Below, one piece after another: positions 1-64,000 of a DNA stretch of 64,000 nucleotides (position 1 is its first letter; each line of letters starts with the position of its first letter). Made by a program: the position numbers and the translations under genes. The notes under the pieces are model-generated. The model did not search any database. It was given only the letters and a program-made list of their open reading frames with translations, and was not told the origin of the DNA. The stretch spans positions 1,751,001 to 1,815,000 of the forward strand of contig NZ_CP041243.1 of the NCBI RefSeq assembly GCF_006547065.1, in the 5' to 3' direction. Source of the stretch: Brevundimonas sp. M20 (GTDB lineage Bacteria; Pseudomonadota; Alphaproteobacteria; Caulobacterales; Caulobacteraceae).

Positions 1-128
1 GCGGCGGTCGCCCGTCCGTCCTTCTTCAGGGTCCGCACCCGCCACATCAGCCGGACGGCGCTGAGGCTATAGGCCATGGCGATGACCCAGGTCACGCCGA
101 ACAGGATCATGAAGGTCTGAAGCGACAT
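1..128 (-). CDS. Small membrane protein, N-terminal part (cut by window edge)
   Basis: The ATG is at 128-126 on the minus strand and the frame is open to the window edge, giving about 42 residues. The first 25 or so residues are hydrophobic (MSLQTFMILFGVTWVIAMAY), followed by a basic stretch containing RLMWRVRTLKKDGR, so it looks like a single-pass inner-membrane protein with a cytoplasmic tail. It is divergent from radA. The family was not recognised and the C-terminus is not visible. Confidence 0.5.
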   Translation of the reverse strand, partial: MSLQTFMILFGVTWVIAMAYSLSAVRLMWRVRTLKKDGRATA

Positions 129-208
129 GGGAACCTATGCGTCATTTTTGGACGTATGGCTCTCGAGGCACCCTGCCCCGGCCCCGCCGATTCCTGTAAG
201 CCAACCCC

Positions 209-1573
209 ATGGCTAGAGACGGCGCAATATATGTTTGTCAGTCCTGCGGGGCGGTGCACGGCAAATGGTCCGGGCAGTGCAGCGCTTGCGGGCAATGGAA
301 CTCCATTGTCGAGGAGAGCCGCTCGGCTCCGCCCGGCGCGCTGAAGCCCGCCGCGACCAGCCGGGCGAAGGGCCTCAATTTCGAGACGCTGCAGTCCGAC
401 ACGCCCGAGCCCCCGCGCATCGTCACCGGCGTCACCGAGTTCGACCGGGTCTGCGGCGGCGGCGTGGTGCCGGGCTCGGCCCTGCTTCTGAGCGGCGACC
501 CCGGCGTCGGCAAGTCGACCCTGCTGCTGGAAGTGGCCGCCAGGGCCGCCCTCGCCGGGCGCCGCGTCGCCTATATCTCCGGCGAGGAGGCGGTGGAGCA
601 GATCCGCTCCCGCGCCCGCCGCATGGGCTTTGAAAAGGCGCCGGTCGAGCTGGCCTCGGCCACGGCCCTGCGCGACATCCTCGGCACGCTGAAGCGCGAG
701 AAATTCGACATCGTCATCGTCGATTCGATCCAGACCCTCTGGTCCGACGTTCATGAGGCCGGGCCGGGTTCGGTCACCCAGGTCCGGGCCTGCGCCAGCG
801 AGATGGTGCGGCTGGCCAAGTCGGGCGGCCCGGCGGTCATTCTGGTCGGCCACGTCACCAAGGACGGCCAGGTCGCCGGTCCCCGGGTGGTCGAGCACAT
901 GGTCGATGCGGTTCTGAGCTTCGAGGGCGAGCGCGGCTATCCCTTCCGCATCCTGCGCGCGGGCAAGAACCGCTTCGGGGCCACCGACGAGATCGGGGTG
1001 TTCGAGATGGGCGACGGCGGACTGCGCGAGGTCAGCAATCCCTCCGCCCTCTTCCTCGGCGAGGGCAAGGATCGGGCGCCGGGCGCGGCGGTCTTCGCCG
1101 GCATCGAAGGCTCGCGCCCCGTGCTGGTCGAGATGCAGGCGCTGGTGTCCAAATCCGCCTACGGCACGCCCCGCCGCGCGGTCGTCGGCTGGGACACCGG
1201 TCGCCTGGCCATGGTTCTGGCTGTGCTGGAGGCGCGCTGCGGCATCAGCTTCGGCGATCAGGACGTCTATCTGAACGTCGCGGGCGGCCTGCGGATCAAT
1301 GAACCCGCCGCCGATCTGGCCGCCGCGTCGGCCCTGATCAGCTCGGCCATGGACATGCCCCTGCCGCAGGGCTGCGTCGTCTTCGGCGAAATCAGCCTGT
1401 CCGGCGAAATCCGCGCCGTCGGCCGCGCCGAGGCAAGGCTGCGCGAGGCCCAGAAGCTGGGCTTCGATCAGGCCCTGTCGCCGGTCCTGACCGTCAAGGA
1501 CAAGGGCGTAAAGGTCACAGCGGTGAACCGACTCAGCGAAGCGGTCGAACGAATCTCGCAAAACCGCTATTGA
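209..1573 (+). CDS. radA: DNA repair protein RadA
   Basis: RadA (Sms) is a hexameric RecA-like ATPase that extends heteroduplex DNA during recombinational repair. The 454-residue product has the usual family length. A C4 zinc finger (C10, C13, C24, C27) is followed by a Walker A motif GDPGVGKST at 96-104, the RadA-specific KNRFG motif near 253-257, and a C-terminal Lon-protease-like domain. The ATG at 209 places the zinc finger at the very N-terminus, as in known RadA proteins. It is followed 27 bp later by cvpA and then purF, a common alphaproteobacterial order. Confidence 0.97.
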   Translation: MARDGAIYVCQSCGAVHGKWSGQCSACGQWNSIVEESRSAPPGALKPAATSRAKGLNFETLQSDTPEPPRIVTGVTEFDRVCGGGVVPGSALLLSGDPGVGKSTLLLEVAARAALAGRRVAYISGEEAVEQIRSRARRMGFEKAPVELASATALRDILGTLKREKFDIVIVDSIQTLWSDVHEAGPGSVTQVRACASEMVRLAKSGGPAVILVGHVTKDGQVAGPRVVEHMVDAVLSFEGERGYPFRILRAGKNRFGATDEIGVFEMGDGGLREVSNPSALFLGEGKDRAPGAAVFAGIEGSRPVLVEMQALVSKSAYGTPRRAVVGWDTGRLAMVLAVLEARCGISFGDQDVYLNVAGGLRINEPAADLAAASALISSAMDMPLPQGCVVFGEISLSGEIRAVGRAEARLREAQKLGFDQALSPVLTVKDKGVKVTAVNRLSEAVERISQNRY

Positions 1574-1600
1574 GACTGAACGTCCGGGTTTCGAGCGCGC

Positions 1601-2197
1601 ATGAACGGTTTTGACGTCGTCGCCATTCTGGTTCTGATCGCCTCGGCCGCGGCCGGATGGGTGCGCGGGGGCACGCGCGAGATCATCACCCTGTTCAGCT
1701 TCGTGCTGGCCGCCTTCATCGCCCTGATCGCCCTGCCGCTGACGGCTCCGCTGGGCCGGGCGCTGGTCAATCCCGACTGGGCCGGAACGATCTTCGCGGC
1801 CATCCTGACCTTCCTGCTGATCTATTTCGGCATCCGCATCTTCGGCTCGATCCTGTCGAAGCGGGCGCAGGCGCATCCGCAACTCGGCGGCGTGGACCGG
1901 TTCGTCGGCGTCTTCGTCGGCGCGGCGCGCGGACTGGTGCTGCTGGGCGCAATCCATCTGGTGATCGCCGCCGCCATGCCGGGCGAAAGAACGCCGGGCT
2001 GGCTGACCAACGCCGCCGTGCGTCCGCTGACCGCCGGGGCCGCCCGCGCCATCCAGATCATCCTGCCGGGCATCGGCCGGGGCGTGGACGCCCTGACGCC
2101 GGTCGTCTCTTCGTCCGTGAGCAAAGGTTTTTCGGAAGAAGAAGCCTTGCCCTCGCCCCAAACAGACAATACTTCGCCCGCGTCCGCCGCCCGCTAG
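1601..2197 (+). CDS. cvpA: CvpA family membrane protein
   Basis: This 198-residue protein has about four hydrophobic segments, beginning with residues 5-22 and 30-50, and the CvpA-type opening MNGFDVVAILVLIASAAAGW. CvpA is an inner-membrane protein first named for colicin V production. It is usually found next to purF, as here, with purF starting 26 bp downstream. The C-terminal 30 residues are polar and probably disordered. The biochemical role in this organism is not shown by the sequence. Confidence 0.92.
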   Translation: MNGFDVVAILVLIASAAAGWVRGGTREIITLFSFVLAAFIALIALPLTAPLGRALVNPDWAGTIFAAILTFLLIYFGIRIFGSILSKRAQAHPQLGGVDRFVGVFVGAARGLVLLGAIHLVIAAAMPGERTPGWLTNAAVRPLTAGAARAIQIILPGIGRGVDALTPVVSSSVSKGFSEEEALPSPQTDNTSPASAAR

Positions 2198-2223
2198 CGC
2201 CCCTGCTTCATCGGAGCCCCACG

Positions 2224-3738
2224 ATGAGCCGCCTCGACCATTCCATCGCCGCCCCCGTCGTTCATCGGGAGCACCATCGAGACGCCGACGACGACCGTCC
2301 GCGTCTGGAATGCGGGGTCTGCGGCGTCTGGGGCGCGGACACGGACGAAGCCTCCTCCATCGTCGCCCTGGGCCTGCACGCCCTGCAGCATCGCGGTCAG
2401 GAAGCCTGCGGCATCGCCAGCGTCCACGACGCCCGCTTCCACACCGAACGCCACATGGGTCTGGTCGGAGACGCCTTCGGCGGCGCCAATCTGGCGGAAC
2501 GCATGCCGGGTTCGGCGGCCGTGGGCCACACCCGCTACTCCACCGCCGGCGGCAGCTTCCTGCGCAACATCCAGCCGATGTTCGCCGATCTGGACCAGGG
2601 CGGCATCGCCATCGCCCACAACGGCAACCTGACCAACTTCAAATACCTGCACAGCCAGTTGGTCTCGGAAGGCGCCATCTTCCAGTCGACCTCCGACTCC
2701 GAGGTGATCCTTCATCTGATCGCCCGCAGCCGTAAGGCCAAGATCGTCGACCGCTTCATCGACGCGCTGGGCCGGATCGAGGGCGGCTACGCCCTGGTCT
2801 GCCAGACGCGCTCGAAGATGATCGGCGCCCGTGACCCGCTGGGCATCCGTCCGCTGGTTCTGGGCCGGCTTGGCGACGCCTGGGTTCTGGCTTCCGAGAC
2901 CTGCGCCCTGGACACCATCGGCGCCACCTTCGTGCGCGACGTCGAGAACGGCGAGGTCATCGTGATCGACCACGACGGTCTGCGCTCGGTGAAGCCCTTC
3001 CCGGCCAAGGCCGCCCGCCCCTGCCTGTTCGAATACGTCTACTTCGCCCGCCCCGACAGCGTCGTGAACGGCAAGTCCGTCTATGAGGTCCGCAAGCGCA
3101 TGGGGCGCGGTCTGGCCCGCGAATATCCGATCGACGCCGACGTGGTCGTTCCGGTGCCGGATTCGGGCGTGCCCGCCGCCCTCGGCTATGCTCAGGAAAG
3201 CGGCATCCCCTACGAGATGGGCATCATCCGCAGCCACTATCTGGGCCGCACCTTCATCCAGCCCAGCCAGGGCGCCCGTCAGAAGGGCGTGCGCATGAAG
3301 CACAGCCCGAACCGCGAGGTTCTGGCCGGCAAGCGCGTGGTGCTGATCGACGACTCCATCGTGCGCGGCACCACCTCGGTGAAGCTGGTGCGCGCCGTCC
3401 GCGCCGCCGGTGCGACCGAGGTTCACCTGCGCTCGGCCTCGCCGCCGATCCTGTACCCGGACTTCTACGGCATCGACATGCCCGAGCGGGATCAGCTGAT
3501 CGCCGCGAACAAGACGCTGGAAGAGATGCGCGCCTACCTCGAGGTGGACTCGCTCGGCTTCCTCTCGGTCGACGGCCTGTACGGCGCCATGGACGCCGGC
3601 GTCCGCGACAGCGCCAATCCGCAGTTCACCGATCACTACTTCACCGGCGACTATCCGACCCGCCTGCTGGACCGTGAAATCGAGGAAGGCGGCCGCGAGG
3701 ACAATACCCGGCAACTGTCGCTGCTCGTCAGCGCCTGA
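2224..3738 (+). CDS. purF: Amidophosphoribosyltransferase (purine synthesis step 1)
   Basis: PurF converts PRPP and glutamine to 5-phosphoribosylamine in the cytoplasm. The ATG at 2224 gives 504 residues. The open frame extends further upstream but only across cvpA. A pro-peptide of about 29 residues precedes the predicted catalytic Cys30 (CGVCGVWG). The glutaminase domain contains HNGNLTN, and the PRPP-binding loop VLIDDSIVRGTT lies near residues 373-385. The overall pattern follows the pro-peptide type known from Bacillus. However, the C-terminal Fe-S cysteine region reads HYFTGDYPT, without the cysteine of that group. Confidence 0.97.
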   Translation: MSRLDHSIAAPVVHREHHRDADDDRPRLECGVCGVWGADTDEASSIVALGLHALQHRGQEACGIASVHDARFHTERHMGLVGDAFGGANLAERMPGSAAVGHTRYSTAGGSFLRNIQPMFADLDQGGIAIAHNGNLTNFKYLHSQLVSEGAIFQSTSDSEVILHLIARSRKAKIVDRFIDALGRIEGGYALVCQTRSKMIGARDPLGIRPLVLGRLGDAWVLASETCALDTIGATFVRDVENGEVIVIDHDGLRSVKPFPAKAARPCLFEYVYFARPDSVVNGKSVYEVRKRMGRGLAREYPIDADVVVPVPDSGVPAALGYAQESGIPYEMGIIRSHYLGRTFIQPSQGARQKGVRMKHSPNREVLAGKRVVLIDDSIVRGTTSVKLVRAVRAAGATEVHLRSASPPILYPDFYGIDMPERDQLIAANKTLEEMRAYLEVDSLGFLSVDGLYGAMDAGVRDSANPQFTDHYFTGDYPTRLLDREIEEGGREDNTRQLSLLVSA

Positions 3739-3763
3739 GGCATCCGCTTCCGACGCCGACAGG

Positions 3764-4081
3764 CTACCGCGCGTCCTCGTCCGGATGGGGCGTCCAGCCC
3801 GTCCAGTCCTGCGACGTATGGAAGACCCTGTGAATCCATAATCCGCCATCGGGGCCTCCGAGCAGCGAATAGACGATCAGATACGGCGTCCTGAGTACGG
3901 ACTTCTCATACGTGCCCTCGCAATAGCCGGGGCGACCAATGGGCCGCCGGGCCAGCGCCGCGACAGTCTCGTCCAGACGGTCAGCCAGATGATCGGCCGC
4001 CGCCTCGTTCTTCTGGGTCAGGTAGGCGATCGCGGCGTCAAACTGGTTCAACGCCGTGTCGGACCAGCGAACGGACCTCAC
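3764..4081 (-). CDS. ParE-type toxin of a toxin-antitoxin pair
   Basis: This 105-residue RelE/ParE-superfamily protein has a helical N-terminus (RWSDTALNQFDAAIAYL) and the conserved core RRPIGRPG...VLRTPYLIVYSLL, ending in an IHRVFHTSQDW segment. ParE toxins inhibit DNA gyrase; the target here is inferred from family membership only. It begins with GTG at 4081-4079, overlapping the antitoxin stop codon by 4 nt (GTGA), so the two are translationally coupled. The pair sits on the opposite strand between purF and an SDR. Confidence 0.88.
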   Translation of the reverse strand: MRSVRWSDTALNQFDAAIAYLTQKNEAAADHLADRLDETVAALARRPIGRPGYCEGTYEKSVLRTPYLIVYSLLGGPDGGLWIHRVFHTSQDWTGWTPHPDEDAR

Positions 4082-4350
4082 GTCTTTGATCTGGGCCCGT
4101 CTGATCTGTGTCTGTCGATGGTTCCGCGGATGCGAGCCATCGCGTCCTCGTGGGAGACGGTTCGACCTTCGCGGAAATCTTCCCGGGATTGCTCGACCGC
4201 CTCAAGCATTTCCAGTTCCCGATCCAGAAAGGCTTCCATGGCCCGCTCGGCTACCGCGGACGGCGTTCTTTGGGTGCGCTCTGCAAACAGGCCGAGCTTG
4301 GACTTGAGAGATTCACTCACACGCAGGTTCAGCGTTGCAGTCTTGGCCAT
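4078..4350 (-). CDS. ParD-like ribbon-helix-helix antitoxin
   Basis: This 90-residue protein begins MAKTATLNLRVSESLKSKLG, a ribbon-helix-helix DNA-binding N-terminus. The acidic helical C-terminus (EMLEAVEQSREDFREG) would wrap the toxin. The ATG at 4350 is chosen over an upstream ATG because a GGAG ribosome-binding site lies 7 nt before it. The upstream extension would also cross the likely operator. It precedes and overlaps the ParE-type toxin gene. Autorepression is likely through the palindrome at 4371-4385. Confidence 0.87.
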   Translation of the reverse strand: MAKTATLNLRVSESLKSKLGLFAERTQRTPSAVAERAMEAFLDRELEMLEAVEQSREDFREGRTVSHEDAMARIRGTIDRHRSDGPRSKT

Positions 4351-4370
4351 CGCAATCTCCAACAACAACA

Positions 4371-4385
4371 CAATGTAACACATTG
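4371..4385. promoter_or_regulatory. Probable toxin-antitoxin operator palindrome
   Basis: CAATGT-AAC-ACATTG is a perfect 6-bp inverted repeat with a 3-nt centre, 21 bp upstream of the antitoxin start. Ribbon-helix-helix antitoxins commonly bind short TGTAACACA-like palindromes to repress their own operon. That this site is bound is an inference. Confidence 0.55.
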
Positions 4386-4417
4386 ACCCTTCGGCTCGCC
4401 AGACCTACGACGCCGCC

Positions 4418-5173
4418 ATGACTTCCGATCTTCCCCTCAAAGACCGTATCGCCCTCGTCGTCGGGGCCACTCGCGGCATCGGTTACGAAAGCGCGCTCGC
4501 GCTCGCCAAGGCCGGCGCGCACGTCATCGCCACGGGCCGCACCCAGGGCGCGCTGGAAGATCTGGACGACGCCATTTTCGCCGCCACCGGCCAGCACGCG
4601 ACCCTGATCCCGTTCGACCTCGTGGACGGCGGCGGCATCGACCGCATGGGCGGCGCCCTGTATGAGCGCTTCGGCAAGCTGGACATCTGGGTGCAGGCCG
4701 CCGCGACCATGGGCGCCGAGGGCCTGACGCCGGTGTCGAACGCCGACCCGCGCGGCTTCGCCAAGGTCGAGAAGACCAACTTCACCGCCGTCTATCGCCT
4801 GATCCGTTCGCTGGAGCCGCTTCTGAAGGCGTCGGACGCCGCCCGCGTCATCCACCTGACCACCAGCGTCGCCACCGTCCCGCGCGCCTTCTGGGGCGCC
4901 TATGCGGCGACCAAAGCGGGCGCCGAGGCCCTGATGAAATGCTGGGCCGACGAGATCGAGTCCATGCCGATCCGCGTCGCCATCCTCGATCCGGGCCGCA
5001 TGCGCACCCAGCTGCGCGCCCAGGCCTATCCGGGCGAAGACCCGGAACAGAACATCCACCCGTCAGCCATCGGCCCGCTGATCGTCGAACTGGCTCGTCC
5101 GGACCTTGAGCCGCCGCTGACGGTCAGCTTCAAGGAATGGAACGCAGGCCCGCAGGCGTCGGCGCTGGTCTGA
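4418..5173 (+). CDS. SDR family oxidoreductase
   Basis: This is a 251-residue classical short-chain dehydrogenase. The cofactor motif GATRGIG is at about residues 16-22, the structural NNAG motif is replaced by QAAA, and the catalytic Ser (TTSVA) and YAATK are present. The usual substrate-loop and C-terminal segments are complete. It starts just outside the toxin-antitoxin operator and reads divergently from that pair. Its substrate cannot be deduced from the sequence. Confidence 0.88.
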   Translation: MTSDLPLKDRIALVVGATRGIGYESALALAKAGAHVIATGRTQGALEDLDDAIFAATGQHATLIPFDLVDGGGIDRMGGALYERFGKLDIWVQAAATMGAEGLTPVSNADPRGFAKVEKTNFTAVYRLIRSLEPLLKASDAARVIHLTTSVATVPRAFWGAYAATKAGAEALMKCWADEIESMPIRVAILDPGRMRTQLRAQAYPGEDPEQNIHPSAIGPLIVELARPDLEPPLTVSFKEWNAGPQASALV

Positions 5174-5257
5174 TTGACGGAATGCGGCTCGTCCCGGCGA
5201 GCCGCGATCCGTCCCGCGACGATTGAGACGGACCCGGAGGACCGGTCGGATCGGCCC

Positions 5258-5665
5258 ATGTCGATCTATTCCCTCCTCCTCGCTGTTCACATCGCCGGCG
5301 GCCTCGGCGCCGTCCTCATCGGGATCGCGCCTGTCCTGACCCGCAAGGGTGAGCGCGCCCATCGCCTGACCGGCCGAGCCTCCGCCTCCAACTATGTCGT
5401 CATCCACTGGCGCGACCGCGAGGGCCTGCTGCGCGAGACCCTTCAGACGCTGGAAGCCCGCCTCACCCCGCACGGCTTCGCCCGCGGCCACCGCTCGACG
5501 CTGGTGAGCCTCGCGCGGGTGCGGGCGCTGAAGCCCCTGTCCGACGGCGCCTGGCGGCTGACGCTGGACAGCGGAACGGAGCTGGTGGTCAGCCGGTCGT
5601 ATCGGGATGATCTGTTGGCGCGTCTGAAGACGCCTCGCCCTGCGCCTCTTCCCGAACCGTCCTGA
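5258..5665 (+). CDS. Chimeric ORF: DUF2306 N-terminus fused to LytTR C-terminus
   Basis: The 135-residue ORF joins two unrelated pieces. Residues 1 to about 41 (MSIYSLLLAVHIAGGLGAVL, then TRKGERAHRLTGR) resemble the first helix and basic loop of DUF2306 membrane proteins. From about residue 44 the sequence is the second half of a LytTR DNA-binding domain (NYVVIHW, LLRETLQTLEARL, GFARGHRSTLV, ELVVSRSYRDDLL). The rest of the membrane domain and the first part of the LytTR domain are missing. I infer an internal deletion that fused two neighbouring genes, so it is probably non-functional as a regulator. Its end overlaps the convergent gene by 77 bp. Confidence 0.65.
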   Translation: MSIYSLLLAVHIAGGLGAVLIGIAPVLTRKGERAHRLTGRASASNYVVIHWRDREGLLRETLQTLEARLTPHGFARGHRSTLVSLARVRALKPLSDGAWRLTLDSGTELVVSRSYRDDLLARLKTPRPAPLPEPS

Positions 5666-6146
5666 TCGGCTCCGGCAACAGCGGCGGCGTGCTGTCGAAG
5701 AAGGTCAGATGGTCTTTCCAGATGTCGTGTGTCCGTTGGCGCGTCGCCTCGGTGTGGCAGCCCATCAGAACGATGGTGCGGATTGTTCCGCCCTTCACCA
5801 GATCCCACTGCGCATCACAGCGGACCTCGGCATAGGCCTCCCATGCCTTCTGCGCCGCGTTCAGGAGCTCAACCTGCCGCGTCGGCTCATCGCCGTACTC
5901 GCCGGACCCGGCATCCGTGGCCGCTGCCCGTTCCAGGGCCCGATCCAGATAGCGCTGCATACGCGCCTGCTCGGCGTTCACATCCTCAAGCGCACAGACA
6001 TTGAGTTCCAGCGTATTCCCGTCCCGGACGCACCGGGGCTCCTCATGCGCATAGCTCGGGGCTGGCTCCGGCGGTCCGAACAGGGACTCGGCCTGCGAGG
6101 AAGGCGCGACTTGCAGGGCAAGCGACAGCGCGACAGCGAGAATCAT
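5589..6146 (-). CDS. Exported LprI/DUF1311-like protein
   Basis: This 185-residue protein has a signal peptide (MILAVALSLALQVAPSSQA). A lysozyme-inhibitor LprI-like (DUF1311) core follows, with the conserved pattern CVRDGNTLELNVCALEDV and the later pair CDAQWD...MGCHTEATRQR. The four cysteines suggest disulfides in the periplasm. The C-terminus after about residue 150 is proline-rich and acidic, and it overlaps the chimeric ORF on the other strand. The role is unknown; the family name reflects only one member's activity. Confidence 0.75.
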   Translation of the reverse strand: MILAVALSLALQVAPSSQAESLFGPPEPAPSYAHEEPRCVRDGNTLELNVCALEDVNAEQARMQRYLDRALERAAATDAGSGEYGDEPTRQVELLNAAQKAWEAYAEVRCDAQWDLVKGGTIRTIVLMGCHTEATRQRTHDIWKDHLTFFDSTPPLLPEPIRTVREEAQGEASSDAPTDHPDTTG

Positions 6147-6205
6147 CGGCGGGCTCCAGCGGACATCGCCAAGCTAGAGCGAGCCTCGCTCTTGTCGAGC
6201 CTGCC

Positions 6206-7828
6206 CTACTTCTTCGGCGCGTGCTTCTGACCCGTGCGAATTCGGCCCGAGCGGGAGACCTGACGCGCCCCGCCGCGCGCGCCCTTCTGGACGGCGATGG
6301 AGGAGCCGGCCTTCTTGGACGAACTGGCCTTCACGCCCGAGACGACCTTGGGCTGATGCTTGCGGGTCTTCTTCTGCTCCAGCGCCTTGCCCGGCAGGTT
6401 GGACAGCCGCTCCTCGGCCTCCTTGGCCTTCTTCACGCGGCGCGGCGCGGTCTTGGCGTCGCCCTTGTAGCGTTCCGGCCCCGACTTGGCGCCGCCCTCG
6501 GCATAGGGGTTGTCGCCGCTCGACTTGACGATCAGGCGGATCGGCGTGCCGGGCAGGTCGAAGCTCTCGCGCAGCGAGTTCACCAGATAGCGCTTGTAGT
6601 GGTCCGGCATCGCCTCGGCGCGGCTGGCCATCAGCACGAAGGTCGGCGGACGGGCCTTGGTCTGGGCCATGTATTTCGGCTTGATGCGCTTGCCGTCGAC
6701 GGCGGGCGGCGGGTGCCGCTGGGTCGCCATGGACAGCCAGGTGTTCAGGTCCTTGGTCTTCACCTTGACCGACCAGGTGTCATAGGCCTTCAACACCGCG
6801 GGCATCAGGCGCTCGACGCCCCGGCCCGAGTGCGAGGACAGGGCCACGAACGGCGTGCCCTTCAACTGGGGCAGCTTGTCCTCGGCCATGGCCTTCAGCT
6901 TCGCCATGCGGGACTGGGGTTCTTCCTCCAGGTCCCACTTGGACGCGACATAGATCAGCGCGCGCCCTTCCCGCTCGACCAGATCGGCCAGTTGCAGGTC
7001 CTGGATGTCGAAGGCGTTGTCCTTGTCCATCATCAGGATCACCACCTCGGCGAAGGTGATGGCCCGGATGGTGTCGGCGACCGACAGCTTCTCCAGCTTC
7101 TCCTGCACCCGCGCCTTGCGGCGCATGCCGGCGGTGTCGACGAAGCGGATGGCCCGGCCTTCGTATTCCCAGTCGACCGAGATCGAGTCGCGCGTGATGC
7201 CCGCCTCCGGCCCGACCAGCAGACGATCCTCGCCCAGAAGGCGGTTCACCAGCGTGGACTTGCCCGCGTTCGGGCGGCCGATGACGGCGATGCGGATCGG
7301 TTTGTCGGTTTCCTCGACCTCTTCGATGAAGATGTCGGCCGAGGCCGCCAGAATGGCCTGATACAGGTCCGCCATGCCCTCGCCGTGCTCGGCGGAGATG
7401 GCCACCGGCTCGCCGAAGCCCAGCGCATGGGCCTCGCCCACGCCGCCGCCGCTTTCACGGCTCTCGGACTTGTTTGCCAGCAGGATGATCGGCTTGTGCA
7501 CCTTGCGCAGACGGTCGGCGAAGATGCGGTCCAGCGACGTCACGCCCTCGCGGGCGTCCATCATGAACAGGATCAGTTCGGCGTCGTCGATCGCCGCTTC
7601 GGTCTGCTCGCGCATCCGGGCCTCGAGGCTTTCGTCGGTGACGTCCTCGTAGCCCGCCGTGTCGATCAGCGTCAGGTCCATGTCCCCGATGTTGCCGTCC
7701 GCATAGCGACGGTCGCGGGTCACGCCCGGGCGATCATCGACCAGCGCGAGCCGCTTGCCGACGAGGCGATTGAAAAGTGTCGACTTGCCTACGTTCGGGC
7801 GGCCGACGATGGCGACTTTGAGAGCCAT
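6206..7828 (-). CDS. der: Ribosome biogenesis GTPase Der (EngA)
   Basis: Der has two tandem GTPase domains and a KH-like C-terminal domain and acts in 50S subunit maturation. Both P-loops are intact: GRPNVGKST near residues 8-16 and GRPNAGKST near 186. The first domain has the G3 motif DTAGYE and the second DTAGMRRKARV. The 540-residue protein is longer than many Der proteins because of a lysine- and arginine-rich tail of roughly 80 residues. It lies downstream of bamB on the same strand, and yfgM-bamB-der is a frequent gene order. Confidence 0.97.
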   Translation of the reverse strand: MALKVAIVGRPNVGKSTLFNRLVGKRLALVDDRPGVTRDRRYADGNIGDMDLTLIDTAGYEDVTDESLEARMREQTEAAIDDAELILFMMDAREGVTSLDRIFADRLRKVHKPIILLANKSESRESGGGVGEAHALGFGEPVAISAEHGEGMADLYQAILAASADIFIEEVEETDKPIRIAVIGRPNAGKSTLVNRLLGEDRLLVGPEAGITRDSISVDWEYEGRAIRFVDTAGMRRKARVQEKLEKLSVADTIRAITFAEVVILMMDKDNAFDIQDLQLADLVEREGRALIYVASKWDLEEEPQSRMAKLKAMAEDKLPQLKGTPFVALSSHSGRGVERLMPAVLKAYDTWSVKVKTKDLNTWLSMATQRHPPPAVDGKRIKPKYMAQTKARPPTFVLMASRAEAMPDHYKRYLVNSLRESFDLPGTPIRLIVKSSGDNPYAEGGAKSGPERYKGDAKTAPRRVKKAKEAEERLSNLPGKALEQKKTRKHQPKVVSGVKASSSKKAGSSIAVQKGARGGARQVSRSGRIRTGQKHAPKK

Positions 7829-7860
7829 GTCGGCCTTCTAACGCAGTTCGCGGGTTTTGG

Positions 7861-9276
7861 TCAGCGAATGCTGAGCAGGACGCCGCGATCAGTCAAAACA
7901 TAGACCGCGCCGTTATAGGCGGCCGGGGCGATATAGGCGGGACCGCCCAGCTTGATCGAGCTGGTCTCGGCGCCCGTCTTCGGGTCGAGGGCGATCAGGT
8001 CACCGTCCGAATTGGTCAGCAGCAGGCGGTTCGACGCCAGCAGCGGCCCCGACCATTCCGGGGTCACGGTGCGGTCGAAGAAGCCCAGGAAGCCGCCTTC
8101 CTGACGGACGCGGCCCTCGTTGAGGTTCCGCGTCCAGTAGACCTGTCCGCTCTCGCGGTTGATCACCGTCAGTTCGCCGCTCTTCGACACGACATAGACC
8201 ACGTCGCCGACCGGCAGCGGGGCGTTCACGCCCGCGATGGGCAGTTGCCACTTCGGCTGGCCGGAGCGGACTTCCATCGCCGACAGGACGCCCGAATGGC
8301 CGACCGCATAGACGACGCCGCGGCTGACGACCGGACGACCGGCGATGTCGCGAATTTCCGACAGGGCGCTGGTGCGGCTGGTGCGCGACAGGGTCTGGCT
8401 CCACAGCGACTGGCCGGTGGCCGCGCGCAGGGCGGTGACTTCACCCGACGAGAAGGGCGCGATGACCGTATCGCCGGTCACGGCCGGGCTGGACGCGCGC
8501 ATGATGCGGGCAGGCTCGGGAATGCCGCGATACGACCAGGCCTGCTGACCGTTGGCCGCGTCGAAGGCGAGCATCTGGTTCTCGACGTCCACCACGAACA
8601 CGCGACCGCCTGCGAAGGTCGGAGCGCCGTGGATCGGCACGTCCACGCGGGTGGTCCAAAGCACCGCGCCGGTGGCCTGATCCAGCGCCGTGACGACGCG
8701 ATAGCCCGAGGAGACGAAGACCTTGCCTGCGCCGACGGCCACGCCGCCGCCGAAGCCGCCGCCGCCCGAACCGCCGCCGATGCCGAAGAAGCCGCCGGGG
8801 GCGTCGCGTTCGTCCGGCTTGATGTTGGCCTTCCAGCTGACCGCGCCCGTGGCGGCGTCAACGGCCGAAACCGTGGCTTCGCCGTCCATGACGAAGACGC
8901 GGCCGCCGTCGGCCACGATGGGCGACATGACCTGATGGGTCCGCGACGAGCCCGCGCCGATGTTCCGACGCCAGGCGACCGTGAAGTCCGCCGCGCCGAT
9001 GACGTGCTCGACCGAGTTTTCAGCCGTGCCGCCCGGCTGGGTCCAGGCCACGGCGGCCTGCGGACCCGGAATGAAGAAGTCGCGGCCCGACAGCGCCGCC
9101 GACGGGGCCAGTTGCTGTTCGAACTCCAGGACGGAGATCCGCTGACCGGCGGTGGCCGTCGCGGTGTTGCCGTCGTTGCCGCCCAAGCCGAATGGCAGGA
9201 CGTTGCGCACCGACGAGCAGGAGGCGGCGGTCATGGCGAGCCCGCACAGCAGGGCGACTTTAAGCACACGGTTCAT
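7861..9276 (-). CDS. bamB: Outer membrane assembly lipoprotein BamB (PQQ-repeat propeller)
   Basis: BamB is a beta-propeller lipoprotein of the BAM complex that inserts beta-barrel proteins in the outer membrane. The ATG at 9276 gives 471 residues with a lipoprotein signal ending LAMTAASC, so Cys would be lipidated. Propeller repeats of the form WKANI...GGRVFV..G..TVSALDAATG recur through the protein. It contains a glycine-rich insertion (GGSGGGGFGGGVAVG) near residue 180. The gene lies between yfgM and der on the same strand. Confidence 0.93.
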   Translation of the reverse strand: MNRVLKVALLCGLAMTAASCSSVRNVLPFGLGGNDGNTATATAGQRISVLEFEQQLAPSAALSGRDFFIPGPQAAVAWTQPGGTAENSVEHVIGAADFTVAWRRNIGAGSSRTHQVMSPIVADGGRVFVMDGEATVSAVDAATGAVSWKANIKPDERDAPGGFFGIGGGSGGGGFGGGVAVGAGKVFVSSGYRVVTALDQATGAVLWTTRVDVPIHGAPTFAGGRVFVVDVENQMLAFDAANGQQAWSYRGIPEPARIMRASSPAVTGDTVIAPFSSGEVTALRAATGQSLWSQTLSRTSRTSALSEIRDIAGRPVVSRGVVYAVGHSGVLSAMEVRSGQPKWQLPIAGVNAPLPVGDVVYVVSKSGELTVINRESGQVYWTRNLNEGRVRQEGGFLGFFDRTVTPEWSGPLLASNRLLLTNSDGDLIALDPKTGAETSSIKLGGPAYIAPAAYNGAVYVLTDRGVLLSIR

Positions 9277-9299
9277 GGCGAACGTCCTGGAGGCCGGGG

Positions 9300-10091
9300 T
9301 CACGGGCGGGCCGGAGCGGCGGGCTGAGGAGCTTGGGGCGCGGCGGCCGCCTGGGCCGGAGCTTGCGCCGGAGCCTGGGCCCGGTTCGGGGCGGCGGCGG
9401 CCTGGGCGGCGGCCATCTGGCCGACGATGGCCTGCACATTGGCCGCGCCGCCGGAGTCGATGGCGTCCAGAGCGATCTGGGCGTGCTGGCTGACCAGCGG
9501 CGGCGTGTCGATGTCGTTCTTCAGGACGACAAGGATCGCCTTGGCCTCGTTCGGCTTGCCGTGTTGCAGCAGGGCCAGGGCCAGGGCTTCTTGGGCGAAG
9601 GCGTTGAACGGGCGGTCGTCGCCGCTCAGGGCTTCGGCGCGCTTGGTGACCTGTTCGAGGGTCTCGATGTCCATCGCCAGCAGCAGGGCCTTGTAGGCGG
9701 CCGGGCCGGAGATCAGCGGATCGCGCGAGGCGGCGGCGGCTTCATCGAGGAAGGCCAGGGCCTGGGCGTCACGACCGGCGTCCAGCGCGATGCCCGCGCG
9801 GTGTTGCAGCGCCAGGGCCTTGTAGGCGCTGTTCCCCTCCTTCGCCGCCTGGGCGAAGGCGGCGTCGGCGCCGACCGGGTTGTTCGACTGGAGCGATTCG
9901 AGCCCTCGCTCCATCGCGATGGAGGCCTTGTCCGCCTTCGAGGTCTCCCACGATTGCCAGCCCCAGAACGCCAGTGCCCCGATCAGCGCGACGACCAGCA
10001 CACCGCCGACAATGGGCAACCACACGCGGGCGAGACGCTTGTACCGTTCGGAGCGAAGCTCCTCCTCGACCTGCTCGAAGACATCAGACAC
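9300..10091 (-). CDS. YfgM-like tetratricopeptide membrane protein
   Basis: This 263-residue protein has a short cytoplasmic segment, one transmembrane helix (residues about 24-46, VWLPIVGGVLVVALIGALAF) and a periplasmic region of TPR-like helices typical of the YfgM family. YfgM works with PpiD near the SecYEG translocon. The last 50 residues are low-complexity Ala/Pro/Gln repeats (AQAPAQAPAQ). It is upstream of bamB with a 23-bp gap, the classical arrangement. Confidence 0.85.
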   Translation of the reverse strand: MSDVFEQVEEELRSERYKRLARVWLPIVGGVLVVALIGALAFWGWQSWETSKADKASIAMERGLESLQSNNPVGADAAFAQAAKEGNSAYKALALQHRAGIALDAGRDAQALAFLDEAAAASRDPLISGPAAYKALLLAMDIETLEQVTKRAEALSGDDRPFNAFAQEALALALLQHGKPNEAKAILVVLKNDIDTPPLVSQHAQIALDAIDSGGAANVQAIVGQMAAAQAAAAPNRAQAPAQAPAQAAAAPQAPQPAAPARP

Positions 10092-10153
10092 TGAATGGTC
10101 GCCCCAAAGAACGGCTCCACAGAACCGTTGAATTTCAATCCGGCCGGACCCTA

Positions 10154-10200
10154 GACCATTTTTGCTTCAGGTCGGAACGACCTGAATCCAAAAAATGGTC
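10154..10200. repeat. Long imperfect intergenic palindrome
   Basis: The two arms, GACCATTTTTG-CTTCAGGTCG and CGACCTGAA-TCC-AAAAAATGGTC, pair over nearly the full 47 nt around a GAA centre. It lies between the end of panB and the start of yfgM. The T-tract comes before the GC stem and pairs with the A-tract, so it is not a standard intrinsic terminator. It could be a dispersed extragenic palindrome or a protein-binding site. Confidence 0.6.
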
Positions 10201-10295
10201 GAGATCCCTACTGGAGCCCGTCCGTGCGGCGGAACCGAAGTCCACTTCCGCTTGACGGCCTCTAGAGGGTCAACCGCGCGCCCGCAACGCAGGCT

Positions 10296-11132
10296 TTACT
10301 GCGCGACGGGCTTTTTCGAGAAGTAGGTCTCGACTTCGGCAGGAAAACGGCGGCTCCGGACGTCCGCGGCGTATGCGCCCACGGCCCGGTCGATCTCGCT
10401 CTTCAGATCCGCGTAGCGGCGGACGAATTTCGGGGTCCAGTCGAACACGCCCAGCATGTCGTGGACCACCAGAATCTGCCCGTCGCAGGCGGCGGAGGCC
10501 CCGATGCCCACCGTCGGCTTGTCGATGGCCTCGGTGATGTCGCGCGCCAGCCCCTCGGCCACACCCTCGATGACCACGGCGAAGGCGCCGGCGTCGGCGG
10601 TGGCCTCGGCCTCGGCGATCACCCGCAGGCGCTCTTCCTCGGTTCGGCCCTTGGCCTTGAAGGCGCCGTCGGTCAGCACCGCCTGCGGACGCAGACCCAC
10701 GTGCCCCATCACCGGAATGCCGCGCTGGACCAGATAGGCGATGGTCTCGGCCACCGTCGGGCCGCTTTCCAGCTTCACGCCCTGGGCGCCGGTTTCCTTC
10801 ATCACCCGCGCGCAGTTCTCGTAGGCGACTTCCTTGGCGCCTTCATAGCTGCCGAAGGGCATGTCGATCACGACCATGGCGCGCTTCGAACCGCGCATGA
10901 CCGCCTGACCATGCAGAATCATCATCTCCAGCGTCACGCCGACCGTGTTGGGCAGGCCGTGCACCGCCATGCCGACGCTGTCGCCGACCAGCAGCAGGTC
11001 GCAGTGGGCGTCCAGAATCTCTGCGGTCGGGGCGTCGTAGGCGGTCAGGCAGACCAGCGGCTCCCCGCCCTTGCGGGCCCGGATATCGGGCGCGGCGAGG
11101 CGACGGACGGTTTCCTGCTTCTGGCTGGACAT
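10296..11132 (-). CDS. panB: 3-methyl-2-oxobutanoate hydroxymethyltransferase
   Basis: PanB makes ketopantoate from alpha-ketoisovalerate and methylene-THF, the first committed step of pantothenate synthesis. The 278-residue product is of family length. It shows the TIM-barrel landmarks LTAYDAPTA, LLVGDSVGM (metal-binding Asp), MPFGSY, KLESG and VIEGV with the catalytic Glu. It is transcribed towards yfgM-bamB-der and lies downstream of the first ECF sigma module on the same strand, across a gap of about 57 bp. Confidence 0.97.
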   Translation of the reverse strand: MSSQKQETVRRLAAPDIRARKGGEPLVCLTAYDAPTAEILDAHCDLLLVGDSVGMAVHGLPNTVGVTLEMMILHGQAVMRGSKRAMVVIDMPFGSYEGAKEVAYENCARVMKETGAQGVKLESGPTVAETIAYLVQRGIPVMGHVGLRPQAVLTDGAFKAKGRTEEERLRVIAEAEATADAGAFAVVIEGVAEGLARDITEAIDKPTVGIGASAACDGQILVVHDMLGVFDWTPKFVRRYADLKSEIDRAVGAYAADVRSRRFPAEVETYFSKKPVAQ

Positions 11133-11189
11133 GGGGAGGCTCCGGTTCAGGACATCGCCTAGATAGGCGTCCGGAGCCCCACCGTCACC

Positions 11190-11600
11190 TCACACTTCCT
11201 GGGACAGACGCAACAGCCCGATCGACGCCACCGCGATCAGACCGGCGGCGGCCACCCAGAACATCTGCATTCCGCCGACCGGCGCCAGATCCATCGAACC
11301 CAGCCCGAAGCGATCCAGTCCATCCTGCAGGACCGATTGCGCGTTGACGCTGGCGGCCTGAAGCCCATGCCCCACCAGCGCCGCGGACTCGCCCGGCTCC
11401 GCGCTGAGACGAACCGTCAGCACCTCGCGCGCCGCCACGCCCAGACCCAGCACGCTGGCGAGGCCCAGAATGAGAAAGCGAAGGCGGGAACCGCGTTGCA
11501 GACGCTGCTCGACTTCCGCCGTGAACAGCGGCGCGTCCGGCAGGGACGGCGCCCGGGCGAACAGGCGCTCGATCGCCGGATCGAACTCTTCAGCCGACAT
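11190..11600 (-). CDS. Two-TM protein, putative anti-sigma partner (module 1)
   Basis: This 136-residue protein has a cytoplasmic N-terminus of about 42 residues containing FARAPSLPD and FTAEVEQRLQRG, then two hydrophobic helices flanking a loop of about 50 residues. The ATG at 11600 has a GGAGGA site and overlaps the end of the ECF sigma gene by 11 nt, the same overlap seen in the second module. The N-terminus aligns with that of the protein at 13480-13803. An anti-sigma role is inferred from this coupling; no zinc-binding anti-sigma motif is present. Confidence 0.72.
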   Translation of the reverse strand: MSAEEFDPAIERLFARAPSLPDAPLFTAEVEQRLQRGSRLRFLILGLASVLGLGVAAREVLTVRLSAEPGESAALVGHGLQAASVNAQSVLQDGLDRFGLGSMDLAPVGGMQMFWVAAAGLIAVASIGLLRLSQEV

Positions 11601-12144
11601 GCTGCGTCCTCCCCATTGAGTCTGCGGGCTGTAGCCGCGCGCGGAGTTTATCCAGACCACGTTTGACATGAGACTTCACCGTGCCGAGTGGCAAATTCAG
11701 GGCCGTGGCGATCTCCGGATGCGCCATCCCCGCGCCGTGGCACAGGGACACGCACAGCCGTTCGACCTCGCTCAACCCCTTCAGGGCTTCATCGAGGTCC
11801 ATCAGCCCGCCCGGATCGGGCGCGGCGATGACCTCTTCGGTTTCGACTTCAGCGACATAGCGGGCTTCCTTGGCCACCCGCTTGATGTAGAGGCGGGCCG
11901 CGATGCGCTTCACCCAGGCGGCGAAAGTGCCCTCGCCGCGAAACTCGGCGCAGCGTTCGAACGCCTGGATGAAGGCGTCCTGTGCGATGTCGTCCGCCAG
12001 CGCGGGCTGGGCGCCCATCCGGCGCAGCAGGCCGCGCACGGCCGAGCCGTGACGCCGCACCAGCTCGCCGAACTCCCGACGTCCGCCCGCCGCCGCTGAG
12101 GCGGCGAGCTCGACATCGTGCCGATCTACCAGGGCCTGGGCCAT
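11590..12144 (-). CDS. ECF RNA polymerase sigma factor (module 1)
   Basis: This 184-residue sigma-70 family ECF factor has region 2 (FGELVRRHGSAVRGLLRRM, ADDIAQDAFIQAF) near residues 25-65. Region 4 carries the helix-turn-helix HPEIATALNLPLGTVKSH near 140-160. It would direct RNA polymerase to a dedicated promoter set. It is sandwiched between a small membrane protein upstream and a two-TM protein downstream, and this layout is duplicated at 13480-14776. The signal sensed is unknown. Confidence 0.92.
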   Translation of the reverse strand: MAQALVDRHDVELAASAAAGGRREFGELVRRHGSAVRGLLRRMGAQPALADDIAQDAFIQAFERCAEFRGEGTFAAWVKRIAARLYIKRVAKEARYVAEVETEEVIAAPDPGGLMDLDEALKGLSEVERLCVSLCHGAGMAHPEIATALNLPLGTVKSHVKRGLDKLRARLQPADSMGRTQHVG

Positions 12145-12169
12145 GAGGGTTCCCCTGTCCTGCCCGACC

Positions 12170-12547
12170 TCAGTCCTTGTTCTTGTTGAAGAAGCCCAGA
12201 CCCAGGAAGGCCACGCCGACGGTGGCCGGGATCGCCGAGACCGCGAGCATGCCGTACATGATCTCTTCCTCGAAGAAGGACAGAGCCGCGCCGCACAGCG
12301 CCAGACCGACGGAGACCGCCAGCAGGATCACGCCCAGGCGGATGTCGCGGGTCGCGGACGGCGGGCGATGGATCGAGGCGCTCATCGATTCGATCACATC
12401 AGCCGGCAGGGGCTGCCCTTTCTCGATGGCGGATCGAAGGGTGGTCTGGATCTCCCGTTGCGCCTTGACCTTCTGCATCGTCTGGAAACCGACGATGGCG
12501 ACGATCATGATGAAGGGGGACAGCGGGATCAGAAGTTCAAAGTCCAT
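12170..12547 (-). CDS. Small membrane protein, DUF6249-like (module 1)
   Basis: This 125-residue protein starts at the ATG at 12547. A first transmembrane helix (LLIPLSPFIMIVAIVGF) is followed by a basic helix and the motif EKGQPLPADVIESM, then two more hydrophobic helices near residues 70-92 and 98-118. The EKGQ.P..V/L pattern is shared with the protein at 14360-14776, so the two are paralogues. It is the first gene of the ECF module, 25 bp ahead of the sigma gene. The family name is from memory and uncertain. Confidence 0.75.
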   Translation of the reverse strand: MDFELLIPLSPFIMIVAIVGFQTMQKVKAQREIQTTLRSAIEKGQPLPADVIESMSASIHRPPSATRDIRLGVILLAVSVGLALCGAALSFFEEEIMYGMLAVSAIPATVGVAFLGLGFFNKNKD

Positions 12548-12634
12548 GACGACGACCTTTTTGAATGTCTTGAACCGGAGCCTGACGTTCCGGCCTTCTG
12601 ACGACAAGAGGCGGCGATATGGGCGTATGGATGC

Positions 12635-12660
12635 GAACCTTCGCGTGAAACTTTCGTAAG
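12635..12660 (+). promoter_or_regulatory. Candidate ECF-type promoter for the phosphatase-family lipoprotein
   Basis: GAACC at 12635-12639 and CGTAAG at 12655-12660 are 15 bp apart. This resembles the GAAC...CGT promoters used by ECF sigma factors, and the pair lies about 45 bp upstream of the gene at 12704. Two ECF sigma genes flank that gene, so it is a plausible target. The match is short and the call is tentative. Confidence 0.3.
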
Positions 12661-12703
12661 GCGGCGCGAGCGCGCTAGAGAGGGCGAAACAGGGAGTATC
12701 GTT

Positions 12704-13516
12704 ATGATGGATCGCCGCACGGTTCTGGCCGGAATGGCCGCCGCCCCCGTGGCCGCCTGCGCCTCCACCCCGGCGCCCGTCACCGCCCAACGCACCCTGC
12801 GGTTGGCCACCTTCAACATCTGGCACAACATGGGCGACTGGGCCGCCCGGCAGCCCCTGCTGATCGAGGCCGTGCGCGCCGCCGACGCCGACGTCATCGC
12901 CCTGCAGGAAGTGCTGGAAGACGCCGCCGTCGGCCTGCCCAATCAGGCGCGGACCTTGGCCGATGCCCTGGGCGGCTATGAGATGCGGTTCGTCTCGACG
13001 GACCCGGAGGGCGCGCCGCGCCGCTACGGCAATGCGGTGCTCAGCCGTCTGCCGCTTCTGGCGAGCGATTCGAGGAAGCTCGAGCCGCTGGACGACTATC
13101 GCACCGCCCTGCGGGTGCGGGTCGATGTGGGCGGTCGGGCCGTCGATGTCGTGAACACCCATCTGGCCTGGCAGCAGGACGCCCAGGCCGTGCGGGCGCG
13201 CCAGATCGCCGATCTGCTGGGCTGGTTGCCGAACGACGCAACCCCGCTGGTGGTCACGGGAGACTTCAACGCGGTGCAGGAAGACGCGGGCCTGAACGTC
13301 CTGACCGGCGAACGCTTCTTCAGCGCCCTGCCCCGCGGCGCGGTCCAGACGACGCTGAACCCCGCCAAGGGCCATCCGAACCGGGTCATCGACCACATCT
13401 TCGCCGAACGCGCCCGGTTCGCGCCGGGTGTCTGGTCGCTGCTCGGGGATCAGCCGACCGGCGGCGAATATCCGTCAGATCATTTCGGCGTCGCGGCGAC
13501 CCTGACCCTGCGCTGA
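12704..13516 (+). CDS. Endonuclease/exonuclease/phosphatase family lipoprotein
   Basis: This 270-residue EEP-fold protein shows the family motifs TFNIWH, ALQEV, NTHLAW, VTGDFNA and SDHFGV, all with intact catalytic residues. The N-terminus MMDRRTVLAGMAAAPVAACA contains twin arginines and a lipobox-like AAC, suggesting an exported lipoprotein. EEP enzymes hydrolyse phosphodiesters in nucleic acids, inositol phosphates or sphingomyelin; the substrate here is not known. It lies between the two ECF sigma modules on the opposite strand and overlaps the next convergent gene by 37 bp. Confidence 0.85.
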   Translation: MMDRRTVLAGMAAAPVAACASTPAPVTAQRTLRLATFNIWHNMGDWAARQPLLIEAVRAADADVIALQEVLEDAAVGLPNQARTLADALGGYEMRFVSTDPEGAPRRYGNAVLSRLPLLASDSRKLEPLDDYRTALRVRVDVGGRAVDVVNTHLAWQQDAQAVRARQIADLLGWLPNDATPLVVTGDFNAVQEDAGLNVLTGERFFSALPRGAVQTTLNPAKGHPNRVIDHIFAERARFAPGVWSLLGDQPTGGEYPSDHFGVAATLTLR

Positions 13517-13803
13517 AGCAGGCCCGACAGCCAAAGAGCGCCGCCTCCGGCCACGGCGATCAGCCCCAGCACCATCGCCACCGGCGAAAGCACCGGCGCG
13601 ACCTCGCCCGACAGCCGCATCAGGATCGGCGCCAGCGCCCACAGGACGATGCCCGCGACCGTCAGCCAGGGCAGCATCGCCACGACAGTCAGCCAGGCGC
13701 GCCGCCGCGCGACCCGCTCGGCCACATCGGCCTCGAAGGCGTAATCGCGTCGGGGCGGGGCCTCGGCGGCGAACAGGGCGGCGAGTTTCTGTTCAGGCGT
13801 CAT
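13480..13803 (-). CDS. Two-TM protein, putative anti-sigma partner (module 2)
   Basis: This 107-residue protein has an N-terminal cytoplasmic segment (LFAAEAPPRRD, FEADVAERVARRR) that aligns with the first-module homologue, then two transmembrane helices near residues 38-58 and 72-94. The start codon overlaps the end of the sigma gene by 11 nt, exactly as in module 1. A role in holding the sigma factor at the membrane is inferred. Confidence 0.7.
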   Translation of the reverse strand: MTPEQKLAALFAAEAPPRRDYAFEADVAERVARRRAWLTVVAMLPWLTVAGIVLWALAPILMRLSGEVAPVLSPVAMVLGLIAVAGGGALWLSGLLQRRVRVAATPK

Positions 13804-14332
13804 CGGACCCTCCCAGCGCCTTCAGCAGGCGCGAACGTCCACGGGCAACATGGGACTTCACCGTCCCCAGAGGCAAGCCCAGCGCCAGCGAAACCTCGCC
13901 GTGCGACCAGCCGTCGCCCAGACACAGGGCCACGCAGCCCCTGACGTCGGGCGGCAGTTCCGCCATGGCGGCCTGCAAGGCCAGTTTCTCCTCCGGCGAC
14001 ACCCCGGCCGGAAGCTCCAGGCTTTCCAGCCAGCTCGCGTCCCGCGCCGCGCCGCGTCGGGAGCCGCGGATCCGGTCCTGCGCCTTGCGCCAGGCGATGC
14101 CGCACAGCCAGGGCCGGACGCCCGCCGGGTCCTTCAGGGTTCGCAGCGAGCGCCAGGCCGCCAGAAAGGCGTCCTGGGCCACATCGTCCGCCTCGGCCCA
14201 GCCGCTGCCCAGGAAGCGACGCAGGAAGCCCCGCACCGCCGCCTGATGCCGCTCGACCAGCCGCGAGAAGGCCGCGTCCGAACCGGCGAGCGCGCGGCTC
14301 ACCAGTTCGGCGTCGCTCAGGGCGCCGTTCAC
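13793..14332 (-). CDS. ECF RNA polymerase sigma factor (module 2)
   Basis: This 179-residue ECF sigma factor has region 2 with FSRLVERHQAAVRGFLRRFL and ADDVAQDAFLAAW, and region 4 with HGEVSLALGLPLGTVKSHVA. It shares the same domain layout and several identical segments with the factor at 11590-12144 (RHxxAVRGxLRR, LPLGTVKSHV). It lies 27 bp downstream of a small membrane protein gene and overlaps a two-TM protein gene. Its target promoters are unknown. Confidence 0.92.
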   Translation of the reverse strand: MNGALSDAELVSRALAGSDAAFSRLVERHQAAVRGFLRRFLGSGWAEADDVAQDAFLAAWRSLRTLKDPAGVRPWLCGIAWRKAQDRIRGSRRGAARDASWLESLELPAGVSPEEKLALQAAMAELPPDVRGCVALCLGDGWSHGEVSLALGLPLGTVKSHVARGRSRLLKALGGSDDA

Positions 14333-14359
14333 GGTCCGGAATCCCCCCCTTCCGTCCCC

Positions 14360-14776
14360 TCACCCGCCCCGGCGGCTGGTCAGGGCGCTGATCAGGGCCC
14401 AGATCGCCACCGCGCCCATGACGAAGCCCACGATGCTGAAGGCCGTCACCGCGCCGGGGTCGAGGTCCCCGATGACGAAACGCGAGCCCAGGAAGCCGGC
14501 GCTCAGGGCCGTGAACAGGCCGAACAGCGACCAGTAGTTCGTCGGGCGCCGCGACGTCGCCGGGGCGCCGTCCCAGTCGTTATCCTCCAGCGGCCGCTGG
14601 AGCACCTTCAGCAAGGCCTCCGGCGGCTCCTGCCCCTTCTCCGCATAGGTCTTGATCAGGTTCAGCGCGTCGCGCTGACGGCGGTAGCCGAGATAGCTGT
14701 TGTAGGCGCCCATGATCCCGAACCCGATCGGGAAGATCAGCCACCAGAACTGATAGAAGAGGGTTTCCATCGTCAT
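14360..14776 (-). CDS. Small membrane protein, DUF6249-like (module 2)
   Basis: This 138-residue protein has an N-terminal transmembrane helix (FWWLIFPIGFGIMGAYNSYL), a basic cytoplasmic linker, the motif AEKGQEPPEALLKVL and two further hydrophobic helices near 82-98 and 108-130. It corresponds to the module 1 protein in topology and in the EKGQ motif, but is longer by a loop rich in N, D and R around residues 62-75. It probably acts upstream of the adjacent sigma factor; this is inferred from conserved position. Confidence 0.72.
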   Translation of the reverse strand: MTMETLFYQFWWLIFPIGFGIMGAYNSYLGYRRQRDALNLIKTYAEKGQEPPEALLKVLQRPLEDNDWDGAPATSRRPTNYWSLFGLFTALSAGFLGSRFVIGDLDPGAVTAFSIVGFVMGAVAIWALISALTSRRGG

Positions 14777-15009
14777 TGCCCCTGTCGGCGGGAGCCTTTC
14801 CCCCGCGCTTTCATCCGGTAGTCGCCGTCGCCTGCCGGATTGGATGCGGGACCGGATGATTTTCCACCGGCAGGTTCACGCCGCGCGCCGAACCTCGCAA
14901 GGCCCCGCTAGCCGAACGGCCTTCCACGGCGTAGGAATCAGCGAACGCGTCGCTGTCGCCGTCCGCGAACAGCCCGTCCGACATCCCTCCCCTTTTCCGG
15001 AGCCGCATC

Positions 15010-15249
15010 ATGGTCCAGGTCACCTATCGCATCGTCGAACACGACGGAGGCTGGGCCTACAAGCTGGGCGACACCTTCTCGGAAACCTTCCCCAGCCACG
15101 ACGCCGCCCGCGCCGCCGCCGTGACCGCCTCGCGTGAGCAGAAGGTGTCGGATCAGGACGCCTGGATCGAATGGGAAAACACTGACGGACAGTGGATCAC
15201 CGAGCGCGCAGACGGTCATGATCGCCCGGAGACGAGCGTCGAGGGCTGA
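15010..15249 (+). CDS. DUF2188 family small protein
   Basis: This 79-residue soluble protein begins MVQVTYRIVEHDGGWAYKLG, with FSETFPSHDAARAAA and a WIEWENTDGQW segment, the DUF2188 pattern of a short beta-hairpin followed by an alanine-rich helix. No function is known for the family. It stands alone, with a 233-bp upstream gap shared with the ECF module 2 promoter region. Confidence 0.75.
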   Translation: MVQVTYRIVEHDGGWAYKLGDTFSETFPSHDAARAAAVTASREQKVSDQDAWIEWENTDGQWITERADGHDRPETSVEG

Positions 15250-15256
15250 TTGCCGC

Positions 15257-15333
15257 AACCGGTTTTTATGATTTCGGACTAGGCGCGGCGATCCATGCCC
15301 GCTAGTCGTGCCCCGACTTCAGTGGAACCGGTT
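15257..15333 (+). promoter_or_regulatory. Two AACCGGTT palindromes, LacI-type operators of the GH3 gene
   Basis: Identical 8-bp palindromes AACCGGTT occur at 15257-15264 and 15326-15333, with centres 69 bp apart. The second ends 2 bp before the start codon of the beta-glucosidase gene. LacI-family regulators of sugar use commonly bind palindromes with a central CG, and paired sites can support looping. The regulator gene is not in this window. Confidence 0.5.
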
Positions 15334-15335
15334 AC

Positions 15336-17615
15336 ATGCATCAACTGCGCAGCTCAGCCCCTTCCCGTAGAAGACTTCTCGCAGGAGGCGCCATGATGGC
15401 CGGAATGATGATGGCTCCCCGTATCGCCGCCGCGAAGGCGCAGGAAAACCTGTCCCGCGTCGACGCCCTGATCGCCCGCATGACGATCGAGGAGAAGGCG
15501 GGCCAGCTGAATCTGATGAACGACCCGTTCCGCTGGCGTCCCGAGGGAATCAATCCCGGCGACACCTTCGATTCGGATCAGGCCCAGACCGCCGCCGACA
15601 TTCGCGCGGGCCGGATCGGCGCCCTGTTCAACGGCGTCGGCGCCGCCTCGACTCGCTATGTCCAGGACATGGCGGTCAAGGAAAGCCGTCTCGGCATTCC
15701 CCTGCTGTTCGCGGCCGACATCGTCCACGGCCTGAAGACCACCTTCCCTGTCCCGCTCGGCGAGGCCGCAAGCTGGGATCTGGATCTGGCCGAGCGCACC
15801 GCGCGCGCGGCCGCCGTCGAGGGCGGCGCCGCGGGCGTGCACCAGACCTACGCCCCCATGGTCGACGTGGCCCGTGACCAGCGCTGGGGCCGCGTGGTCG
15901 AGGGCGCCGGCGAGGACGTCCTGCTGAACAACCTGTTCGCCATCGCCCGCACCAGGGGCTTCCAGGGCGATGACCTGACCCATTGGTCGTCGCTGGTCGC
16001 AACGCCGAAGCATTTCGCCGCCTACGGCGCCGCCGAAGCCGGCCTGGACTACAACTCGACCGACATGAGCGAGCAGATGCTGCGCTCGGTCTATCTGCCG
16101 CCGTTCAAGGCCGCCTTCGACGCGGGCGCCCTGTCGGTGATGAGCGCCTTCAACGACCTGAACGGCGTGCCGACCAGTGGCAACAAATGGCTGCTGACCG
16201 ACGTGCTGCACGGCGAGTGGGGCTTCGCCGGCTTCGTGGTCTCCGACTACACCTCCGAGCAGGAACTGATCGCCCACGGCTACGCCGCCGACGGCCGTGA
16301 CGCCGCGCGTCTGGCCCTGATGGCCGGCGTCGACATGTCGATGAAGAGCGGCCTGTACATCAAGCACATTCCCGAACTGGTCCAGTCGGGCGACGTGCCG
16401 GTCGAGCGTGTCGATCAGGCCGTCCGCCGGGTGCTGATGACCAAGGCCGCGCTGGGCCTGTTCGACGATCCCTACCGGGGCTCGGACGTGCGCACCGAGC
16501 GCCGCGTCACCGGCAGCCGCGAGCATCTGGACCTCGCCCGCGAGGCCGGCCGCAAGTCCATCGTGATGCTCAAGAACGAAGGCGACCTGCTGCCCCTGCC
16601 CAGGACCGGCAAGCGCATCGCCCTGATCGGCCCGTTCGGCGCCGACAAGACCGATGTGTTCGGGCCGTGGTCCGTGTTCAAGGACATGGCGCTGGCGGTG
16701 TCGCTGGAAGAGGGCGTGCGCGCCGCGCTCGGCGACGACGCTCACCTGACCGTCGTGAAGGGCTCGGACGTCGAGGCCCCGCTGGCGGGCGGCATCGAGG
16801 CCGCCGTCCTGGCCGCCGGGGACGCCGACGTGGTCCTGCTGGCCATCGGCGAATCCAGCGAGATGTCGGCGGAATCCAAGTCCCGCACCGAAATCACCAT
16901 CCCCGACGCGCAACTGGCGCTGGCCGAGGCGGTCGCCGCCACCGGCAAGCCGGTCGTGGTCCTGCTGCGCAACGGTCGCGGCATGGAGCTGTCGGGCGCG
17001 GTCAACGGCGCCGCCGCCATTCTGGTGACGTGGTTCCTGGGCTCCCAGAGCGGCAACGCCATCGCCGACGTCCTGTTCGGCGACCACGCCCCCACCGGCC
17101 GCCTGCCGGTCAGCTTCCCCTACAAGTCGGGACAGTCGCCGTTCTATTACGCGCACAAGTCGACCGGCCGCCCCTCGCGCCCGACCGACCGGGAGTTCAC
17201 CACCAAATTCCGCGGCGTGCCGAACGAGGCCCTCTATCCGTTCGGACACGGCCTGACCTATGCGCCGATCCGCTATTCGGCGGTCACCGTCTCGTCGCCG
17301 ACGATGACGCGTGACGACGAACTGACGGTCTCGGTCACCCTGACCAACGGCGGCGAGCGCGACGCCTCGGAGGTGGTCCAGCTCTACATCCGCGACCGCG
17401 CCGCCTCGATCACCCAGCCGGTGCGCCTGCTCAAGGCGTTCAAGCGCGTGACTGTCCCGGCGGGCGCCAGCGTCGAAACCTCCATGACGCTGAAGTTCGC
17501 GGACCTGCTCTTCCTCGGCGGTGACCTGACCCCGACGGTCGAGCCGGGCCTGTTCGACGTCTGGCTGGCGCCCAGCGCCCAGTCGGGCGAACCGGCCCAG
17601 TTCACCCTGGTCTGA
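15336..17615 (+). CDS. bglX: Glycoside hydrolase family 3 beta-glucosidase (BglX-like)
   Basis: This 759-residue periplasmic enzyme of the BglX type removes terminal beta-glucosyl units from oligosaccharides. A twin-arginine signal (SRRRLLAGGAMMAGMMM) is followed by the GH3 N-terminal barrel with KHFAAYG and the nucleophile Asp304 in VVSDYTSE. The C-terminal alpha/beta domain carries the acid/base region ESKSRTEITIP, and a fibronectin III-like domain with EVVQLYIRD ends the protein. The ATG at 15336 gives the full signal peptide. The flanking AACCGGTT sites suggest sugar-responsive repression. Confidence 0.93.
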   Translation: MHQLRSSAPSRRRLLAGGAMMAGMMMAPRIAAAKAQENLSRVDALIARMTIEEKAGQLNLMNDPFRWRPEGINPGDTFDSDQAQTAADIRAGRIGALFNGVGAASTRYVQDMAVKESRLGIPLLFAADIVHGLKTTFPVPLGEAASWDLDLAERTARAAAVEGGAAGVHQTYAPMVDVARDQRWGRVVEGAGEDVLLNNLFAIARTRGFQGDDLTHWSSLVATPKHFAAYGAAEAGLDYNSTDMSEQMLRSVYLPPFKAAFDAGALSVMSAFNDLNGVPTSGNKWLLTDVLHGEWGFAGFVVSDYTSEQELIAHGYAADGRDAARLALMAGVDMSMKSGLYIKHIPELVQSGDVPVERVDQAVRRVLMTKAALGLFDDPYRGSDVRTERRVTGSREHLDLAREAGRKSIVMLKNEGDLLPLPRTGKRIALIGPFGADKTDVFGPWSVFKDMALAVSLEEGVRAALGDDAHLTVVKGSDVEAPLAGGIEAAVLAAGDADVVLLAIGESSEMSAESKSRTEITIPDAQLALAEAVAATGKPVVVLLRNGRGMELSGAVNGAAAILVTWFLGSQSGNAIADVLFGDHAPTGRLPVSFPYKSGQSPFYYAHKSTGRPSRPTDREFTTKFRGVPNEALYPFGHGLTYAPIRYSAVTVSSPTMTRDDELTVSVTLTNGGERDASEVVQLYIRDRAASITQPVRLLKAFKRVTVPAGASVETSMTLKFADLLFLGGDLTPTVEPGLFDVWLAPSAQSGEPAQFTLV

Positions 17616-17620
17616 AGCGA

Positions 17621-17669
17621 AGCGAAATCGGTCGGGTTGGACAGCGTCCAGCCCGGCTCAGATTTCGCT
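17621..17669. terminator. Bidirectional hairpin between convergent genes
   Basis: The outer arms AGCGAAATC and GATTTCGCT and the inner arms GGGTTGGAC and GTCCAGCCC (loop AGC) form a two-part hairpin. It lies between the ends of the GH3 gene and the ArsC-like gene. There is no long T-tract, so efficiency as an intrinsic terminator is uncertain. Confidence 0.5.
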
Positions 17670-17683
17670 CCTGAAAACTCCCC

Positions 17684-18031
17684 TCAGCCGAACACGGCCG
17701 CATAGATCTCGGGTTTGAAGCCCACGGTCGTGCGGCCGTCGACGTCCAGCACCGGACGTTTGATCATCGACGGATTGGCCAGCATCAGGCCGATGGCCTT
17801 CTCCGCCGTCAGGTCCGCCTTGTCCTCGGGCGGCAAGGCCTTGAACGTCGTCCCCGCGCGGTTCAGCACGATCTCCCATCCGTGCGTCGCCACCCAGCCC
17901 GCCAGCGTCTCCCGATCAATCCCGGCCTTCTTGTAGTCGTGGAAGGCGAACGCCTGACCGTTCTGCTCGAGCCAGACGCGCGCCTTCTTGACCGTGTCGC
18001 AGTTGGGAATGCCGTAGAGGGTGATGGTCAT
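17684..18031 (-). CDS. ArsC/YffB family thioredoxin-fold protein
   Basis: This 115-residue protein begins MTITLYGIPNCDTVKKARVW. It has a thioredoxin-like fold with a single cysteine in the active loop (NCDTVKK) and the helical insert of ArsC-like proteins. IKRPVLDVDGRTTVGFKPE closes the domain. The YffB subgroup is named for similarity to glutaredoxin-coupled arsenate reductase, but arsenate reduction is unproven for it. No arsenic-resistance genes are nearby, so a general redox role is as likely. Confidence 0.85.
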   Translation of the reverse strand: MTITLYGIPNCDTVKKARVWLEQNGQAFAFHDYKKAGIDRETLAGWVATHGWEIVLNRAGTTFKALPPEDKADLTAEKAIGLMLANPSMIKRPVLDVDGRTTVGFKPEIYAAVFG

Positions 18032-18093
18032 GGTCGGAGCCTCGCTGTGTCAGGCCCCGCGTCTCCCACAATTCGCGGGCGGCGTCATGCCGC

Positions 18094-18672
18094 CTAACCC
18101 AGCGGCCAGCGCCCCAGCGTGTGATAGACCGAACGCCCCACCTCGCTGTGGATCAGCTCCACCTCCGTCGCGCGCCATGAGATCGGCGCCACGGCCCGAT
18201 CCGGCAGGCGGGCATCGCCGTACATCAGGGTGACGTGCGGATTGAACTGCGGATTCGACAGCGTCTTCTTCAGGCGACGGTGGATCGCCTCCCACAGGCT
18301 CAAGCGGAACGCCTTCAGCGCCTCCACGCCTGCCTCGCCCAGCAGGACGTGCGGATGCTTGCCCGGCGCGCCGCCGAAGCTGCCGACCCGGTCGAACGAG
18401 ACCACGAAAGAGGGCCGCTCCATTTCGGCGATCACCGCCGACACATCGGCCGCGACATCGGCGCGGATGCTGCCCGCATAGTCGCCGACGTGGATCAGGG
18501 TCACATGCAGCCGATCCGACCGGATCTCGCCGCCGCCCAGCCCGTACAGTTCGCGTGATCGGCGACGCACCTCCGCGGCCTGCTCGGCCTGCGCGGCGGG
18601 CAGCATCAGGCCGACGAACAGCCTCTCAATGCTCTGCGCGGTTCCGAAGTCAAAGCCGCCCTGCGCCGTCAT
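18094..18672 (-). CDS. thpR: RNA 2',3'-cyclic phosphodiesterase (2'-5' RNA ligase family)
   Basis: This 192-residue 2H phosphoesterase has both HxTx motifs, HVTLIHVG near residue 68 and HVTL in FNPHVTLMYG near 151. ThpR opens 2',3'-cyclic phosphates on RNA; a natural role is not settled. Three consecutive ATG codons at 18678, 18675 and 18672 follow a GAAGGG site. The last has the best spacing and is used here. The open frame runs further upstream but only through a repetitive Ser/Glu/Gly segment. Confidence 0.85.
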   Translation of the reverse strand: MTAQGGFDFGTAQSIERLFVGLMLPAAQAEQAAEVRRRSRELYGLGGGEIRSDRLHVTLIHVGDYAGSIRADVAADVSAVIAEMERPSFVVSFDRVGSFGGAPGKHPHVLLGEAGVEALKAFRLSLWEAIHRRLKKTLSNPQFNPHVTLMYGDARLPDRAVAPISWRATEVELIHSEVGRSVYHTLGRWPLG

Positions 18673-18766
18673 CATCATCCCTTCAGATCGGCCTTCAGAT
18701 CGACCGTCAGCCCGAAGCCGCTTCAAAGCAGGCGTCGCCCGCACCGGTCAAAGGAAAGTCGCGTTC

Positions 18767-18803
18767 AAAAGAAAAGGGCGCTCCGGTTTCCCGAAGCGCC
18801 CCT
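18767..18803 (-). terminator. Rho-independent terminator after rpsI
   Basis: On the minus strand the stem GGGGCGCTTCGG pairs with CCGGAGCGCCC and is followed by TTTTCTTTT. It lies 23 bp past the S9 stop codon, so it terminates the rplM-rpsI transcript before the thpR gene. Confidence 0.88.
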
Positions 18804-18825
18804 TTTCCAGATTGCGGAAACGCGA

Positions 18826-19311
18826 TTAGCGCTTCGAGAACTGGAACGAACGGCGGGCCTTGGCGCGGCCGTACTTCTTACGCTCGACGACGCGGCTGTC
18901 GCGGGTCAGGAAGCCGTGCGGCTTCAGAACCTTGCGCAGTTCCGGCTCGTAGTGGGTCAGGGCGTGCGACAGGCCGTGGCGGATCGCGCCGGCCTGGCCC
19001 GACAGGCCCGAACCTTCGACGGTGCAGATCACGTCGAACTGGGTTTCACGCTCGGTGACGACCAGCGGCTGGGCGATCATCATGCGCAGAACCGGACGAG
19101 CGAAATACTGCTCCTGGTCCTTGCCGTTGATGGTGAACTTGCCGGTGCCCGGCTTCACCCACACGCGGGCGATCGCGTTCTTGCGCTTGCCGGTCGAGTA
19201 GGCGCGGCCTTGCGCGTCCAGCTTCTGGACGGCGGGGGCGGCGTCTTCAGCGGCGCTCGACAGGCCCTTCAGGGCGTCGAAGCCGGTGTTTTCGGTGGTG
19301 ACGTCGGTCAT
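18826..19311 (-). CDS. rpsI: 30S ribosomal protein S9
   Basis: S9 lies in the head of the small subunit, and its basic tail reaches the P-site tRNA. The 161-residue product has an alphaproteobacterial acidic N-terminal extension of about 35 residues. The S9 core follows with [18 protein letters not shown]-like [12 protein letters not shown], and the conserved end [14 protein letters not shown]. The ATG at 19311 is 2 bp after the rplM stop codon, so the pair is an operon; larger open frames upstream are just rplM in another frame. Confidence 0.98.
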
Positions 19312-19313
19312 GC

Positions 19314-19790
19314 TCAGACGCTCCGGGTGTTCTTGGCCGACTTCGAGGCGAAGTCGATGGTTTCGGGCGACTGGGCGGCGTGGCTGTGCTCGGCGCCGGC
19401 GAACAGACGCAGGTGCGTCATCTGCTTGCGGGCCAGCGGGCTTTCCTTCGGCAGCATGCGCTCGACAGCCTTCTCCAGGACGCGTTCCGGGAAACGACCG
19501 CCCAGCACCTTGGCCGGGGTGGTTTCCTTGACGCCGCCCGGGTGGCCGGTGTGACGGTAGTACACCTTGTCGGTGTTCTTCTTGCCGGTGAAGACGACCT
19601 TGTCGACGTTGGTCACGATGACATAGTCGCCGCAATCGACGTGCGGGGTGTAGTCGCCGCGGTGCTTGCCGCGCAGACGGTTGGCGATGAAGGTCGCGAG
19701 ACGGCCCACCACGACGCCTTCGGCGTCGATGTGGATCCACTTCTTCTCGACCTCGGCCGGCTTCAGCGAAGCCGTGGTGCTCTTCAGCAT
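19314..19790 (-). CDS. rplM: 50S ribosomal protein L13
   Basis: This 158-residue L13 begins with a lysine-rich lead ([18 protein letters not shown]) typical of alphaproteobacteria. It contains [33 protein letters not shown] and the [12 protein letters not shown] signature. L13 binds 23S rRNA early in assembly, and in Escherichia coli L13 and S9 are co-transcribed. The gene is the first of the operon, with a candidate promoter at 19916-19945. Confidence 0.98.
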
Positions 19791-20158
19791 AACGAGGAGT
19801 CCTTGGGAGACGGGCGAAACGGTGTGCTCTTCCGGCGGACCGGAGGAACGGAAGGCGCGCTGATAGAGGAAGGCGGATCATCGGTCAACGCCGATCTGCG
19901 CGCCGGCCTCGCAATATATACCTGTAAAATAACGGAAAAGTCGAAACGGTATTAAAATACCACATCTTTTCGGCGCCCCGTGGGGTGTCGGATGTGGGGT
20001 GTGGGGTGTCCCGCGCACTCTCCTGACCCGCCGTCACCTGCACCTCACCCTCCGACACGACACCCGACACCCCACGCCCCACGCCCCACGCCCCACTCCC
20101 CCTACGTCCAAAAATGACGTACCGGCGTTCTATCCTGCCTCCATCCCCGGAGGCTCCC
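19791..20158. other. Intergenic region: rplM promoter and G-rich repeats
   Basis: No gene was found here. On the minus strand, TTCGAC (19945-19940) and GTATAT (19921-19916) with an 18-bp spacer form a plausible rplM promoter in a local AT-rich patch. A small palindrome GGTATT-AA-AATACC is at 19948-19961. From 19981 to 20011 the plus strand repeats GTGGGGTGT, and from 20060 to 20097 CCCCACG recurs at a 7-bp period. The two blocks are roughly inverted copies of each other. Confidence 0.6.
20070..20097 (+). repeat. CCCCACG tandem repeat, 7-bp period
   Basis: Four units of CCCCACG (the last ends CCCCACT) lie in tandem. Related GTGGGGTGTCGG cores occur at 19980-20011 on the plus strand and at 21062-21095 on the minus strand, on either side of the gene at 20159. 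The opposite strand is G-rich, with runs of four G. Confidence 0.75.
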
Positions 20159-20818
20159 ATGACCGACGCAGCTCCCCGTCCCGCCCCGACCGACCCCGCC
20201 GACGCCGGACAGGCCGTCCTTCCCGACGCCGTCTGGGACGAGGTCCGCGCGGACTATCTGGCCGGCTGGTCCGCGCCCGCCTGTTGCCGCCGCTACGGCG
20301 TGGGCTTGAGCACCCTGCGCAAGCGCGCGGCCGAGGAGGGCTGGCGGCGAACCGATCAGCCCTTGACCACGCCCCGGGGGCTGGACCGCGATGACGAGGG
20401 GCTGGCGCTGGAGGAGAGCGTCGACGGCGATCTGGAGCAGATTCCGCTGGGCGAGCTGTCGGTCGTCGCCTTCCAGCGGATGATGCGCGCCGTCCTGCAC
20501 GGCAACGCCATGGAGGCCCTGCGCTGGCGCCGCGTGCACACCGTCATCCAGTCCGAGGCGGCCGAGATCGAGCGGCGTCAGAGGGCCGCGCAGGTCGAGC
20601 GTCTTCAGGCCGCCAGCCGCCGCGACCGCGCCTTCGCCGACCGCGTCCTCCAGGGCGCGCGGGCCGATTACGCGGCCTCCCTGATGGACGATCCGATAGA
20701 CGGCATAGACGACATAGACGGGATAGACGGTGTATTTTCATCGTCTCCGGCGTCTCCCCCGTCCACCGGGGTCCTGCCCGGCCTCCCCGGCGGCGCGCCG
20801 TTCGCGGGACCGCCGTGA
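20159..20818 (+). CDS. Helix-turn-helix protein of unknown function
   Basis: This 219-residue protein starts at an ATG with a strong GGAGG site. Residues about 22-60 (WDEVRADYLAGWSAPACCRR, YGVGLSTLRKRAAEEGWRR) look like a helix-turn-helix, similar in style to small terminase or Trp-repressor-like domains. A helical, charged region with EAAEIERRQRAAQ and RRDRAF follows. Near the C-terminus four 9-bp DNA repeats (20696-20731) encode IDG IDD IDG IDG, then a Pro/Ser-rich end. The family was not recognised with confidence. Confidence 0.65.
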   Translation: MTDAAPRPAPTDPADAGQAVLPDAVWDEVRADYLAGWSAPACCRRYGVGLSTLRKRAAEEGWRRTDQPLTTPRGLDRDDEGLALEESVDGDLEQIPLGELSVVAFQRMMRAVLHGNAMEALRWRRVHTVIQSEAAEIERRQRAAQVERLQAASRRDRAFADRVLQGARADYAASLMDDPIDGIDDIDGIDGVFSSSPASPPSTGVLPGLPGGAPFAGPP

Positions 20819-21180
20819 GGGGTGATCTCACGCCCAAACTGCTATCGTCATTCCCGACGAAAGTCGGGACCCCGCGGCGCCGCGACGGCGGCGACCGAAG
20901 GGCGGCGCGAAGCCGCCAAAAACGGCTGCGTGAAGGTTGGCGCACAACCGCTACGGCCTGCGCTCCCGACAGCTTCGCCCTCGCGGGCGCCGCTGGGTCC
21001 CGGATCGCGCGCCCGCTACGCGAGCGCTTGTCCGGGATGACGATAGCGGCAAAGCCCCCCAAACCCCACGCCCCACACCCGACACCCCACACCCTCAGGA
21101 CAATCCGCCGCGCCCACTGTCACAGAACCCTGACCGACGCCCGCCATAAGCGCCGCAGTGTCCTCCCGGAGTGCCCGCCC
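20819..21180. other. Intergenic region with long inverted repeat
   Basis: No convincing gene was found in these 362 bp. GCTATCGTCATTCCCGA at 20841-20857 pairs with TCCGGGATGACGATAGC at 21031-21047, with more pairing inside (GTCGGGACCCC against GCTGGGTCCCGG). Sequences of the type GTCATCCCGGA...GGGACCC are typical dispersed intergenic repeats in alphaproteobacteria. A C-rich CCCCAC repeat follows at 21062-21095, then the leader of the PhoX gene. Confidence 0.6.
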
Positions 21181-22575
21181 ATGCGTCTGAACCGTCGTAA
21201 CCTCATGGGAACGGGCGGCGCCGCCCTCGCCTTCTCGGGTCTGGCCCGCCACGCGGCCGCCCAGACCTCCGCCGTTGAAGAGACCTACCTGAACCAGATC
21301 CACGGCTACGGCCCGCTGAAGGCCGATCCGAACCGCCTGCTCGATCTGCCCGAGGGCTTCACCTATCAGGTCATCGCCCAGAGCGGCGACACCATGGACG
21401 ACGGCCTGTTCGTCCCCGGCCAGCCGGACGGCATGGCCTGCTTCCCGCTGGACGGCGCGCAGGTCGCGCTGGTCATGAACCATGAGCTGAAGGGCTCCAG
21501 CAGCCTGCACCGCAACCTCGGTCCCGGCGGCCTGCATCAGGAGCGGCTGGGTCAACTGGACGCCTCCAAAGCGTTCGACACCTACAAGGACGGCCGTCCC
21601 CTCCCCGGCGGTTGCTCGACCCTGATCTATGACCTCGCCACCCGTCAGGCCGTCAGCCATCGCCTGACCCTCGCCGGCACCTCGACCAACTGCTGCGGCG
21701 GCCCGACGCCCTGGGGCAGCTGGCTCAGCTGCGAGGAGACCATCGAGACCCCCGCAGACGCGGACGTGACCAGGGCCCACGGCTGGGTGTTCGAGGTGCC
21801 CGCCACCGCCACCGGCCCCGTCGATCCCGTGCCGCTGAAGGCCATGGGCCGCTTCGACCATGAGGCCGTCTGCATCGATCCGCGCACCGGCTACGCCTAT
21901 CTGACCGAGGATGTGAACGACAGCCTGCTGTACCGCTTCATCCCGAACGTCCCCGGCAAGCTGGCCGAGGGCGGCAAGCTGCAGGCCCTCGCCTGGAAGG
22001 GCGCCCCGTCCGCCGACACCCGCAATCAGGACGGTCAGCGCAGCTGGGCCGTCGGCGACTGGCGCGAGATCGAGTGGATCGACCTTCACGACGTGGAAGA
22101 CCCCGCCGGCGACCTGCGCCGGCGCGGCCACCGCGACGGCGCAGCCCTGATCGCCCGTGGCGAAGGCATCTGGTGGGGCGACGACGAGATGTACTTCACC
22201 GCCACCTCGGGCGGTCCGATCCGCGCCGGTCAGGTGATGCGTCTGGTCCCCGGCCTGAACGGCGCCGCCGACCGCCTTCAGCTGTTCGTCGAGAGCGCGG
22301 ACAGGAAGGTCGCCAACATGGCCGACAACATCACCATCGCGCCCTGGGGTCACCTGATCCTGTGCGAGGACAACTACTCCGACGAGGTCCGCAACCACCT
22401 GAAGGGCGTCACGCCCGAGGGCCAGATCTATGTGATCGCCCGCAACGTCTTCCGGGGGAACTCGGAGTTCGCCGGCGCCTGCTTCTCGCCCGACGGCGAG
22501 GTGCTGTTCGTCAACATCATGTACCCCGGCATGACCCTGGCCATCCGGGGGCCGTGGGAGAGCGTGCGGGCGTAA
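21181..22575 (+). CDS. PhoX/DUF839 family secreted phosphatase-like protein
   Basis: This 464-residue protein carries a twin-arginine signal (MRLNRRNLMGTGGAALAFSG). The PhoX-like beta-propeller follows, with LLDLPEGFTYQVIA, GMACFPLDG, LVMNHEL, GTSTNCCGGPTPWGSWLSCEE, GRFDHEA and LTEDVND. PhoX enzymes are calcium- and iron-dependent alkaline phosphatases exported folded by Tat. The catalytic Cys and acidic ligands of that core appear to be present. It stands alone between repeats and the heme A synthase gene. Phosphate regulation is likely for the family, but only a weak Pho-box-like sequence was seen. Confidence 0.85.
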   Translation: MRLNRRNLMGTGGAALAFSGLARHAAAQTSAVEETYLNQIHGYGPLKADPNRLLDLPEGFTYQVIAQSGDTMDDGLFVPGQPDGMACFPLDGAQVALVMNHELKGSSSLHRNLGPGGLHQERLGQLDASKAFDTYKDGRPLPGGCSTLIYDLATRQAVSHRLTLAGTSTNCCGGPTPWGSWLSCEETIETPADADVTRAHGWVFEVPATATGPVDPVPLKAMGRFDHEAVCIDPRTGYAYLTEDVNDSLLYRFIPNVPGKLAEGGKLQALAWKGAPSADTRNQDGQRSWAVGDWREIEWIDLHDVEDPAGDLRRRGHRDGAALIARGEGIWWGDDEMYFTATSGGPIRAGQVMRLVPGLNGAADRLQLFVESADRKVANMADNITIAPWGHLILCEDNYSDEVRNHLKGVTPEGQIYVIARNVFRGNSEFAGACFSPDGEVLFVNIMYPGMTLAIRGPWESVRA

Positions 22576-22617
22576 CCTCAAGCCCTCCCCTCGATGGGGG
22601 AAGGGAGACGATGCGAT

Positions 22618-23688
22618 CTAGAACAGCCCGCTCACCCGCGGCCCCGACACGAACAACCGGGGCTGCGACCGGCGGACCAGCCACAGGTTCACCGTCGCGG
22701 CCGCCAGCACCAGGGCTGCGCCCGCCTGATGCAGCCCGCCCAGCCACATCGGCACCGCGTGCATCAGGGTGATGACGCCCAGCGCCGCCTGCAGCCACAG
22801 GGCCACGGCCACCACGAAGGCGCTCGCACCCAGACCTTCCGCCAGCCGCCAGCGCCAGGCCTGCACCGCATAGATCGTCCCGCCGATCAGCAGGCCATAG
22901 GCGAAGATGCGGTGGTTGAACTGAACGAGCGCCTGATCGTGCAGGAAGGCCAGCGCGCCCTTGCCCCACTCCACCGGCGGCAGGAGGTCGCCGTTCATCA
23001 GCGGCCAGTCGGTATAGACGAAGCCCGCCTTGGCCCCGGCCACGAGGCCGCCCAGCAGGCACTGGAAGAAGACCGCGCCCAGCAGGATGGCCGCGCCCCG
23101 GCTCCAGCCCTCGGGCGAGCGCGAATGCTCCTCCCCGTTCCAGGCCTCCAGCCCGGTCCAGATCAGGCCCATGAAGATGATGAGCGCCAGCCCCAGATGG
23201 GTCGCCAGCCGCTCGGGAGCCACGTCCACGCGCTCGCTCAGTCCGCTGGTGACCATCCACCAGCCGATCAGCCCTTGCAGGCCGCCAAGGCCCAGCAGGA
23301 CCACGCAGCGCAGGATCAGGCGGCGCGGCAGCTTCCGCATCGCCAGGAAGACGAAGAACGGCAGGGCGAAGACCACCCCGATCAACCGGCCCAGCAGGCG
23401 GTGGAACCACTCCCAGAAGAAGATGCCCTGGAACTCGGCCAGACTCATTCCCGCATTGACCTGCTGGTACTGCGGGATCGCCTTGTACTTCTCGAAGGCG
23501 TCCATCCAGTCGGCGTGGTTCATCGGCGGCAGCGCGCCCATGATCGGCTTCCACTCGGTGATCGACAGGCCTGAGCCGGTCAGGCGCGTCACGCCGCCGA
23601 CCACCACCATGGCGAACACCATGACCGCCACGGTCCACAACCAGATCGCCACCGACCGGCTCTGATCCCTACCGCCAAAACGCTTCAT
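22618..23688 (-). CDS. ctaA: Heme A synthase (COX15 type)
   Basis: CtaA oxidises heme O to heme A for aa3-type cytochrome oxidase. The 356-residue membrane protein has eight hydrophobic helices. The two pseudo-repeats carry heme-ligand histidines, seen in [39 protein letters not shown] and the late [12 protein letters not shown]. Its length and the ITEWKP motif fit the COX15-type subfamily of alphaproteobacteria and mitochondria. It is divergent from a pair of small membrane protein genes. Confidence 0.95.
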
Positions 23689-23822
23689 TCGACGCCTGCC
23701 GTTCCGAACGTTACACTGCCGGCCGCGCCACTCGCCGCGCCCGGACCTGTGCGGTATGCCCGTGCATGAGGGCGAGATCGAGTCGCTTTTCGGCGCATCG
23801 TCGCCGCACGTGGAGAGGCCGT

Positions 23823-24074
23823 TTGCAGTACGCCGATATCGTCACCGCCGTCGTGGCCGCCTTCGCCCTCGCCTGGCTGGCCGATCTGCTGACCGGCCGT
23901 CGCGGTCTGTTCGCCACCTCGCTTGTCGCGGCCACGGGCGCCGTCGCCGGCTGGTTCCTCGCCGTGCGGGTGTTCGGGGTCTCCACCATGGACGAATGGG
24001 GCTGGGTCCTGTGGTCGATGATCGGCTCGGCCGTCGCCCTGGTCGCCTTCTTCCTCTTCCGCAGCAAACGCTGA
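23823..24074 (+). CDS. Small three-helix membrane protein, TTG start
   Basis: This 83-residue protein starts at TTG with a GGAGAGG ribosome-binding site 5 nt upstream. The longer ATG frame would add a basic leader that lacks such a site. Three hydrophobic helices are visible ([51 protein letters not shown]), resembling transglycosylase-associated or GlsB-like small membrane proteins. Its stop overlaps the next start codon (TGATG). The function is unknown. Confidence 0.72.
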
Positions 24075-24274
24075 TGGGCGGCAGCACCCGACGCTTCATC
24101 GCCATGATCGGCGTTCTGGCCTTTCTGGCCCTGTGGATCTGGGGCGTCATCGCCCTGCGCGGCCTGTTCCCGGCCGGCATGCTGCTGGACCTGCTGTTCT
24201 TCGCCGTCGGCGGCGTCGGTTGGGGCGTGCCCCTCTATCCGCTGTTCAAATGGGCCGAGAGCGGCAAGGACTGA
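24074..24274 (+). CDS. DUF2842 membrane protein
   Basis: This 66-residue protein has two transmembrane helices: residues 8-27 (FIAMIGVLAFLALWIWGVIA) and 36-58, ending GVGWGVPLYPLFKWAE. The W..P..P.i.W tail is the DUF2842 signature of alphaproteobacteria. The start ATG shares one base with the stop of the previous gene, so translation is probably coupled. Proximity to the heme A synthase gene fits the known habit of the family, but its role is unknown. Confidence 0.8.
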   Translation: MGGSTRRFIAMIGVLAFLALWIWGVIALRGLFPAGMLLDLLFFAVGGVGWGVPLYPLFKWAESGKD

Positions 24275-24280
24275 GCCGCC

Positions 24281-25255
24281 CTACGGTCGGGGCACGACCA
24301 CGGCGTAGGTCGCGTTGGCGGCGTCCAGCACCAGTATCCGGTCCACGAACAGCTTGTTTCCGGTCATTCCGCCCATGCCCGAGGCGCGCATGGCGTTGGC
24401 CTGCGCGGCGTCCACGCCCTCCATATAGGCGACCTCGCCCAGCGGGACCGTGGTGTCGCCGAAGCGCGCGACGCTGCCGCTCGGCGCGACATGGGCGGTC
24501 AGGGTGCGGCCCCACGAGTTGACCGGGAAGCTGGTCTCGCCCGCCCCGCCGTTCGTCTTGGCCAGCCAGTCCTCATGGCTGGTCAGCAGGGCGAAGGCGC
24601 TCGATCCGGTGTCCAGCATGATGTTCTTCGCCTCGCCGTCGATCACCATTCCGGTCAGGATCACGCCGCGCGGGGTGAAGATGAAGGGGATGCTCTGACC
24701 GGCCCCGACCAGTCCTTCCGGCGCGGCGGGACCGACGAAGATGCGGTTGCGCGGATAGTCGATCACCAGAACCCGGCCCCGCAGCAGATCGGCGCCGACG
24801 GTGCCGATGATGTCGATCCGGTCCGGCTCGTCCCAGGCGATGCCTCCGCTTGACCCGCCCTGAACGACGCGCACGTTCGCGGCCTCGGCCCGCACCTCTC
24901 CCATCGAGAAGACGAGGCGGTTCACCGCCCCGTCCGCCCCGGCGGCGAGACCCGGCAGGCGTTCCGTCAGGCTGTCCAGCTTGTCCTTCATCAGCACCGT
25001 CGACGGCGCCCCGAGGTCGAACTGCATGTACAGGGTCTTGGGCGCGCCCTCGATCCGGACCGGGACGATCAGCGCGGCGTGCGGCTCAGTCCGGTCGCCG
25101 AACCGCGCCGCCTGCCACAGGAAGCCGAACTCACGTCCGTCGTTCCGCAGGGCCAGTTGAGGGGCCGACTGAGGCGACTGCGCCAGCGCCGGGGCCGCCA
25201 GCCCCAGGACCGCGACAGTGAACAGGGCCTTCGCCCACGACAGGATGCGCAACAT
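24281..25255 (-). CDS. Exported retropepsin-like protein
   Basis: This 324-residue protein starts at the ATG at 25255, which has a GGGGGAAGAG site. A signal peptide ends PALAQ. Two related beta domains follow, with MQFDLGAPSTVL in the first and IMLDTGSSAFALL in the second. DTGSS matches the catalytic loop of aspartic proteases, while the first domain has DLGAP. Proteolysis is therefore possible but not certain. It is convergent with the DUF2842 gene, 6 bp away. Confidence 0.65.
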   Translation of the reverse strand: MLRILSWAKALFTVAVLGLAAPALAQSPQSAPQLALRNDGREFGFLWQAARFGDRTEPHAALIVPVRIEGAPKTLYMQFDLGAPSTVLMKDKLDSLTERLPGLAAGADGAVNRLVFSMGEVRAEAANVRVVQGGSSGGIAWDEPDRIDIIGTVGADLLRGRVLVIDYPRNRIFVGPAAPEGLVGAGQSIPFIFTPRGVILTGMVIDGEAKNIMLDTGSSAFALLTSHEDWLAKTNGGAGETSFPVNSWGRTLTAHVAPSGSVARFGDTTVPLGEVAYMEGVDAAQANAMRASGMGGMTGNKLFVDRILVLDAANATYAVVVPRP

Positions 25256-25687
25256 CTCTTCCCCCGACAGCCCTGATCGCCAGCCCGCGATCCTCAAGGG
25301 CTAACAGCCGTCCGGTCCGGCGGCACCTTAAACATCGTCCATGAAGCGCCGGCGGACAGCGCTCGAACCGCGCCCGCGGCCTATCAGCCAGATCTTCGCC
25401 TGTGGCATCACCGGGGACCGGATTCTCAAGCCCCCTAACAGCTCGACGATCTCGCAGAGGAAACGCCGCGTACCGAGCTAAACTGAGTCCATCACACAGC
25501 GGGCCTGAACACCTGGTCCGTTTCCATCCGTGCGGTTGACGGCAGGTTGAAGACCCGGGATCTCCAAAGGCGGATCGCCATCTCGACCTTCATTTTGCAT
25601 CCAATCCGTTGACCCATTGCATTCACAAGGTCTAGACACGGTGCAAGAGCCGCCCGCGAGCGGCCTATGCCCTGCGAGGATCCAGGA
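25256..25687. other. Intergenic boundary region and catabolic operon promoter
   Basis: No gene was found in the first 330 bp. The 3' part carries the promoter of the following operon: TTGACC at 25609-25614 and TCTAGA at 25632-25637, with a GCATCCAAT block beside the -35. This stretch marks the change from housekeeping genes to the catabolic island. No tRNA, direct repeat or integrase remnant was seen at the border. Confidence 0.6.
25597..25627 (+). promoter_or_regulatory. Predicted GntR operator at the catabolic operon promoter
   Basis: GCATCCAAT at 25597-25605 lies 3 bp from the -35 TTGACC. A weaker copy, GCATTCACA, begins exactly 22 bp later at 25619. The block 25592-25613 matches the block at 37748-37727 on the other strand in 21 of 22 positions, where it sits in the TonB receptor promoter. 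The GntR-family gene at 37783-38544 is the likely regulator; this is an inference. Confidence 0.6.
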
Positions 25688-27073
25688 ATGCCCGGCGAGA
25701 CCATCAGGATAATCGTGCCCACCGGCTCGCTAGGCGCCGGCGCGCTTGAGGAAGAAATCCGCTACGGTCTGTCAAAAGGGGCGCACGCCATCGCGACCGA
25801 TGCCGGTTCAACCGACAGCGGCGCCGCCTATCTCGCCCTCGGCATCTCCAAGAACAACAAGGGCTCGGTCAAGCGCGACCTGACGATCCTGATGAGGGCC
25901 GGCGCCGAGGCGGGCATACCGGTCGTCATCGGCACCAGCGGTCAGGCCGGCGGCGACAAGAACCTCGACTGGACCCGCGACATCGTCCTCGAGGTCGCAC
26001 GCGAACTTGGCATCACGCCCCGCATCGCGCTTCTGTACTCCGAACAGGACAAGACGACGCTCAAGACCCTGAACGGCGAGGGCCGCATCACCCCGCTGCC
26101 CCCGCTCGGCCCGCTCGACGACGCTACGATCGACGCCTGCGAGCACATCGTAGCCGCCATGGGACCCGAGCCTTATATGGCTGCGCTTGAGGCGGGCGCC
26201 GACATCATCCTGGGCGGCCGCACAACCGACACCGCGGTGCTGGCCTGTTTCGCCCTGCTGCACGGCGCGCCTGCGGGCCCCGCTTGGCACGCGGGCAAGG
26301 TGGCCGAGTGCGGCGCCCAGTGCACCGTCTACCGCGACCGGGGGTCCGGCGTGTTGATCTCGATCAGCCAGGACGGCTTCGAAGTCGAGCCCCTGACGCA
26401 GAACAACCGCTGCGACCCCAAAAGCGTGTCGGCCCACATGCTGTATGAGAACAGCGACCCGTTCCGCCTCACCGAGCCCGGCGGGGTGCTAGACGTCACC
26501 GACGCGGTCTACACCCCGATCGATGACCGCACGGTCAAGGTCACCGGGTCGGTCTGGGAGCCCAGGCCCTATACGATGAAGCTCGAGGGCGCCGCCGCCA
26601 GCCGGTACCAGACGGTCATGCTGATCGGGATCCAGGACCCTGAGGTCATGGCCCGGGTGGACGAGTTCCACGACAAGATGCTGGGCGCCCTCTACCACCG
26701 GGTTCACAGCACCATCGGCGAGGCCGCCGGCGATTTTCACATCTCGCTGCGCATGTACGGCTGGAACGCGGTCTCGGGCGACAAGCCGCCGGAGGGGACG
26801 CCGCCGCCGCGGGAGATCGGCGTCCTGTTCGTCGCCACGGCGGACAGCCAGGAGATGGCGTCGCAGATCGCCAAGGCCTGCAACCCCTACTTCTTCCACT
26901 TCCCGCTCTCCATGGACAAGGAGTTGCCGAGCTACGGCTTCGCCTTCACGCCCGCTGACATCGACCGGGGTCCGGTCTACGAATTCAAGCTGAACCATGT
27001 GGTCCATGTCGACGATCCAATGGCGCTGGTCCGCACCGAATGGGTCGACCTGCGTAAGGTGGAGGCCGCCTGA
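25688..27073 (+). CDS. AtuA-like (DUF1446) protein
   Basis: This 461-residue protein of the acyclic terpene utilisation AtuA-like family contains IIVPTGSLGAGALEEEIRYG, ATDAGSTDSG, GTSGQAGGDKNLDW, GRTTDTAVLA and ECGAQCTVY. The reaction of this family is not established. The ATG at 25688 has an AGGA site; an ATG 21 bp upstream is also possible. Its stop overlaps the start of the DUF4387 gene (TGATG), and these two families are regularly paired. In this operon it probably transforms the substrate upstream of the tartrate-like steps. Confidence 0.85.
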   Translation: MPGETIRIIVPTGSLGAGALEEEIRYGLSKGAHAIATDAGSTDSGAAYLALGISKNNKGSVKRDLTILMRAGAEAGIPVVIGTSGQAGGDKNLDWTRDIVLEVARELGITPRIALLYSEQDKTTLKTLNGEGRITPLPPLGPLDDATIDACEHIVAAMGPEPYMAALEAGADIILGGRTTDTAVLACFALLHGAPAGPAWHAGKVAECGAQCTVYRDRGSGVLISISQDGFEVEPLTQNNRCDPKSVSAHMLYENSDPFRLTEPGGVLDVTDAVYTPIDDRTVKVTGSVWEPRPYTMKLEGAAASRYQTVMLIGIQDPEVMARVDEFHDKMLGALYHRVHSTIGEAAGDFHISLRMYGWNAVSGDKPPEGTPPPREIGVLFVATADSQEMASQIAKACNPYFFHFPLSMDKELPSYGFAFTPADIDRGPVYEFKLNHVVHVDDPMALVRTEWVDLRKVEAA

Positions 27074-27396
27074 TGCCGACCGTGAATGACGTCTGCCACC
27101 ATGTGCGCTCCAAGAACGCCGGTCCCTACTGGGTGACCTTCGATCTCTTCTTCAAGGATGCGGACGGGTTCGCGAAATACGCCGACAGCCCGGCCTTGGG
27201 GCCGCAACTGATCGAACGCCTTTTCGGCGCGGACCCGGCGCTGGTGAAGCGATTCTCCGTGCCGAGCCTGAAAGTGGTCAAGATCTCCTATGCCCGCTCC
27301 TCCCCCCAGGGCGGAATGGTCGAGCGCGACATGCACTGCGGCCAGCAGTTCGTCCGGCTTCTGGACGTCGAACTCGGCGCGCCCGTCACCGCATAG
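27073..27396 (+). CDS. DUF4387 protein, partner of the AtuA-like protein
   Basis: This 107-residue protein contains CHHVRSKNAGPYWVTFDLFF, YADSPALG and a late DMHCGQQF, the pattern of DUF4387. The family is generally encoded directly after AtuA-like genes and is thought to form a complex with them. Here the two reading frames overlap by 3 nt, which supports equal synthesis. No catalytic motif can be assigned. Confidence 0.85.
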   Translation: MPTVNDVCHHVRSKNAGPYWVTFDLFFKDADGFAKYADSPALGPQLIERLFGADPALVKRFSVPSLKVVKISYARSSPQGGMVERDMHCGQQFVRLLDVELGAPVTA

Positions 27397-27419
27397 CGCC
27401 GCCGCGCCCGGAGAACCCC

Positions 27420-28430
27420 ATGTCGTCCTCAAGCCGCCGGGTCGTCGTCACCCAACGCTTCTTCGACGCCGAGACACGCGCCTGGCTGGAGCAGCACGGC
27501 TGCGAGGTCGTCATCGCCGATCTACCGCCCGGAAAGGGCGACGGCGACCTCACCCCCGCCGAGCTTGAAGGCCTGCTGGCCGGAGCGGCGGGCTGGATCG
27601 TCGGCCACGCCCGCGTGACCCGCGACCTGCTGACCGCCCTGCCCCGGCTCCAGGTGATCTCCAGGCGGGGCGTCGGCTATGAGCGGGTCGATACCGACGC
27701 CGTGCGCGACCTTGGCCGCGTCGCCTGCATCGCCGCAGGCGGCAATGACGCCTCCGTGGCCGATCATGTCGTCGCGATGATGCTGGCGCTGGGCCGCCGG
27801 TTTCGGGAAAGCCAGGACCGGATGCTGGGCGGCGACTGGTCGATCCTGATGGGCTCCGATCTCTACCGCAAGACCGTGGGCATCGTCGGCCTCGGCCGGA
27901 TCGGCCGCAGCGTGGCGCAACGCCTTCAGGGGTTCGAGGCCGAGATCCTCGTTAACACCCCCGCCTTCGACGTGGAGGACCTTGGCGGCCGCCTCACGCC
28001 CGTCGGCCTCGACGATCTGCTTGCCCGATCCGACTATGTCACCCTGCACGCGCCCCTGACCGCAGAGACCCGGTTCCTGATCGACGCCGCCGCCCTGACC
28101 CGGATGAAGCCCACGGCCTTCCTCATCAACGCCGCCCGGGGCGGTCTGGTCGACGACCTGGCCCTGCTCGAGGCGCTGAGCTCGGGCGCGATCGCGGGCG
28201 CGGGACTGGACACCTTCATGAGCGAGAGCGATCCGGGCTATCGACCGACCACCGAGGCCCTGCTGGCGCTGCCGAACGTCGTCGCCACGCCGCATGCCGC
28301 GGCCTCCTCCCGCGAGGGCCTGGATCGGACCAACAGGGTGGCGGCGATGAACGTAGTCGCCGTCCTGGACGGCGGCAGCCCGCCCGCCGCCTGCGTGGTC
28401 GCCGACGGACGGGCCGTGGCTCCGGCGTGA
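27420..28430 (+). CDS. D-2-hydroxyacid dehydrogenase (hydroxypyruvate reductase-like)
   Basis: This 336-residue NAD(P)-dependent enzyme has the Rossmann motif GLGRIG near 159-164 and the catalytic Arg in INAARGGLVD. The acidic ESDP segment follows, then the catalytic His in ATPHAAASS. The family reduces 2-ketoacids such as hydroxypyruvate and glyoxylate or oxidises D-hydroxyacids. Between the AtuA-like pair and glycerate 2-kinase, conversion between hydroxypyruvate or a similar ketoacid and D-glycerate is the likely job. The next gene starts within its stop codon. Confidence 0.87.
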   Translation: MSSSSRRVVVTQRFFDAETRAWLEQHGCEVVIADLPPGKGDGDLTPAELEGLLAGAAGWIVGHARVTRDLLTALPRLQVISRRGVGYERVDTDAVRDLGRVACIAAGGNDASVADHVVAMMLALGRRFRESQDRMLGGDWSILMGSDLYRKTVGIVGLGRIGRSVAQRLQGFEAEILVNTPAFDVEDLGGRLTPVGLDDLLARSDYVTLHAPLTAETRFLIDAAALTRMKPTAFLINAARGGLVDDLALLEALSSGAIAGAGLDTFMSESDPGYRPTTEALLALPNVVATPHAAASSREGLDRTNRVAAMNVVAVLDGGSPPAACVVADGRAVAPA

Positions 28431-29734
28431 CGACCTCCGCCCCGACCGCAGGGCGGCCGCCTGAAGGGCTGCTCAGACATCTGTTCGATGTCGCCGTCGC
28501 CGCCGCCATGCCGCGCTTCGTTCTGCCGTCCCGTCTTCCTGATCCGCCCGTCGGCCGCACGGTCGTCATCGGGGCCGGGAAGGCGGCGGCGGAAATGGCC
28601 GGTGCGCTCGAGGCCCATTGGACCGGACGGCTATCGGGGCTCGTCATTGTCCCGTACGGCCCTCACCCCTCCCCGGGACGCATCACCGTCCTGAAAGCCG
28701 GCCATCCCGTCGCCGACGCCGCCGGGGTCTCCGCGACCAAGGCCTTGATGGCGGAACTGCAGGATCTGACGGCCGAGGACCTCGTGGTCTGTCTGCTTTC
28801 CGGCGGAGGCTCGGCGCTCCTCTGCGCACCGGCGCCCGGCGTCACCCTTCAGGACAAGCAGGCGGTGACGCGGACCCTCCTGCGCAGCGGGGCAACGATC
28901 TCGGAGATCAACACGGTCCGCAAACACCTCTCAGCGGTCAAGGGCGGAAGGCTGGCCGATCTGGCCCGCCCCGCCCGCCTGGTGACCCTGGCCATCTCCG
29001 ATGTTCCCGGTGACGATCCGTCCGTGCTGGCGTCGGGCCCCACCCTGCCCGATCCGACAACCCGGGAGGCCGCGCTGGCGATCCTGGCCCGCCATGCGCC
29101 TGACGCGCCTCAGGGCGTCCTCGACTGGTTGGGGGACCCTCGCTCGGAGACGTCCTGGCCGAACCCGGATCATCTCCCTGATCTGCGGGTGATCGCGACC
29201 GCGGACCAGGCCTTGAGCGCTGCCGCCGTGGTCGCCCGGGTCCAGGGCTATGAACCCTTGGTGCTGGGCGGCGCGATCGAAGGCTCGGCCGAGGCCGTCG
29301 CGGCCGACCACGCCGCCCTGGTCAGACGCGTCCTCGCCGGCGAAGGGCCTGTCCGGCCGCCCTGTGTGATCCTCTCCGGCGGCGAGACCACGGTTACGGT
29401 GCGCGGCGGCGGCCGCGGCGGGCGCAACACCCAGTTTCTTCTGGCGCTAGCCCTCGCCCTTCAGGGCGTTCCTGGCGTTCATGCCCTGGCGGCCGACACC
29501 GATGGTATCGATGGGTCCGAAGACAACGCCGGGGCCGTGATCGCGCCGGACACCCTGCGCCGGGCCCAGGCGCTGGGTCTGGACGCGCGCAACGCCCTGA
29601 CCTCGACCGACGCCTGGAGCGTCTTCGACAGCCTCGACAACCTGGTCGTCACAGGGCCGACCGGGACCAACGTCAATGATTTCCGGGCGATCCTGATCGA
29701 GGGACCGCCCGCCCCGTCCAAGGAGCCGACATGA
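28427..29734 (+). CDS. ttuD: Glycerate 2-kinase, MOFRL/TtuD type
   Basis: This 435-residue DUF4147/MOFRL protein starts with GTG at 28427, overlapping the previous stop by 4 nt (GTGA). The N-terminal domain has GAGKAAAEMA, LSGGGSALLCAP, ISEINTVRKHLSAVKGG and SDVPGDDPS. The C-terminal MOFRL domain ends GTNVNDFRAILI. Proteins of this family phosphorylate D-glycerate to 2-phosphoglycerate. The tartrate operon member TtuD of Agrobacterium vitis was earlier called hydroxypyruvate reductase. Position beside a tartrate dehydrogenase-like gene supports this assignment. Confidence 0.88.
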   Translation: MTTSAPTAGRPPEGLLRHLFDVAVAAAMPRFVLPSRLPDPPVGRTVVIGAGKAAAEMAGALEAHWTGRLSGLVIVPYGPHPSPGRITVLKAGHPVADAAGVSATKALMAELQDLTAEDLVVCLLSGGGSALLCAPAPGVTLQDKQAVTRTLLRSGATISEINTVRKHLSAVKGGRLADLARPARLVTLAISDVPGDDPSVLASGPTLPDPTTREAALAILARHAPDAPQGVLDWLGDPRSETSWPNPDHLPDLRVIATADQALSAAAVVARVQGYEPLVLGGAIEGSAEAVAADHAALVRRVLAGEGPVRPPCVILSGGETTVTVRGGGRGGRNTQFLLALALALQGVPGVHALAADTDGIDGSEDNAGAVIAPDTLRRAQALGLDARNALTSTDAWSVFDSLDNLVVTGPTGTNVNDFRAILIEGPPAPSKEPT

Positions 29735-30807
29735 CGCCGAACCGTCACTACCGCATCGCCGTCATTCCGGGTGATGGCATCGGCAAGGAGGTCGTGCCGG
29801 AGGGTCTGCGCGCGCTTGAGGCTGCGGCCGCCCGCTACGGCTTCACCCTGGACTGCGACCCTTTCGACTTCGCCTCATGCGACTACTATCTGGAGCATGG
29901 TCAGATGATGCCGGGCGACTGGAAGGCACGGATCGGAGGTCATGACGCCATCTTCTTCGGCGCGGTCGGCTGGCCCGAGACCGTGCCGGACCACGTCAGC
30001 CTGTGGGGCTCGCTGATCCAGTTCCGGCGGGAGTTCGACCAGTATGTGAACCTGCGTCCGGTCAAGCTGATGCCGGGCGTGCCCAGCCCCCTGGCCGGCC
30101 GAAAGCCCGGCGACATCGACTTCTATGTCGTGCGCGAGAACACCGAGGGCGAATACTCCTCCATCGGCGGCCGGATGTTCCCCGACACGGACCGCGAGAT
30201 CGTCCTGCAGGAGACGGTCATGACCCGCACGGGCGTCGACCGGATCCTGAAGTACGCCTTCGACCTGGCCCGGCGGCGCGAGAAGAAGCACCTGACCTCG
30301 GCCACCAAGTCCAACGGAATCTCCATCACCATGCCCTATTGGGACGAGCGGGTGGAGGCGATGGCCCCGGCCTATCCCGAAGTGCGCTGGGACAAATACC
30401 ATATCGACATCCTGACGGCCCATTTCGTGCAACATCCGGACTGGTTCGACGTGGTCGTCGCCTCCAACCTGTTCGGCGACATCCTGTCGGATCTGGGTCC
30501 CGCCTGCACCGGCACGATCGGCATCGCGCCGGCGGGCAACATCAATCCGGAGCGGACCTTCCCCTCCCTGTTCGAGCCCGTCCACGGTTCGGCGCCGGAC
30601 ATCGCCGGCCAGGGGATCGCCAATCCGGTCGGCCAGATCTGGTCGGCCGCCCTGATGCTGGACCATCTGGGCGAGCGGGACGCCGCCGCCGCCATCGTCG
30701 CCGCGATCGAACAGGTCCTGGCCGACCCCGCCTTGCGGACCCGCGACCTCGGGGGGCCGCTCGGTACGATCGACTGCGGCAAGGCCATCGCGGCCGCGGT
30801 CCGCTAG
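29731..30807 (+). CDS. ttuC: Tartrate dehydrogenase/decarboxylase-like enzyme
   Basis: This 358-residue member of the isopropylmalate/isocitrate dehydrogenase family begins IAVIPGDGIGKEV and contains VRENTEGEYSS, the metal-binding FGDILSDLGP and the NAD loop EPVHGSAPDIAGQG. The LWGSLIQFRREFDQYVNLRP segment is typical of the tartrate and D-malate dehydrogenase branch, which act on hydroxy-diacids. It starts in the stop codon of ttuD (ATGA). Product formation could be oxaloglycolate and then glycerate. The exact substrate (tartrate, D-malate or an alkylmalate) cannot be decided from sequence. Confidence 0.85.
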   Translation: MTPNRHYRIAVIPGDGIGKEVVPEGLRALEAAAARYGFTLDCDPFDFASCDYYLEHGQMMPGDWKARIGGHDAIFFGAVGWPETVPDHVSLWGSLIQFRREFDQYVNLRPVKLMPGVPSPLAGRKPGDIDFYVVRENTEGEYSSIGGRMFPDTDREIVLQETVMTRTGVDRILKYAFDLARRREKKHLTSATKSNGISITMPYWDERVEAMAPAYPEVRWDKYHIDILTAHFVQHPDWFDVVVASNLFGDILSDLGPACTGTIGIAPAGNINPERTFPSLFEPVHGSAPDIAGQGIANPVGQIWSAALMLDHLGERDAAAAIVAAIEQVLADPALRTRDLGGPLGTIDCGKAIAAAVR

Positions 30808-31505
30808 GCGGACGACGCGCCATCCAGGCCGCCGGTGCGGACCAGGCGCCGGAGGCCTTCGGCGTCCAGGATCTCGATGCGGGCGTAGTGAATCCGGATC
30901 ACGCCGCCTCGCTCGAAGGTTTTCAGCGTGCGATTCAGCGTCTGCCGGCTTACCCCCACGATCAGGGCCAGTTCCGCCTGGCGAATGGCGAGGGGCGCAA
31001 GACCCACGTCCTGTGCTGCGCCAAGCAGGGCGGCCGCGACCCGGGCCGGCAGAGCCTGCACCACCCGCTGTCCGATGAAGGCCAGGGCGGCGCGCTGGTG
31101 CGCGCAGGCCAGCAGCGCCAGATCGTGATGCAGGGCCGGAAGGCGTTCGGCCAACCGCTGGTAGGCGGCGTCGGACACGTGCATCAGGGTCGTTCGCCCG
31201 GATGCGACGGCGTCCTGGGGCCTGGGACCGCCGTCCAGGGTCGACAGCTCGCCGAACCAGGCTCCCGGCCCCAGGCTCTGCACCAGGACCTCAGCGCCCG
31301 CGACCGGATAGTCCAGGAGCCTGACGCGGCCTTCCACGACGCCCCAGAGACCGTTCGGCGGATCTCCGGTGGCGTAGATCCGGGCGCCGTCCGGCCGGGT
31401 GACGAGAACGGCGGCGTCCAGCAGGGCCGTACGGCGCGCCTCCGGGATCGCCCCGAACCAGGGATCCTGAAGCATCAGGAAAGTGCGGGCGGGAAGGATG
31501 GTCAT
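30804..31505 (-). CDS. Crp/Fnr family transcriptional regulator
   Basis: This 233-residue regulator has an N-terminal cyclic-nucleotide-binding-like beta-barrel (IYATGDPPNGLWGVVEGRVR, GAWFGELSTLDGGPR) and a C-terminal winged helix with IRQAELALIVGVSRQTLNRT. No Fnr-type cysteine cluster is present, so it does not look like an oxygen sensor. The ATG at 31505 is preferred; the frame continues upstream across the divergent promoter. Its stop shares CTAG with the convergent ttuC stop. A perfect palindrome at 31523-31544 in front of it is the likely operator. Confidence 0.88.
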   Translation of the reverse strand: MTILPARTFLMLQDPWFGAIPEARRTALLDAAVLVTRPDGARIYATGDPPNGLWGVVEGRVRLLDYPVAGAEVLVQSLGPGAWFGELSTLDGGPRPQDAVASGRTTLMHVSDAAYQRLAERLPALHHDLALLACAHQRAALAFIGQRVVQALPARVAAALLGAAQDVGLAPLAIRQAELALIVGVSRQTLNRTLKTFERGGVIRIHYARIEILDAEGLRRLVRTGGLDGASSA

Positions 31506-31522
31506 CGCGGCGTACTGTCGCT

Positions 31523-31544
31523 GATTGTCGCGCAGGCGACAATC
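31523..31544. promoter_or_regulatory. Crp/Fnr-family operator palindrome
   Basis: GATTGTCGC-GCAG-GCGACAATC is a perfect 9-bp inverted repeat with a 4-bp centre. It is located 18 bp before the regulator start and about 50 bp before the divergent aldolase gene. The spacing matches the two-fold symmetric TTGTC...GACAA sites of the family. A further TGTCGC half-site lies at 31516-31521. Confidence 0.65.
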
Positions 31545-31593
31545 CCGGGCGCGGCCGTCGCTAGTCTGCACCCTGCACATAGGGAGAATGATC

Positions 31594-32373
31594 ATGACAG
31601 CGCTTCTGAAGACCGCCTCAAACGTCCGGGACCGGGTCTCGCCGGAGGAATGGGCCGCCCGCGTCGACCTTGCGGCGGCCTATCGGCTGGTCGCCCTTCA
31701 CGGCTGGGACGACCTGATCTTCACCCACCTGTCCGCGCGTGTCCCCGGTCCGGAGCACCATTTTCTCATCAACGACTACACCCTGATGTTCGAGGAAATC
31801 ACCGCCTCGAACCTGATCAAGATTGATCTGAACGGCGAGCCGGTGGACGGCGCGCCCGGGGCCGTGAACCGGGCGGGCTTCATCATCCATTCCGCCATCC
31901 ACGCCGCCCGCGACGACGCCCAGGCCGTCATTCATCTGCATACGCCGCACGGCCAAGCGGTCTCGGCGATGAAGGAAGGCCTTCTGCCCCACACCCAGAC
32001 AGCCATGATCGCCCATCACGATGTCGCCTATCACGACCACGAAGGCATCGCCGACGCCCTGGATGAACGCGAGCGCATCGTCGCTGACCTGGGCGACCGG
32101 AACGCCCTGATCCTGAGGAACCACGGCACGCTGACCGTGGGATCGAGCGTGGCGGAGGCCTTCATCCGGATGTATTTCCTCGAACGCGCCTGCGAGGCCC
32201 AGGTCCTGATGCTCGCCGCAGGTCGCCAGGCTCTGAACGACCCCCCGGCGGGCGCCGTCGAGACCGTCCGCGCCCAGGCCCGCTCACCCCAGGCGAAGAT
32301 GATCGCCGAACGGGTGGCCTGGCCGGCGCTCCTGCGCAAACTCGACCGCAAGGCAACGGGCTATCAGGATTAG
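31594..32373 (+). CDS. Class II aldolase/adducin family protein
   Basis: This 259-residue zinc-dependent aldolase-like protein contains WDDLIFTHLSARVPG, HLHTPHGQAVSAM with the metal-binding histidines, and NHGTLTVG. Such proteins cleave or decarboxylate hydroxy compounds, including tartronate- and fuculose-type substrates. The ATG at 31594 is favoured because the AGGGAG site is only 1 nt before the earlier ATG at 31588. It is divergent from the Crp-like gene and may act on the same pathway as the ttuC operon, a contextual inference. Confidence 0.85.
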   Translation: MTALLKTASNVRDRVSPEEWAARVDLAAAYRLVALHGWDDLIFTHLSARVPGPEHHFLINDYTLMFEEITASNLIKIDLNGEPVDGAPGAVNRAGFIIHSAIHAARDDAQAVIHLHTPHGQAVSAMKEGLLPHTQTAMIAHHDVAYHDHEGIADALDERERIVADLGDRNALILRNHGTLTVGSSVAEAFIRMYFLERACEAQVLMLAAGRQALNDPPAGAVETVRAQARSPQAKMIAERVAWPALLRKLDRKATGYQD

Positions 32374-32375
32374 TC

Positions 32376-32860
32376 ATCGACCCGCCGGGCGCGGGCTGGC
32401 GTATCCCACCCGCCGACGAGGTGGCGGGCGAAGAAGGGTGCGAGTTGATCGACCGCGGGGCCGACGTATCCCGGCTTGTCGCAAAGGTCGCAATGGCCGG
32501 CGTCCTCCACCACGAAGGGGGGCCTTGTCCGTGGCGGGTGAGAGGGCGTGCAGCCGCTCGCCCGCCACGTACTGGCCCGTCGATCCGCGCCGGCCGCTGA
32601 CGATCACCAAAAGGGGCTGGATCAACAGCTCCGGCACAAGCCTGAAGGCGTCGAACGCCAGGCCCGACACGATCATGCGCGAAGTCAGCCAGGCATTGGC
32701 GACCTCGGCGAAATGCGTGCGCCGCGCCAGCTTGGGCTTCCAGGAAGAATGAGACGGCGGCTTGTCCCCGAAGCGCCCGGCGGAGGCCCGGAGCACGCCG
32801 TAGGTCGAGGCCGGGAGGTCAGATGGCCATCCGGCGGCCTCCAGGAGGCGGACGTCCTAG
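32376..32860 (-). pseudogene. Alpha/beta hydrolase remnant with frameshift
   Basis: Reading the minus strand, codons from a stop at 32859-32857 onward encode LLEAAGWPSDLP, then RTHFAEVANAWLTSRM and PELLIQPLLVIVSG. These resemble the C-terminal lobe of an alpha/beta hydrolase. At the run of six C (32522-32517) the frame must shift by one to give FVVEDAGHCDLCDK, YVGPAVDQLAPFFARHL and a stop. The catalytic His lies after the shift. The N-terminal half with the nucleophile elbow is absent, so it is a decayed gene. A sequencing error cannot explain the missing half. Confidence 0.65.
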
Positions 32861-32892
32861 AGGGTCGCGATGGCGGGGGCCGATGTCAGCGG

Positions 32893-34026
32893 TCATGAGC
32901 GGTTTCGGCGGAACAGATCAGGGAGGATCTTGCGGCGGGGCGACGGCGTGGGCGGTTCGCGCGTCAGGCGTTGCGCCAGCCTCCGCGCCAGGAAGGGACC
33001 GATCGCCAGCACCATCAGAAAACGCACCAGCTGTCCTCCCAGGATGAAGGGCAGATCCACCGGCGTGGACGTGGCGATGATCAGGATGGTGTCGGTTCCC
33101 CCCGGGCTGGTCACCAGCCAGGCGGTCAGCCAGTCGACCCCGGTGATCACCTTGACCCCGACCGCCAGCCCCCCGCAACCGGCAAGCAGCGCCGCCAAGG
33201 CGGCCAGGACGCGCGGCAGCATGCGTGCGCTGTAGGCCAGGGCTTCGCGGGTGAACCCCAGGCCGACGCTCCATCCGACCACGGCATAGGCGAACGCCGC
33301 GACAAGGACCGGCAGTTCGAGACGCAGCACGCCCATGGCCTGCAGCGCCGAACCCGCCAGCATGGGGACGAGAAAAGGCCCCGCCGGCATCCTCGAGACC
33401 TTTCCCGCCCAGCCGGCGGCGGCGGCCAAGGCCAAGGTGATTCCCACGCCGACCGGGTCTGCGAAGTCGAACCAGGCCGCGGGCGGGTGGGCGGGGGCCG
33501 ACCCTTTCAGCTGGGCGAGCCCCATGGCCAGCAAGGCGACGATGAGCAGCCGCAGATAGTGGATGATGGCGACCAGACGCCGATCCCCGCCCAACGCTCC
33601 GGACATCAGGACCATGGCGGTGGAGGCTCCCGGGGCCAGCGCCCAGATCGCCGTCGTGCCCGGCAGCCATCCGCGGGCCGCCATCACCCAACCGAACCCC
33701 AGGCAGACGGCCAGGGTCGAGGCGGCGAGCCCGACATAGAGGGGAAGATGAGCGAGAACCCCGCCCCAGAACCCGGCCGTCGCCGAGGCGGCGATCAGGC
33801 AACCGACCAGGGCCTGGGCGGCGCCGAAGACCAGCGGAGCCGGCCGGATCGTCGCGCCTCTCAGCCCGAACAGAAGACCGGCAGCCATAGGCCCCAGCAG
33901 CAGCGCCGCCGGCGCGCGGATCGCCTGCAGCATCAGGACGAACGCCGCCGATACGGCCACCAGGGCCGCCCATCGCCAAGTACGGGACAGCGGGGTCGGG
34001 CCGCGGTCCCCCGTCTCAGGCGTCAT
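32893..34026 (-). CDS. AbrB family (ammonia monooxygenase-like) membrane protein
   Basis: This 377-residue protein has about ten hydrophobic segments and an internal duplication. The repeated units include APAALLLGPMAAGLLFGLRG in the first half and MPAGPFLVPMLAGSALQAMG in the second. WLPGTTAIWALAPGASTAMV and TAWLVTSPGGTDTILIIA are characteristic of the AbrB/PF05145 membrane family. This family is distinct from AbrB DNA-binding regulators. It is often found with carboxylate uptake genes and may be a transporter. It follows the CitMHS gene by 9 bp. Confidence 0.85.
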   Translation of the reverse strand: MTPETGDRGPTPLSRTWRWAALVAVSAAFVLMLQAIRAPAALLLGPMAAGLLFGLRGATIRPAPLVFGAAQALVGCLIAASATAGFWGGVLAHLPLYVGLAASTLAVCLGFGWVMAARGWLPGTTAIWALAPGASTAMVLMSGALGGDRRLVAIIHYLRLLIVALLAMGLAQLKGSAPAHPPAAWFDFADPVGVGITLALAAAAGWAGKVSRMPAGPFLVPMLAGSALQAMGVLRLELPVLVAAFAYAVVGWSVGLGFTREALAYSARMLPRVLAALAALLAGCGGLAVGVKVITGVDWLTAWLVTSPGGTDTILIIATSTPVDLPFILGGQLVRFLMVLAIGPFLARRLAQRLTREPPTPSPRRKILPDLFRRNRS

Positions 34027-34035
34027 GGAGAGCGA

Positions 34036-35385
34036 TCACCCGACCCGGAACGGGAAGGCGGCTGAGGCCAGCCCCGCCGCGATCAGAACGAGGCAGGCCA
34101 GGACGGCCCACTTGAGCGAGAACCGCTGCGCGGCCCCCACATCGACCTTGAGCAGACCGCAGACCAGATAGATGGCCGCGATCAGCGGGCTCATGGCGTG
34201 AACCGGCAGGGCGGTCAGGGACGCCCGCGCGATCGCCTCCGGCGGCACGCCATAGTGGCCGGCCGTCTCGGCCATCACCGGCAGGATGCCGAAATAGAAG
34301 GCGTCGTTAGACATGAAGAAGGTCAGGGGCATACTGACCAGGGCGGTGATCGGCGCGAAATACGGCCCCAGCTGGGGCGGAATCGCCGACACCAGAGAGG
34401 CCGCCATGGCTTCGACCATGCCGGTTCCCTGCAGAATTCCGGTGAAGGCGCCCGCGGCGAAGATCAGCAGCACGATGTTGACGACATTTTCCGCATGCGC
34501 CGCGATCCGTTTCCGCTGGGACCTCAGGCTCGGATAGTTGACGATCAGCGCGATGGCGAAGGCGCTCATCATCATCACCGGCAAGGGCGCCAGGCCGAGC
34601 AGAAGGCCGGCCATCAGGCCAAGGGTGAGCGCCAGATTGAAGAAGAACAGCTTCGGGCGACGCACTTCGGCATGCGGTTCGGGATCGCCGTCCTCAGCCA
34701 TCACCGCCATCCCGCACGTGGGCCCCAGCGGCAGGGGCTGCAGCGTCAGCGCGCCCAGACGCTTGCGCTCGGAGAGGCCCATGCGCCAGGCGACGAAGAC
34801 GGCGAAGGCCGTGCCCGCCAGCATGGTCGGCATCATCGGCAGGAACAGCAGCGCCGGATCAATGCTCAGGGCCGTGGCGGCTCGCGCGGTGGGACCGCCC
34901 CAAGGGATCAGGTTGGTGACCGAGGTGGCCAGCCCCAGCAGCAACGCAAGAATGAGGGGATTGAGCCCCAGACGACGGTAAACCGGCAGCATGGCCGAGA
35001 TAGTGACCAGGGCCGTGGTCGCCCCGTCCCCATCCAGCGACACAATCGTGGCCAGAAGCGCCGTGCCGATGGTGACCCGCACCGGATCGTCGCCCACCGT
35101 CCGCAGCACGAACCGCACCAGCGGATCGAACAGACCGGCGTCGATCATGACCCCGAAATAGAGGACGGCGAAGGCCAGCATCAGCGCCGTCGGCGTCAGC
35201 GCCGTTACCCCTTCGACCATCATCGCGCCGAGCCCGGCGCCCGCGCCCGCGAGCAGTCCGAAGATCAAGGGCACCAGGATCAGGGCGGTGATCGCCGACA
35301 GACGCCGGGTCATGATCAGGACCATAAAGGTCAGGATCATTCCCGCACCCAGCAGGGCCGGATTTTGAAGAGCGGTCAGGGGCAC
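34036..35385 (-). CDS. CitMHS family carboxylate transporter
   Basis: This 449-residue inner-membrane protein has about twelve helices, the opening LLGAGMILTFMVLIMTRRLS and motifs LDGDGATTALVT and WGGPTARAATAL. These fit the CitMHS family of metal-citrate:proton symporters. The start is GTG at 35385. Given the neighbouring AtuA-like, DUF4387 and ttuC/ttuD genes, it is the probable inner-membrane importer of the island's carboxylate substrate. A stem-loop terminator upstream separates it from the TonB receptor gene. Confidence 0.88.
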   Translation of the reverse strand: MPLTALQNPALLGAGMILTFMVLIMTRRLSAITALILVPLIFGLLAGAGAGLGAMMVEGVTALTPTALMLAFAVLYFGVMIDAGLFDPLVRFVLRTVGDDPVRVTIGTALLATIVSLDGDGATTALVTISAMLPVYRRLGLNPLILALLLGLATSVTNLIPWGGPTARAATALSIDPALLFLPMMPTMLAGTAFAVFVAWRMGLSERKRLGALTLQPLPLGPTCGMAVMAEDGDPEPHAEVRRPKLFFFNLALTLGLMAGLLLGLAPLPVMMMSAFAIALIVNYPSLRSQRKRIAAHAENVVNIVLLIFAAGAFTGILQGTGMVEAMAASLVSAIPPQLGPYFAPITALVSMPLTFFMSNDAFYFGILPVMAETAGHYGVPPEAIARASLTALPVHAMSPLIAAIYLVCGLLKVDVGAAQRFSLKWAVLACLVLIAAGLASAAFPFRVG

Positions 35386-35397
35386 GGCGCGGCTTTC

Positions 35398-35430
35398 AAA
35401 AGGGCGGCCTGCCGGCGAACCGGCAGGCCG
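35398..35430 (-). terminator. Rho-independent terminator of the TonB receptor gene
   Basis: The perfect 11-bp stem CGGCCTGCCGG-TTCG-CCGGCAGGCCG on the minus strand is followed by CCCTTTT. It lies about 50 bp after the receptor stop codon and just ahead of the CitMHS gene, so that gene probably has its own promoter or depends on read-through. Confidence 0.85.
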
Positions 35431-35481
35431 AAAGGCTCAGGAAAGGCCCTCCGCCGGGAGCGGTGGAAGGCCCGGGGGTCG

Positions 35482-37647
35482 TCAGAGAGTCCAGTTGAAC
35501 GACAGGCCGTAGGTGCGCGGCGGCGCATAGGCGCCGAAATTGGCCCCCAGGAAAGCCCCTTGGAAAGAGCGGGTCACCTCGTCGGAGAGGTTCTTGCCCC
35601 ATAGTGACACCGACCAGCGATCGGAGGCCGGCGTATAGATGATCCGGGCGTCGTACATGTTGGTCGGTTCGCGCCGCTCGGGCCCGGTGTTGGAGTTATC
35701 CTCGTAGATGAGGCTTTCGTAGCGATAGTCGATCGCCGCCCGGATCACGGCGCCGTCAGCCAGGTCCCAGTCGTAGGAGGGCGACAGGACCAGCTTGTGT
35801 CTCGGCGCGCGCGCGATGCGGTTGCCGGCGTAGTTGGTCACGTCGTCCACGACGTAGTCGTCGAAGGTGGCGTCGGTATAGCCGTAGCCCGCCACGATCC
35901 GCGCGCCGCCGAAGGGCCGCCAGCTCAGATAGGTCTCATAGCCGTTGATGGTCGCGGCCCCGGCGTTGTCGGTGAGCACCTGGCCGCTGGGCAGGGTGCG
36001 GCGCGTTTGAAGGTCGGTGTAGTCGATGGTGTAGAGGGTGTTGTTCCAGATGAGGCGACCGTCGAGGAAGGTGCTCTTCTGGCCGATCTCGAACTGGGTG
36101 GCGTACTCCGGCTCGAAGGGGTCCGCGGCCTCCGCGGCGGTCCCCGGGAGATCCTGGAAGCCCCCGCTCTTGAAGCCCCGCGACACCATCACATAGAGCA
36201 GGTGGTTGTCGGCCAGCTTGTAGTCGGCCCCCACGCGCCAGGTCAGGGCGTCGAAGGTGGCCGAGGCCGAGACGTCGAACGCCTCCTCGCCGCGGAAGAT
36301 GGAATCTCCGGCGGTGTTGGAAATCCGGTAGTCTTTTTCATCTTCCGAGTAGCGCAGGCCCGCGATCAGCGAGAACCGCTCGCCGATCGGCACGGTCACG
36401 TCGCCGAACACCGCATAGCTCGTCAGCTGGGCGTCCTGGGTGTAGGTTTCCGTCCCCTCCCCGCCCAGATCGAGGATCAGGGTGTCGAGGCGGCGAGTGT
36501 CGCTGTTGTAGTTGTAGAGTCCGGCCACCCACTGGACCGGGCTTCCCGGCAGGGACGACAGCCGCAGTTCGTGGCTGGAGGCGTCCGTCTGTTCGTCGTT
36601 GCCGCCCGAAATCTGGATGAAGTTGGTCGTCGGATTGCCGCCGTCAAAATCATAGGCGGTGCTGTAGTCCAGGTTCCGGTAGCCGCCGAGATAGGTCAGG
36701 GTGGCGAAGGACAGGTCGAACTGGGCCTCGGCCCTCAGGCCCCAGGTGTCGCGGTTCTGATAGCCGTCCGTGGAGCCCGCGAAGCTGTCGCGGTCGGGGT
36801 TCGGCGTCCAGAACATCGACAGCGGGTCGCTGTCATCCAGGTCGAGCACCCGGTTGGCGGGACCGGCCGCCCGATCCCGCGTGCCGTCGATGGTGAAGGC
36901 CAGCCGGACGGTGTCGGAGGGTTCGGCCGCGATCTGGATGCGGCCGCTGAGGGTGTCCTGGTCATCAACCTCGCCGCCGGTGAAGCTGTTGTCGGTATAG
37001 CCGTCGTGGGTGCGCCAGCTGCCGCTGGCCCGCACAGCGGCGCGGCCGTCCGCGAACGGCGCATTCACCACGGCAGCCCCTTCCAGCCGGCCGTAGTTGC
37101 CGATGGTGGCCTCTGTCGAGGCTCCGAAGGCGTTGAGGTCGGGCCGCTGGGTGACCACATTGATCGCCCCGCCCACGACGTTGCGCCCGTAGAGGGTGCC
37201 CTGCGGTCCCTTCAGCACCTCGATCCGTTCGATGTCGAAGGCGTCGAAGGCGACCATCCCGGGGCGCCCCAGATAGATCTCGTCCAGGAATACCGCCGCG
37301 CTCGGATCGCCCGCGGCCCCGCGATCGGTCGATCCGATCCCACGGATGGCGATCCGCGGCTGGGAGGCCGGGAAGGCGTCGAACTGCAGGCCGGGCGTTC
37401 GCGTCGCCACATCGTCGACGTCCTTGATGCGCGCCTGTTCGAGCTCTTCGGCGCCGAACGCCGTCACGGTGACGGGTACGTCCTGCAGGCGCTGGGTGCG
37501 CCTCTGGGCGGTGACGATCACCTCGTCGAGTTGCGACGTCTGAGGCTCCTGCGGCGGGGGCGCGGCCTGCGCCCAGGCGGAGGCGGCTGTCATCAGAGCA
37601 GTCATAGCTACGCCGGTCGCCAGCGCCTTGCGGCTGTTGAAGTCCAT
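35482..37647 (-). CDS. TonB-dependent outer-membrane receptor
   Basis: This 721-residue receptor has a signal peptide ending ASAWA, the TonB-box-like LDEVIVTAQRR common in Caulobacterales receptors, a plug domain with RIAIRGIGSTDRG and LKGPQGTLYGRNVVGGAINV, and a barrel ending in an aromatic (LSFNWTL). It should import the island's substrate or a conjugate across the outer membrane. The promoter carries three GCATCCA-type sites spaced 22 bp, implying control by the neighbouring GntR regulator. Confidence 0.92.
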   Translation of the reverse strand: MDFNSRKALATGVAMTALMTAASAWAQAAPPPQEPQTSQLDEVIVTAQRRTQRLQDVPVTVTAFGAEELEQARIKDVDDVATRTPGLQFDAFPASQPRIAIRGIGSTDRGAAGDPSAAVFLDEIYLGRPGMVAFDAFDIERIEVLKGPQGTLYGRNVVGGAINVVTQRPDLNAFGASTEATIGNYGRLEGAAVVNAPFADGRAAVRASGSWRTHDGYTDNSFTGGEVDDQDTLSGRIQIAAEPSDTVRLAFTIDGTRDRAAGPANRVLDLDDSDPLSMFWTPNPDRDSFAGSTDGYQNRDTWGLRAEAQFDLSFATLTYLGGYRNLDYSTAYDFDGGNPTTNFIQISGGNDEQTDASSHELRLSSLPGSPVQWVAGLYNYNSDTRRLDTLILDLGGEGTETYTQDAQLTSYAVFGDVTVPIGERFSLIAGLRYSEDEKDYRISNTAGDSIFRGEEAFDVSASATFDALTWRVGADYKLADNHLLYVMVSRGFKSGGFQDLPGTAAEAADPFEPEYATQFEIGQKSTFLDGRLIWNNTLYTIDYTDLQTRRTLPSGQVLTDNAGAATINGYETYLSWRPFGGARIVAGYGYTDATFDDYVVDDVTNYAGNRIARAPRHKLVLSPSYDWDLADGAVIRAAIDYRYESLIYEDNSNTGPERREPTNMYDARIIYTPASDRWSVSLWGKNLSDEVTRSFQGAFLGANFGAYAPPRTYGLSFNWTL

Positions 37648-37702
37648 CTCGCCCTCCCTGGGTCGTGTTCTTTATCCGCCGGTCAGACCGGTCGGTTCGG
37701 GA

Positions 37703-37765
37703 GGTTATTCAGACTGGATGCGAGACGTCAACAGATTGGATGCAAAATGACTCAGCATTGGATGC
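37703..37765 (-). promoter_or_regulatory. TonB receptor promoter with three 22-bp-spaced GntR sites
   Basis: On the minus strand the motif GCATCCA(A/G)T occurs three times, with plus-strand positions starting at 37757, 37735 and 37713, exactly 22 bp apart. The -35 TTGACG (37731-37726) directly follows the middle copy. A weak -10, AATAAC, is at 37709-37704. The arrangement parallels the catabolic operon promoter. Two-turn spacing on one helix face is typical of cooperative binding. Confidence 0.65.
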
Positions 37766-37782
37766 GCAACATGACCGCCTGG

Positions 37783-38544
37783 TCAGCGAAGCGTCGCCAG
37801 GGCATGAACCCTGGCCTTGGTCGCCATGACGTGGGCGGTCATCAGGCGCTCGGCCGCGTTCGGATCGTCGGCCCGTATCGCCGCGAGGATCTCCTCGTGG
37901 TCCTCCTGAGACCGCCGGATATGCTCCGGGGGCGTCGATGGGATCTGCCGGAGCCGCTGGGGGACCTGAGCGGCCACCACGGGCGACGTCCGGATGACGT
38001 CCCCCGTCACGGGCGCCAGGATGGTCATGCGCATGGCATTGCGCAGGACGGGGTTGCGCGCCGCGATGTTGATCGCCCGATGGATGATCCAGTTGAGCTC
38101 ATACCACTCGGCCTCAATAACGGCGGACCAGGCCCCCCGATCGACGATCGCGCGCCCCTTGGCGATGCAGGCGGCGACAAGCTCCAGCTCCGACGGCTCC
38201 CATCCGTATTCAACGGACAGCCGCGCCGCCGTCCCCTCCAGCGCCGCCCGCACCTCGATCGAGGCGAGAATATCGCCGATGGTCACGGACCGGACCATGT
38301 AGCCCCGATTGACGCTGTACTGGACCACGCCTTCGGCGGACAGTACGGCCAAGGCGCTGCGGATCGGCGTGCGTGAGACGTTCATCTCCGTGGCCAGGGC
38401 CTCGGCGCGCAGCCGGGACCCGGGCGCGATCTGACCGGTCAGGATTCGTTCCCGCAAGGTGGACAGCACCGTATGGGTGGCGGGCTCGGTGTTGGGCGGG
38501 TCGGCCAACAGTTCGGTTTGATCGGCAGGCGCGACCTTGGGCAT
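37783..38544 (-). CDS. GntR family regulator, FCD type
   Basis: This 253-residue regulator has a winged helix-turn-helix (HTVLSTLRERILTGQIAPGS, EMNVSRTPIRSALAVL) near residues 23-90. An all-helical FCD ligand domain follows, with EVRAALEGTAARLS, HRAINIAARNPVL and HEEILAAIRADDPNAAERLM. Metal-binding histidines for acidic ligands are common in this subgroup, which often senses sugar acids or carboxylates. The ATG at 38544 is used. It is located just upstream of the TonB receptor in the same direction and is the best candidate for the GCATCCAAT-binding protein. Confidence 0.88.
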   Translation of the reverse strand: MPKVAPADQTELLADPPNTEPATHTVLSTLRERILTGQIAPGSRLRAEALATEMNVSRTPIRSALAVLSAEGVVQYSVNRGYMVRSVTIGDILASIEVRAALEGTAARLSVEYGWEPSELELVAACIAKGRAIVDRGAWSAVIEAEWYELNWIIHRAINIAARNPVLRNAMRMTILAPVTGDVIRTSPVVAAQVPQRLRQIPSTPPEHIRRSQEDHEEILAAIRADDPNAAERLMTAHVMATKARVHALATLR

Positions 38545-38678
38545 GGGCGTAGTCTCGGCGGAAATGAGCGCCCATGGTGGCGACAAGCCCAGGCGGTGAC
38601 AACCGTCGGACACGGCAAACCGCCGCGCCGGGTGCGATTGGCCCGGCGCGACGGCCGCAAGGCCGGCCCCGTGGTCGG

Positions 38679-39491
38679 TCAGAAGGCCCGATAGACGGCG
38701 AAGCCGACCCGGGCCTGGTTTTCCGAGCCCTCCTGGGTCACGATCGGCGTATCCGCGGCTTGATCCAGCAGGCGGTCGTAGGACGCCAGCAGCGCGATTC
38801 CCCAGCGGGCGTTCAGCTGGTAACGCGCGGAGGCCGAAAGGCCGACGCTTTCGACGCCGGAGTCGGCCCGGTAGGCGGCCAGACCCGAGGCCGCCGCGCC
38901 GACGGCGGTCACGCCGTAGTAGGTTTGCATATAGTCCTCGTCGGCCCAGACGATATTGGCGCCGACGCTGTAGCTCAGTCTGTCGCTGACCGGAGCGGCC
39001 CAGGAGAGGTCGGCCGTGACCGTATAGCCCCCGTCGACGCCGCCCAGATCGGCGAGCACCTTGGCGCCCGCGCCGATCCGCCCCGAACCCACATTCCATC
39101 CGATGTTCGCAAAGACGCCGCCCTCGACCGTGCCGTCGATGCTGGGAAGAAGGCGGACGACGGCGTTGTCGATATCGTCGTCTCGGCCGGACCGCCAGCC
39201 GAGGATCGGGCCGGCCTGGAACCGATCGCCGGACAAGAGGTCGAGCTTGAGGTCCAGGCCCTCCATCGACAGTGTGCGGCCGCCAAGCTCGTACTGGAAT
39301 CCTATGAAGGGAAGCGGCTGGAACTCGTAATCGTCAGAGCCCCGGAACTGCGGACGATAGAGGCCGGCGACGCCCACCAGCGGGTGGAACCCGTCGTCTT
39401 CGCCGTCCTGGGCGAAGGCGGACGGGGCGAGCGCGAGGACGAGGAGACCTGCCGCGGTCGCGGTCGTCAGTCTGGGCAAGGAGAGGAACAT
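38679..39491 (-). CDS. MipA/OmpV family outer-membrane protein
   Basis: This 270-residue protein has a signal peptide (MFLSLPRLTTATAAGLLVLA, cut after AFA). A beta-barrel pattern of MipA/OmpV type follows (GVAGLYRPQFRGSDDYEFQP, LPFIGFQYEL, GWNVGSGRIGAGAKV, YYGVTAVGA) and ends with VYRAF, a terminal aromatic. These proteins scaffold murein enzymes or affect outer-membrane permeability. The ATG at 39491 starts the signal peptide; the open frame reaches further upstream without a better start. Confidence 0.85.
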   Translation of the reverse strand: MFLSLPRLTTATAAGLLVLALAPSAFAQDGEDDGFHPLVGVAGLYRPQFRGSDDYEFQPLPFIGFQYELGGRTLSMEGLDLKLDLLSGDRFQAGPILGWRSGRDDDIDNAVVRLLPSIDGTVEGGVFANIGWNVGSGRIGAGAKVLADLGGVDGGYTVTADLSWAAPVSDRLSYSVGANIVWADEDYMQTYYGVTAVGAAASGLAAYRADSGVESVGLSASARYQLNARWGIALLASYDRLLDQAADTPIVTQEGSENQARVGFAVYRAF

Positions 39492-39599
39492 GGCGATCTC
39501 GTTCAAGACGTTGGGGAGGACGGGGCGGAACCCCCGGGGTCGACCTTGGAAAGTTGTCAGCCGACCCACAGGGCCACACCCGGCTTGACCGTACAGTAT

Positions 39600-39644
39600 T
39601 TGCATCTATTTTATAATTATAATGGATGCATTATGGTGGCATCC
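39600..39644. promoter_or_regulatory. AT-rich promoter region with TGCATC motifs before mipA
   Basis: AATGGATGC at 39621-39629 (minus strand GCATCCATT) lies beside an AT-rich patch with minus-strand TATAAT. TTTGCATC at 39599-39606 and GCATCC at 39639-39644 add inverted copies. The similarity to the GCATCCAAT sites of the catabolic operon and TonB gene suggests the same regulator. The match is weaker than at those promoters. Confidence 0.4.
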
Positions 39645-40350
39645 GTAGGGCGCGGCTGCGCTCCGCCCGGCCCCCTCGCCGCCCGACGCCGTCCTTGAGG
39701 GCCGGGCCCCGCGGACTTCCGGGTTTACGGTCTCAACCCGGTGCGAAGGCCTCCGTCCGCTTGCTTCGAAGACCGCCTGGAGGTGATGCCGAAGCGTTTG
39801 GGCGTCGGGATGAGCGACCCACCGATCGATCGCGAGCCGGAGCGCACCGACTGCGGCCATCGCGACGAACGCCAGCCGCGTGGCCTGCGCCGGCTCGGGC
39901 CACCGTTCGTTCAGGCTGTCGGCCAAGGCCTGCTCCAGTCGCATCAGCCCCGACAGGCGCCCGGCCTGGACGCGTTCGCTCGCGCCCACCAGTCGGGCGA
40001 TGAGCCGCTCGACGAGGCGGTCGTACCGGCTGGCGGTCCCGAACAGGGCGTCCCGCGCCGCGTCCAGGGGCGCCGTCGGCGGGCCATGCGAGCATGCTCG
40101 GGCGAACCTCCGGCGGCAACGCCGCCTGCCAGGCGAACAGAACCTCTTCCTTGGTCCTGAAATAGTCGAAGAAGCTCCGCCGCGAGACGCCTGCCGCCTC
40201 GGCGATCGCCTCAACCGTGACGGCGTCGAAGCCCTGATCGAGGAAAAGCCGGATCGCGCACGCGGAGATCCGCTCCGCGGTCGCCCGCCGTTTGCGATCC
40301 CGCCAGGATGTCGCCTCCCGAACCCCTTCTCCGTTGTTCGGATCCGTCAA
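39606..40350 (-). pseudogene. TetR family regulator, frameshifted
   Basis: A TTG start at 40350 with a GGAGAGG site opens a TetR-type DNA-binding domain (RRATAERISACAIRLFLDQG, ITVEAIAEAAGVSRRSFFDYF-like sequence) and continues to PPEVRPSMLAWPAD. The C-terminal ligand domain (DAARDALFGTASRYDRLVER, RLAFVAMAAVGALRLAIDRW) is in another frame. The two frames join somewhere in 40065-40095. Codon use is normal on both sides, so this is a recent frameshift or a sequence error. If real, the protein would lose its dimerisation domain. Confidence 0.7.
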
Positions 40351-40399
40351 CCACGCCTCTCCGCAGGATGCTTCAGGACCCGGCGCACGACGAACACTC

Positions 40400-40425
40400 A
40401 AGGGCCGCCCGCAAGGGCGGCCCTT
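40400..40425. terminator. Strong stem-loop between autotransporter and TetR genes
   Basis: AAGGGCCGCCC-GCAA-GGGCGGCCCTT is a perfect 11-bp stem with a 4-nt loop. It lies 195 bp past the autotransporter stop and 50 bp before the tetR start, both on the minus strand. The following T content is low, so it is either a weak terminator of the autotransporter transcript or an extragenic palindrome. Confidence 0.5.
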
Positions 40426-40620
40426 GACCTGAACACGGGACGCTACTGACGCCGCCGCCGTGGTCCGGCCGGCCACCATGGCCTGTCGTGCAGGCGCATG
40501 CGTGCCGGATGCTCCGCCAGACTTGCCCGATCATCGAGAACTGGGCGGACCACCGGCTTCGGCCGGCCGGGCACGGGCGGTCGCGGCCGAACCGGCGCCC
40601 CGGCTCGGCCGCCCTTCAGC

Positions 40621-43600
40621 CTAGAAGCGCACCCGCATGCCGACCGTCGCGGAGAGTGCATCATAGTCCGAGCCCAGATCCGCCTGGCCTTCGGCGAAGG
40701 TCTCCAGACCGGAGGCGTTGCGGTAGGAAACGCCGAAGCGGCCCTCTCCCCAGGTCTCCACGCGATCCGTCTCGACCCATGCGGTTTCGCCGCTGGTCAG
40801 GCGTAGTCCGTAATCGTCGCCGAAGCTCCGCAGCACGGCCGCCCCCCCGTAGAAGCCCAAGCGGCCGCCGCCGGGCATCGCGGTCGAACCGCCGACGCGC
40901 AGGCCGAGGCGGAGCGCGACATCGTCGGCGTCTTCGAAGGCCAGGGTCTGGGCGCCGTTGGTCAGATCGTCGGCGGAGGAGCGCATCCAGCGAAGGCCTC
41001 CCAAGGGCTCGACGAACAGACCGGCCCCGCCGAAGCGGTAGCCGACCTCGCCTTCCGCGCCCCAGCTCGAGCCGCTGAGTTCGACCTCCCGCGACAGGGC
41101 GCCGCTGGCCACATCCGTCTCGTGACGATCATATTTCACCAGCAGGCCGGCGAAGGCTCTTCCCCGGGTCGCGGCGGCGTAGCCGCCCAGGCTGAAGGTC
41201 GAGACATCGAACGCGTCGACGGACTGACGGTACTCGAGCGTGGACCGGCCATAGCCCCCGGTCACGCCCAGACGGAGAGTTTCGTTGATCGGCTGATCAT
41301 AGCCGAACTGGGCGCCCTGACGATCCTGTCGATAGTCCAGCGCGACGGCGTCGCCTCCCGCCGTTTCCGTCGTCCAGTCTCGCGAGGACTCGCCCGTCTG
41401 CAGGGCGAACCAGAACCCGCCGTCCGCGTCGCCCGAGACGCCCAGATCGCGCGTGCGCGCCGCTTGCGAGCGCCACAGATCCGCGCTCGAGGTCCAGACC
41501 GAATCCAGGGCCTGCAGAAGCCCCGTCTGCCGGTAGGCGGCCGCGCTCGCCGCCGTCTGCAGCGCATAGCGGCGCGCGTCGGCGTCGTAGGAGAGACTGT
41601 GCCCGACAAAGCCCCGGTCACCTTCACCCTCCGCCATGGCGAAGGCGCCGACGGAGGAGCCCGCGCCGACCTCCGCCACGACGATGCCCTGCGGCGTCCC
41701 CAGGGTCGCCTGGGAATAGTCGCCGTTCAGGGTCAGATAGGTCGTGCCCGTGGCGGCGCCGGCGATCACGATACGGTCCGCAACGCTCCCTGCGAGGTCG
41801 ACGTCCAGGGCGACGGTCGAGCCGCTCAGGCCGATGAACGCCCCCGACACCGTCAACCGATCACCGATGGCCCCGTTGCGCAGATCGATGAGCCCGGCGT
41901 TCTCGAAACGCTCGAGATCGCGCAGGACGAAGGCCCGGGGAGACGCCCCTTCCCCGAAGCGGACCACGCCCGTGTTGACCAGGAGGTCCACGCCGCCGCC
42001 GAACTCGCTGTCCCGGCCGATCTCCCACAGGCCGGCGTTCTCGAAGCGATCGTCGCCGCCGGCCGTCGAGAGTGAGCCGAAGATCTGGCCGGTGTTGCGC
42101 AGCGAAAGCGCCCCGTCGGTGATCCGCACGGCATGCCCGGATCCCGCGACGACGACACCGGCGTTGGCCACGGTGGCGACGCCGCCCAGTCCGAACGGCT
42201 GAGGCGGGAACGGGGTCTCGAAGGGCAGCTGATCGTAGCCCGGATTCGGGCAGGGATTGACCCAGCCGGCCTGCCCCGTGTTGGGCAGCACGCAGCGCGC
42301 CCCGGCCGCGAGCACCAGGCCGTCGACGCCGCCTTCCACCCTGGCTCCGGCGCCGATCGTGACAGCCACGCTCTCTCCCTGGGCGGAGATGGCGGTCCCC
42401 AAGGTCGAGCGCGCGGTCCCGTGCAGGTCGATCCGGGCGGCGCCGATCATATTGGCGTCAAGGGCGAAGCTGTCATAGGCAAGCGCATCCCCCACCGTCA
42501 GTCGCGCATCGCCCAGACCCCGCGCGCTGACGCCCATGGAGCCCGCGCCGCTCACCTCGACCCGCCGCACCGAGACCTCGATGTCCCCGTCGAACGCGAA
42601 CGGCGGGGGGAAGTCGCCGCCCTGCAGCTCCTCGAAGCGCGTTCGGGCGCGGATGCCGTCGGCGCCGTCTCCCGAGGTGACGACGGAGTCGGCGGCGATC
42701 AGCGTATCGCCATGCTGGCCCAGTCCGAAGATGCCGTGAGCCTCGAGGCCCCGGGTCGTGACCGGACCGGCGGCCCGCACCCGCGTGGCCCCATAGCTGC
42801 TGTCGACGGACAGACCGACCGCCTGATCGCCCAGCGTCTCGACCGGCCCCGCCGCGAACACATCGGCGTCTCCCGACGTCGCCCGGACCAACACGCCTTC
42901 CGACGCCAGGCCGCTCGTCGAAATGGCGCCCGTCACCGTCACCCTCGCCTCACGGCCCGTCGCGAAGACGCCTCGCGAGATATCCCCGTATGTGACGGCC
43001 GAGCCCAGGACGCCCTGCACGGACCCGAACAGGCTGGAGACATACAGAGCCTGCGCATTGTACCCGCGTGTCACGACCTCGTCCGCACGGGCGCTGGCGT
43101 TTCCGCTCTGACTCGCCGCGGCGACCCCGTAGGTGAAGTCCCCGCCGACGTCCGCGAAGCGCACGTTCGCCTGGGCGGAGCCCGCCTCGCTCTGGACGAC
43201 GACGCCCCCGCCCCGGTCGCTGGTCACGGACCCGACGTCGGCGAGGGCGAGCCCGTCCCGCGTGGCGATCGCGACGCCCACGGTGTTCTCGCCGCTCAAC
43301 TGGAGCGACCCGACATAGACGGTCGCACCGCCGTCCGCCGTGACGGCCACGCCCGCGCCGTTGGCGCCCTCGATCGAAATATCGCCCACGCTGACGAAAC
43401 CGGAGCCGAGGGTGTCGAGGTTAACCCCCTGGTTGTTGTCGCCGACCAGATTGATCGATCCGACGCTGATCTGGGTGTCGCCGAAATAGGCGTTCCCATC
43501 GGCGTCAAATCCCCCATTTCCGACGCGCACGCCCCAGACGTAATCGCCTTCCCCGCGGATCTGGTTGACGCTTACCGCGATCGGGCCGGCGCCGAAGGCG

Positions 43601-44349
43601 GTGACGCCGTCCGCCGCGAAGCCGGTGGTGTCCACCGTGTCGGCCGTGATCCAGATGGATCCAAGTCCGCCATCGGCGACGACGCCCAACGCGAGTTCGC
43701 CGTTCGTCGTCACCGAGCCCACATCGATCCGGATCGCGCCATCGGTGGAGACCACAACGCCCTCGGCGTAGGCGCCGCGGGTCTCGACCGACCCCGCGCG
43801 CACGGTGATGTCTCCGATCAGACTCTCGGCGGAAATACCCCTGGCGTAGTCGCCGACGGTCGACACCCGATCGACCTCGATAACGGTCGTCCCCTCGTGA
43901 TTGAACGTCGCGACGCCGTCGGCGCCCGTCTCCCCGTCGGAGACGGCGAAGACGTCGCCCATGCGGATGAAGATGTCGCCGGCGCCCTCGACAAGGGCCG
44001 AGACCGCGGTCGCATTGCGCGTCGTCACGGAGGCTCCGGCCCCGTCATAGGTGATCCCCGCGTTCTGCGTGACAGTATGCAGCCCGGCGCGATAGTCGAC
44101 CGGTGCGATGAAGACCCCGTCCTCGAGACGGATGAAGACGTCCGTCGTCATTTCGCCGCCGTACCAGACGCCGTTGTCATAGCGGTTGTCCGCCGAACAG
44201 GTGACGACCCCGTCGACGGGCGCGCCGCAGGCGTCGTTGGGGTGAACCTGGGCCCGGGCCTGGCCGGCGGCCAGGGTGAGGGCGGCGGCGGCGACGCCGG
44301 CGGTCAGGGCGAGCCGCGAGCCGTTTCCGGCCATGAATGGGCGAGTCAT
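40621..44349 (-). CDS. Large autotransporter (type V secretion) adhesin-like protein
   Basis: This 1242-residue protein has a signal peptide (ALTAGVAAAALTLAAGQARA) and a passenger of about 900 residues made of beta-helix-like repeats of some 30 residues. The recurring theme is D-I-x-V-x-x-G-S-V-x-T-x-G-x-x-A-x-G-V. A beta-barrel autotransporter domain follows from about residue 960 (GGFWFALQTGESS, YDRHETDVASG, GGLRWMRSSADD) and ends in VGMRVRF. Cysteines are few (CGAPVDGVVTC near the N-terminus, CVLPN...CPNPG mid-protein). The ATG at 44349 has a GAGG site. It is divergent from a FecI-like sigma gene, which may control it. Confidence 0.9.
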   Translation of the reverse strand: MTRPFMAGNGSRLALTAGVAAAALTLAAGQARAQVHPNDACGAPVDGVVTCSADNRYDNGVWYGGEMTTDVFIRLEDGVFIAPVDYRAGLHTVTQNAGITYDGAGASVTTRNATAVSALVEGAGDIFIRMGDVFAVSDGETGADGVATFNHEGTTVIEVDRVSTVGDYARGISAESLIGDITVRAGSVETRGAYAEGVVVSTDGAIRIDVGSVTTNGELALGVVADGGLGSIWITADTVDTTGFAADGVTAFGAGPIAVSVNQIRGEGDYVWGVRVGNGGFDADGNAYFGDTQISVGSINLVGDNNQGVNLDTLGSGFVSVGDISIEGANGAGVAVTADGGATVYVGSLQLSGENTVGVAIATRDGLALADVGSVTSDRGGGVVVQSEAGSAQANVRFADVGGDFTYGVAAASQSGNASARADEVVTRGYNAQALYVSSLFGSVQGVLGSAVTYGDISRGVFATGREARVTVTGAISTSGLASEGVLVRATSGDADVFAAGPVETLGDQAVGLSVDSSYGATRVRAAGPVTTRGLEAHGIFGLGQHGDTLIAADSVVTSGDGADGIRARTRFEELQGGDFPPPFAFDGDIEVSVRRVEVSGAGSMGVSARGLGDARLTVGDALAYDSFALDANMIGAARIDLHGTARSTLGTAISAQGESVAVTIGAGARVEGGVDGLVLAAGARCVLPNTGQAGWVNPCPNPGYDQLPFETPFPPQPFGLGGVATVANAGVVVAGSGHAVRITDGALSLRNTGQIFGSLSTAGGDDRFENAGLWEIGRDSEFGGGVDLLVNTGVVRFGEGASPRAFVLRDLERFENAGLIDLRNGAIGDRLTVSGAFIGLSGSTVALDVDLAGSVADRIVIAGAATGTTYLTLNGDYSQATLGTPQGIVVAEVGAGSSVGAFAMAEGEGDRGFVGHSLSYDADARRYALQTAASAAAYRQTGLLQALDSVWTSSADLWRSQAARTRDLGVSGDADGGFWFALQTGESSRDWTTETAGGDAVALDYRQDRQGAQFGYDQPINETLRLGVTGGYGRSTLEYRQSVDAFDVSTFSLGGYAAATRGRAFAGLLVKYDRHETDVASGALSREVELSGSSWGAEGEVGYRFGGAGLFVEPLGGLRWMRSSADDLTNGAQTLAFEDADDVALRLGLRVGGSTAMPGGGRLGFYGGAAVLRSFGDDYGLRLTSGETAWVETDRVETWGEGRFGVSYRNASGLETFAEGQADLGSDYDALSATVGMRVRF

Positions 44350-44601
44350 TGAGGTCCCTCGTATTGGACGTTGCAAAGGTGTCGGCCTCAGACGGCGCCA
44401 TTGCTCCGGACCCATACGGCTTTCTGAAAAATCGCTTCGCCGCCGGCGCCGGAACGACGGCCGACCTGCCGACCGGTCCCGGGAATTCCGCCGCCTCGAC
44501 GCCCCCTCCGGGAGATCGCGCCTCGCACGGACGGCCCTTCGCGGCGGCGTCGCGGCGCCGGTCGTCTTGCGCAGGCGACGAACACCCGGATAGTTCGCGC
44601 G

Positions 44602-45126
44602 ATGGACGCCGCGCCGACCGCCCCGATGGACCGCCTGGAAACCGCCTTCCTGGACCTGCGCCTGGAGCTGCTGGCGCGTGCGCGGGCGATCGATCCGTCG
44701 GGCGACCCGGAGGACGTCCTGCACGAGGTGTGGATCCGGCTTCGGGGCGTTCGCGAGCCCGTGGTCAATCCGCGCGGCTATCTGATGCGGATGATCTACA
44801 CCGCCGTCGTGGACCGGCGACGGTCCCTGCGCCGGTCCGCCGCCCGGGACGGCAGCTGGGCGGCCGAGCGCCGCCCGGACGGCGACCCGACCGCCGCCCC
44901 CGCCGAGGCCGAGCGCAACCTTATCGCGCGCGAGACTCTCCAGCGCGTCGACGCCTGCCTCCGGGGTCTGGGCGAACCGACCAATTCGATCTTCCGCCGC
45001 TATCGCTTCGGCGGCGAGCCGCAGCGCCAGATCGCGGCCGATCTGGGCTTCGCGGTCAGCACGGTCGAAAAGCACCTTCAGAAGGCCTATGTCGCCCTTC
45101 ACCGCCTCAGGGGAGAACGGGGATGA
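44602..45126 (+). CDS. FecI-like ECF sigma factor
   Basis: This 174-residue ECF sigma factor has region 2 around residues 15-75 (SGDPEDVLHEVWIRL, NPRGYLMRMIYTAVVDRRRS). Region 4 carries RQIAADLGFAVSTVEKHLQKAY near residues 139-160. The VSTVEKHL helix is typical of the FecI group of cell-surface-signalling factors. It is the first gene of a three-gene operon with overlapping frames: sigma, FecR-type regulator, STN-type receptor. The divergent autotransporter promoter lies 252 bp away. Confidence 0.92.
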   Translation: MDAAPTAPMDRLETAFLDLRLELLARARAIDPSGDPEDVLHEVWIRLRGVREPVVNPRGYLMRMIYTAVVDRRRSLRRSAARDGSWAAERRPDGDPTAAPAEAERNLIARETLQRVDACLRGLGEPTNSIFRRYRFGGEPQRQIAADLGFAVSTVEKHLQKAYVALHRLRGERG

Positions 45127-46076
45127 CCACCCACGGCGCGAGGATCGAGGACGCCGCCATGGCGTGGCTGATCCGCCTGCAGGACCCCGAGTTCGACCGC
45201 TGGGACGACTGGGAGGGCTGGTTGACGGCGGATCCGGCTCACGCCGAGGCCTATTGGCGGCTCGCCGACGACGACGCGGACCTCGTCGATCCCACGCCGG
45301 CGGCCGTCGCCCGGATCATTCCGCTCGACCGGGCGCGTCCGGCCAGGGCCCGGCGAGGGGCGCCCGCCCGCAGACGCGTCCTGGCGCTGATCGGCGTGGC
45401 CGCCGCCGTGGCGCTCGCCTGCGGACTGGCCTGGACGACCTGGTCGTCGAACCGCGTCCGCGTCATCGAAACCGCGCCAGGCGAGGCGCGCAGTCTGACC
45501 CTGGCCGACGGCAGCCGGGTTCACCTGTCCGGGGGGAGCCGCCTCGCGCTCGCCCGAAACCCCAGACATGTCACCCTCGACGCCGGCCGCGCCCTGTTCG
45601 AGGTCGCGCACGACGACGCCCTCTTCACCGTTCAGGTCGGCGACGCGCAGGTGACGGATCTGGGCACGGTATTCGACGTCACGCGCCTGAACGCCGGCGC
45701 GCGCGTGTCCGTTGCCGAGGGCGCCGTGCGGTATAACGGCGCGGGTCGATCCGAAACCCTACGGGCGGGCGAGTCCCTGACAACGCTGAACGGCCGGATC
45801 ACCCGACGGACGGTCGACGCCGCCGGCGTCGCCGCCTGGCGCGACGGCCGGCTTTCCTATCGCGACGAGACGCTTGAGGTGATCGCCCAGGATCTGGCGC
45901 TGGAGCTGGGCCGGCCCGTCGCGGTCGATCCGGCGGTGGCGCCGCGACGGTTCACCGGCAGTCTGGTGACCACGGGCCCGGACGCCGAGGCGCGCGAGCG
46001 GCTTGCCGGGCTGCTCGACGTCGTCGTCGAGACGGACGGCCAAGGGTGGCGGCTCAGGGCCCGCGCGGCGCCGTGA
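45123..46076 (+). CDS. FecR-like anti-sigma factor
   Basis: This 317-residue protein has an N-terminal cytoplasmic FecR_N/DUF4880-like domain (AMAWLIRLQDPEFDRWDDWE, ADPAHAEAYWRLADDDAD), one transmembrane helix near residues 86-106 (VLALIGVAAAVALACGLAW), a periplasmic FecR beta domain (GEARSLTLADGSRVHLSGGS, VTDLGTVFDVTR) and a C-terminal STN-like segment (LEVIAQDLALELGRPVAVDP). It relays receptor signals to the sigma factor. Start and stop codons overlap both neighbours by 4 nt (ATGA, GTGA), so the three proteins are translationally coupled. Confidence 0.92.
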   Translation: MTTHGARIEDAAMAWLIRLQDPEFDRWDDWEGWLTADPAHAEAYWRLADDDADLVDPTPAAVARIIPLDRARPARARRGAPARRRVLALIGVAAAVALACGLAWTTWSSNRVRVIETAPGEARSLTLADGSRVHLSGGSRLALARNPRHVTLDAGRALFEVAHDDALFTVQVGDAQVTDLGTVFDVTRLNAGARVSVAEGAVRYNGAGRSETLRAGESLTTLNGRITRRTVDAAGVAAWRDGRLSYRDETLEVIAQDLALELGRPVAVDPAVAPRRFTGSLVTTGPDAEARERLAGLLDVVVETDGQGWRLRARAAP

Positions 46077-48439
46077 TCAGGGCCGCGCCGCTGATCCTGG
46101 CCCTGTTGGCGCTCCCCCAGGTAGCGGCGGCCCTGGCCTGGACCTCGGTCCAGGCCGAGGTCCAGGGTCGGGCCCGCGGTCCGGTGGCGATCTCGGTGCC
46201 GGGCTCGACGGCCGACCTCGCCGTGAACCGCCTGGCGGAACAACTGGGCGTCAGCGTGGTCGTCGCCGTTCCGCTCGCCGGCCGCCGCAGCGCCGGTTTG
46301 CGCGGCCGGTACGACGCCGCGGAGGCGTTCGACCGCCTGCTCCGTCCGCTCGGCGCCCGCGCCGTGCGCATCGGGCCGGACAGCTACCGGGTGGAGCCGC
46401 GCGCCGACGAGCGCCCGGCGCGGCGTCCAGCGCCGCAGGCGACATCCGGCCCGCCCGCGCCGATCACCGAGCTGGACGAGATCGTGGTGACCGCCTCGGT
46501 CCGCCGGGGGGGGCTCGACGCGGTCAGCGGCCGCACCCTTCTCGACGAAGAGGCGCTGGGCCGCGCCGGGAACCGGTCCTCCAGCGAAGGCCTCGCCCAT
46601 CTCTCCGCGACGGTGGATTCGACCCGCCAGGGCCCGGGCCGCAACAAGCTGTTCGTGCGAGGCGTCGCCGACTCCGCGGTCAGCGGTCCGCTTCAGGCGA
46701 CGGTGGGACAGTACCTCGGCGATCTCCGCCTGAACTTCGGGTCGCCCGATCCCGACATCGCCCTGGTCGACCTGGAGCGGGTGGAGGTGTTCGAGGGGCC
46801 GCAGGGTTCACGGTTCGGCGCCGGCTCCATCGCCGGCGTGGTCCGCCTCGAACCGGCGCCGCCGGAGCTCGACGTGGCGTCCGGCGCCCTGTCCCTGGCG
46901 GCGTCCCGGCCCCGCCACGGCGGACCGGGCGGCGACGGCGCCCTGGTGGTGAACCGGCCGCTCGGATCCAGGGCGGCCTGGCGGCTGACCGCTTATGGAC
47001 GTCGGGACGGGGGCGTGCTGGACAATCCGGTGCGGGGCGACGACCACGCGGACGCGGTCGATGTCGTCGGCGGTCGGCTCGCCGTGCGGTGGGTGGGCGA
47101 CGACTGGACCGTGGATGCGCTCGGGCTGGCCCAGCGGATCACAGCCGACGACGCCCCGCTGGTCCGCGACCCGGACCGCCTGGAAACCGACCGGCCGCTC
47201 GCCGAACCCTATGACAGTCGTCTGGATCTCGCCGGCGTCACCTTCAGCCGTCGCTTCGGAACGGCCCGCCTCACCTCGGCGACCAGCCTGTCTCGCCAAT
47301 CGCTCGATGAACGGTTCGACGCCACCGTCACGGAGGCCGGCCTGGTGCAGGTCGTCGACCGTCGACAGTCGGTGACGGCCTTCTCCTCCGAGACGCGCCT
47401 GAGCGTCGCCTTCAGCCCGAAGGGTTCGATCGACGGCGGCCTGTCGCTGGTCCGCGCCGACACGGACGTCCAGCGGATGAGACGCCCGTTCCCGCTGGAG
47501 GGCGATCCCGTCGCGCAGGACGCGCTGACGCGGCGGTACGAAGAGGCCGCCCTGTTCGGAGAGGTTTCGCTGCAGCCGAACGCCCGCCTGTGGCTGAGCG
47601 CCGGAGGCCGTGTTTCGATCGTCCGCCTCAATACCCGGCTGCACGGCTCGGACGCTTCTCCCGTCACGCCGGGCGACGCCGAAACCCTGCTCACGCCGTC
47701 GCTCGGCGCGCGCTGGTCCCTGACGGCGGCCGCGTTCGTCTTCGCCCGGTTCGAACAGGGGTTCCGCCCCGGCGACGTCGGAGAGGACGGCGCGTTCGGA
47801 CGTCCCTACCGCGCCGATCGCGTGAGCCTGACCGAGATCGGCTTCGGCTTTTCGCCCGGCGCCCGCTGGCGTCTGGAGGCCTCGACCGGTCGCCTCGACT
47901 GGACCGATATCCAGTCCGACGTCGTCACGGCGGGCGGCGACCTCGTCACCGGCAATATCGGCGACGGCCGCATCATCTTCCTGAGCCTGCGGGGCGACTG
48001 GCGTCCGACCGATCGCCTCACCCTGTCCGGCGGCGTCTTCGTCAACGACAGCGTCCTGCGGACCGCCGAGGTCGGGCTTGTCGTCGGCCGTCACGGCGAC
48101 ATCCCCAATGTGGCGCCGGCGTCCGGCCAGGCCAGCCTTGACTGGGGCCCGCACCCATTCGCCGGGCGCGCCCTGACGCTCTCCGGCGACTTTCGCTATA
48201 TCGGCCGGTCCCGCCCCGGCCTGGGCCTCGGACTCGATACGCCCCAGGGCGGCTATGTCGACGCCGAGCTCACGGCGCGGCTCGGCGACGATCGGGGCGC
48301 CCTGGTGCTGTCGGTCTCCAATCCTTTCGACGTCTCGGCCGCCCGGTTCGGTCTCGGATCGCCCTACCGGCTCACCGACGGCCACGTCGCGCCGGTCAGG
48401 CCCCTCAGCGTGCGCCTCGGCTTCGAAGCCTCCTTCTGA
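46073..48439 (+). CDS. TonB-dependent receptor with signalling (STN) domain
   Basis: This 788-residue FecA-like receptor begins with GTG at 46073 and a signal peptide (IRAAPLILALLALPQVAAAL). An STN domain lies near residues 40-112 (ISVPGSTADLAVNRLAEQLG, YDAAEAFDRLLRPLGARAV), then a TonB box LDEIVVTAS, a plug with LFVRGVADSAV and GPQGSRFGAGSIAG, and a barrel ending SVRLGFEASF. Ligand binding would signal through the FecR-like protein to the sigma factor. The ligand is not known. No heme or siderophore biosynthesis genes are nearby. Confidence 0.92.
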   Translation: MIRAAPLILALLALPQVAAALAWTSVQAEVQGRARGPVAISVPGSTADLAVNRLAEQLGVSVVVAVPLAGRRSAGLRGRYDAAEAFDRLLRPLGARAVRIGPDSYRVEPRADERPARRPAPQATSGPPAPITELDEIVVTASVRRGGLDAVSGRTLLDEEALGRAGNRSSSEGLAHLSATVDSTRQGPGRNKLFVRGVADSAVSGPLQATVGQYLGDLRLNFGSPDPDIALVDLERVEVFEGPQGSRFGAGSIAGVVRLEPAPPELDVASGALSLAASRPRHGGPGGDGALVVNRPLGSRAAWRLTAYGRRDGGVLDNPVRGDDHADAVDVVGGRLAVRWVGDDWTVDALGLAQRITADDAPLVRDPDRLETDRPLAEPYDSRLDLAGVTFSRRFGTARLTSATSLSRQSLDERFDATVTEAGLVQVVDRRQSVTAFSSETRLSVAFSPKGSIDGGLSLVRADTDVQRMRRPFPLEGDPVAQDALTRRYEEAALFGEVSLQPNARLWLSAGGRVSIVRLNTRLHGSDASPVTPGDAETLLTPSLGARWSLTAAAFVFARFEQGFRPGDVGEDGAFGRPYRADRVSLTEIGFGFSPGARWRLEASTGRLDWTDIQSDVVTAGGDLVTGNIGDGRIIFLSLRGDWRPTDRLTLSGGVFVNDSVLRTAEVGLVVGRHGDIPNVAPASGQASLDWGPHPFAGRALTLSGDFRYIGRSRPGLGLGLDTPQGGYVDAELTARLGDDRGALVLSVSNPFDVSAARFGLGSPYRLTDGHVAPVRPLSVRLGFEASF

Positions 48440-48530
48440 AGCGACAGGACGCCGCGGCCTTGTCCGCCGCCGTCAACGCGTCGTTCCGATGCGTCGGCGC
48501 CAGCTCCGCGGCCCAGGGCAACTTTGGAAA

Positions 48531-48561
48531 ATCGCGCAAGTCTTCGCTCCTAGTCGGCAAC
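48531..48561 (+). promoter_or_regulatory. AraC-type direct repeat site C, before Tat-SDR 1
   Basis: ATCGCGCAA at 48531-48539 and CGGCAAC at 48555-48561 are separated by 15 bp, placing the two GCAA cores 21 bp apart. The site ends 49 bp before the SDR start codon and is in the same orientation. It matches the sites at 60994-61024, 62041-62071 and 55538-55567. Confidence 0.6.
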
Positions 48562-48610
48562 TCCCGAGACCCGGTCTCCGTCACCCTGCAGTCCCTTCAA
48601 GGAGATTCCG

Positions 48611-49459
48611 ATGTCCGACACCTCTCGCCGTTCCATCCTGGCGCTCGCCGCCGCCGGTCCCGCCGTCGCCGTCGCGGGCGCCGCCCAGGCCGCCGCGGCG
48701 CCGGGCGCCCGGTCCGCACAGACGCGCCCCGGAGAGGGCCGCGCGGCCCTCATCACCGGCTCCTCCCGCGGGATCGGCGCCGCGACGGCGAAGCGGCTCG
48801 CCTCGGAGGGCTATGCGATCACCGTGAACTACCTGTCCGGCCGGGATCTGGCCGAGCAGGTCGTGCGGGACATCGAGGCCGGCGGCGGTCGGGCCATCGC
48901 GCGCCAGGCCGACGTCGCCGATCCGGCGGCGGTGGCGGCCCTGTTCGACGCCAACGACCAAGCCTTCGGGGGCGTGGATGTCGTGGTCAACAATGCGGGC
49001 GTCATGAACGTGGGCGCCTTCGCCCAGATGACCGACGAAGCCTTCGATCGGATGATCGCCACCAATGTGAAAGGCAGTTTCAACGTGCTGCGCGAAGCCG
49101 CGAAGCGGACGCGGGACGGCGGCCGCATCATCAGCCTGAGCTCCAGCATCACCCTCCAGCGCCCGCCCGGCGGCGGGGTCTACGCGGCCTCCAAGGCGAC
49201 CCAAGACTTCTACACCAGCGCCCTGGCCAAGGAGCTTGCCGGCCGCCGGATCTCGGTGAACGCGGTCGCTCCGGGCGCCGTGGACACCCGGCTCCTGCGC
49301 CAGCACGGCGAGGCGGCGCTGGCTCCGATCCCCGGGATGACCCCGCACGGCCGGATCGGCCTGCCGGAGGACATCGCCAATGTGATCGCCGCCCTGTGCG
49401 CCGACGACGGTGCGTGGATTCATGGCCAGGTCGTCTACGCCAACGGCGGGATCGCCTGA
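48611..49459 (+). CDS. SDR family oxidoreductase with Tat signal (copy 1)
   Basis: This 282-residue protein has a twin-arginine leader (MSDTSRRSILALAAAGPAVA, AQAAAA) followed by a complete classical SDR: cofactor motif TGSSRGIG, NNAG, catalytic Ser in SLSSSI and YAASK. Most SDRs are cytoplasmic. A Tat leader would let the enzyme fold with NAD(P)H before export to the periplasm. It is about 70% identical by eye to the SDR at 61080-61928, same length. An AraC-type gene follows 169 bp downstream. Confidence 0.88.
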   Translation: MSDTSRRSILALAAAGPAVAVAGAAQAAAAPGARSAQTRPGEGRAALITGSSRGIGAATAKRLASEGYAITVNYLSGRDLAEQVVRDIEAGGGRAIARQADVADPAAVAALFDANDQAFGGVDVVVNNAGVMNVGAFAQMTDEAFDRMIATNVKGSFNVLREAAKRTRDGGRIISLSSSITLQRPPGGGVYAASKATQDFYTSALAKELAGRRISVNAVAPGAVDTRLLRQHGEAALAPIPGMTPHGRIGLPEDIANVIAALCADDGAWIHGQVVYANGGIA

Positions 49460-49527
49460 GGACAGGCGCCACACCCCCGGCAGGGCCGCGCGCCGGCGCG
49501 CCGTCCTGCCGGGCGAGGCGGTCGACA

Positions 49528-49558
49528 CCCGCCCGATCGTCCGTCTTATTTGCCTGAT
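49528..49558 (-). promoter_or_regulatory. Degenerate AraC-type site E, before araC 1
   Basis: On the minus strand, ATCAGGCAA (49558-49550) matches ATCGGGCAA in 8 of 9 positions, while the second element is only partly kept (GGGCGGG in place of CGGCAAG). It ends 70 bp before the araC start, almost the same distance and orientation as site B before the second araC gene, where it is 71 bp. Confidence 0.35.
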
Positions 49559-49628
49559 CGTCCCGAGGCGTTGGCGCGCGCGAGGGCCATGGCTAGGATC
49601 GTCCCATCGTGAGCGGAGACGGTCGGAC

Positions 49629-50567
49629 ATGAAGCTGAACCTTGGCGACAGAATTTCGGGCGTCCTGGACGCCCAGTTCATCGGCGACGGTCACTACATG
49701 ACGCCGGTTCCGGGCCTGATCCTGATGCGGTCCTGTAGCCAGATGCCGCCGCAGCAGATGCTCTATCGTCCGACCCTGTGCATTATCGCCCAGGGCTCCA
49801 AGGAGATCATGGTGGGCGACCGGACCGTCCGCTACGGCCAGGGACAGACCCTGGTCGTGACCGTGGAGGCCCCGGTGCTCAGCCGCGTGATCGAGGCCTC
49901 GGCCGCCAGCCCCTACATCGGCGCGATCCTGGAGCTCGATGCCGGAATCATCCGTGACGTGGCGACCCGCCTAGGCGACCTCGAGACGACCGGCCCCTCC
50001 GGCTTCGGGCTCACGGTGCAGGATCTCGATGCGCAGATCACCGGCTCCCTCCAGAGATTGCTCGACCTGATCGGGGAGCCGAACGCCGTCGACATCCTGT
50101 ATCCTTCGATCATGCGCGAGATCGCCTACTGGCTCTTGCGCAGCCCGGCGGGCCGCGCGGTGGCCCGCATGGTGATTCCGGACGGCCAGCCGCACCGCAT
50201 CGCCCAGGCCATGTCGCATCTGCGCGACCATTTCGACAGCCCGGTCGACGTCAAGGCGCTGGCCAGGTCCGTCGGGATGAGCCCGTCCTCTTTTCACCAG
50301 CATTTCAAAGCCCTGACGGCGATGTCTCCGCTTCAGTATCAGAAGCACATCCGTCTGCTGGAAGCGCGACGGCGGATGGTCAGCGACGGCGATCAGGCCT
50401 CAACCGCCGCGGTCGCCGTGGGTTACGAGAGCGTGTCGCAATTCACCCGGGAGTACGCCCGGATGTTCGGCTCCCCGCCCCGGCGCGAAACCCGCCGGGC
50501 GCGGATGGCGCGCGTTCGTCCCGAAGGGTCCGCCGCCTCGCCGGAGGGCGCAAACGCAGCCTTCTGA
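49629..50567 (+). CDS. AraC family regulator with AraC_N domain (copy 1)
   Basis: This 312-residue regulator has an N-terminal AraC_N/cupin-like sensing domain (TPVPGLILMRSCSQ, YRPTLCIIAQGSKEIMVGD) and a C-terminal pair of helix-turn-helices (VDVKALARSVGMSPSSFHQHF, STAAVAVGYESVSQFTREYA). The closest paralogue is at 62143-63081, identical in length. Each is located directly downstream of a Tat-exported SDR gene. The ATG at 49629 matches the start of the paralogue in position. The probable operator is the ATCGGGCAA-N15-CGGCAA motif. Confidence 0.9.
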   Translation: MKLNLGDRISGVLDAQFIGDGHYMTPVPGLILMRSCSQMPPQQMLYRPTLCIIAQGSKEIMVGDRTVRYGQGQTLVVTVEAPVLSRVIEASAASPYIGAILELDAGIIRDVATRLGDLETTGPSGFGLTVQDLDAQITGSLQRLLDLIGEPNAVDILYPSIMREIAYWLLRSPAGRAVARMVIPDGQPHRIAQAMSHLRDHFDSPVDVKALARSVGMSPSSFHQHFKALTAMSPLQYQKHIRLLEARRRMVSDGDQASTAAVAVGYESVSQFTREYARMFGSPPRRETRRARMARVRPEGSAASPEGANAAF

Positions 50568-50570
50568 CGC

Positions 50571-51485
50571 TCAGGCCCCGCTCCGCTCGATCGTGCGTTG
50601 GGCCGCCCTGACGGCGGCGATGAAGGCGCCGAGGGCGGCCGGCACATGCCGACGCCCCGCGTAATAGAGGCAGAGCCCCGGGAACGGCGGCGACCACTCG
50701 GCCAGGAGGATCTCCAGCCGCCCCTCGGCGAGCGCGGCCCTTGCGAAGGTCTCGGGAACGAAGGCGATTCCCACACCCTCAAGGGCGGCCTCGACCATCA
50801 GCCCGCTGTGATCCAGCCCGAGGGTCCCGTCGACCTCCACCGCGGCCGCGGTCTGACCGCGCTCGAACTCCCATCGGTACAGCTTGCCGCTGGGCAGCCG
50901 CTGCCGGATGCACCGGTGATGTTTCAGATCGTCCGGCGTGGCCGGCCGGCCGTGGGCGGCGAGGTAGGCGGGCGACGCGACCGCGATGAAGCGCTGGGCC
51001 CCGCCGAACGGCACGGCGATCATGTCCTGCGGAACCGCCTCGGCGAGGCGTACGCCGGCGTCGAACCCCTCGGCCACGATGTCGACCAGCCGGCCCTCGA
51101 TGACGAGGTCGAGCCGGACGCCGGGGTGCTTCAGCACGAAGTCGGGTACGACATGTCGGATGAGCCAGCGCGCGCCGCCCTCATTGGCGTTGACCCGAAG
51201 CGCGCCTGCCAGTTCGCCGGCGCCGGAGCGGACGTCCGCGAGGATGTCGTCAAGCGCGCCGAGGGTCGGAGACAGTCGCTCCAGCAGGCGTGCGCCGGCC
51301 TCCGTGAGGCCGACACTGCGGGTAGTTCTGTGCAGCAGCCGCACGCCCAGGCGGCGCTCCAGGGCGCGCAGCGCATGGCTCAGCGAGGACCGAGAAACCC
51401 CGAGCGTGTCCGCCGCGCCCCGGAAGCTCCGATGTCGCGCCACGGCGGCGAAGGCCTTCAGCTCGGAGAGGCTCACGTCTTCCAT
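50571..51485 (-). CDS. LysR family regulator (1)
   Basis: This 304-residue LysR-type regulator has the N-terminal winged helix LSELKAFAAVARHRSFRGAA, LGVSRSSLSHALRALERRLG and a substrate-binding domain with DAGVRLAEAVPQDMIAVP. It is divergent from the SDR at 51577 with a 91-bp gap. Regulators of this CrgA/PecT-like type commonly control the adjacent oxidoreductase. A candidate palindrome overlaps its 5' end at 51486-51504. The start at 51485 follows from the conserved N-terminus; an upstream extension has no support. Confidence 0.9.
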   Translation of the reverse strand: MEDVSLSELKAFAAVARHRSFRGAADTLGVSRSSLSHALRALERRLGVRLLHRTTRSVGLTEAGARLLERLSPTLGALDDILADVRSGAGELAGALRVNANEGGARWLIRHVVPDFVLKHPGVRLDLVIEGRLVDIVAEGFDAGVRLAEAVPQDMIAVPFGGAQRFIAVASPAYLAAHGRPATPDDLKHHRCIRQRLPSGKLYRWEFERGQTAAAVEVDGTLGLDHSGLMVEAALEGVGIAFVPETFARAALAEGRLEILLAEWSPPFPGLCLYYAGRRHVPAALGAFIAAVRAAQRTIERSGA

Positions 51486-51504
51486 TGGTGTAAATCTCTC
51501 ACCA
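51486..51504. promoter_or_regulatory. Candidate LysR box 1
   Basis: TGGTG-N9-CACCA is a perfect 5-bp inverted repeat that starts at the base next to the LysR start codon and extends into the intergenic region towards the SDR gene. The location suits autorepression and divergent control. No second site was resolved. Confidence 0.4.
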
Positions 51505-51576
51505 TCCCATGCGGATAGCGAGACCTTATCGCACCAGTCGATCAGGCGCATCTCCCGCTCAGACAAGGAGATCCTC

Positions 51577-52401
51577 ATGAAAACCTGGCTTATCACCGGC
51601 GCATCCTCGGGCCTCGGCCTGTCCATGAGCCGCTTGCTGCTCGACCGCGGCGATCGCGTCGTTGCCGCGGTGCGACGGACCGAACCGCTGTCGGACCTGA
51701 AGGCCCGCTATCCGGACCGGCTGCAGGTGGTGACCTTCGACCTGAGCGACACGGCCGCCCTGCGGCGCGGGGTCGACGCCGCCTTCACCGCGGCGGGACG
51801 GATCGACGTGGTGGTCAGCAACGCGGGCTACGGCCTCTTCGGCGCCGCCGAGGAAGCGACCGACGACCAGATCGACAGACAGATCGCCACCAATCTGGTC
51901 GGGTCAATCCAGCTCATCCGGGCTGTCCTGCCGCGTCTCCGCGCCCAGGGCGGCGGCCTTGTGCAGCAGGTCTCCTCGGAGGGCGGCCAGGTCGCCTACC
52001 CGGCCTTCAGCCTCTACCACGCGACCAAATGGGGCATCGAAGGCTTCGTGGAGTCCGTCGCCCAGGAGGTCGAGCCCTTCGGCGTCCGCTTCACCCTCGT
52101 CGAGCCGGGTCCCACGGCCACGGGCTTCGGCGCCGGCCTCGACCTTGCGGAGCCCCTCGCCGCCTATGAGGCCACGCCGGCCGCCGCGGTGCGCCGGGCC
52201 GTCCTGGGCGGCGGCTTCGAGATCAAGGGCGACGCCGACCGGACCGTCGAGGCGATGATCGGCGCCGCAGACGCGGACCGTCCTCCGCGTCGTCTCGCCC
52301 TCGGCAGCACGGCCTACGACAATATCGAGGCGGCGCTCGTCGACCGGCTCGCCGAACTGCGCGGCCAGCGCACCGTGGCCTATGGGGCCGACCGGTCATG
52401 A
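51577..52401 (+). CDS. SDR family oxidoreductase
   Basis: This 274-residue classical SDR has a strong AAGGAG ribosome-binding site. The cofactor motif TGASSGLG, SNAG, catalytic Ser (QVSSEGG) and YHATK are all intact. The C-terminal region (ADRTVEAMIGAADADRPPRR) resembles the subgroup of oxidoreductases commonly found next to LysR regulators. It is divergent from a LysR gene and overlaps the following lipoprotein gene by 4 nt (ATGA). The substrate is unknown. Confidence 0.9.
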   Translation: MKTWLITGASSGLGLSMSRLLLDRGDRVVAAVRRTEPLSDLKARYPDRLQVVTFDLSDTAALRRGVDAAFTAAGRIDVVVSNAGYGLFGAAEEATDDQIDRQIATNLVGSIQLIRAVLPRLRAQGGGLVQQVSSEGGQVAYPAFSLYHATKWGIEGFVESVAQEVEPFGVRFTLVEPGPTATGFGAGLDLAEPLAAYEATPAAAVRRAVLGGGFEIKGDADRTVEAMIGAADADRPPRRLALGSTAYDNIEAALVDRLAELRGQRTVAYGADRS

Positions 52402-52907
52402 ACCGCCGGCTCGCCCTGGTCGTCGCCGCCGGCCTTGCGGCCTGCGCCCCGTCCGACCCCGCCCCTCCCCGCCCGGACTCCGGACCCAACGCCGTCCTCG
52501 GGACCTGGCGCATGGTGAGCGCCACGGTCGAGGACGAAGACGGCGTCAGCCGTCCCTACGGGGACCGCCCCAACGGACTTCTCGTCTTCACGCCCGAGAT
52601 GCGGTTCATCGAGGTCCTCACCCCCGCCGACGCCCCGCCCTTCGCCTCCGGAGTCCGCGGCGAGGGCACGGATGCGGAAAACCGCCGCGCCATGGCGACC
52701 ACCATCGGGTTCTTCGGCGTTTATTCGGTCGACGCCGACGGCGTCTTCACAGGCAATCGGGTCGAGGGCTCCACCTTCCCCAACTGGATCGGCGACGTCC
52801 GCACGCGGAAGGACCTCACCCTGGTGGTGCAGGGCGATCGGATGATCGAACGCTTCACCCGGCCGGACGGCGGCCGCGTCTCCGCCGAGTTCGAGCGCGT
52901 CCGCTAG
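52398..52907 (+). CDS. Lipocalin-like lipoprotein
   Basis: This 169-residue protein has a lipoprotein signal (MNRRLALVVAAGLAACAPSD), so Cys16 would be lipidated. A lipocalin-like domain follows with the motif LGTWRMVSATVEDEDG near residues 34-49 and beta-strands ending FTRPDGGRVSAEF. Lipocalin-like proteins bind small hydrophobic ligands. It is co-translated with the SDR (ATGA), which suggests the protein handles that enzyme's substrate or product at the envelope. Confidence 0.82.
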   Translation: MNRRLALVVAAGLAACAPSDPAPPRPDSGPNAVLGTWRMVSATVEDEDGVSRPYGDRPNGLLVFTPEMRFIEVLTPADAPPFASGVRGEGTDAENRRAMATTIGFFGVYSVDADGVFTGNRVEGSTFPNWIGDVRTRKDLTLVVQGDRMIERFTRPDGGRVSAEFERVR

Positions 52908-52931
52908 AGCCGGATTCCCGTCACCCGCCCT

Positions 52932-54026
52932 CTAGCGGCGGGCGCTCACCGCGGCGCCGCCGTAGACGACGTGGCGCCGCATCTCGTCGCTGAACAGTCC
53001 GTAGAGCATCGGCAGGTCCGGACGGGACGCCGCATCCAGCGCCGCCAGATGGTCGGGCGACAAGACCAGATCGACGGCCTTGAGATTGTCCTCCAGCTGG
53101 CTGACCCGGCTGACGCCCGTCAAAACCGTGTCGACCCCGGGCCGCGACAGCGCCCACGCCAGGGCGACCCGGGCGGGCGGCGCGCCGATCTCGGCGGCGA
53201 GAGCCTTGAGGGCGTCGACGATGGCCCAATTGCGCGCGGTGAACAGGCTGTCGCCGAACGGATTGGGGCCGTCCAGCCGCGCCCCGCTCTCGCCGTCGCC
53301 GGTCCCCGCTTCCTTCGGCAAGCCGCCCGCGCGCGACGGGGCCGCCTCCACGGCCGCCCGATCGTATTTGCCGGTCAGCAGACCATAGGCCAGCGGACTC
53401 CACGGCATCACGCCGAGGCCCGTATCGCGCGCCAAGGGCAGGTGCTCGGCTTCCACCTCCCGGCTGACCAGGGAATAGAAATACTGCAGGGCGATCGGCC
53501 CCGGCCGTCCCTGCGCGGCCGCCAGGGTGACGATCCGGGCGACATACCAGGCCGGGGCGTTGGATATCCCCCAGTAGCGGATCTTGCCGGCCCTCACGAG
53601 GGCCGACAGGGTCTCGAGCAGTTCCTCGGGCGGCGTCACGGAATCCCAGACGTGAACCCAGTAGAGGTCGATGTAGTCCGTCTTCAGCCGGCGCAGCGAC
53701 CCCTTGAGCGCGGCGTGGATATGTTTGGCGCCGTTGCCGCCGGCGCCGGGCCCGGCGGCAAAGCCGGCCTTGGTCGCCAGCACCAGCCGGTCGCGGCCGC
53801 CGCGCTGCGAGAGGATCTCGCCCAGCATCGTCTCGCCGCCGCCGGCGGCATAGACATCGGCCGTGTCGATCAGGTTGCCGCCCGCGCCGACATAGGCGTC
53901 GAACACCGCCTCGGCGGCGGACTGGTCCATGCCCCAGCGCGCCACGCCGAAGGTCATGGTCCCGAGCGCCAGAGGACTGACGATGAGGCCTGAACGGCCG
54001 AGGGGACGATAGGCGTCGAGGGGCAT
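52932..54026 (-). CDS. Aldo/keto reductase (cytoplasmic)
   Basis: This 364-residue aldo/keto reductase begins MPLDAYRPLGRSGLIVSPLA. The catalytic tetrad is present: Asp and Tyr in LIDTADVYAAGGGE, Lys in LATKAGF, and His in YWVHVWD. No signal peptide is present, unlike the reductase at 59695. It is divergent from the LysR gene at 54124. A LysR-type box lies between them, so the LysR protein probably controls it. Confidence 0.9.
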   Translation of the reverse strand: MPLDAYRPLGRSGLIVSPLALGTMTFGVARWGMDQSAAEAVFDAYVGAGGNLIDTADVYAAGGGETMLGEILSQRGGRDRLVLATKAGFAAGPGAGGNGAKHIHAALKGSLRRLKTDYIDLYWVHVWDSVTPPEELLETLSALVRAGKIRYWGISNAPAWYVARIVTLAAAQGRPGPIALQYFYSLVSREVEAEHLPLARDTGLGVMPWSPLAYGLLTGKYDRAAVEAAPSRAGGLPKEAGTGDGESGARLDGPNPFGDSLFTARNWAIVDALKALAAEIGAPPARVALAWALSRPGVDTVLTGVSRVSQLEDNLKAVDLVLSPDHLAALDAASRPDLPMLYGLFSDEMRRHVVYGGAAVSARR

Positions 54027-54106
54027 AGGAGAGCTCCGGTCTGTTTCGAACTGCAAACTGGACACGGCGAACGTTGAGCGGTAGCGGCCATTCATCACAA
54101 GGCCTC

Positions 54107-54121
54107 TTGAGTTCATCTCAA
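54107..54121. promoter_or_regulatory. LysR box 2
   Basis: TTGAG-TTCAT-CTCAA is a perfect inverted repeat of the T-N11-A type, ending 2 bp before the LysR start codon. It lies in the 97-bp region divergent to the aldo/keto reductase gene. Self-repression with activation of the divergent gene is the usual LysR arrangement. Confidence 0.55.
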
Positions 54122-54123
54122 TA

Positions 54124-55029
54124 ATGGATCGCGACACCTGGAACGATCTGGCGGTCTTCGCCGCCATCGTCGAGGCCGGCGGCTTCACGCGCGCGGGCGC
54201 CCGCCTCGGCGTCTCGGCCTCGGCGCTGAGCCACCGGATGCGGCTGATGGAGGCGCGCATGGGTGTGCGGCTGCTGAACCGCACCACCCGCAGCACCGCC
54301 CCGACCGAGGCGGGCGAACGCCTTGTGGCGAGCCTGCGCCCCGCCATGGCGGAGGTCGACGCCGCCCTGATCGCCCTCGATGTCGATCGGGCCCGGCCGG
54401 CCGGCCGGGTGCGCGTCACCGCCCATCGCTCGGCCGCCTTCGGCCTGGTCCTGCCGCGTCTCGCACGGTTCGCGGACGACTATCCGGAGATCAGCGTCGA
54501 ACTGACCGTCGATGACGGCCTGACCGATATTGTCGCCGCAGGGTATGATGCGGGGATCCGACGTCTGCCGTCCCTGGAGCAGGACATGGTCTCGGTTCGG
54601 CTGGACGACGGGGCCCGGCTCAGCATTGTCGCCGCTCCGGCCTACCTAGCCGCCTTCGGAGTGCCGGAAAATCCCTCCGACCTGAGCCGCCACCGTTGCC
54701 TCAGCTACCGCCTGCCGACGGCGGGCTCGCTCTACCGCTGGACGTTCGAGCGGGACGGCCAGACGACCACAATGGATGTCCCGGGCGGTTTCGTCACCAA
54801 CGACATCGATGTCCTGTGCGAGGGGGCCGTCGCCGGCGTCGGCCTGGCCTGCGTGCTCGAGACCCAGGCCGCGCCCTACGTCAAATCGGGCGCGCTCGTC
54901 AGCGTGCTGGAGGCCTGGCGGCCAATGCTGCCGCCCAACTACCTCTACTATGCCGGGCGGCGGAACCCGCCTCCGGCCCTGCGCGCCTTCATCGACGCCA
55001 TGAAGGCCCCGGCTCCCGCCGGGGCCTGA
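54124..55029 (+). CDS. LysR family regulator (2)
   Basis: This 301-residue regulator has the N-terminal winged helix (WNDLAVFAAIVEAGGFTRAG, LGVSASALSHRMRLMEARMG) and an effector domain with DAGIRRLPSLEQDMVSVRLD. It resembles the LysR protein at 50571-51485, including the shared end LYYAGRR.PP.LRAFI. It is divergent from the aldo/keto reductase at 52932. The ATG at 54124 is fixed by the conserved N-terminal helix. Confidence 0.9.
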   Translation: MDRDTWNDLAVFAAIVEAGGFTRAGARLGVSASALSHRMRLMEARMGVRLLNRTTRSTAPTEAGERLVASLRPAMAEVDAALIALDVDRARPAGRVRVTAHRSAAFGLVLPRLARFADDYPEISVELTVDDGLTDIVAAGYDAGIRRLPSLEQDMVSVRLDDGARLSIVAAPAYLAAFGVPENPSDLSRHRCLSYRLPTAGSLYRWTFERDGQTTTMDVPGGFVTNDIDVLCEGAVAGVGLACVLETQAAPYVKSGALVSVLEAWRPMLPPNYLYYAGRRNPPPALRAFIDAMKAPAPAGA

Positions 55030-55035
55030 CCGGAG

Positions 55036-55401
55036 TCACGCCCGGGTCCGCAACGGCTGCAGGACGGCCTCGGTCAGCGCGTCCTCCCGAAGGGGTCCCG
55101 CCGCCTCGGCGTACTCGGGGTCCTCGATCATGCCGACGAAGGCGTTCCGGTCGGGGTAGCGGACCAGGAGGACGGCGTCCCACGACTGGCCGTCCTCAGC
55201 CGACAGGGCCGGAAGGCCGTCGCCGAAATAGACGACCTCGATGCCGAACCGCGCGCCCACGGGACCCACGGCCGCCAGATATTCCGCATAGCGCGCACGG
55301 CCGCCCTCCGGCTTGAACCGCAGGAGATTGAGCATCACGACGGGCTGGCCATCGTCGTCGGCGACGAAGTCGGAGAGGGCTTCGGGGATGAGGGTGAGCA
55401 T
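55036..55401 (-). CDS. DUF1330-like protein
   Basis: This 121-residue protein with a ferredoxin-like (dimeric alpha-beta barrel) pattern contains PVVMLNLLRFKPEG, YAEYLAAVGP, VYFGDG and VLLVRYPDRNAFVGMIEDPE, typical of DUF1330 and related proteins. The function is not defined for the family. It is convergent with the LysR gene, and the upstream region carries site D of the AraC-type motif, so it may belong to the same regulon. Confidence 0.85.
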   Translation of the reverse strand: MLTLIPEALSDFVADDDGQPVVMLNLLRFKPEGGRARYAEYLAAVGPVGARFGIEVVYFGDGLPALSAEDGQSWDAVLLVRYPDRNAFVGMIEDPEYAEAAGPLREDALTEAVLQPLRTRA

Positions 55402-55537
55402 TGGACGGCCTTTGTTGACGATCGGCGGGACAAGCGGGCGATCGGCGCGGAGATCCGGGCCGGCCCCGGCCCGTGCGGTCGGTGGAGGAACAGTCGCGAG
55501 TCTAGCGCACGGGGGCCCTCGTCGCGCGGGTCTCCCG

Positions 55538-55567
55538 TTGCTCGATCCGCCGTATTGCTTGCCCGAT
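55538..55567 (-). promoter_or_regulatory. AraC-type direct repeat site D, before the DUF1330 gene
   Basis: On the minus strand, ATCGGGCAA (55567-55559) is followed by 15 bp and GAGCAA (55543-55538), with GCAA cores 21 bp apart. It is in the same orientation as the DUF1330 gene. Distance to that start is about 136 bp, more than at the other sites. Confidence 0.5.
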
Positions 55568-55585
55568 AGACCGGGCCGCGACGCT

Positions 55586-56458
55586 TCAGACCGGGCCGCC
55601 CGAGAGACCACTGATCGCCTGAGGGACCCATACGCCGCGAGCGAACAGCCAGGTCGCGAGCGCGACGAAGGCCGTGGCCGCCAGAAGCAGCGCCGCGGTC
55701 GCCAGCCGCCAGACGGGATGAGGGCGCGCCCCCCGCGCCCGGATGAAGACCTCGGCGACGATCAGATTGGGGATGTAGAAGAAGAACATCATGATCGCGT
55801 CGAACCAGCCGGTGAACCCCCGCCCCTGGCCGAGGTCGCCGGCCAGCACCGACCAGGCGGCGTACTCCATCCGGTAGAGCCACGAGCCGACCGTCAGGGC
55901 GAACAGGCGGATGGCCCAGGCGCGGTGCCGGTCGTAGCGACCCGCCCGCGCATGCCGCCAGCCCTCGACGGCGCAGAGCACCATCAGGACGCCGTAGCCG
56001 CCGAAGCCCACGTCCATCAGCCTGCCGCCGATCGTTCCGGCGCCGAGAATGAAGCCCAGCCCGCCGAGGCCGGCCAGACCGGCCGAGATCACATAGGTCC
56101 GCCCCAGCCACCGGTGAAGCGCCGGCAGACGCCGCCTCAGCCTGCCGATCAACTGGATCGGGCCCAACAGCAGGAGCACCCCGCCGGCCGCGAAATGAAC
56201 GCCGATCGCGAGCGTGGCGGCCGGCGCGGCGGCGTCGTGAAGTCCCGGGAGGGATTCGTTCCACCGCTCGGCCGCGCCGCGCAACGCGACGCCGCCGAAG
56301 AAGGCCAGGATGTAGATCGCGAAGATCGCCCCGCTGATCCAGGTCGCGGCGACCAGCAGACGCCCGCTCCATCTCAGGATCGCATCGGACCAGCCCCGGC
56401 CGTCCCCGCCCGCCCGCGCCGTGTCGGCGGAGCGCATTCGAACCTGAGATTGCGTCAT
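55586..56458 (-). CDS. DUF2306 membrane protein
   Basis: This 290-residue inner-membrane protein has about seven hydrophobic helices. It contains AIGVHFAAGGVLLLLGPIQL, LRRRLPALHRWLGRTYV and HRAWAIRLFALTVG, the signature of DUF2306, with conserved His residues that could bind a cofactor. The start at 56458 is chosen over an upstream ATG at 56524 since the added part has no hydrophobic or conserved content. Another piece of this family forms the first half of the chimeric ORF at 5258. Confidence 0.85.
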   Translation of the reverse strand: MTQSQVRMRSADTARAGGDGRGWSDAILRWSGRLLVAATWISGAIFAIYILAFFGGVALRGAAERWNESLPGLHDAAAPAATLAIGVHFAAGGVLLLLGPIQLIGRLRRRLPALHRWLGRTYVISAGLAGLGGLGFILGAGTIGGRLMDVGFGGYGVLMVLCAVEGWRHARAGRYDRHRAWAIRLFALTVGSWLYRMEYAAWSVLAGDLGQGRGFTGWFDAIMMFFFYIPNLIVAEVFIRARGARPHPVWRLATAALLLAATAFVALATWLFARGVWVPQAISGLSGGPV

Positions 56459-56581
56459 GTCGCGGATGGCCCCTATCGGATCCGAGGCCCCCGCCCCGGC
56501 CGTCGAAGGTGAGGGGCTTCGCATCGGCGGTCGATGCCCAAATCTGGCGGAAACCTGCCTTATTCTTCAGGCCTGCGCGCG

Positions 56582-56950
56582 TCAGAGGCCTCCCCCCTCA
56601 GAATCCGAAGTCGAATTGATCGGTCGGGGCAGAGGATTGCGGCCTCGGCGTCGGGCCTTGAACGGGACGACCGCGACGCCCTGGAAGACGGGCGCGTCCG
56701 GGGCCGGGGTCCGGACCGGCGCCGCAGCAGGCGCCGGCATGGGGCGGGCCATGCCCGGCAGGCGCGGCGTTCTCGGGGCCTTGAGCGGCGGCGGGGGCAG
56801 CGGCCCGCCGCGCGTCCGCTTCCAGACCGTCAGTTCGCTCTCCCACCAACCGACCCGGCCCGGCGACATCCGGACGCGCCGGGGAAAAGCGCCGTCACGC
56901 TCCATGCGCCAGGCGGTGGAGCGACTGATGCTGGCGATGTGCTCCACCAA
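56582..56950 (-). CDS. AlpA-like phage-type regulator
   Basis: This protein of about 122 residues starts at GTG (56950) or TTG (56953). Residues 1-50 (VEHIASISRSTAWRMERDGA, FPRRVRMSPGRVGWWESELT) are an AlpA-type winged helix used by P4-like prophages. The C-terminal 70 residues are proline-rich and basic. The usual first turn of the domain is missing and a TAA lies just upstream, so the N-terminus may be truncated. No integrase, excisionase or att repeat was seen beside it, so it is probably a remnant. Confidence 0.6.
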   Translation of the reverse strand: MVEHIASISRSTAWRMERDGAFPRRVRMSPGRVGWWESELTVWKRTRGGPLPPPPLKAPRTPRLPGMARPMPAPAAAPVRTPAPDAPVFQGVAVVPFKARRRGRNPLPRPINSTSDSEGGGL

Positions 56951-56953
56951 GGG

Positions 56954-57479
56954 CCTTTAGTACAGCCTTGTGATCCTGTTGGGGCTGAACGACGAAAAAT
57001 GGTGGAGCTTTTCAAAGACCCCCTCGGAAGGCCGTTCAGTGGTCTTTGTCGCTAGCATCGCGAGCACGCGACCGCTTGCTAATGACCCGCTGCAGATATG
57101 ACCGCAACACCAAGATCGGCGAAATCTTTGAGGCTCTCAAAGAGGCCGGCGTGCAAGAGCAAGCGGTTCAGGCCCGTGCAGATCGGCTGCTACTCCCCGA
57201 GGGGCGCCAGCATCAGGCGGGTGTTTCGAACTTCGTGTTGAAGTCGGAGGGAGCGCCCCGTCCCGCACCTCATAGTACGCTGGCCCTAGCCGGGAAGCGG
57301 ATCTTCTGCGAATCCGCAAAGAGTCAGCAGCGGTCTTTCCCTTCGTCCGACCTCCATCCGCCACCGCGCAGCGGCGACAGAGATCATAGGATCCGGCAAC
57401 TAATTTGAGGTTTCGGACATTCGCATCCGGGCCCCGATCTTCGAATGTGCAAATGCGATCACTCCGCATGAGACATCGA
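56954..57479. other. Intergenic region between AlpA-like gene and SDR operon
   Basis: No gene could be supported in this 526-bp stretch. An open frame from 57046 to 57408 encodes RNTKIGEIFEALKEAGVQEQ and then low-conservation sequence; I could not match it to a family. A degenerate AraC-type site (ATCCGGCAA at 57391, CGGACA about 14 bp on) lies 60 bp before the SDR. The composition is less GC-rich than neighbouring genes, consistent with decayed foreign DNA. Confidence 0.45.
57391..57420 (+). promoter_or_regulatory. Degenerate AraC-type site F, before the SDR-MFS operon
   Basis: ATCCGGCAA at 57391-57399 matches ATCGGGCAA in 8 of 9 positions, but the second element (CGGACA at 57414) is 14 rather than 15 bp away and has two mismatches. 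It is in the same orientation as the SDR gene, 60 bp before its start. The call is tentative. Confidence 0.3.
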
Positions 57480-58400
57480 ATGACCCAGTGGACCACCTCA
57501 GACATCCCCAACCAACGCGGTCGCACCGCCGTCGTCACAGGGCCGGGCGGGCTCGGTTTCGAGGACGCCCTCGCGCTCGCCAGAGCCGGCGCGAACGTCA
57601 TCCTCGCCGGCCGCAATCCGGCCAAGGGTGAGGCCGCGGCAACCGCCATCCGCGACGCCGTCCCCTCGGCGGCGGTCCGGTTCGAGTTCATCGACCTTTC
57701 AAACCTCGCCGCCGTCAACGCTTTCGCAGACCGCCTCAAGGCCCAGCTCGACGGCCTGGACCTGCTGATCAACAACGCCGGGGTCATGACCCCGCCGAAC
57801 CGGGAATTGACCGTCGACGGCTTCGAGCTTCAGTTCGGGGCCAACCACCTCGCCCACTTCGCCCTGACGGCCTGGCTTATGCCCCTGCTGAAGAAGGGGG
57901 AAGACGCGCGCATGGTCAGCGTGTCCAGCATCGCCGCGCGGCGGGGCGCCATCGATTTCGAGAATCTCAACGCCCAGCGCGACTATCGTCCGATGCCCGC
58001 CTACGCCCAGTCCAAACTGGCCTGTCTGATGTTCGCGCTGGAATTTCAGCGTCGCAGCGACGCGGCCGGCTGGGGCGTCTCGGGCATCGCCGCCCATCCG
58101 GGCATCTCGCGAACCCAGCTACTCTACAACACGCCCGGCGGGCATCCCCACCGGCGTCTGCGCAGCGCGCTCTGGTTCCTGTTCCAGCCCGTCGCCCGGG
58201 GCGCGCTGCCGACTCTCTACGCGGCGACGGCGCACGAGGCCGAAGGGGGCGGCTACTACGGCCCCGACGGCCTGGCCGAAACCCGGGGTCATCCCGCTGT
58301 CGCCCGCATTCCCCCGGCGGCGCTCGACCAGGCTGCGGCCGCCCGCCTCTGGGAGATGTCGGAACGTCTGACCGGGGTCCAGTTCGAGGCTCAATCATGA
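57480..58400 (+). CDS. SDR family oxidoreductase, retinol dehydrogenase-like
   Basis: This 306-residue SDR starts at the ATG at 57480. It has NNAGVM, SVSSIAARRG and the catalytic YAQSK, and is longer than the neighbouring SDRs, resembling retinol dehydrogenase or WW-domain oxidoreductase types. The glycine-rich loop reads TGPGGLG, one residue shorter than the normal TGxxxGxG. This may affect cofactor binding. Its end overlaps the MFS gene by 4 nt (ATGA), and the MFS gene overlaps the Tat aldo/keto reductase, giving a three-gene operon. Confidence 0.88.
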   Translation: MTQWTTSDIPNQRGRTAVVTGPGGLGFEDALALARAGANVILAGRNPAKGEAAATAIRDAVPSAAVRFEFIDLSNLAAVNAFADRLKAQLDGLDLLINNAGVMTPPNRELTVDGFELQFGANHLAHFALTAWLMPLLKKGEDARMVSVSSIAARRGAIDFENLNAQRDYRPMPAYAQSKLACLMFALEFQRRSDAAGWGVSGIAAHPGISRTQLLYNTPGGHPHRRLRSALWFLFQPVARGALPTLYAATAHEAEGGGYYGPDGLAETRGHPAVARIPPAALDQAAAARLWEMSERLTGVQFEAQS

Positions 58401-59698
58401 TCCGTTCGTTCCCCTACGTTCAGGGGTGGCGTCTCGCCGCCCTTCTCGCCGTCCTTCTCCTCATCAACGCCCTGAGCCAGATTGACCGCATCCTCCCCTT
58501 CATCCTGGCGGAGGCGATCAAGACCGACCTCAACCTGACCGATACCCAGATCGGCCTGCTGACCGGCGCCGCCTTCGCCATCTGCTACACCCTGCTGTCC
58601 CTCCCGCTCGCGCGGGCCGCAGACCGGGGGTCCCCCCGGCGGGTGCTTCTGGTCTGTCTCATCGTATGGAGCGCCATGACCGCGTTCGGCGGTCTGGCGG
58701 GGAGCTTCGTGTTTCTCGCCCTGACGCGTTTCGGCGTCGCCGTGGGCGAGGCCGGCGCCCTGCCTTCGGGGCACGGTCTGATCGGCCGCCTGGTGTCTCC
58801 TGAACGCCGTGGCCTGGCCATCGGCCTCTTCTCCATGGGCATTCCGCTCGGCACCATGGTCGGCTTCGCCGCCGGCGGCGCGATCGCCGACGGCCTCGGC
58901 TGGCGGACGGCTCTGATCGCCTTCGGCGCCGCCGGCGGCCTGGCCGCGGCGCTCGCTCTGTTGGTGATCCCCCCGACCCCGGCCCAACCCCGCGGACCGG
59001 CGGACGCCCAGCCCTTCCTGGCCTCGGCGGTCCGGCTCGCCACCTCCTCCGGCTTCCGCTGGCTCATGATCGCCAGCCTCGCCCTGGGTTTCGGCAGCGC
59101 GCCCTTCTACGCCTTCTCCGCCCCCTTCCTGATCCGGACGCACGACTTCACCGCCGGACAGGTGGGGCTCGCCTTCGGCCTGCTGCAAGGATTGACCGGG
59201 GTGGCCGGGACCCTGCTCGGCGGCCGCGCCTTCGACCGCGCCCGGGCGGGGACCGGCCATGTGCTCCGTATACCGGCCGTCGGCCTTCTGATCGCCGCGC
59301 CCGCCATAGGCGCCGGCCTGTTCGCCCCGCAGGGATGGATGTCCATCGCCCTGTTCGTCCCGGCCATGTTCGCCTTCGCCTTCCTGCTGCCCGCCGCCTT
59401 CAGCGCGGCGCACCTGGTCGCCGGACCGGGCCGCCAAGCGCTCGCCTCCAGTCTGGTGATGATCGCCTCCGGCCTTCTGGGCCCGGCTGTGGGACCCGTA
59501 CTGGTCGGCCTGATCAGCGACGGCGTGTCTTCCGCAGGGTTGGCCAACAGCCTCGGCGTCGGACTGCTGATCGTGCCGGTCGGCGTCATCCTCACCGGCC
59601 TGGCCTGCCTGGTCGCGGACCGCCGGATCCCCGCGGTCTGCGCGAGGGCGTTGTGGCCGTCTGAATCATCCCCCGCTCAACTGAGGAAACAGCCATGA
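58397..59698 (+). CDS. MFS transporter (Spns-like)
   Basis: This 433-residue major facilitator has twelve transmembrane helices, with the motif-A-like loop RAADRGSPRRVLLV after helix 2 and the DRILPFILAEAIKTDLNLTD opening typical of the spinster-like (MFS_1) group. The substrate is not predictable. It is located between an SDR and an aldo/keto reductase with 4-nt overlaps on both sides, which suggests it exports or imports the compound those enzymes act on. Confidence 0.9.
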   Translation: MIRSFPYVQGWRLAALLAVLLLINALSQIDRILPFILAEAIKTDLNLTDTQIGLLTGAAFAICYTLLSLPLARAADRGSPRRVLLVCLIVWSAMTAFGGLAGSFVFLALTRFGVAVGEAGALPSGHGLIGRLVSPERRGLAIGLFSMGIPLGTMVGFAAGGAIADGLGWRTALIAFGAAGGLAAALALLVIPPTPAQPRGPADAQPFLASAVRLATSSGFRWLMIASLALGFGSAPFYAFSAPFLIRTHDFTAGQVGLAFGLLQGLTGVAGTLLGGRAFDRARAGTGHVLRIPAVGLLIAAPAIGAGLFAPQGWMSIALFVPAMFAFAFLLPAAFSAAHLVAGPGRQALASSLVMIASGLLGPAVGPVLVGLISDGVSSAGLANSLGVGLLIVPVGVILTGLACLVADRRIPAVCARALWPSESSPAQLRKQP

Positions 59699-60804
59699 AA
59701 CATGAGACTGAAGACAGAGGTTCGCGACCCGCCCGGCGGGCTGTTCTGGGGGCGATGGGCCTGGGCGTCGCCGCCTTGGGCGCCGCCTCCGTCGCCGCGC
59801 CGGCGGCGGCCCAGGCCGGGCGCACGCAGACACACCCGGCTGGCCCCGCCGACCGGCCGCCGGCGCGCACCCGGTCCGTCCCGAGGACGGGTCAAAGCCT
59901 CACGACGCTGGGCCTCGGCACCTTCATGACCTTCGACGCCAGACCCGGGGACGACCGGACGCGCCTGCGCGAGGTGTTCCGTCGCTATGTCGAGGGCGGG
60001 GGGCGTGTCGTCGACACTTCGCCCCTCTACGGCTCCGCCGAGGTTTCAGTCGGCGCCTTCCTCGCGGATACCCCGTCGGATGAACTTTTCGTGGCGAACA
60101 AGATCTGGTCGACAGGGGAATACGCCGGCGACGACAGTCATGCCGTCGCCAGTCTCGAGCAGTCGAGGCTGCGCACCTGGCGAGACACCATCGATCTGAT
60201 GCAGTGCCACGCCCTCGTGAACGCGGGGTTCGTCGTGCCCCTGCTCCAGGCCTGGAAGAAGGAGGGCCGCATCCGCCACGTCGGCGTCACCCACCACGAG
60301 AGCGGCCAGCAGGACGCCTTGGCCGCGTTCGTCGAACGGGGCGACGTCGACGTCGTCCAGACCAACTACTCCATCTTCGACAGGGCCGCGGAACGGCGTC
60401 TGTTGCCCGCCGCGGCGGATCAGGGCGTCGGCGTCCTCATCAATCTGCCGCTGGAGAAGGCCCGGCTGATGCATGTGGTGCAGGGGCGCCCCCTGCCCGA
60501 CTTCGCCCGGGAGTTCGAGGCCTCCACCTGGGCGCAGTTCTTCCTCAAATGGGTGATGGGCCATCCGGCGGTCACCACCGTCCTGTGCGGCACCTCAAAC
60601 CCGAACCACGCGAGCGACAACGTCCAGGCGATGTACGGCCCCTTGCCGGACGCGGCCATGCGGCGGCGGATGGTCGCGCACATGGAGACCCTCCCGGGCT
60701 TCTCCGACATCGGTCGAATGCCCTGGTATCCGGGCAAGGACAGCCAGTATCAGGGGCTGATGCGGGCCTCACAGGCTGCGATGCGGGATCGGTTGACGGG
60801 CTGA
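59695..60804 (+). CDS. Aldo/keto reductase with Tat signal
   Basis: This 369-residue protein carries a twin-arginine leader (RPARRAVLGAMGLGVAALGA, cut near AAAQA) followed by an aldo/keto reductase with catalytic Asp and Tyr in VVDTSPLYGSAE, Lys in VANKIW and His in LMQCHALVN. The late NADPH-binding helix region reads LCGTSNPNHASDN. Export by Tat would put a folded, cofactor-loaded reductase in the periplasm. Its start overlaps the MFS stop (ATGA). It is followed, after a 275-bp gap with site A, by a Tat-exported SDR. Confidence 0.88.
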   Translation: MKHETEDRGSRPARRAVLGAMGLGVAALGAASVAAPAAAQAGRTQTHPAGPADRPPARTRSVPRTGQSLTTLGLGTFMTFDARPGDDRTRLREVFRRYVEGGGRVVDTSPLYGSAEVSVGAFLADTPSDELFVANKIWSTGEYAGDDSHAVASLEQSRLRTWRDTIDLMQCHALVNAGFVVPLLQAWKKEGRIRHVGVTHHESGQQDALAAFVERGDVDVVQTNYSIFDRAAERRLLPAAADQGVGVLINLPLEKARLMHVVQGRPLPDFAREFEASTWAQFFLKWVMGHPAVTTVLCGTSNPNHASDNVQAMYGPLPDAAMRRRMVAHMETLPGFSDIGRMPWYPGKDSQYQGLMRASQAAMRDRLTG

Positions 60805-60993
60805 GCGTCTGCGGCCGCGAAACTCTTCGCAGGGTGACGCCCGACGCGACCCCCGAGCGTCCCGCATCCGGCCGTCAGCGACAGGCGCAGTCCAGGCGAT
60901 GGCCGGCCTGCGGAACGTCGGCGGTTTCCCCCGCCCCCGCGGCAGTCAATGCCTTGCCCGGCGGCGGGTCGAAGCGAGGCCGCGCGTCAAAGG

Positions 60994-61024
60994 ATCGGGC
61001 AAATCATCGTTTCGATACGGCAAG
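60994..61024 (+). promoter_or_regulatory. AraC-type direct repeat site A, before Tat-SDR 2
   Basis: ATCGGGCAA (60994-61002), 15 bp, and CGGCAAG (61018-61024) place two GCAA cores 21 bp apart on the plus strand. The site ends 55 bp before the SDR start codon. This is the best match to the consensus of all the sites found. Confidence 0.65.
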
Positions 61025-61079
61025 ACCCGTCCGACGGGCCCGTGCTCCTCTTGGCCCACCCCAGACGGAGACCCAGCCC

Positions 61080-61928
61080 ATGTCCGACACCTCCCGCCGA
61101 TCCCTCCTGGCCCTTGCCGCCGCAGTCGCACCCACCCTCGCCATGGCCGACGCCGCCAAGGCCCAGACCGCGGCCGCCTCCGGCGGCGTCCAGCCCCGGG
61201 CCGGAGCCGGCCGCGCCGCCATCGTCACCGGCTCGTCCCGCGGCATCGGCGCCGCCACCGCAAGGCGACTGGCGCGCGACGGCTTTGCGGTCACAGTCAA
61301 CTATCTGACCAACGCCGAGCTCGCCGCCCGGGTCGTGCGCGACATCGAGGCGGCCGGCGGGCGCGCCATCGCCCGTCAGGCCGATGTCGCCGACCCGGCC
61401 GCCGTCCGCGCCCTGTTCGACGCCAACGAGCAGGCCTTCGGCGGCGTGGACGTCGTCATCAGCAACGCGGCCATCATGAACACCGCGCCCTTCGCCCAGT
61501 TCGAGGACGAGGCTTTCGACCGCATGATCGCCACCAATGTGAAGGGCAGCTTCAACGTCCTGCGGGAAGCCGCCCGCCGCACCCGGGACGGCGGACGTAT
61601 CGTCACCCTGGCTTCCACCTCCATCAAGGCCAAGCGGGCCACCCACGGAGGCTACGCCGCCACCAAGGCCGTTCAGGAGATCTATGCGGGCGTCCTGTCC
61701 AAGGAGCTCGCGGGGCGCCGCATCTCGGTCAACGCCCTGGCCCCGGGACCGACCAATACGAGCCTGCTCGACGTGCCGCCGCCCCTGCGCGCCCAAGCCG
61801 CCCAGATGACGCCCTATGGCCGCATCGGCGAGCCGGAGGATGTCGCCAACGCCATCGCCGCGCTCTGCTCGACGGACGCCGAATGGATCAACGGCCAGAT
61901 CGTCTACGCCAACGGCGGCTTTCTCTAG
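61080..61928 (+). CDS. SDR family oxidoreductase with Tat signal (copy 2)
   Basis: This 282-residue protein starts MSDTSRRSLLALAAAVAPTL with a Tat leader. A complete SDR domain follows: TGSSRGIG, NAAIM in place of the NAG motif, catalytic Ser in LASTSI and YAATK. It aligns without gaps in most parts with the SDR at 48611-49459 (for example DIEA.GGRAIARQADVADPA, DRMIATNVKGSFNVLREAA). The ATG lies at 61080-61082. An AraC-type gene follows, as with copy 1. The duplication suggests related but different substrates. Confidence 0.88.
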   Translation: MSDTSRRSLLALAAAVAPTLAMADAAKAQTAAASGGVQPRAGAGRAAIVTGSSRGIGAATARRLARDGFAVTVNYLTNAELAARVVRDIEAAGGRAIARQADVADPAAVRALFDANEQAFGGVDVVISNAAIMNTAPFAQFEDEAFDRMIATNVKGSFNVLREAARRTRDGGRIVTLASTSIKAKRATHGGYAATKAVQEIYAGVLSKELAGRRISVNALAPGPTNTSLLDVPPPLRAQAAQMTPYGRIGEPEDVANAIAALCSTDAEWINGQIVYANGGFL

Positions 61929-62040
61929 GACGGCCTGAACGTCCGCGCGCGCCGGTCGCCGACGCGGCGGCCCACCGGCCGCTTCGGCGCGATCTTGCGC
62001 GGTGGTCGACGTCCCCGCACACGAGGTGCGTCAATCTGCG

Positions 62041-62071
62041 CTTGCCGAATCCAACGCCAAAATTGCCCAAT
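62041..62071 (-). promoter_or_regulatory. AraC-type direct repeat site B, before araC 2
   Basis: On the minus strand, ATTGGGCAA (62071-62063), 15 bp, and CGGCAAG (62047-62041) carry GCAA cores 21 bp apart. It lies 71 bp before the araC start and points away from it. This probably provides self-control by the AraC protein. Confidence 0.6.
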
Positions 62072-62142
62072 CCTCCGGACGCCGTTGTTCAACTTCCGCT
62101 GCGAGCGTAGGATTCGGTCATAAACAGCTGCGGACGTCGATC

Positions 62143-63081
62143 ATGGCCACCGAACTCACCTCGGCGATTGCCGAAATCCTGGACGCCGAGGGTGTGAGCA
62201 ACGGCGCCTATGACACGCCCGTACCCGGCCTTCGCCTGCTGCGCACCCACGCCTCCGTAGCGCCGCGTCACATGCACTACCGGCCGTCGCTGTGCCTCGT
62301 CGCCCAGGGTCGCAAGGAGGTGCTGGTCGGCGACACCACCATCACCTACGGCGACATGCAGTCGATGATCGTGACGGTCGAGGTTCCTGTCCTGAGCCAG
62401 ATGAAGGCCTCGGCCGAGGAGCCCTATGTCGGCGCCGTGCTGGAGCTCAACCCGCAGATCATTCTGGAGGTCGCCACGCAGCTTGAGGCCGGCGGGGCCC
62501 CGCGAGGCAAGCCGGGATCCGGCCTGGTCGTCCAGAACATCGACGCCCATGTCGCGGCGTCCATCCTGCGTCTGCTCGACCTCGTCCGCCACCCGCAGGG
62601 CGTCGAGATCCTTTATCCGGTGGTCATGCGCGAGATTTCCTACTGGCTCCTGACCGGTCCGGCCGGCGGCAATGTGGCGCGCCTGGCGATCCCGGAGGGC
62701 CAGCCCGCGCGCATCACGAAGGCGATCCAGCAGATGCGTGAAAGCTTCGATGCGCCGATCAGCGTCCCGGACATGGCGAGGACAGCCGGCATGAGCGCCT
62801 CCTCCTTTCACCAGCATTTCAAGATGCTGACCTGCATGTCCCCGCTCCAGTACCAGAAGCATCTGCGCCTGCTGGAAGCGCGGCGCCTGATGATGACCGA
62901 CGGCGAAAAGGCCGGGAACGCCGCCCTGTCAGTCGGTTACGAGAGCGTGTCCCAATTCAGCCGCGAGTTCGCGCGCATGTTCGGCGACTCCCCGCGTCGG
63001 CAAACCCGGGCATCTGAGCCGCGGTCCGCCCGCCCGGGGTCGGAAGATCACGGCGCCGGGATCGGCGCGGCTATGGGCTGA
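62143..63081 (+). CDS. AraC family regulator with AraC_N domain (copy 2)
   Basis: This 312-residue regulator has the N-terminal AraC_N domain (TPVPGLRLLRTHASVAPRHM, YRPSLCLVAQGRKEVLVGD) and C-terminal helix-turn-helices (ISVPDMARTAGMSASSFHQHF, NAALSVGYESVSQFSREFAR). It is closely related to the AraC protein at 49629-50567 along its whole length. The DNA-binding helices are nearly identical between copies, so both could recognise the same ATCGGGCAA-N15-CGGCAA sites. The ATG at 62143 gives equal length to copy 1. Confidence 0.9.
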   Translation: MATELTSAIAEILDAEGVSNGAYDTPVPGLRLLRTHASVAPRHMHYRPSLCLVAQGRKEVLVGDTTITYGDMQSMIVTVEVPVLSQMKASAEEPYVGAVLELNPQIILEVATQLEAGGAPRGKPGSGLVVQNIDAHVAASILRLLDLVRHPQGVEILYPVVMREISYWLLTGPAGGNVARLAIPEGQPARITKAIQQMRESFDAPISVPDMARTAGMSASSFHQHFKMLTCMSPLQYQKHLRLLEARRLMMTDGEKAGNAALSVGYESVSQFSREFARMFGDSPRRQTRASEPRSARPGSEDHGAGIGAAMG

Positions 63082-63130
63082 TACCGGAGGGCCCGGCCTC
63101 CGGCCGCTTCCGACGGCGCGGGTTCGGGCC

Positions 63131-64000
63131 TCAGTCGAGCACCCCCAGCGCCCGATAGAGCGGCAGGATCGCCTGAATAAACCGCTCGGCCATCTCGGTG
63201 AGCACCTCCAGGTTCTCTTCCGGCGTGACCATCTCCCGATCGTTCTTCACGGCCCGATCGCCCGTGGTCTGGAACACCGCCCAGGTCGAGGCGGCGAGCG
63301 CCGAGGCCTCGCGATCGCCGGCCAGCCAAGCCCGCAGGAACAGCTGGACCGGCCTCGGACAGGCCAGCCCCCCGCCGATCACGGGCGCCGCCAGATGTTT
63401 CAGGGCCGGACCGGTCACCGCCCGCTCCAGGACATGGGCGTTGTAGGCCCGTGAGCGCGCCGCCTCTTGCGCCGACGGGACCCGAGCCGGCCGCAGCACC
63501 TCCATCCCGACCAGGACCGTGAGAGCCGAAACCGCGTCCATGGTCCGCAAGGTCGTCAGACCGCTCGCCGCCACCACCTCCGGCAAGGTCTTGGGCCTGT
63601 AGTCCTCGGCCGCCAAGGCGTCGACGACCGGCCCGTACACCTCAGCGGGCAGCACTGCCTCGCCCAGCGCGCCGCTCACCGCCAGGACGATTTCGTCGCG
63701 TGCGCTGGCGAGGACGAACGCTTGCCCGGCCCAGAACCGCTCTTGCTCGGCTACGGTCATGCGGACCAGGCCCTTCACAAAGACATCGGGCCGGAAGCGC
63801 TGATTGACCATGAAGTCGCGCACGGCCTCCCGCAGCTCCAGCGGTTTGCAGCGATCAAGAAGGGCGACCGCCTCGGGCGTCAGATTGAGGTCGTTGACGC
63901 GATCAAGCACGCGCGCCGAGGCGACGAAGGTCAATTTGGCCTCGGCCATCGCGCCCGCGACATCGGCGAAATAGGGAATGTGCCAGTCGGCGTTCAGATA
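63131..64000 (-). CDS. Methyltransferase regulatory-domain protein, C-terminal part
   Basis: The minus-strand frame is open from the window edge to the stop at 63131, giving 289 residues. YLNADWHIPYFADVAGAMAE near the edge and LTFVASARVL are the start of the methyltransferase regulatory domain (PF10119-like). This domain follows a SAM-binding methyltransferase domain in class I enzymes. The N-terminal methyltransferase domain lies outside the window, and the Met at 63949 is therefore internal. The function is probably SAM-dependent methylation with an unknown substrate. Confidence 0.8.
   Translation of the reverse strand, partial: YLNADWHIPYFADVAGAMAEAKLTFVASARVLDRVNDLNLTPEAVALLDRCKPLELREAVRDFMVNQRFRPDVFVKGLVRMTVAEQERFWAGQAFVLASARDEIVLAVSGALGEAVLPAEVYGPVVDALAAEDYRPKTLPEVVAASGLTTLRTMDAVSALTVLVGMEVLRPARVPSAQEAARSRAYNAHVLERAVTGPALKHLAAPVIGGGLACPRPVQLFLRAWLAGDREASALAASTWAVFQTTGDRAVKNDREMVTPEENLEVLTEMAERFIQAILPLYRALGVLD

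Follow-up and report, generated by a model that had tools for sequence, protein, structure and literature searches.

A tandem-repeat motif recurs upstream of oxidoreductase and regulator genes in the 64,000-nucleotide stretch of Brevundimonas sp. M20 analyzed here (contig NZ_CP041243.1, positions 1,751,001 to 1,815,000; hereafter the window). Judging from sequence comparisons, we consider that these sites very probably represent operators of YqhC-type (PF06719) AraC regulators, which would activate the oxidoreductase genes and probably also regulate themselves. Many other proteobacteria carry the same site in front of genes for oxidoreductases and transporters. Two such regulators, the paralogues AraC1 and AraC2 (55%), are encoded in the window (Table 1), with PF06719, HTH_18 and HTH_AraC all above cut-off, and the gene of a third close paralogue, araC3, lies just beyond it.

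Architecture of the putative operator

The initial annotation described the motif as ATCGGGCAA-N15-CGGCAA, listing four main and two weaker positions, and a motif of the described kind is present at all six. Only one of the four (60994-61023, +) carries these exact letters; the others read ATCGCGCAA/CGGCAA (48531, +), ATTGGGCAA/CGGCAA (62071, -) and ATCGGGCAA/GAGCAA (55567, -), and the weaker two ATCAGGCAA/GGGCGG (49558, -) and ATCCGGCAA/GGACAT (57391, +). What does hold for all four is the spacing of the GCAA cores with a 21-bp period (GCAA-N17-GCAA, present six times within the window, four of them at these sites). The repeat as described was too short: the full operator consists of two direct half-sites of approximately GGATNNGGCAA each, again with a 21-bp period, and its second half reads GGCATTC in most of the relatives' sites.

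Among 63 sites from relatives, repeat identity was 8.4 of 16 positions at 21 bp versus 2.1-5.5 at the other offsets from 14 to 29, and across the same offsets this period also stands out for seven window sites. Each half-site comprises two boxes, TGnAGGA and GGCA, that come again 21 bp later. By position, repeat identity amounts to 0.89-0.98 for the four GGCA positions, a part that is built into the search matrix, and to 0.59 (-3) and 0.79 (-2) for the TG that lies outside it. Direct repeats two helical turns apart are, as had been proposed, of AraC type, and this tandem architecture is already known for AraC/XylS. Taken over 83 dereplicated sites, a -10-like signal is seen at +55 to +60; at SDR1 and SDR2 this element is faint or missing, with none clear before SDR1.

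Sites in the window and in the genome

We used a 37-bp matrix derived from 74 sites that lie upstream of araC genes in other genera (relatives of the window AraC proteins), together with R1, a model made without Brevundimonas sites, and R2, whose training set includes ten sites in the studied region. Seven window sites score at least 8 with the matrix, i.e., 57388(+), 62074(-), 56566(-), 40534(-), 49561(-), 60991(+) and 55570(-), whereas 200 column-permuted matrices average 0.30 such sites and never exceed 3, and the next match has half the score of the last of these. Given that the reversed matrix has one window match scoring 11.1, and that 15.0 is reached by some matrices in a set of 20 permuted ones, lone sites below ca. 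16 need other support. The earlier division into strong and weak sites is largely inverted by these scores: 57391, called weak, is the best, and 48531 is missed by the models built without Brevundimonas. The orientations (forward at enzyme genes, reversed at araC genes) had been read correctly, as had the distances of 70 and 71 bp from the araC sites to the start codons.

Table 1 Putative operators and genes of the window (R1, model made without Brevundimonas sites; G205 and G262, related Brevundimonas genomes)
Feature	Position	Strand	Placement or description	Matrix score	R1	Conservation and other evidence
Operator, SDR4-MFS-AKR2 operon	57385..57424	+	55 bp 5' of SDR4 ATG (57480); best in window	39.3	21.8 bits, E 1.5e-5 (window), 8.0e-4 (genome)	32/37 positions same in G205
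Operator upstream of araC2	62038..62077	-	Reversed relative to araC2	24.9	E 5.8e-4	34/37 same in G205; half-site blocks kept in G262
Operator, DUF2306 gene	56530..56569	-	71 bp 5' of probable ATG (56458); absent from initial annotation	21.7	E 0.0024	G205 orthologue site 26.0, 30/37
Possible operator	40498..40537	-	Between ORF ending 40621 and frameshifted TetR-type gene; absent from initial annotation	16.7	E 0.018	R2 21.7 bits though outside R2 training set
Operator upstream of araC1	49525..49564	-	Reversed relative to araC1	13.8	10.3 bits, E 0.072	G205 orthologue site 21.3, 26/37
Probable operator, Tat-SDR2	60988..61027	+	52 bp 5' of ATG (61080)	10.0	Partial match, E 0.84	34/37 in G205; half-sites same in G262, spacer changed
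Probable operator, DUF1330 gene	55534..55573	-	132 bp 5' of gene	8.2	8.8 bits, E 0.22	G205 orthologue site 9.9, 28/37
Possible operator, Tat-SDR1	48525..48564	+	46 bp 5' of ATG; least supported	0.75	No match up to E 5	35/37 same in G205, neighbouring DNA kept too
SDR1	48611..49459	+	Short-chain dehydrogenase; twin-arginine-like N-terminus (signal judged by eye)
araC1	49629..50567	+	PF06719 N-terminal domain and AraC HTH
DUF1330 gene	55036..55401	-
DUF2306 gene	55586..56458	-	Membrane protein
SDR4	57480..58400	+	Conserved target
MFS	58397..59698	+	Transporter; second gene of SDR4-MFS-AKR2 operon
AKR2	59695..60804	+	Aldo/keto reductase; third gene of SDR4-MFS-AKR2 operon
SDR2	61080..61928	+	SDR1 paralogue (66%)
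araC2	62143..63081	+	PF06719 N-terminal domain and AraC HTH

Across the 3.3-Mb genome the sites are concentrated around the studied region, as 5 of 6 R1 matches lie inside 42 kb. With R2, 12 of 14 matches fall in the region, but so do ten of the sites on which it was trained; its four untrained matches are split, two inside the region and two outside. A match at 2241888, returned by both R1 and R2, was rejected as an operator and taken as chance; it falls within an ORF outside the region when that ORF is read at its full length. The site at 1841648 had no R1 match in the genome scan. Since its gene has an ambiguous start, 1821520 (matrix 16.1, R2 E 0.40; G205 counterpart 19.2 with 34 of 37 positions kept) is only possibly a further site. 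Another candidate, before AraC5, was discarded as too weak (matrix 10.9). In genome scans by simple patterns, a 15-base pattern was commoner than its control (192 matches with up to 3 mismatches versus 102), and the short core GGCAA-N15..17-GGCAA was not enriched (21 in the genome versus 22 for the reversed control). The list for the longer pattern is headed by the SDR2 and SDR1 sites (0 and 1 mismatch), and the third match (1 mismatch) lies elsewhere.

Conservation and recurrent targets

The sites are kept upstream of orthologues in related Brevundimonas, and they occur widely upstream of AraC relatives. At SDR2 and araC2 there is a three-species footprint, with conserved half-sites that include those of G205 and G262. 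An R1 match at E <= 0.05 is present in all 6 of the 101 Brevundimonas genomes that have an AraC at E < 1e-100 and in 3 of the remaining 95 (Fisher p 6.6e-8, at an E cut picked after the list was seen).

A site lies antisense to and at most 260 bp upstream of araC in 76 of 79 related loci, mostly the training positions themselves. Forty-six loci yielded 88 additional sites, without overlapping duplicates and none identical to a training site, and ten column-permuted matrices over 1.28 Mb, as well as the reversed matrix, gave 0 at the same cut. Because gene calling in such G+C-rich loci yielded many spurious antisense ORFs and a codon-usage caller misplaced SDR2, targets were counted by recurrent ORF clusters and tblastn placement; the gene-class counts overlap, as a single site is common to a divergent araC and the target of that site. 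Forward sites scoring at least 20 precede 50 of 74 SDR4 homologues and 33 of 37 MFS homologues (reverse, 0 in both classes), in the latter often as a site shared with a divergent araC. For araC homologues the site is reversed in 80 of 85 and forward in 0, in loci picked by araC, which favours such a result. Two of six DUF1330 homologues have forward sites (scores 42.3 and 51.2), the higher-scoring one common to a divergent araC. The reversed site at araC, noted correctly before, is the usual arrangement in relatives and points to a divergent target gene; unlike these, araC1 and araC2 have no divergent target gene.

Counting against the operator reading, 0 of 39 SDR1 and SDR2 homologues, Brevundimonas orthologues among them, have a site scoring at least 14. 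The SDR1 and SDR2 sites may be a lineage-specific variant that differs from the family operator and is bound by just AraC1 or just AraC2, a refinement that we regard as somewhat unlikely and that is compatible with operators of YqhC-type regulators. It would account for the low R1 scores of the SDR1 and SDR2 sites, for the homologues elsewhere that lack a site, and for second halves ending GGCAAG/GGCAAC instead of GGCATTC, as is likewise the case for the araC2 and DUF1330 sites. However, GGCAA-type second halves occur in other genera too (loci L101 and L106), and AraC1-3 hardly differ in their first recognition helix (SSFHQHFK/STFHQHFK, as in relatives). Over the whole HTH, AraC1-3 agree with the relatives' majority at 0.55-0.62, and the distant AraC4 and AraC5 are equally close (0.54 and 0.53), which counts against the main reading.

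Proposed regulation and alternatives

We infer that AraC1-3 bind these sites, activate from them and regulate their own genes. An AraC dimer would occupy the two tandem half-sites with GGCA cores 21 bp apart, and each monomer would use its two HTHs to read one half-site. The site would point to the activated gene, with the proximal half overlapping the -35 position and the -10-like element following. AraC1, AraC2 and AraC3 probably share the operators, and the predicted regulon comprises the SDR4-MFS-AKR2 operon, the DUF2306 and DUF1330 genes, probably SDR2, possibly SDR1, and the regulators' own araC genes; beyond the window, an SDR, another SDR4-like gene and a molybdopterin oxidoreductase are predicted targets. 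By analogy with YqhC, the inducer may be aldehyde-like.

Some AraC-family members repress. It is conceivable, though improbable, that the regulators of these operators mainly repress their targets and are released in an inducer-dependent manner. The araC1 and araC2 sites lie just upstream of promoter-like sequence that is kept in G205 (promoter judged by eye), so negative autoregulation is possible. Against repression as the main mode, the proximal half at the targets of other genera would overlap the -35, with a -10-like element at a fixed distance. Other regulators also favor activation: MtlR activates from direct repeats just upstream of -35 (PMC4514859), XylS binding leads to an interaction with RNA polymerase (PMC5481539), and activation is the role reported for YqhC (PMC5297802).

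The four main sites do not amount to four independent observations, since SDR1/SDR2 and AraC1/AraC2 are paralogues, and common ancestry may be why the same sites stand in their promoters. Common spacer letters at the SDR1 and SDR2 sites fit this as well. That the motif as a whole is a functionless similarity inherited between duplicated promoters is nevertheless very improbable: a matrix from other genera recovers the window sites, the promoters of the SDR4 operon and of the DUF2306 and DUF1330 genes are no copies of the duplicated SDR or araC ones, and G262 keeps the half-sites at SDR2 and araC2 despite a changed spacer. Least probable of all is binding by another regulator, i.e., one of two LysR-type proteins encoded in the same region or the TetR-type protein encoded near 40534, as the 21-bp tandem direct repeat is of AraC/XylS form and the gene-class counts speak against LysR (site at 0 of 16 and 0 of 6 LysR homologues in related loci versus 80 of 85 for araC, by which the loci were picked).

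With operators of YqhC-type regulators as the preferred reading, the regulons of the widespread, little-studied PF06719 AraC family would become predictable from sequence. In many proteobacteria, YqhC-like control would then extend to SDR, MFS, DUF2147, 2Fe-2S and molybdopterin oxidoreductase genes, which suggests carbonyl stress or the turnover of carbonyl compounds as their role. The region also lets one ask whether co-located paralogous regulators share or split sites.

Comparison with known systems

Two known operators resemble the one described here. XylS at Pm recognizes two 15-bp direct repeats, each made up of boxes A and B, but its boxes are TGCA and GGTA and its effectors benzoates (PMC5481539). 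MtlR at PmtlE has two 15-bp blocks of two boxes each upstream of -35, with a 22-bp period versus 21 bp here, but other box sequences, and is a mannitol regulator (PMC4514859).

The closest counterpart is that of E. coli, so the motif, called new in the initial annotation, is unlikely to represent an operator class of its own. The yqhC-yqhD intergenic region has the same site (AGAAATAGGCAAGACATTGGCAGAAATGAGCATTGAG at L181:3236+), directed towards yqhD and away from the divergent yqhC, as in relatives, and with CACAAT at the -10 offset. Its score is 30.6 (window sites up to 39.3) with a matrix whose training set contains no E. coli site, and R1 gives 14.1 bits (E 0.0053). YqhC is the same type of regulator, aligning with AraC1 and AraC2 (29-31% to the G262 AraC proteins), and is reported as an activator at yqhC-yqhD with glyoxal or furfural among the aldehydes that it responds to (PMC5297802). 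At E 1e-30, the 79 related loci yielded no YqhD homologue. A term search of the E. coli YqhC paper PMC8262776 found none of binding site, consensus and motif, and for proteobacteria at large the operator is undescribed among the matches listed in the open-licence literature. E. coli has one regulator, reported to have a single target (PMC8249747), whereas Brevundimonas has three close paralogues and several targets. We see about an equal chance for and against the broader proposal that PF06719 AraC proteins have kept one operator code from gamma- to alphaproteobacteria, and that three paralogues share it here in a cross-wired, self-regulated circuit, in which three sensor domains would read the signal and act through one set of sites on exported and cytoplasmic oxidoreductases.

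Orientation of the probable operator in related loci

A putative operator of two tandem half-sites recurs opposite the araC genes of YqhC-type regulators. In a search of 84,980 species genomes, the best 80 of 254 AraC relatives were kept (79 distinct loci), and these loci were scanned with a first matrix seeded on the four sites of the window plus three from relatives. Sites scoring at least 12 were found on the strand opposite araC in 57 of 79 loci and on the same strand in none, versus 1.8% of 1420 control scans. A second matrix excluded the three Brevundimonas loci and used 74 such sites for training; it gave 163 sites of at least 14 in the 76 non-Brevundimonas loci versus one with the matrix reversed. 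At a score of at least 20 it placed an antisense site within 260 bp upstream of araC in 76 of 79 loci, these being largely its own training positions; L082, L093 and L108 had none at that score, L082 having one at 19.0. A further 88 sites of at least 20, distinct by their flanks and none identical to a training site, lie in 46 of the 79 loci, and neither ten column-permuted matrices nor the reversed matrix gave any match at this threshold over the related loci.

The site faces away from araC and toward the target gene: it is reverse before 80/85 araC homologues and forward before 50/74 SDR4 and 33/37 MFS homologues, never the other way around, counts that overlap where divergent araC and MFS or SDR have one site in common. 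Among recurrent ORF clusters by the 164 sites of at least 20, araC stands opposite the site in 78 loci and SDR in the same direction in 64 (70/71 ORFs), followed by MFS (34 loci), DUF2147 (18) and a 2Fe-2S subunit (7). Strong sites precede genes of the last two kinds (e.g., L160:10442, L157:11636), and by eye MarR-like genes lie across from such sites in 12. The reversed sites that the initial annotation described before araC1 and araC2 have this same antisense placement, and looked reversed because both genes keep the site without a divergent gene; araC3, a close paralogue, retains the divergent arrangement.

Other homologues mostly lack the site. None scoring at least 14 was found before the 39 homologues of SDR1 and SDR2 whose upstream DNA was long enough, and the sites before these two genes are therefore a Brevundimonas matter. 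No such site was seen before homologues of SDR3 (0/11), AKR1 (0/5), AKR2 (0/11), Lipocalin (0/6) or two LysR groups (0/16, 0/6); some of these groups may be operon-internal genes, as AKR2 is in the window. DUF1330 homologues carry it in 2/6 and DUF2306 homologues in 1/11, the Brevundimonas one.

Anatomy of the probable operator

In 83 dereplicated sites conserved positions reach TGnAGGATnAGGCAAG and TGnGGGTTCnGGCATTC, and a -10-like signal lies at +55 to +60, which would therefore make the second half overlap the -35 position. Between-half identity peaks at offset 21 (8.41/16 in 63 sites, 2.1-5.5 at other offsets; 8.71 in seven window sites, 2.3-5.1 elsewhere), a peak partly built in by a discovery matrix that held both GGCA cores; TG at -3/-2, repeated at +18/+19, falls outside that matrix. 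The Brevundimonas half-site is about GGATCnGGCAA. As for the operator initially proposed for four main sites, direct reading of six coordinates recovered the GCAA-N17-GCAA core at 4/4, while the fuller quoted sequence was exact at one.

Sites in the window and the genome

Candidate operator sites (window positions with second-matrix scores; genome positions beyond the window; R1, sequence-only profile from 36 dereplicated sites excluding Brevundimonas; G205, related Brevundimonas genome)
Site	Position	Strand	Matrix score	R1 E-value	Kept in G205 (of 37)
SDR4-MFS-AKR2 operon	57388	+	39.3	1.5e-5	32
araC2	62074	-	24.9	5.8e-4	34
DUF2306	56566	-	21.7	0.0024	30
Near TetR-type gene	40534	-	16.7	0.018	
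araC1	49561	-	13.8	0.072	26
SDR2	60991	+	10.0	0.84 (partial)	34
DUF1330	55570	-	8.2	0.22	28
SDR1	48528	+	0.75	no match up to 5	35
SDR divergent from araC3	1817316 (beyond window)		27.4		
SDR4-like gene	1849206 (beyond window)		30.5		
Molybdopterin-binding oxidoreductase	1841648 (beyond window)		29.0	missed	

R1 ranks the top five window sites in the same order as the second matrix, and second-matrix scores drop to 4.0 after the top seven. Permuted matrices gave a mean of 0.30 window matches of at least 8 (maximum 3, 200 trials) and top matches of 15.0, 13.0 and 12.0 (20 trials); the reversed matrix gave one, 11.1. Window scores below about 16 thus need positional and comparative support, and that for the SDR1 site rests on position and conservation in one close relative.

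The TetR-type gene (39606-40479, -) is split across two frames, one matching TetR_N and the second TetR_C_14, through sequencing error or decay. It is a doubtful target of the 40534 site, since a G+C-rich inverted repeat seen by eye (AAGGGCCGCC...GGGCGGCCCTT, 40400-40425) stands between them. A 1493-aa ORF (40621-45102, -) at the region edge has, by eye, an autotransporter-like C-terminus and repeated sequence.

The genome is a single contig of 3.315 Mb, of which the window spans 1751001-1815000; over it, R1 gave six matches at E<=10, five in 1807534-1849240 (150 of 741 candidates scored). R2, a profile of 32 Brevundimonas sites including ten of this genome, gave 14, twelve in 1791503-1849245 (150 of 564 scored), ten of the twelve being its own training sites. 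Inside the region its untrained matches were 1821517 and 1791503, the latter being the 40534 site at 21.7 bits; outside it they were 2241888 (19.4) and 3127662. Two weaker site-like stretches lie past the window, L161:9520-9556 (16.1; G205 counterpart 19.2), which precedes a possible late start for a following gene, and L161:9134-9170 (8.8; 13.4).

Conservation and regulators

Among what were taken as the same 101 same-genus genomes, AraC (E<1e-100) occurs in six, all six with an R1 match at E<=0.05 versus 3/95 of the others (p 6.6e-8), a cut chosen after seeing the results and approached by two of the six (0.022, 0.048). Seven sites are conserved in G205, each retaining between 26 and 35 of its 37 positions; gene-side flanking DNA is often conserved there too. 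The more distant Brevundimonas genome G262 (AraC2 75%, SDR2 83%) keeps GGATC(A/G)GGCAAA and CGGCAAGACC with a changed spacer in the SDR2 region, and two TTGCCnnAT blocks in the araC2 region; no other observation speaks as clearly for selection on the half-sites themselves.

AraC1 and AraC2 (55% identity) both contain PF06719 and AraC HTH domains, and among named relatives of AraC2 the nearest (94%) comes from a Brevundimonas metagenome genome. A genome search for AraC2 relatives (E<=1e-40) gave five: AraC1, AraC2, AraC3 (1817421, just past the window end; 61%) and two distant ones, AraC4 and AraC5. The latter (36%; L161:11750-12577 and L162:4419 onward) have first recognition helices STFHEHFR and TSLHRHFK; that of AraC1-3, SSFHQHFK or STFHQHFK, matches most of 76 relatives. 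The second HTH of AraC1-3 reads YESVSQF, the relatives' majority YESASQF. Over the whole HTH, closeness to that majority is about equal for AraC1-3 (0.57, 0.55, 0.62) and AraC4 and AraC5 (0.54, 0.53).

Comparison with known systems

Among the papers listed by searches of open-licence literature, none described the operator's spread or the regulon outlined here. YqhC is described as an activator that binds the promoter of yqhD, and glyoxal or furfural elicits a response of both yqhD and yqhE (dkgA) (PMC5297802); gSELEX gave one binding region (PMC8249747), and YqhC sites termed sequence-specific are mentioned in work by ChIP-exo (PMC8464067). The build described for XylS (PMC5481539) and MtlR (PMC4514859) sites is similar. 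As E. coli yqhC-yqhD bears the same site, 83 bp before yqhD, and YqhC binding is already reported, the operator is best classed as belonging to a kind already known.
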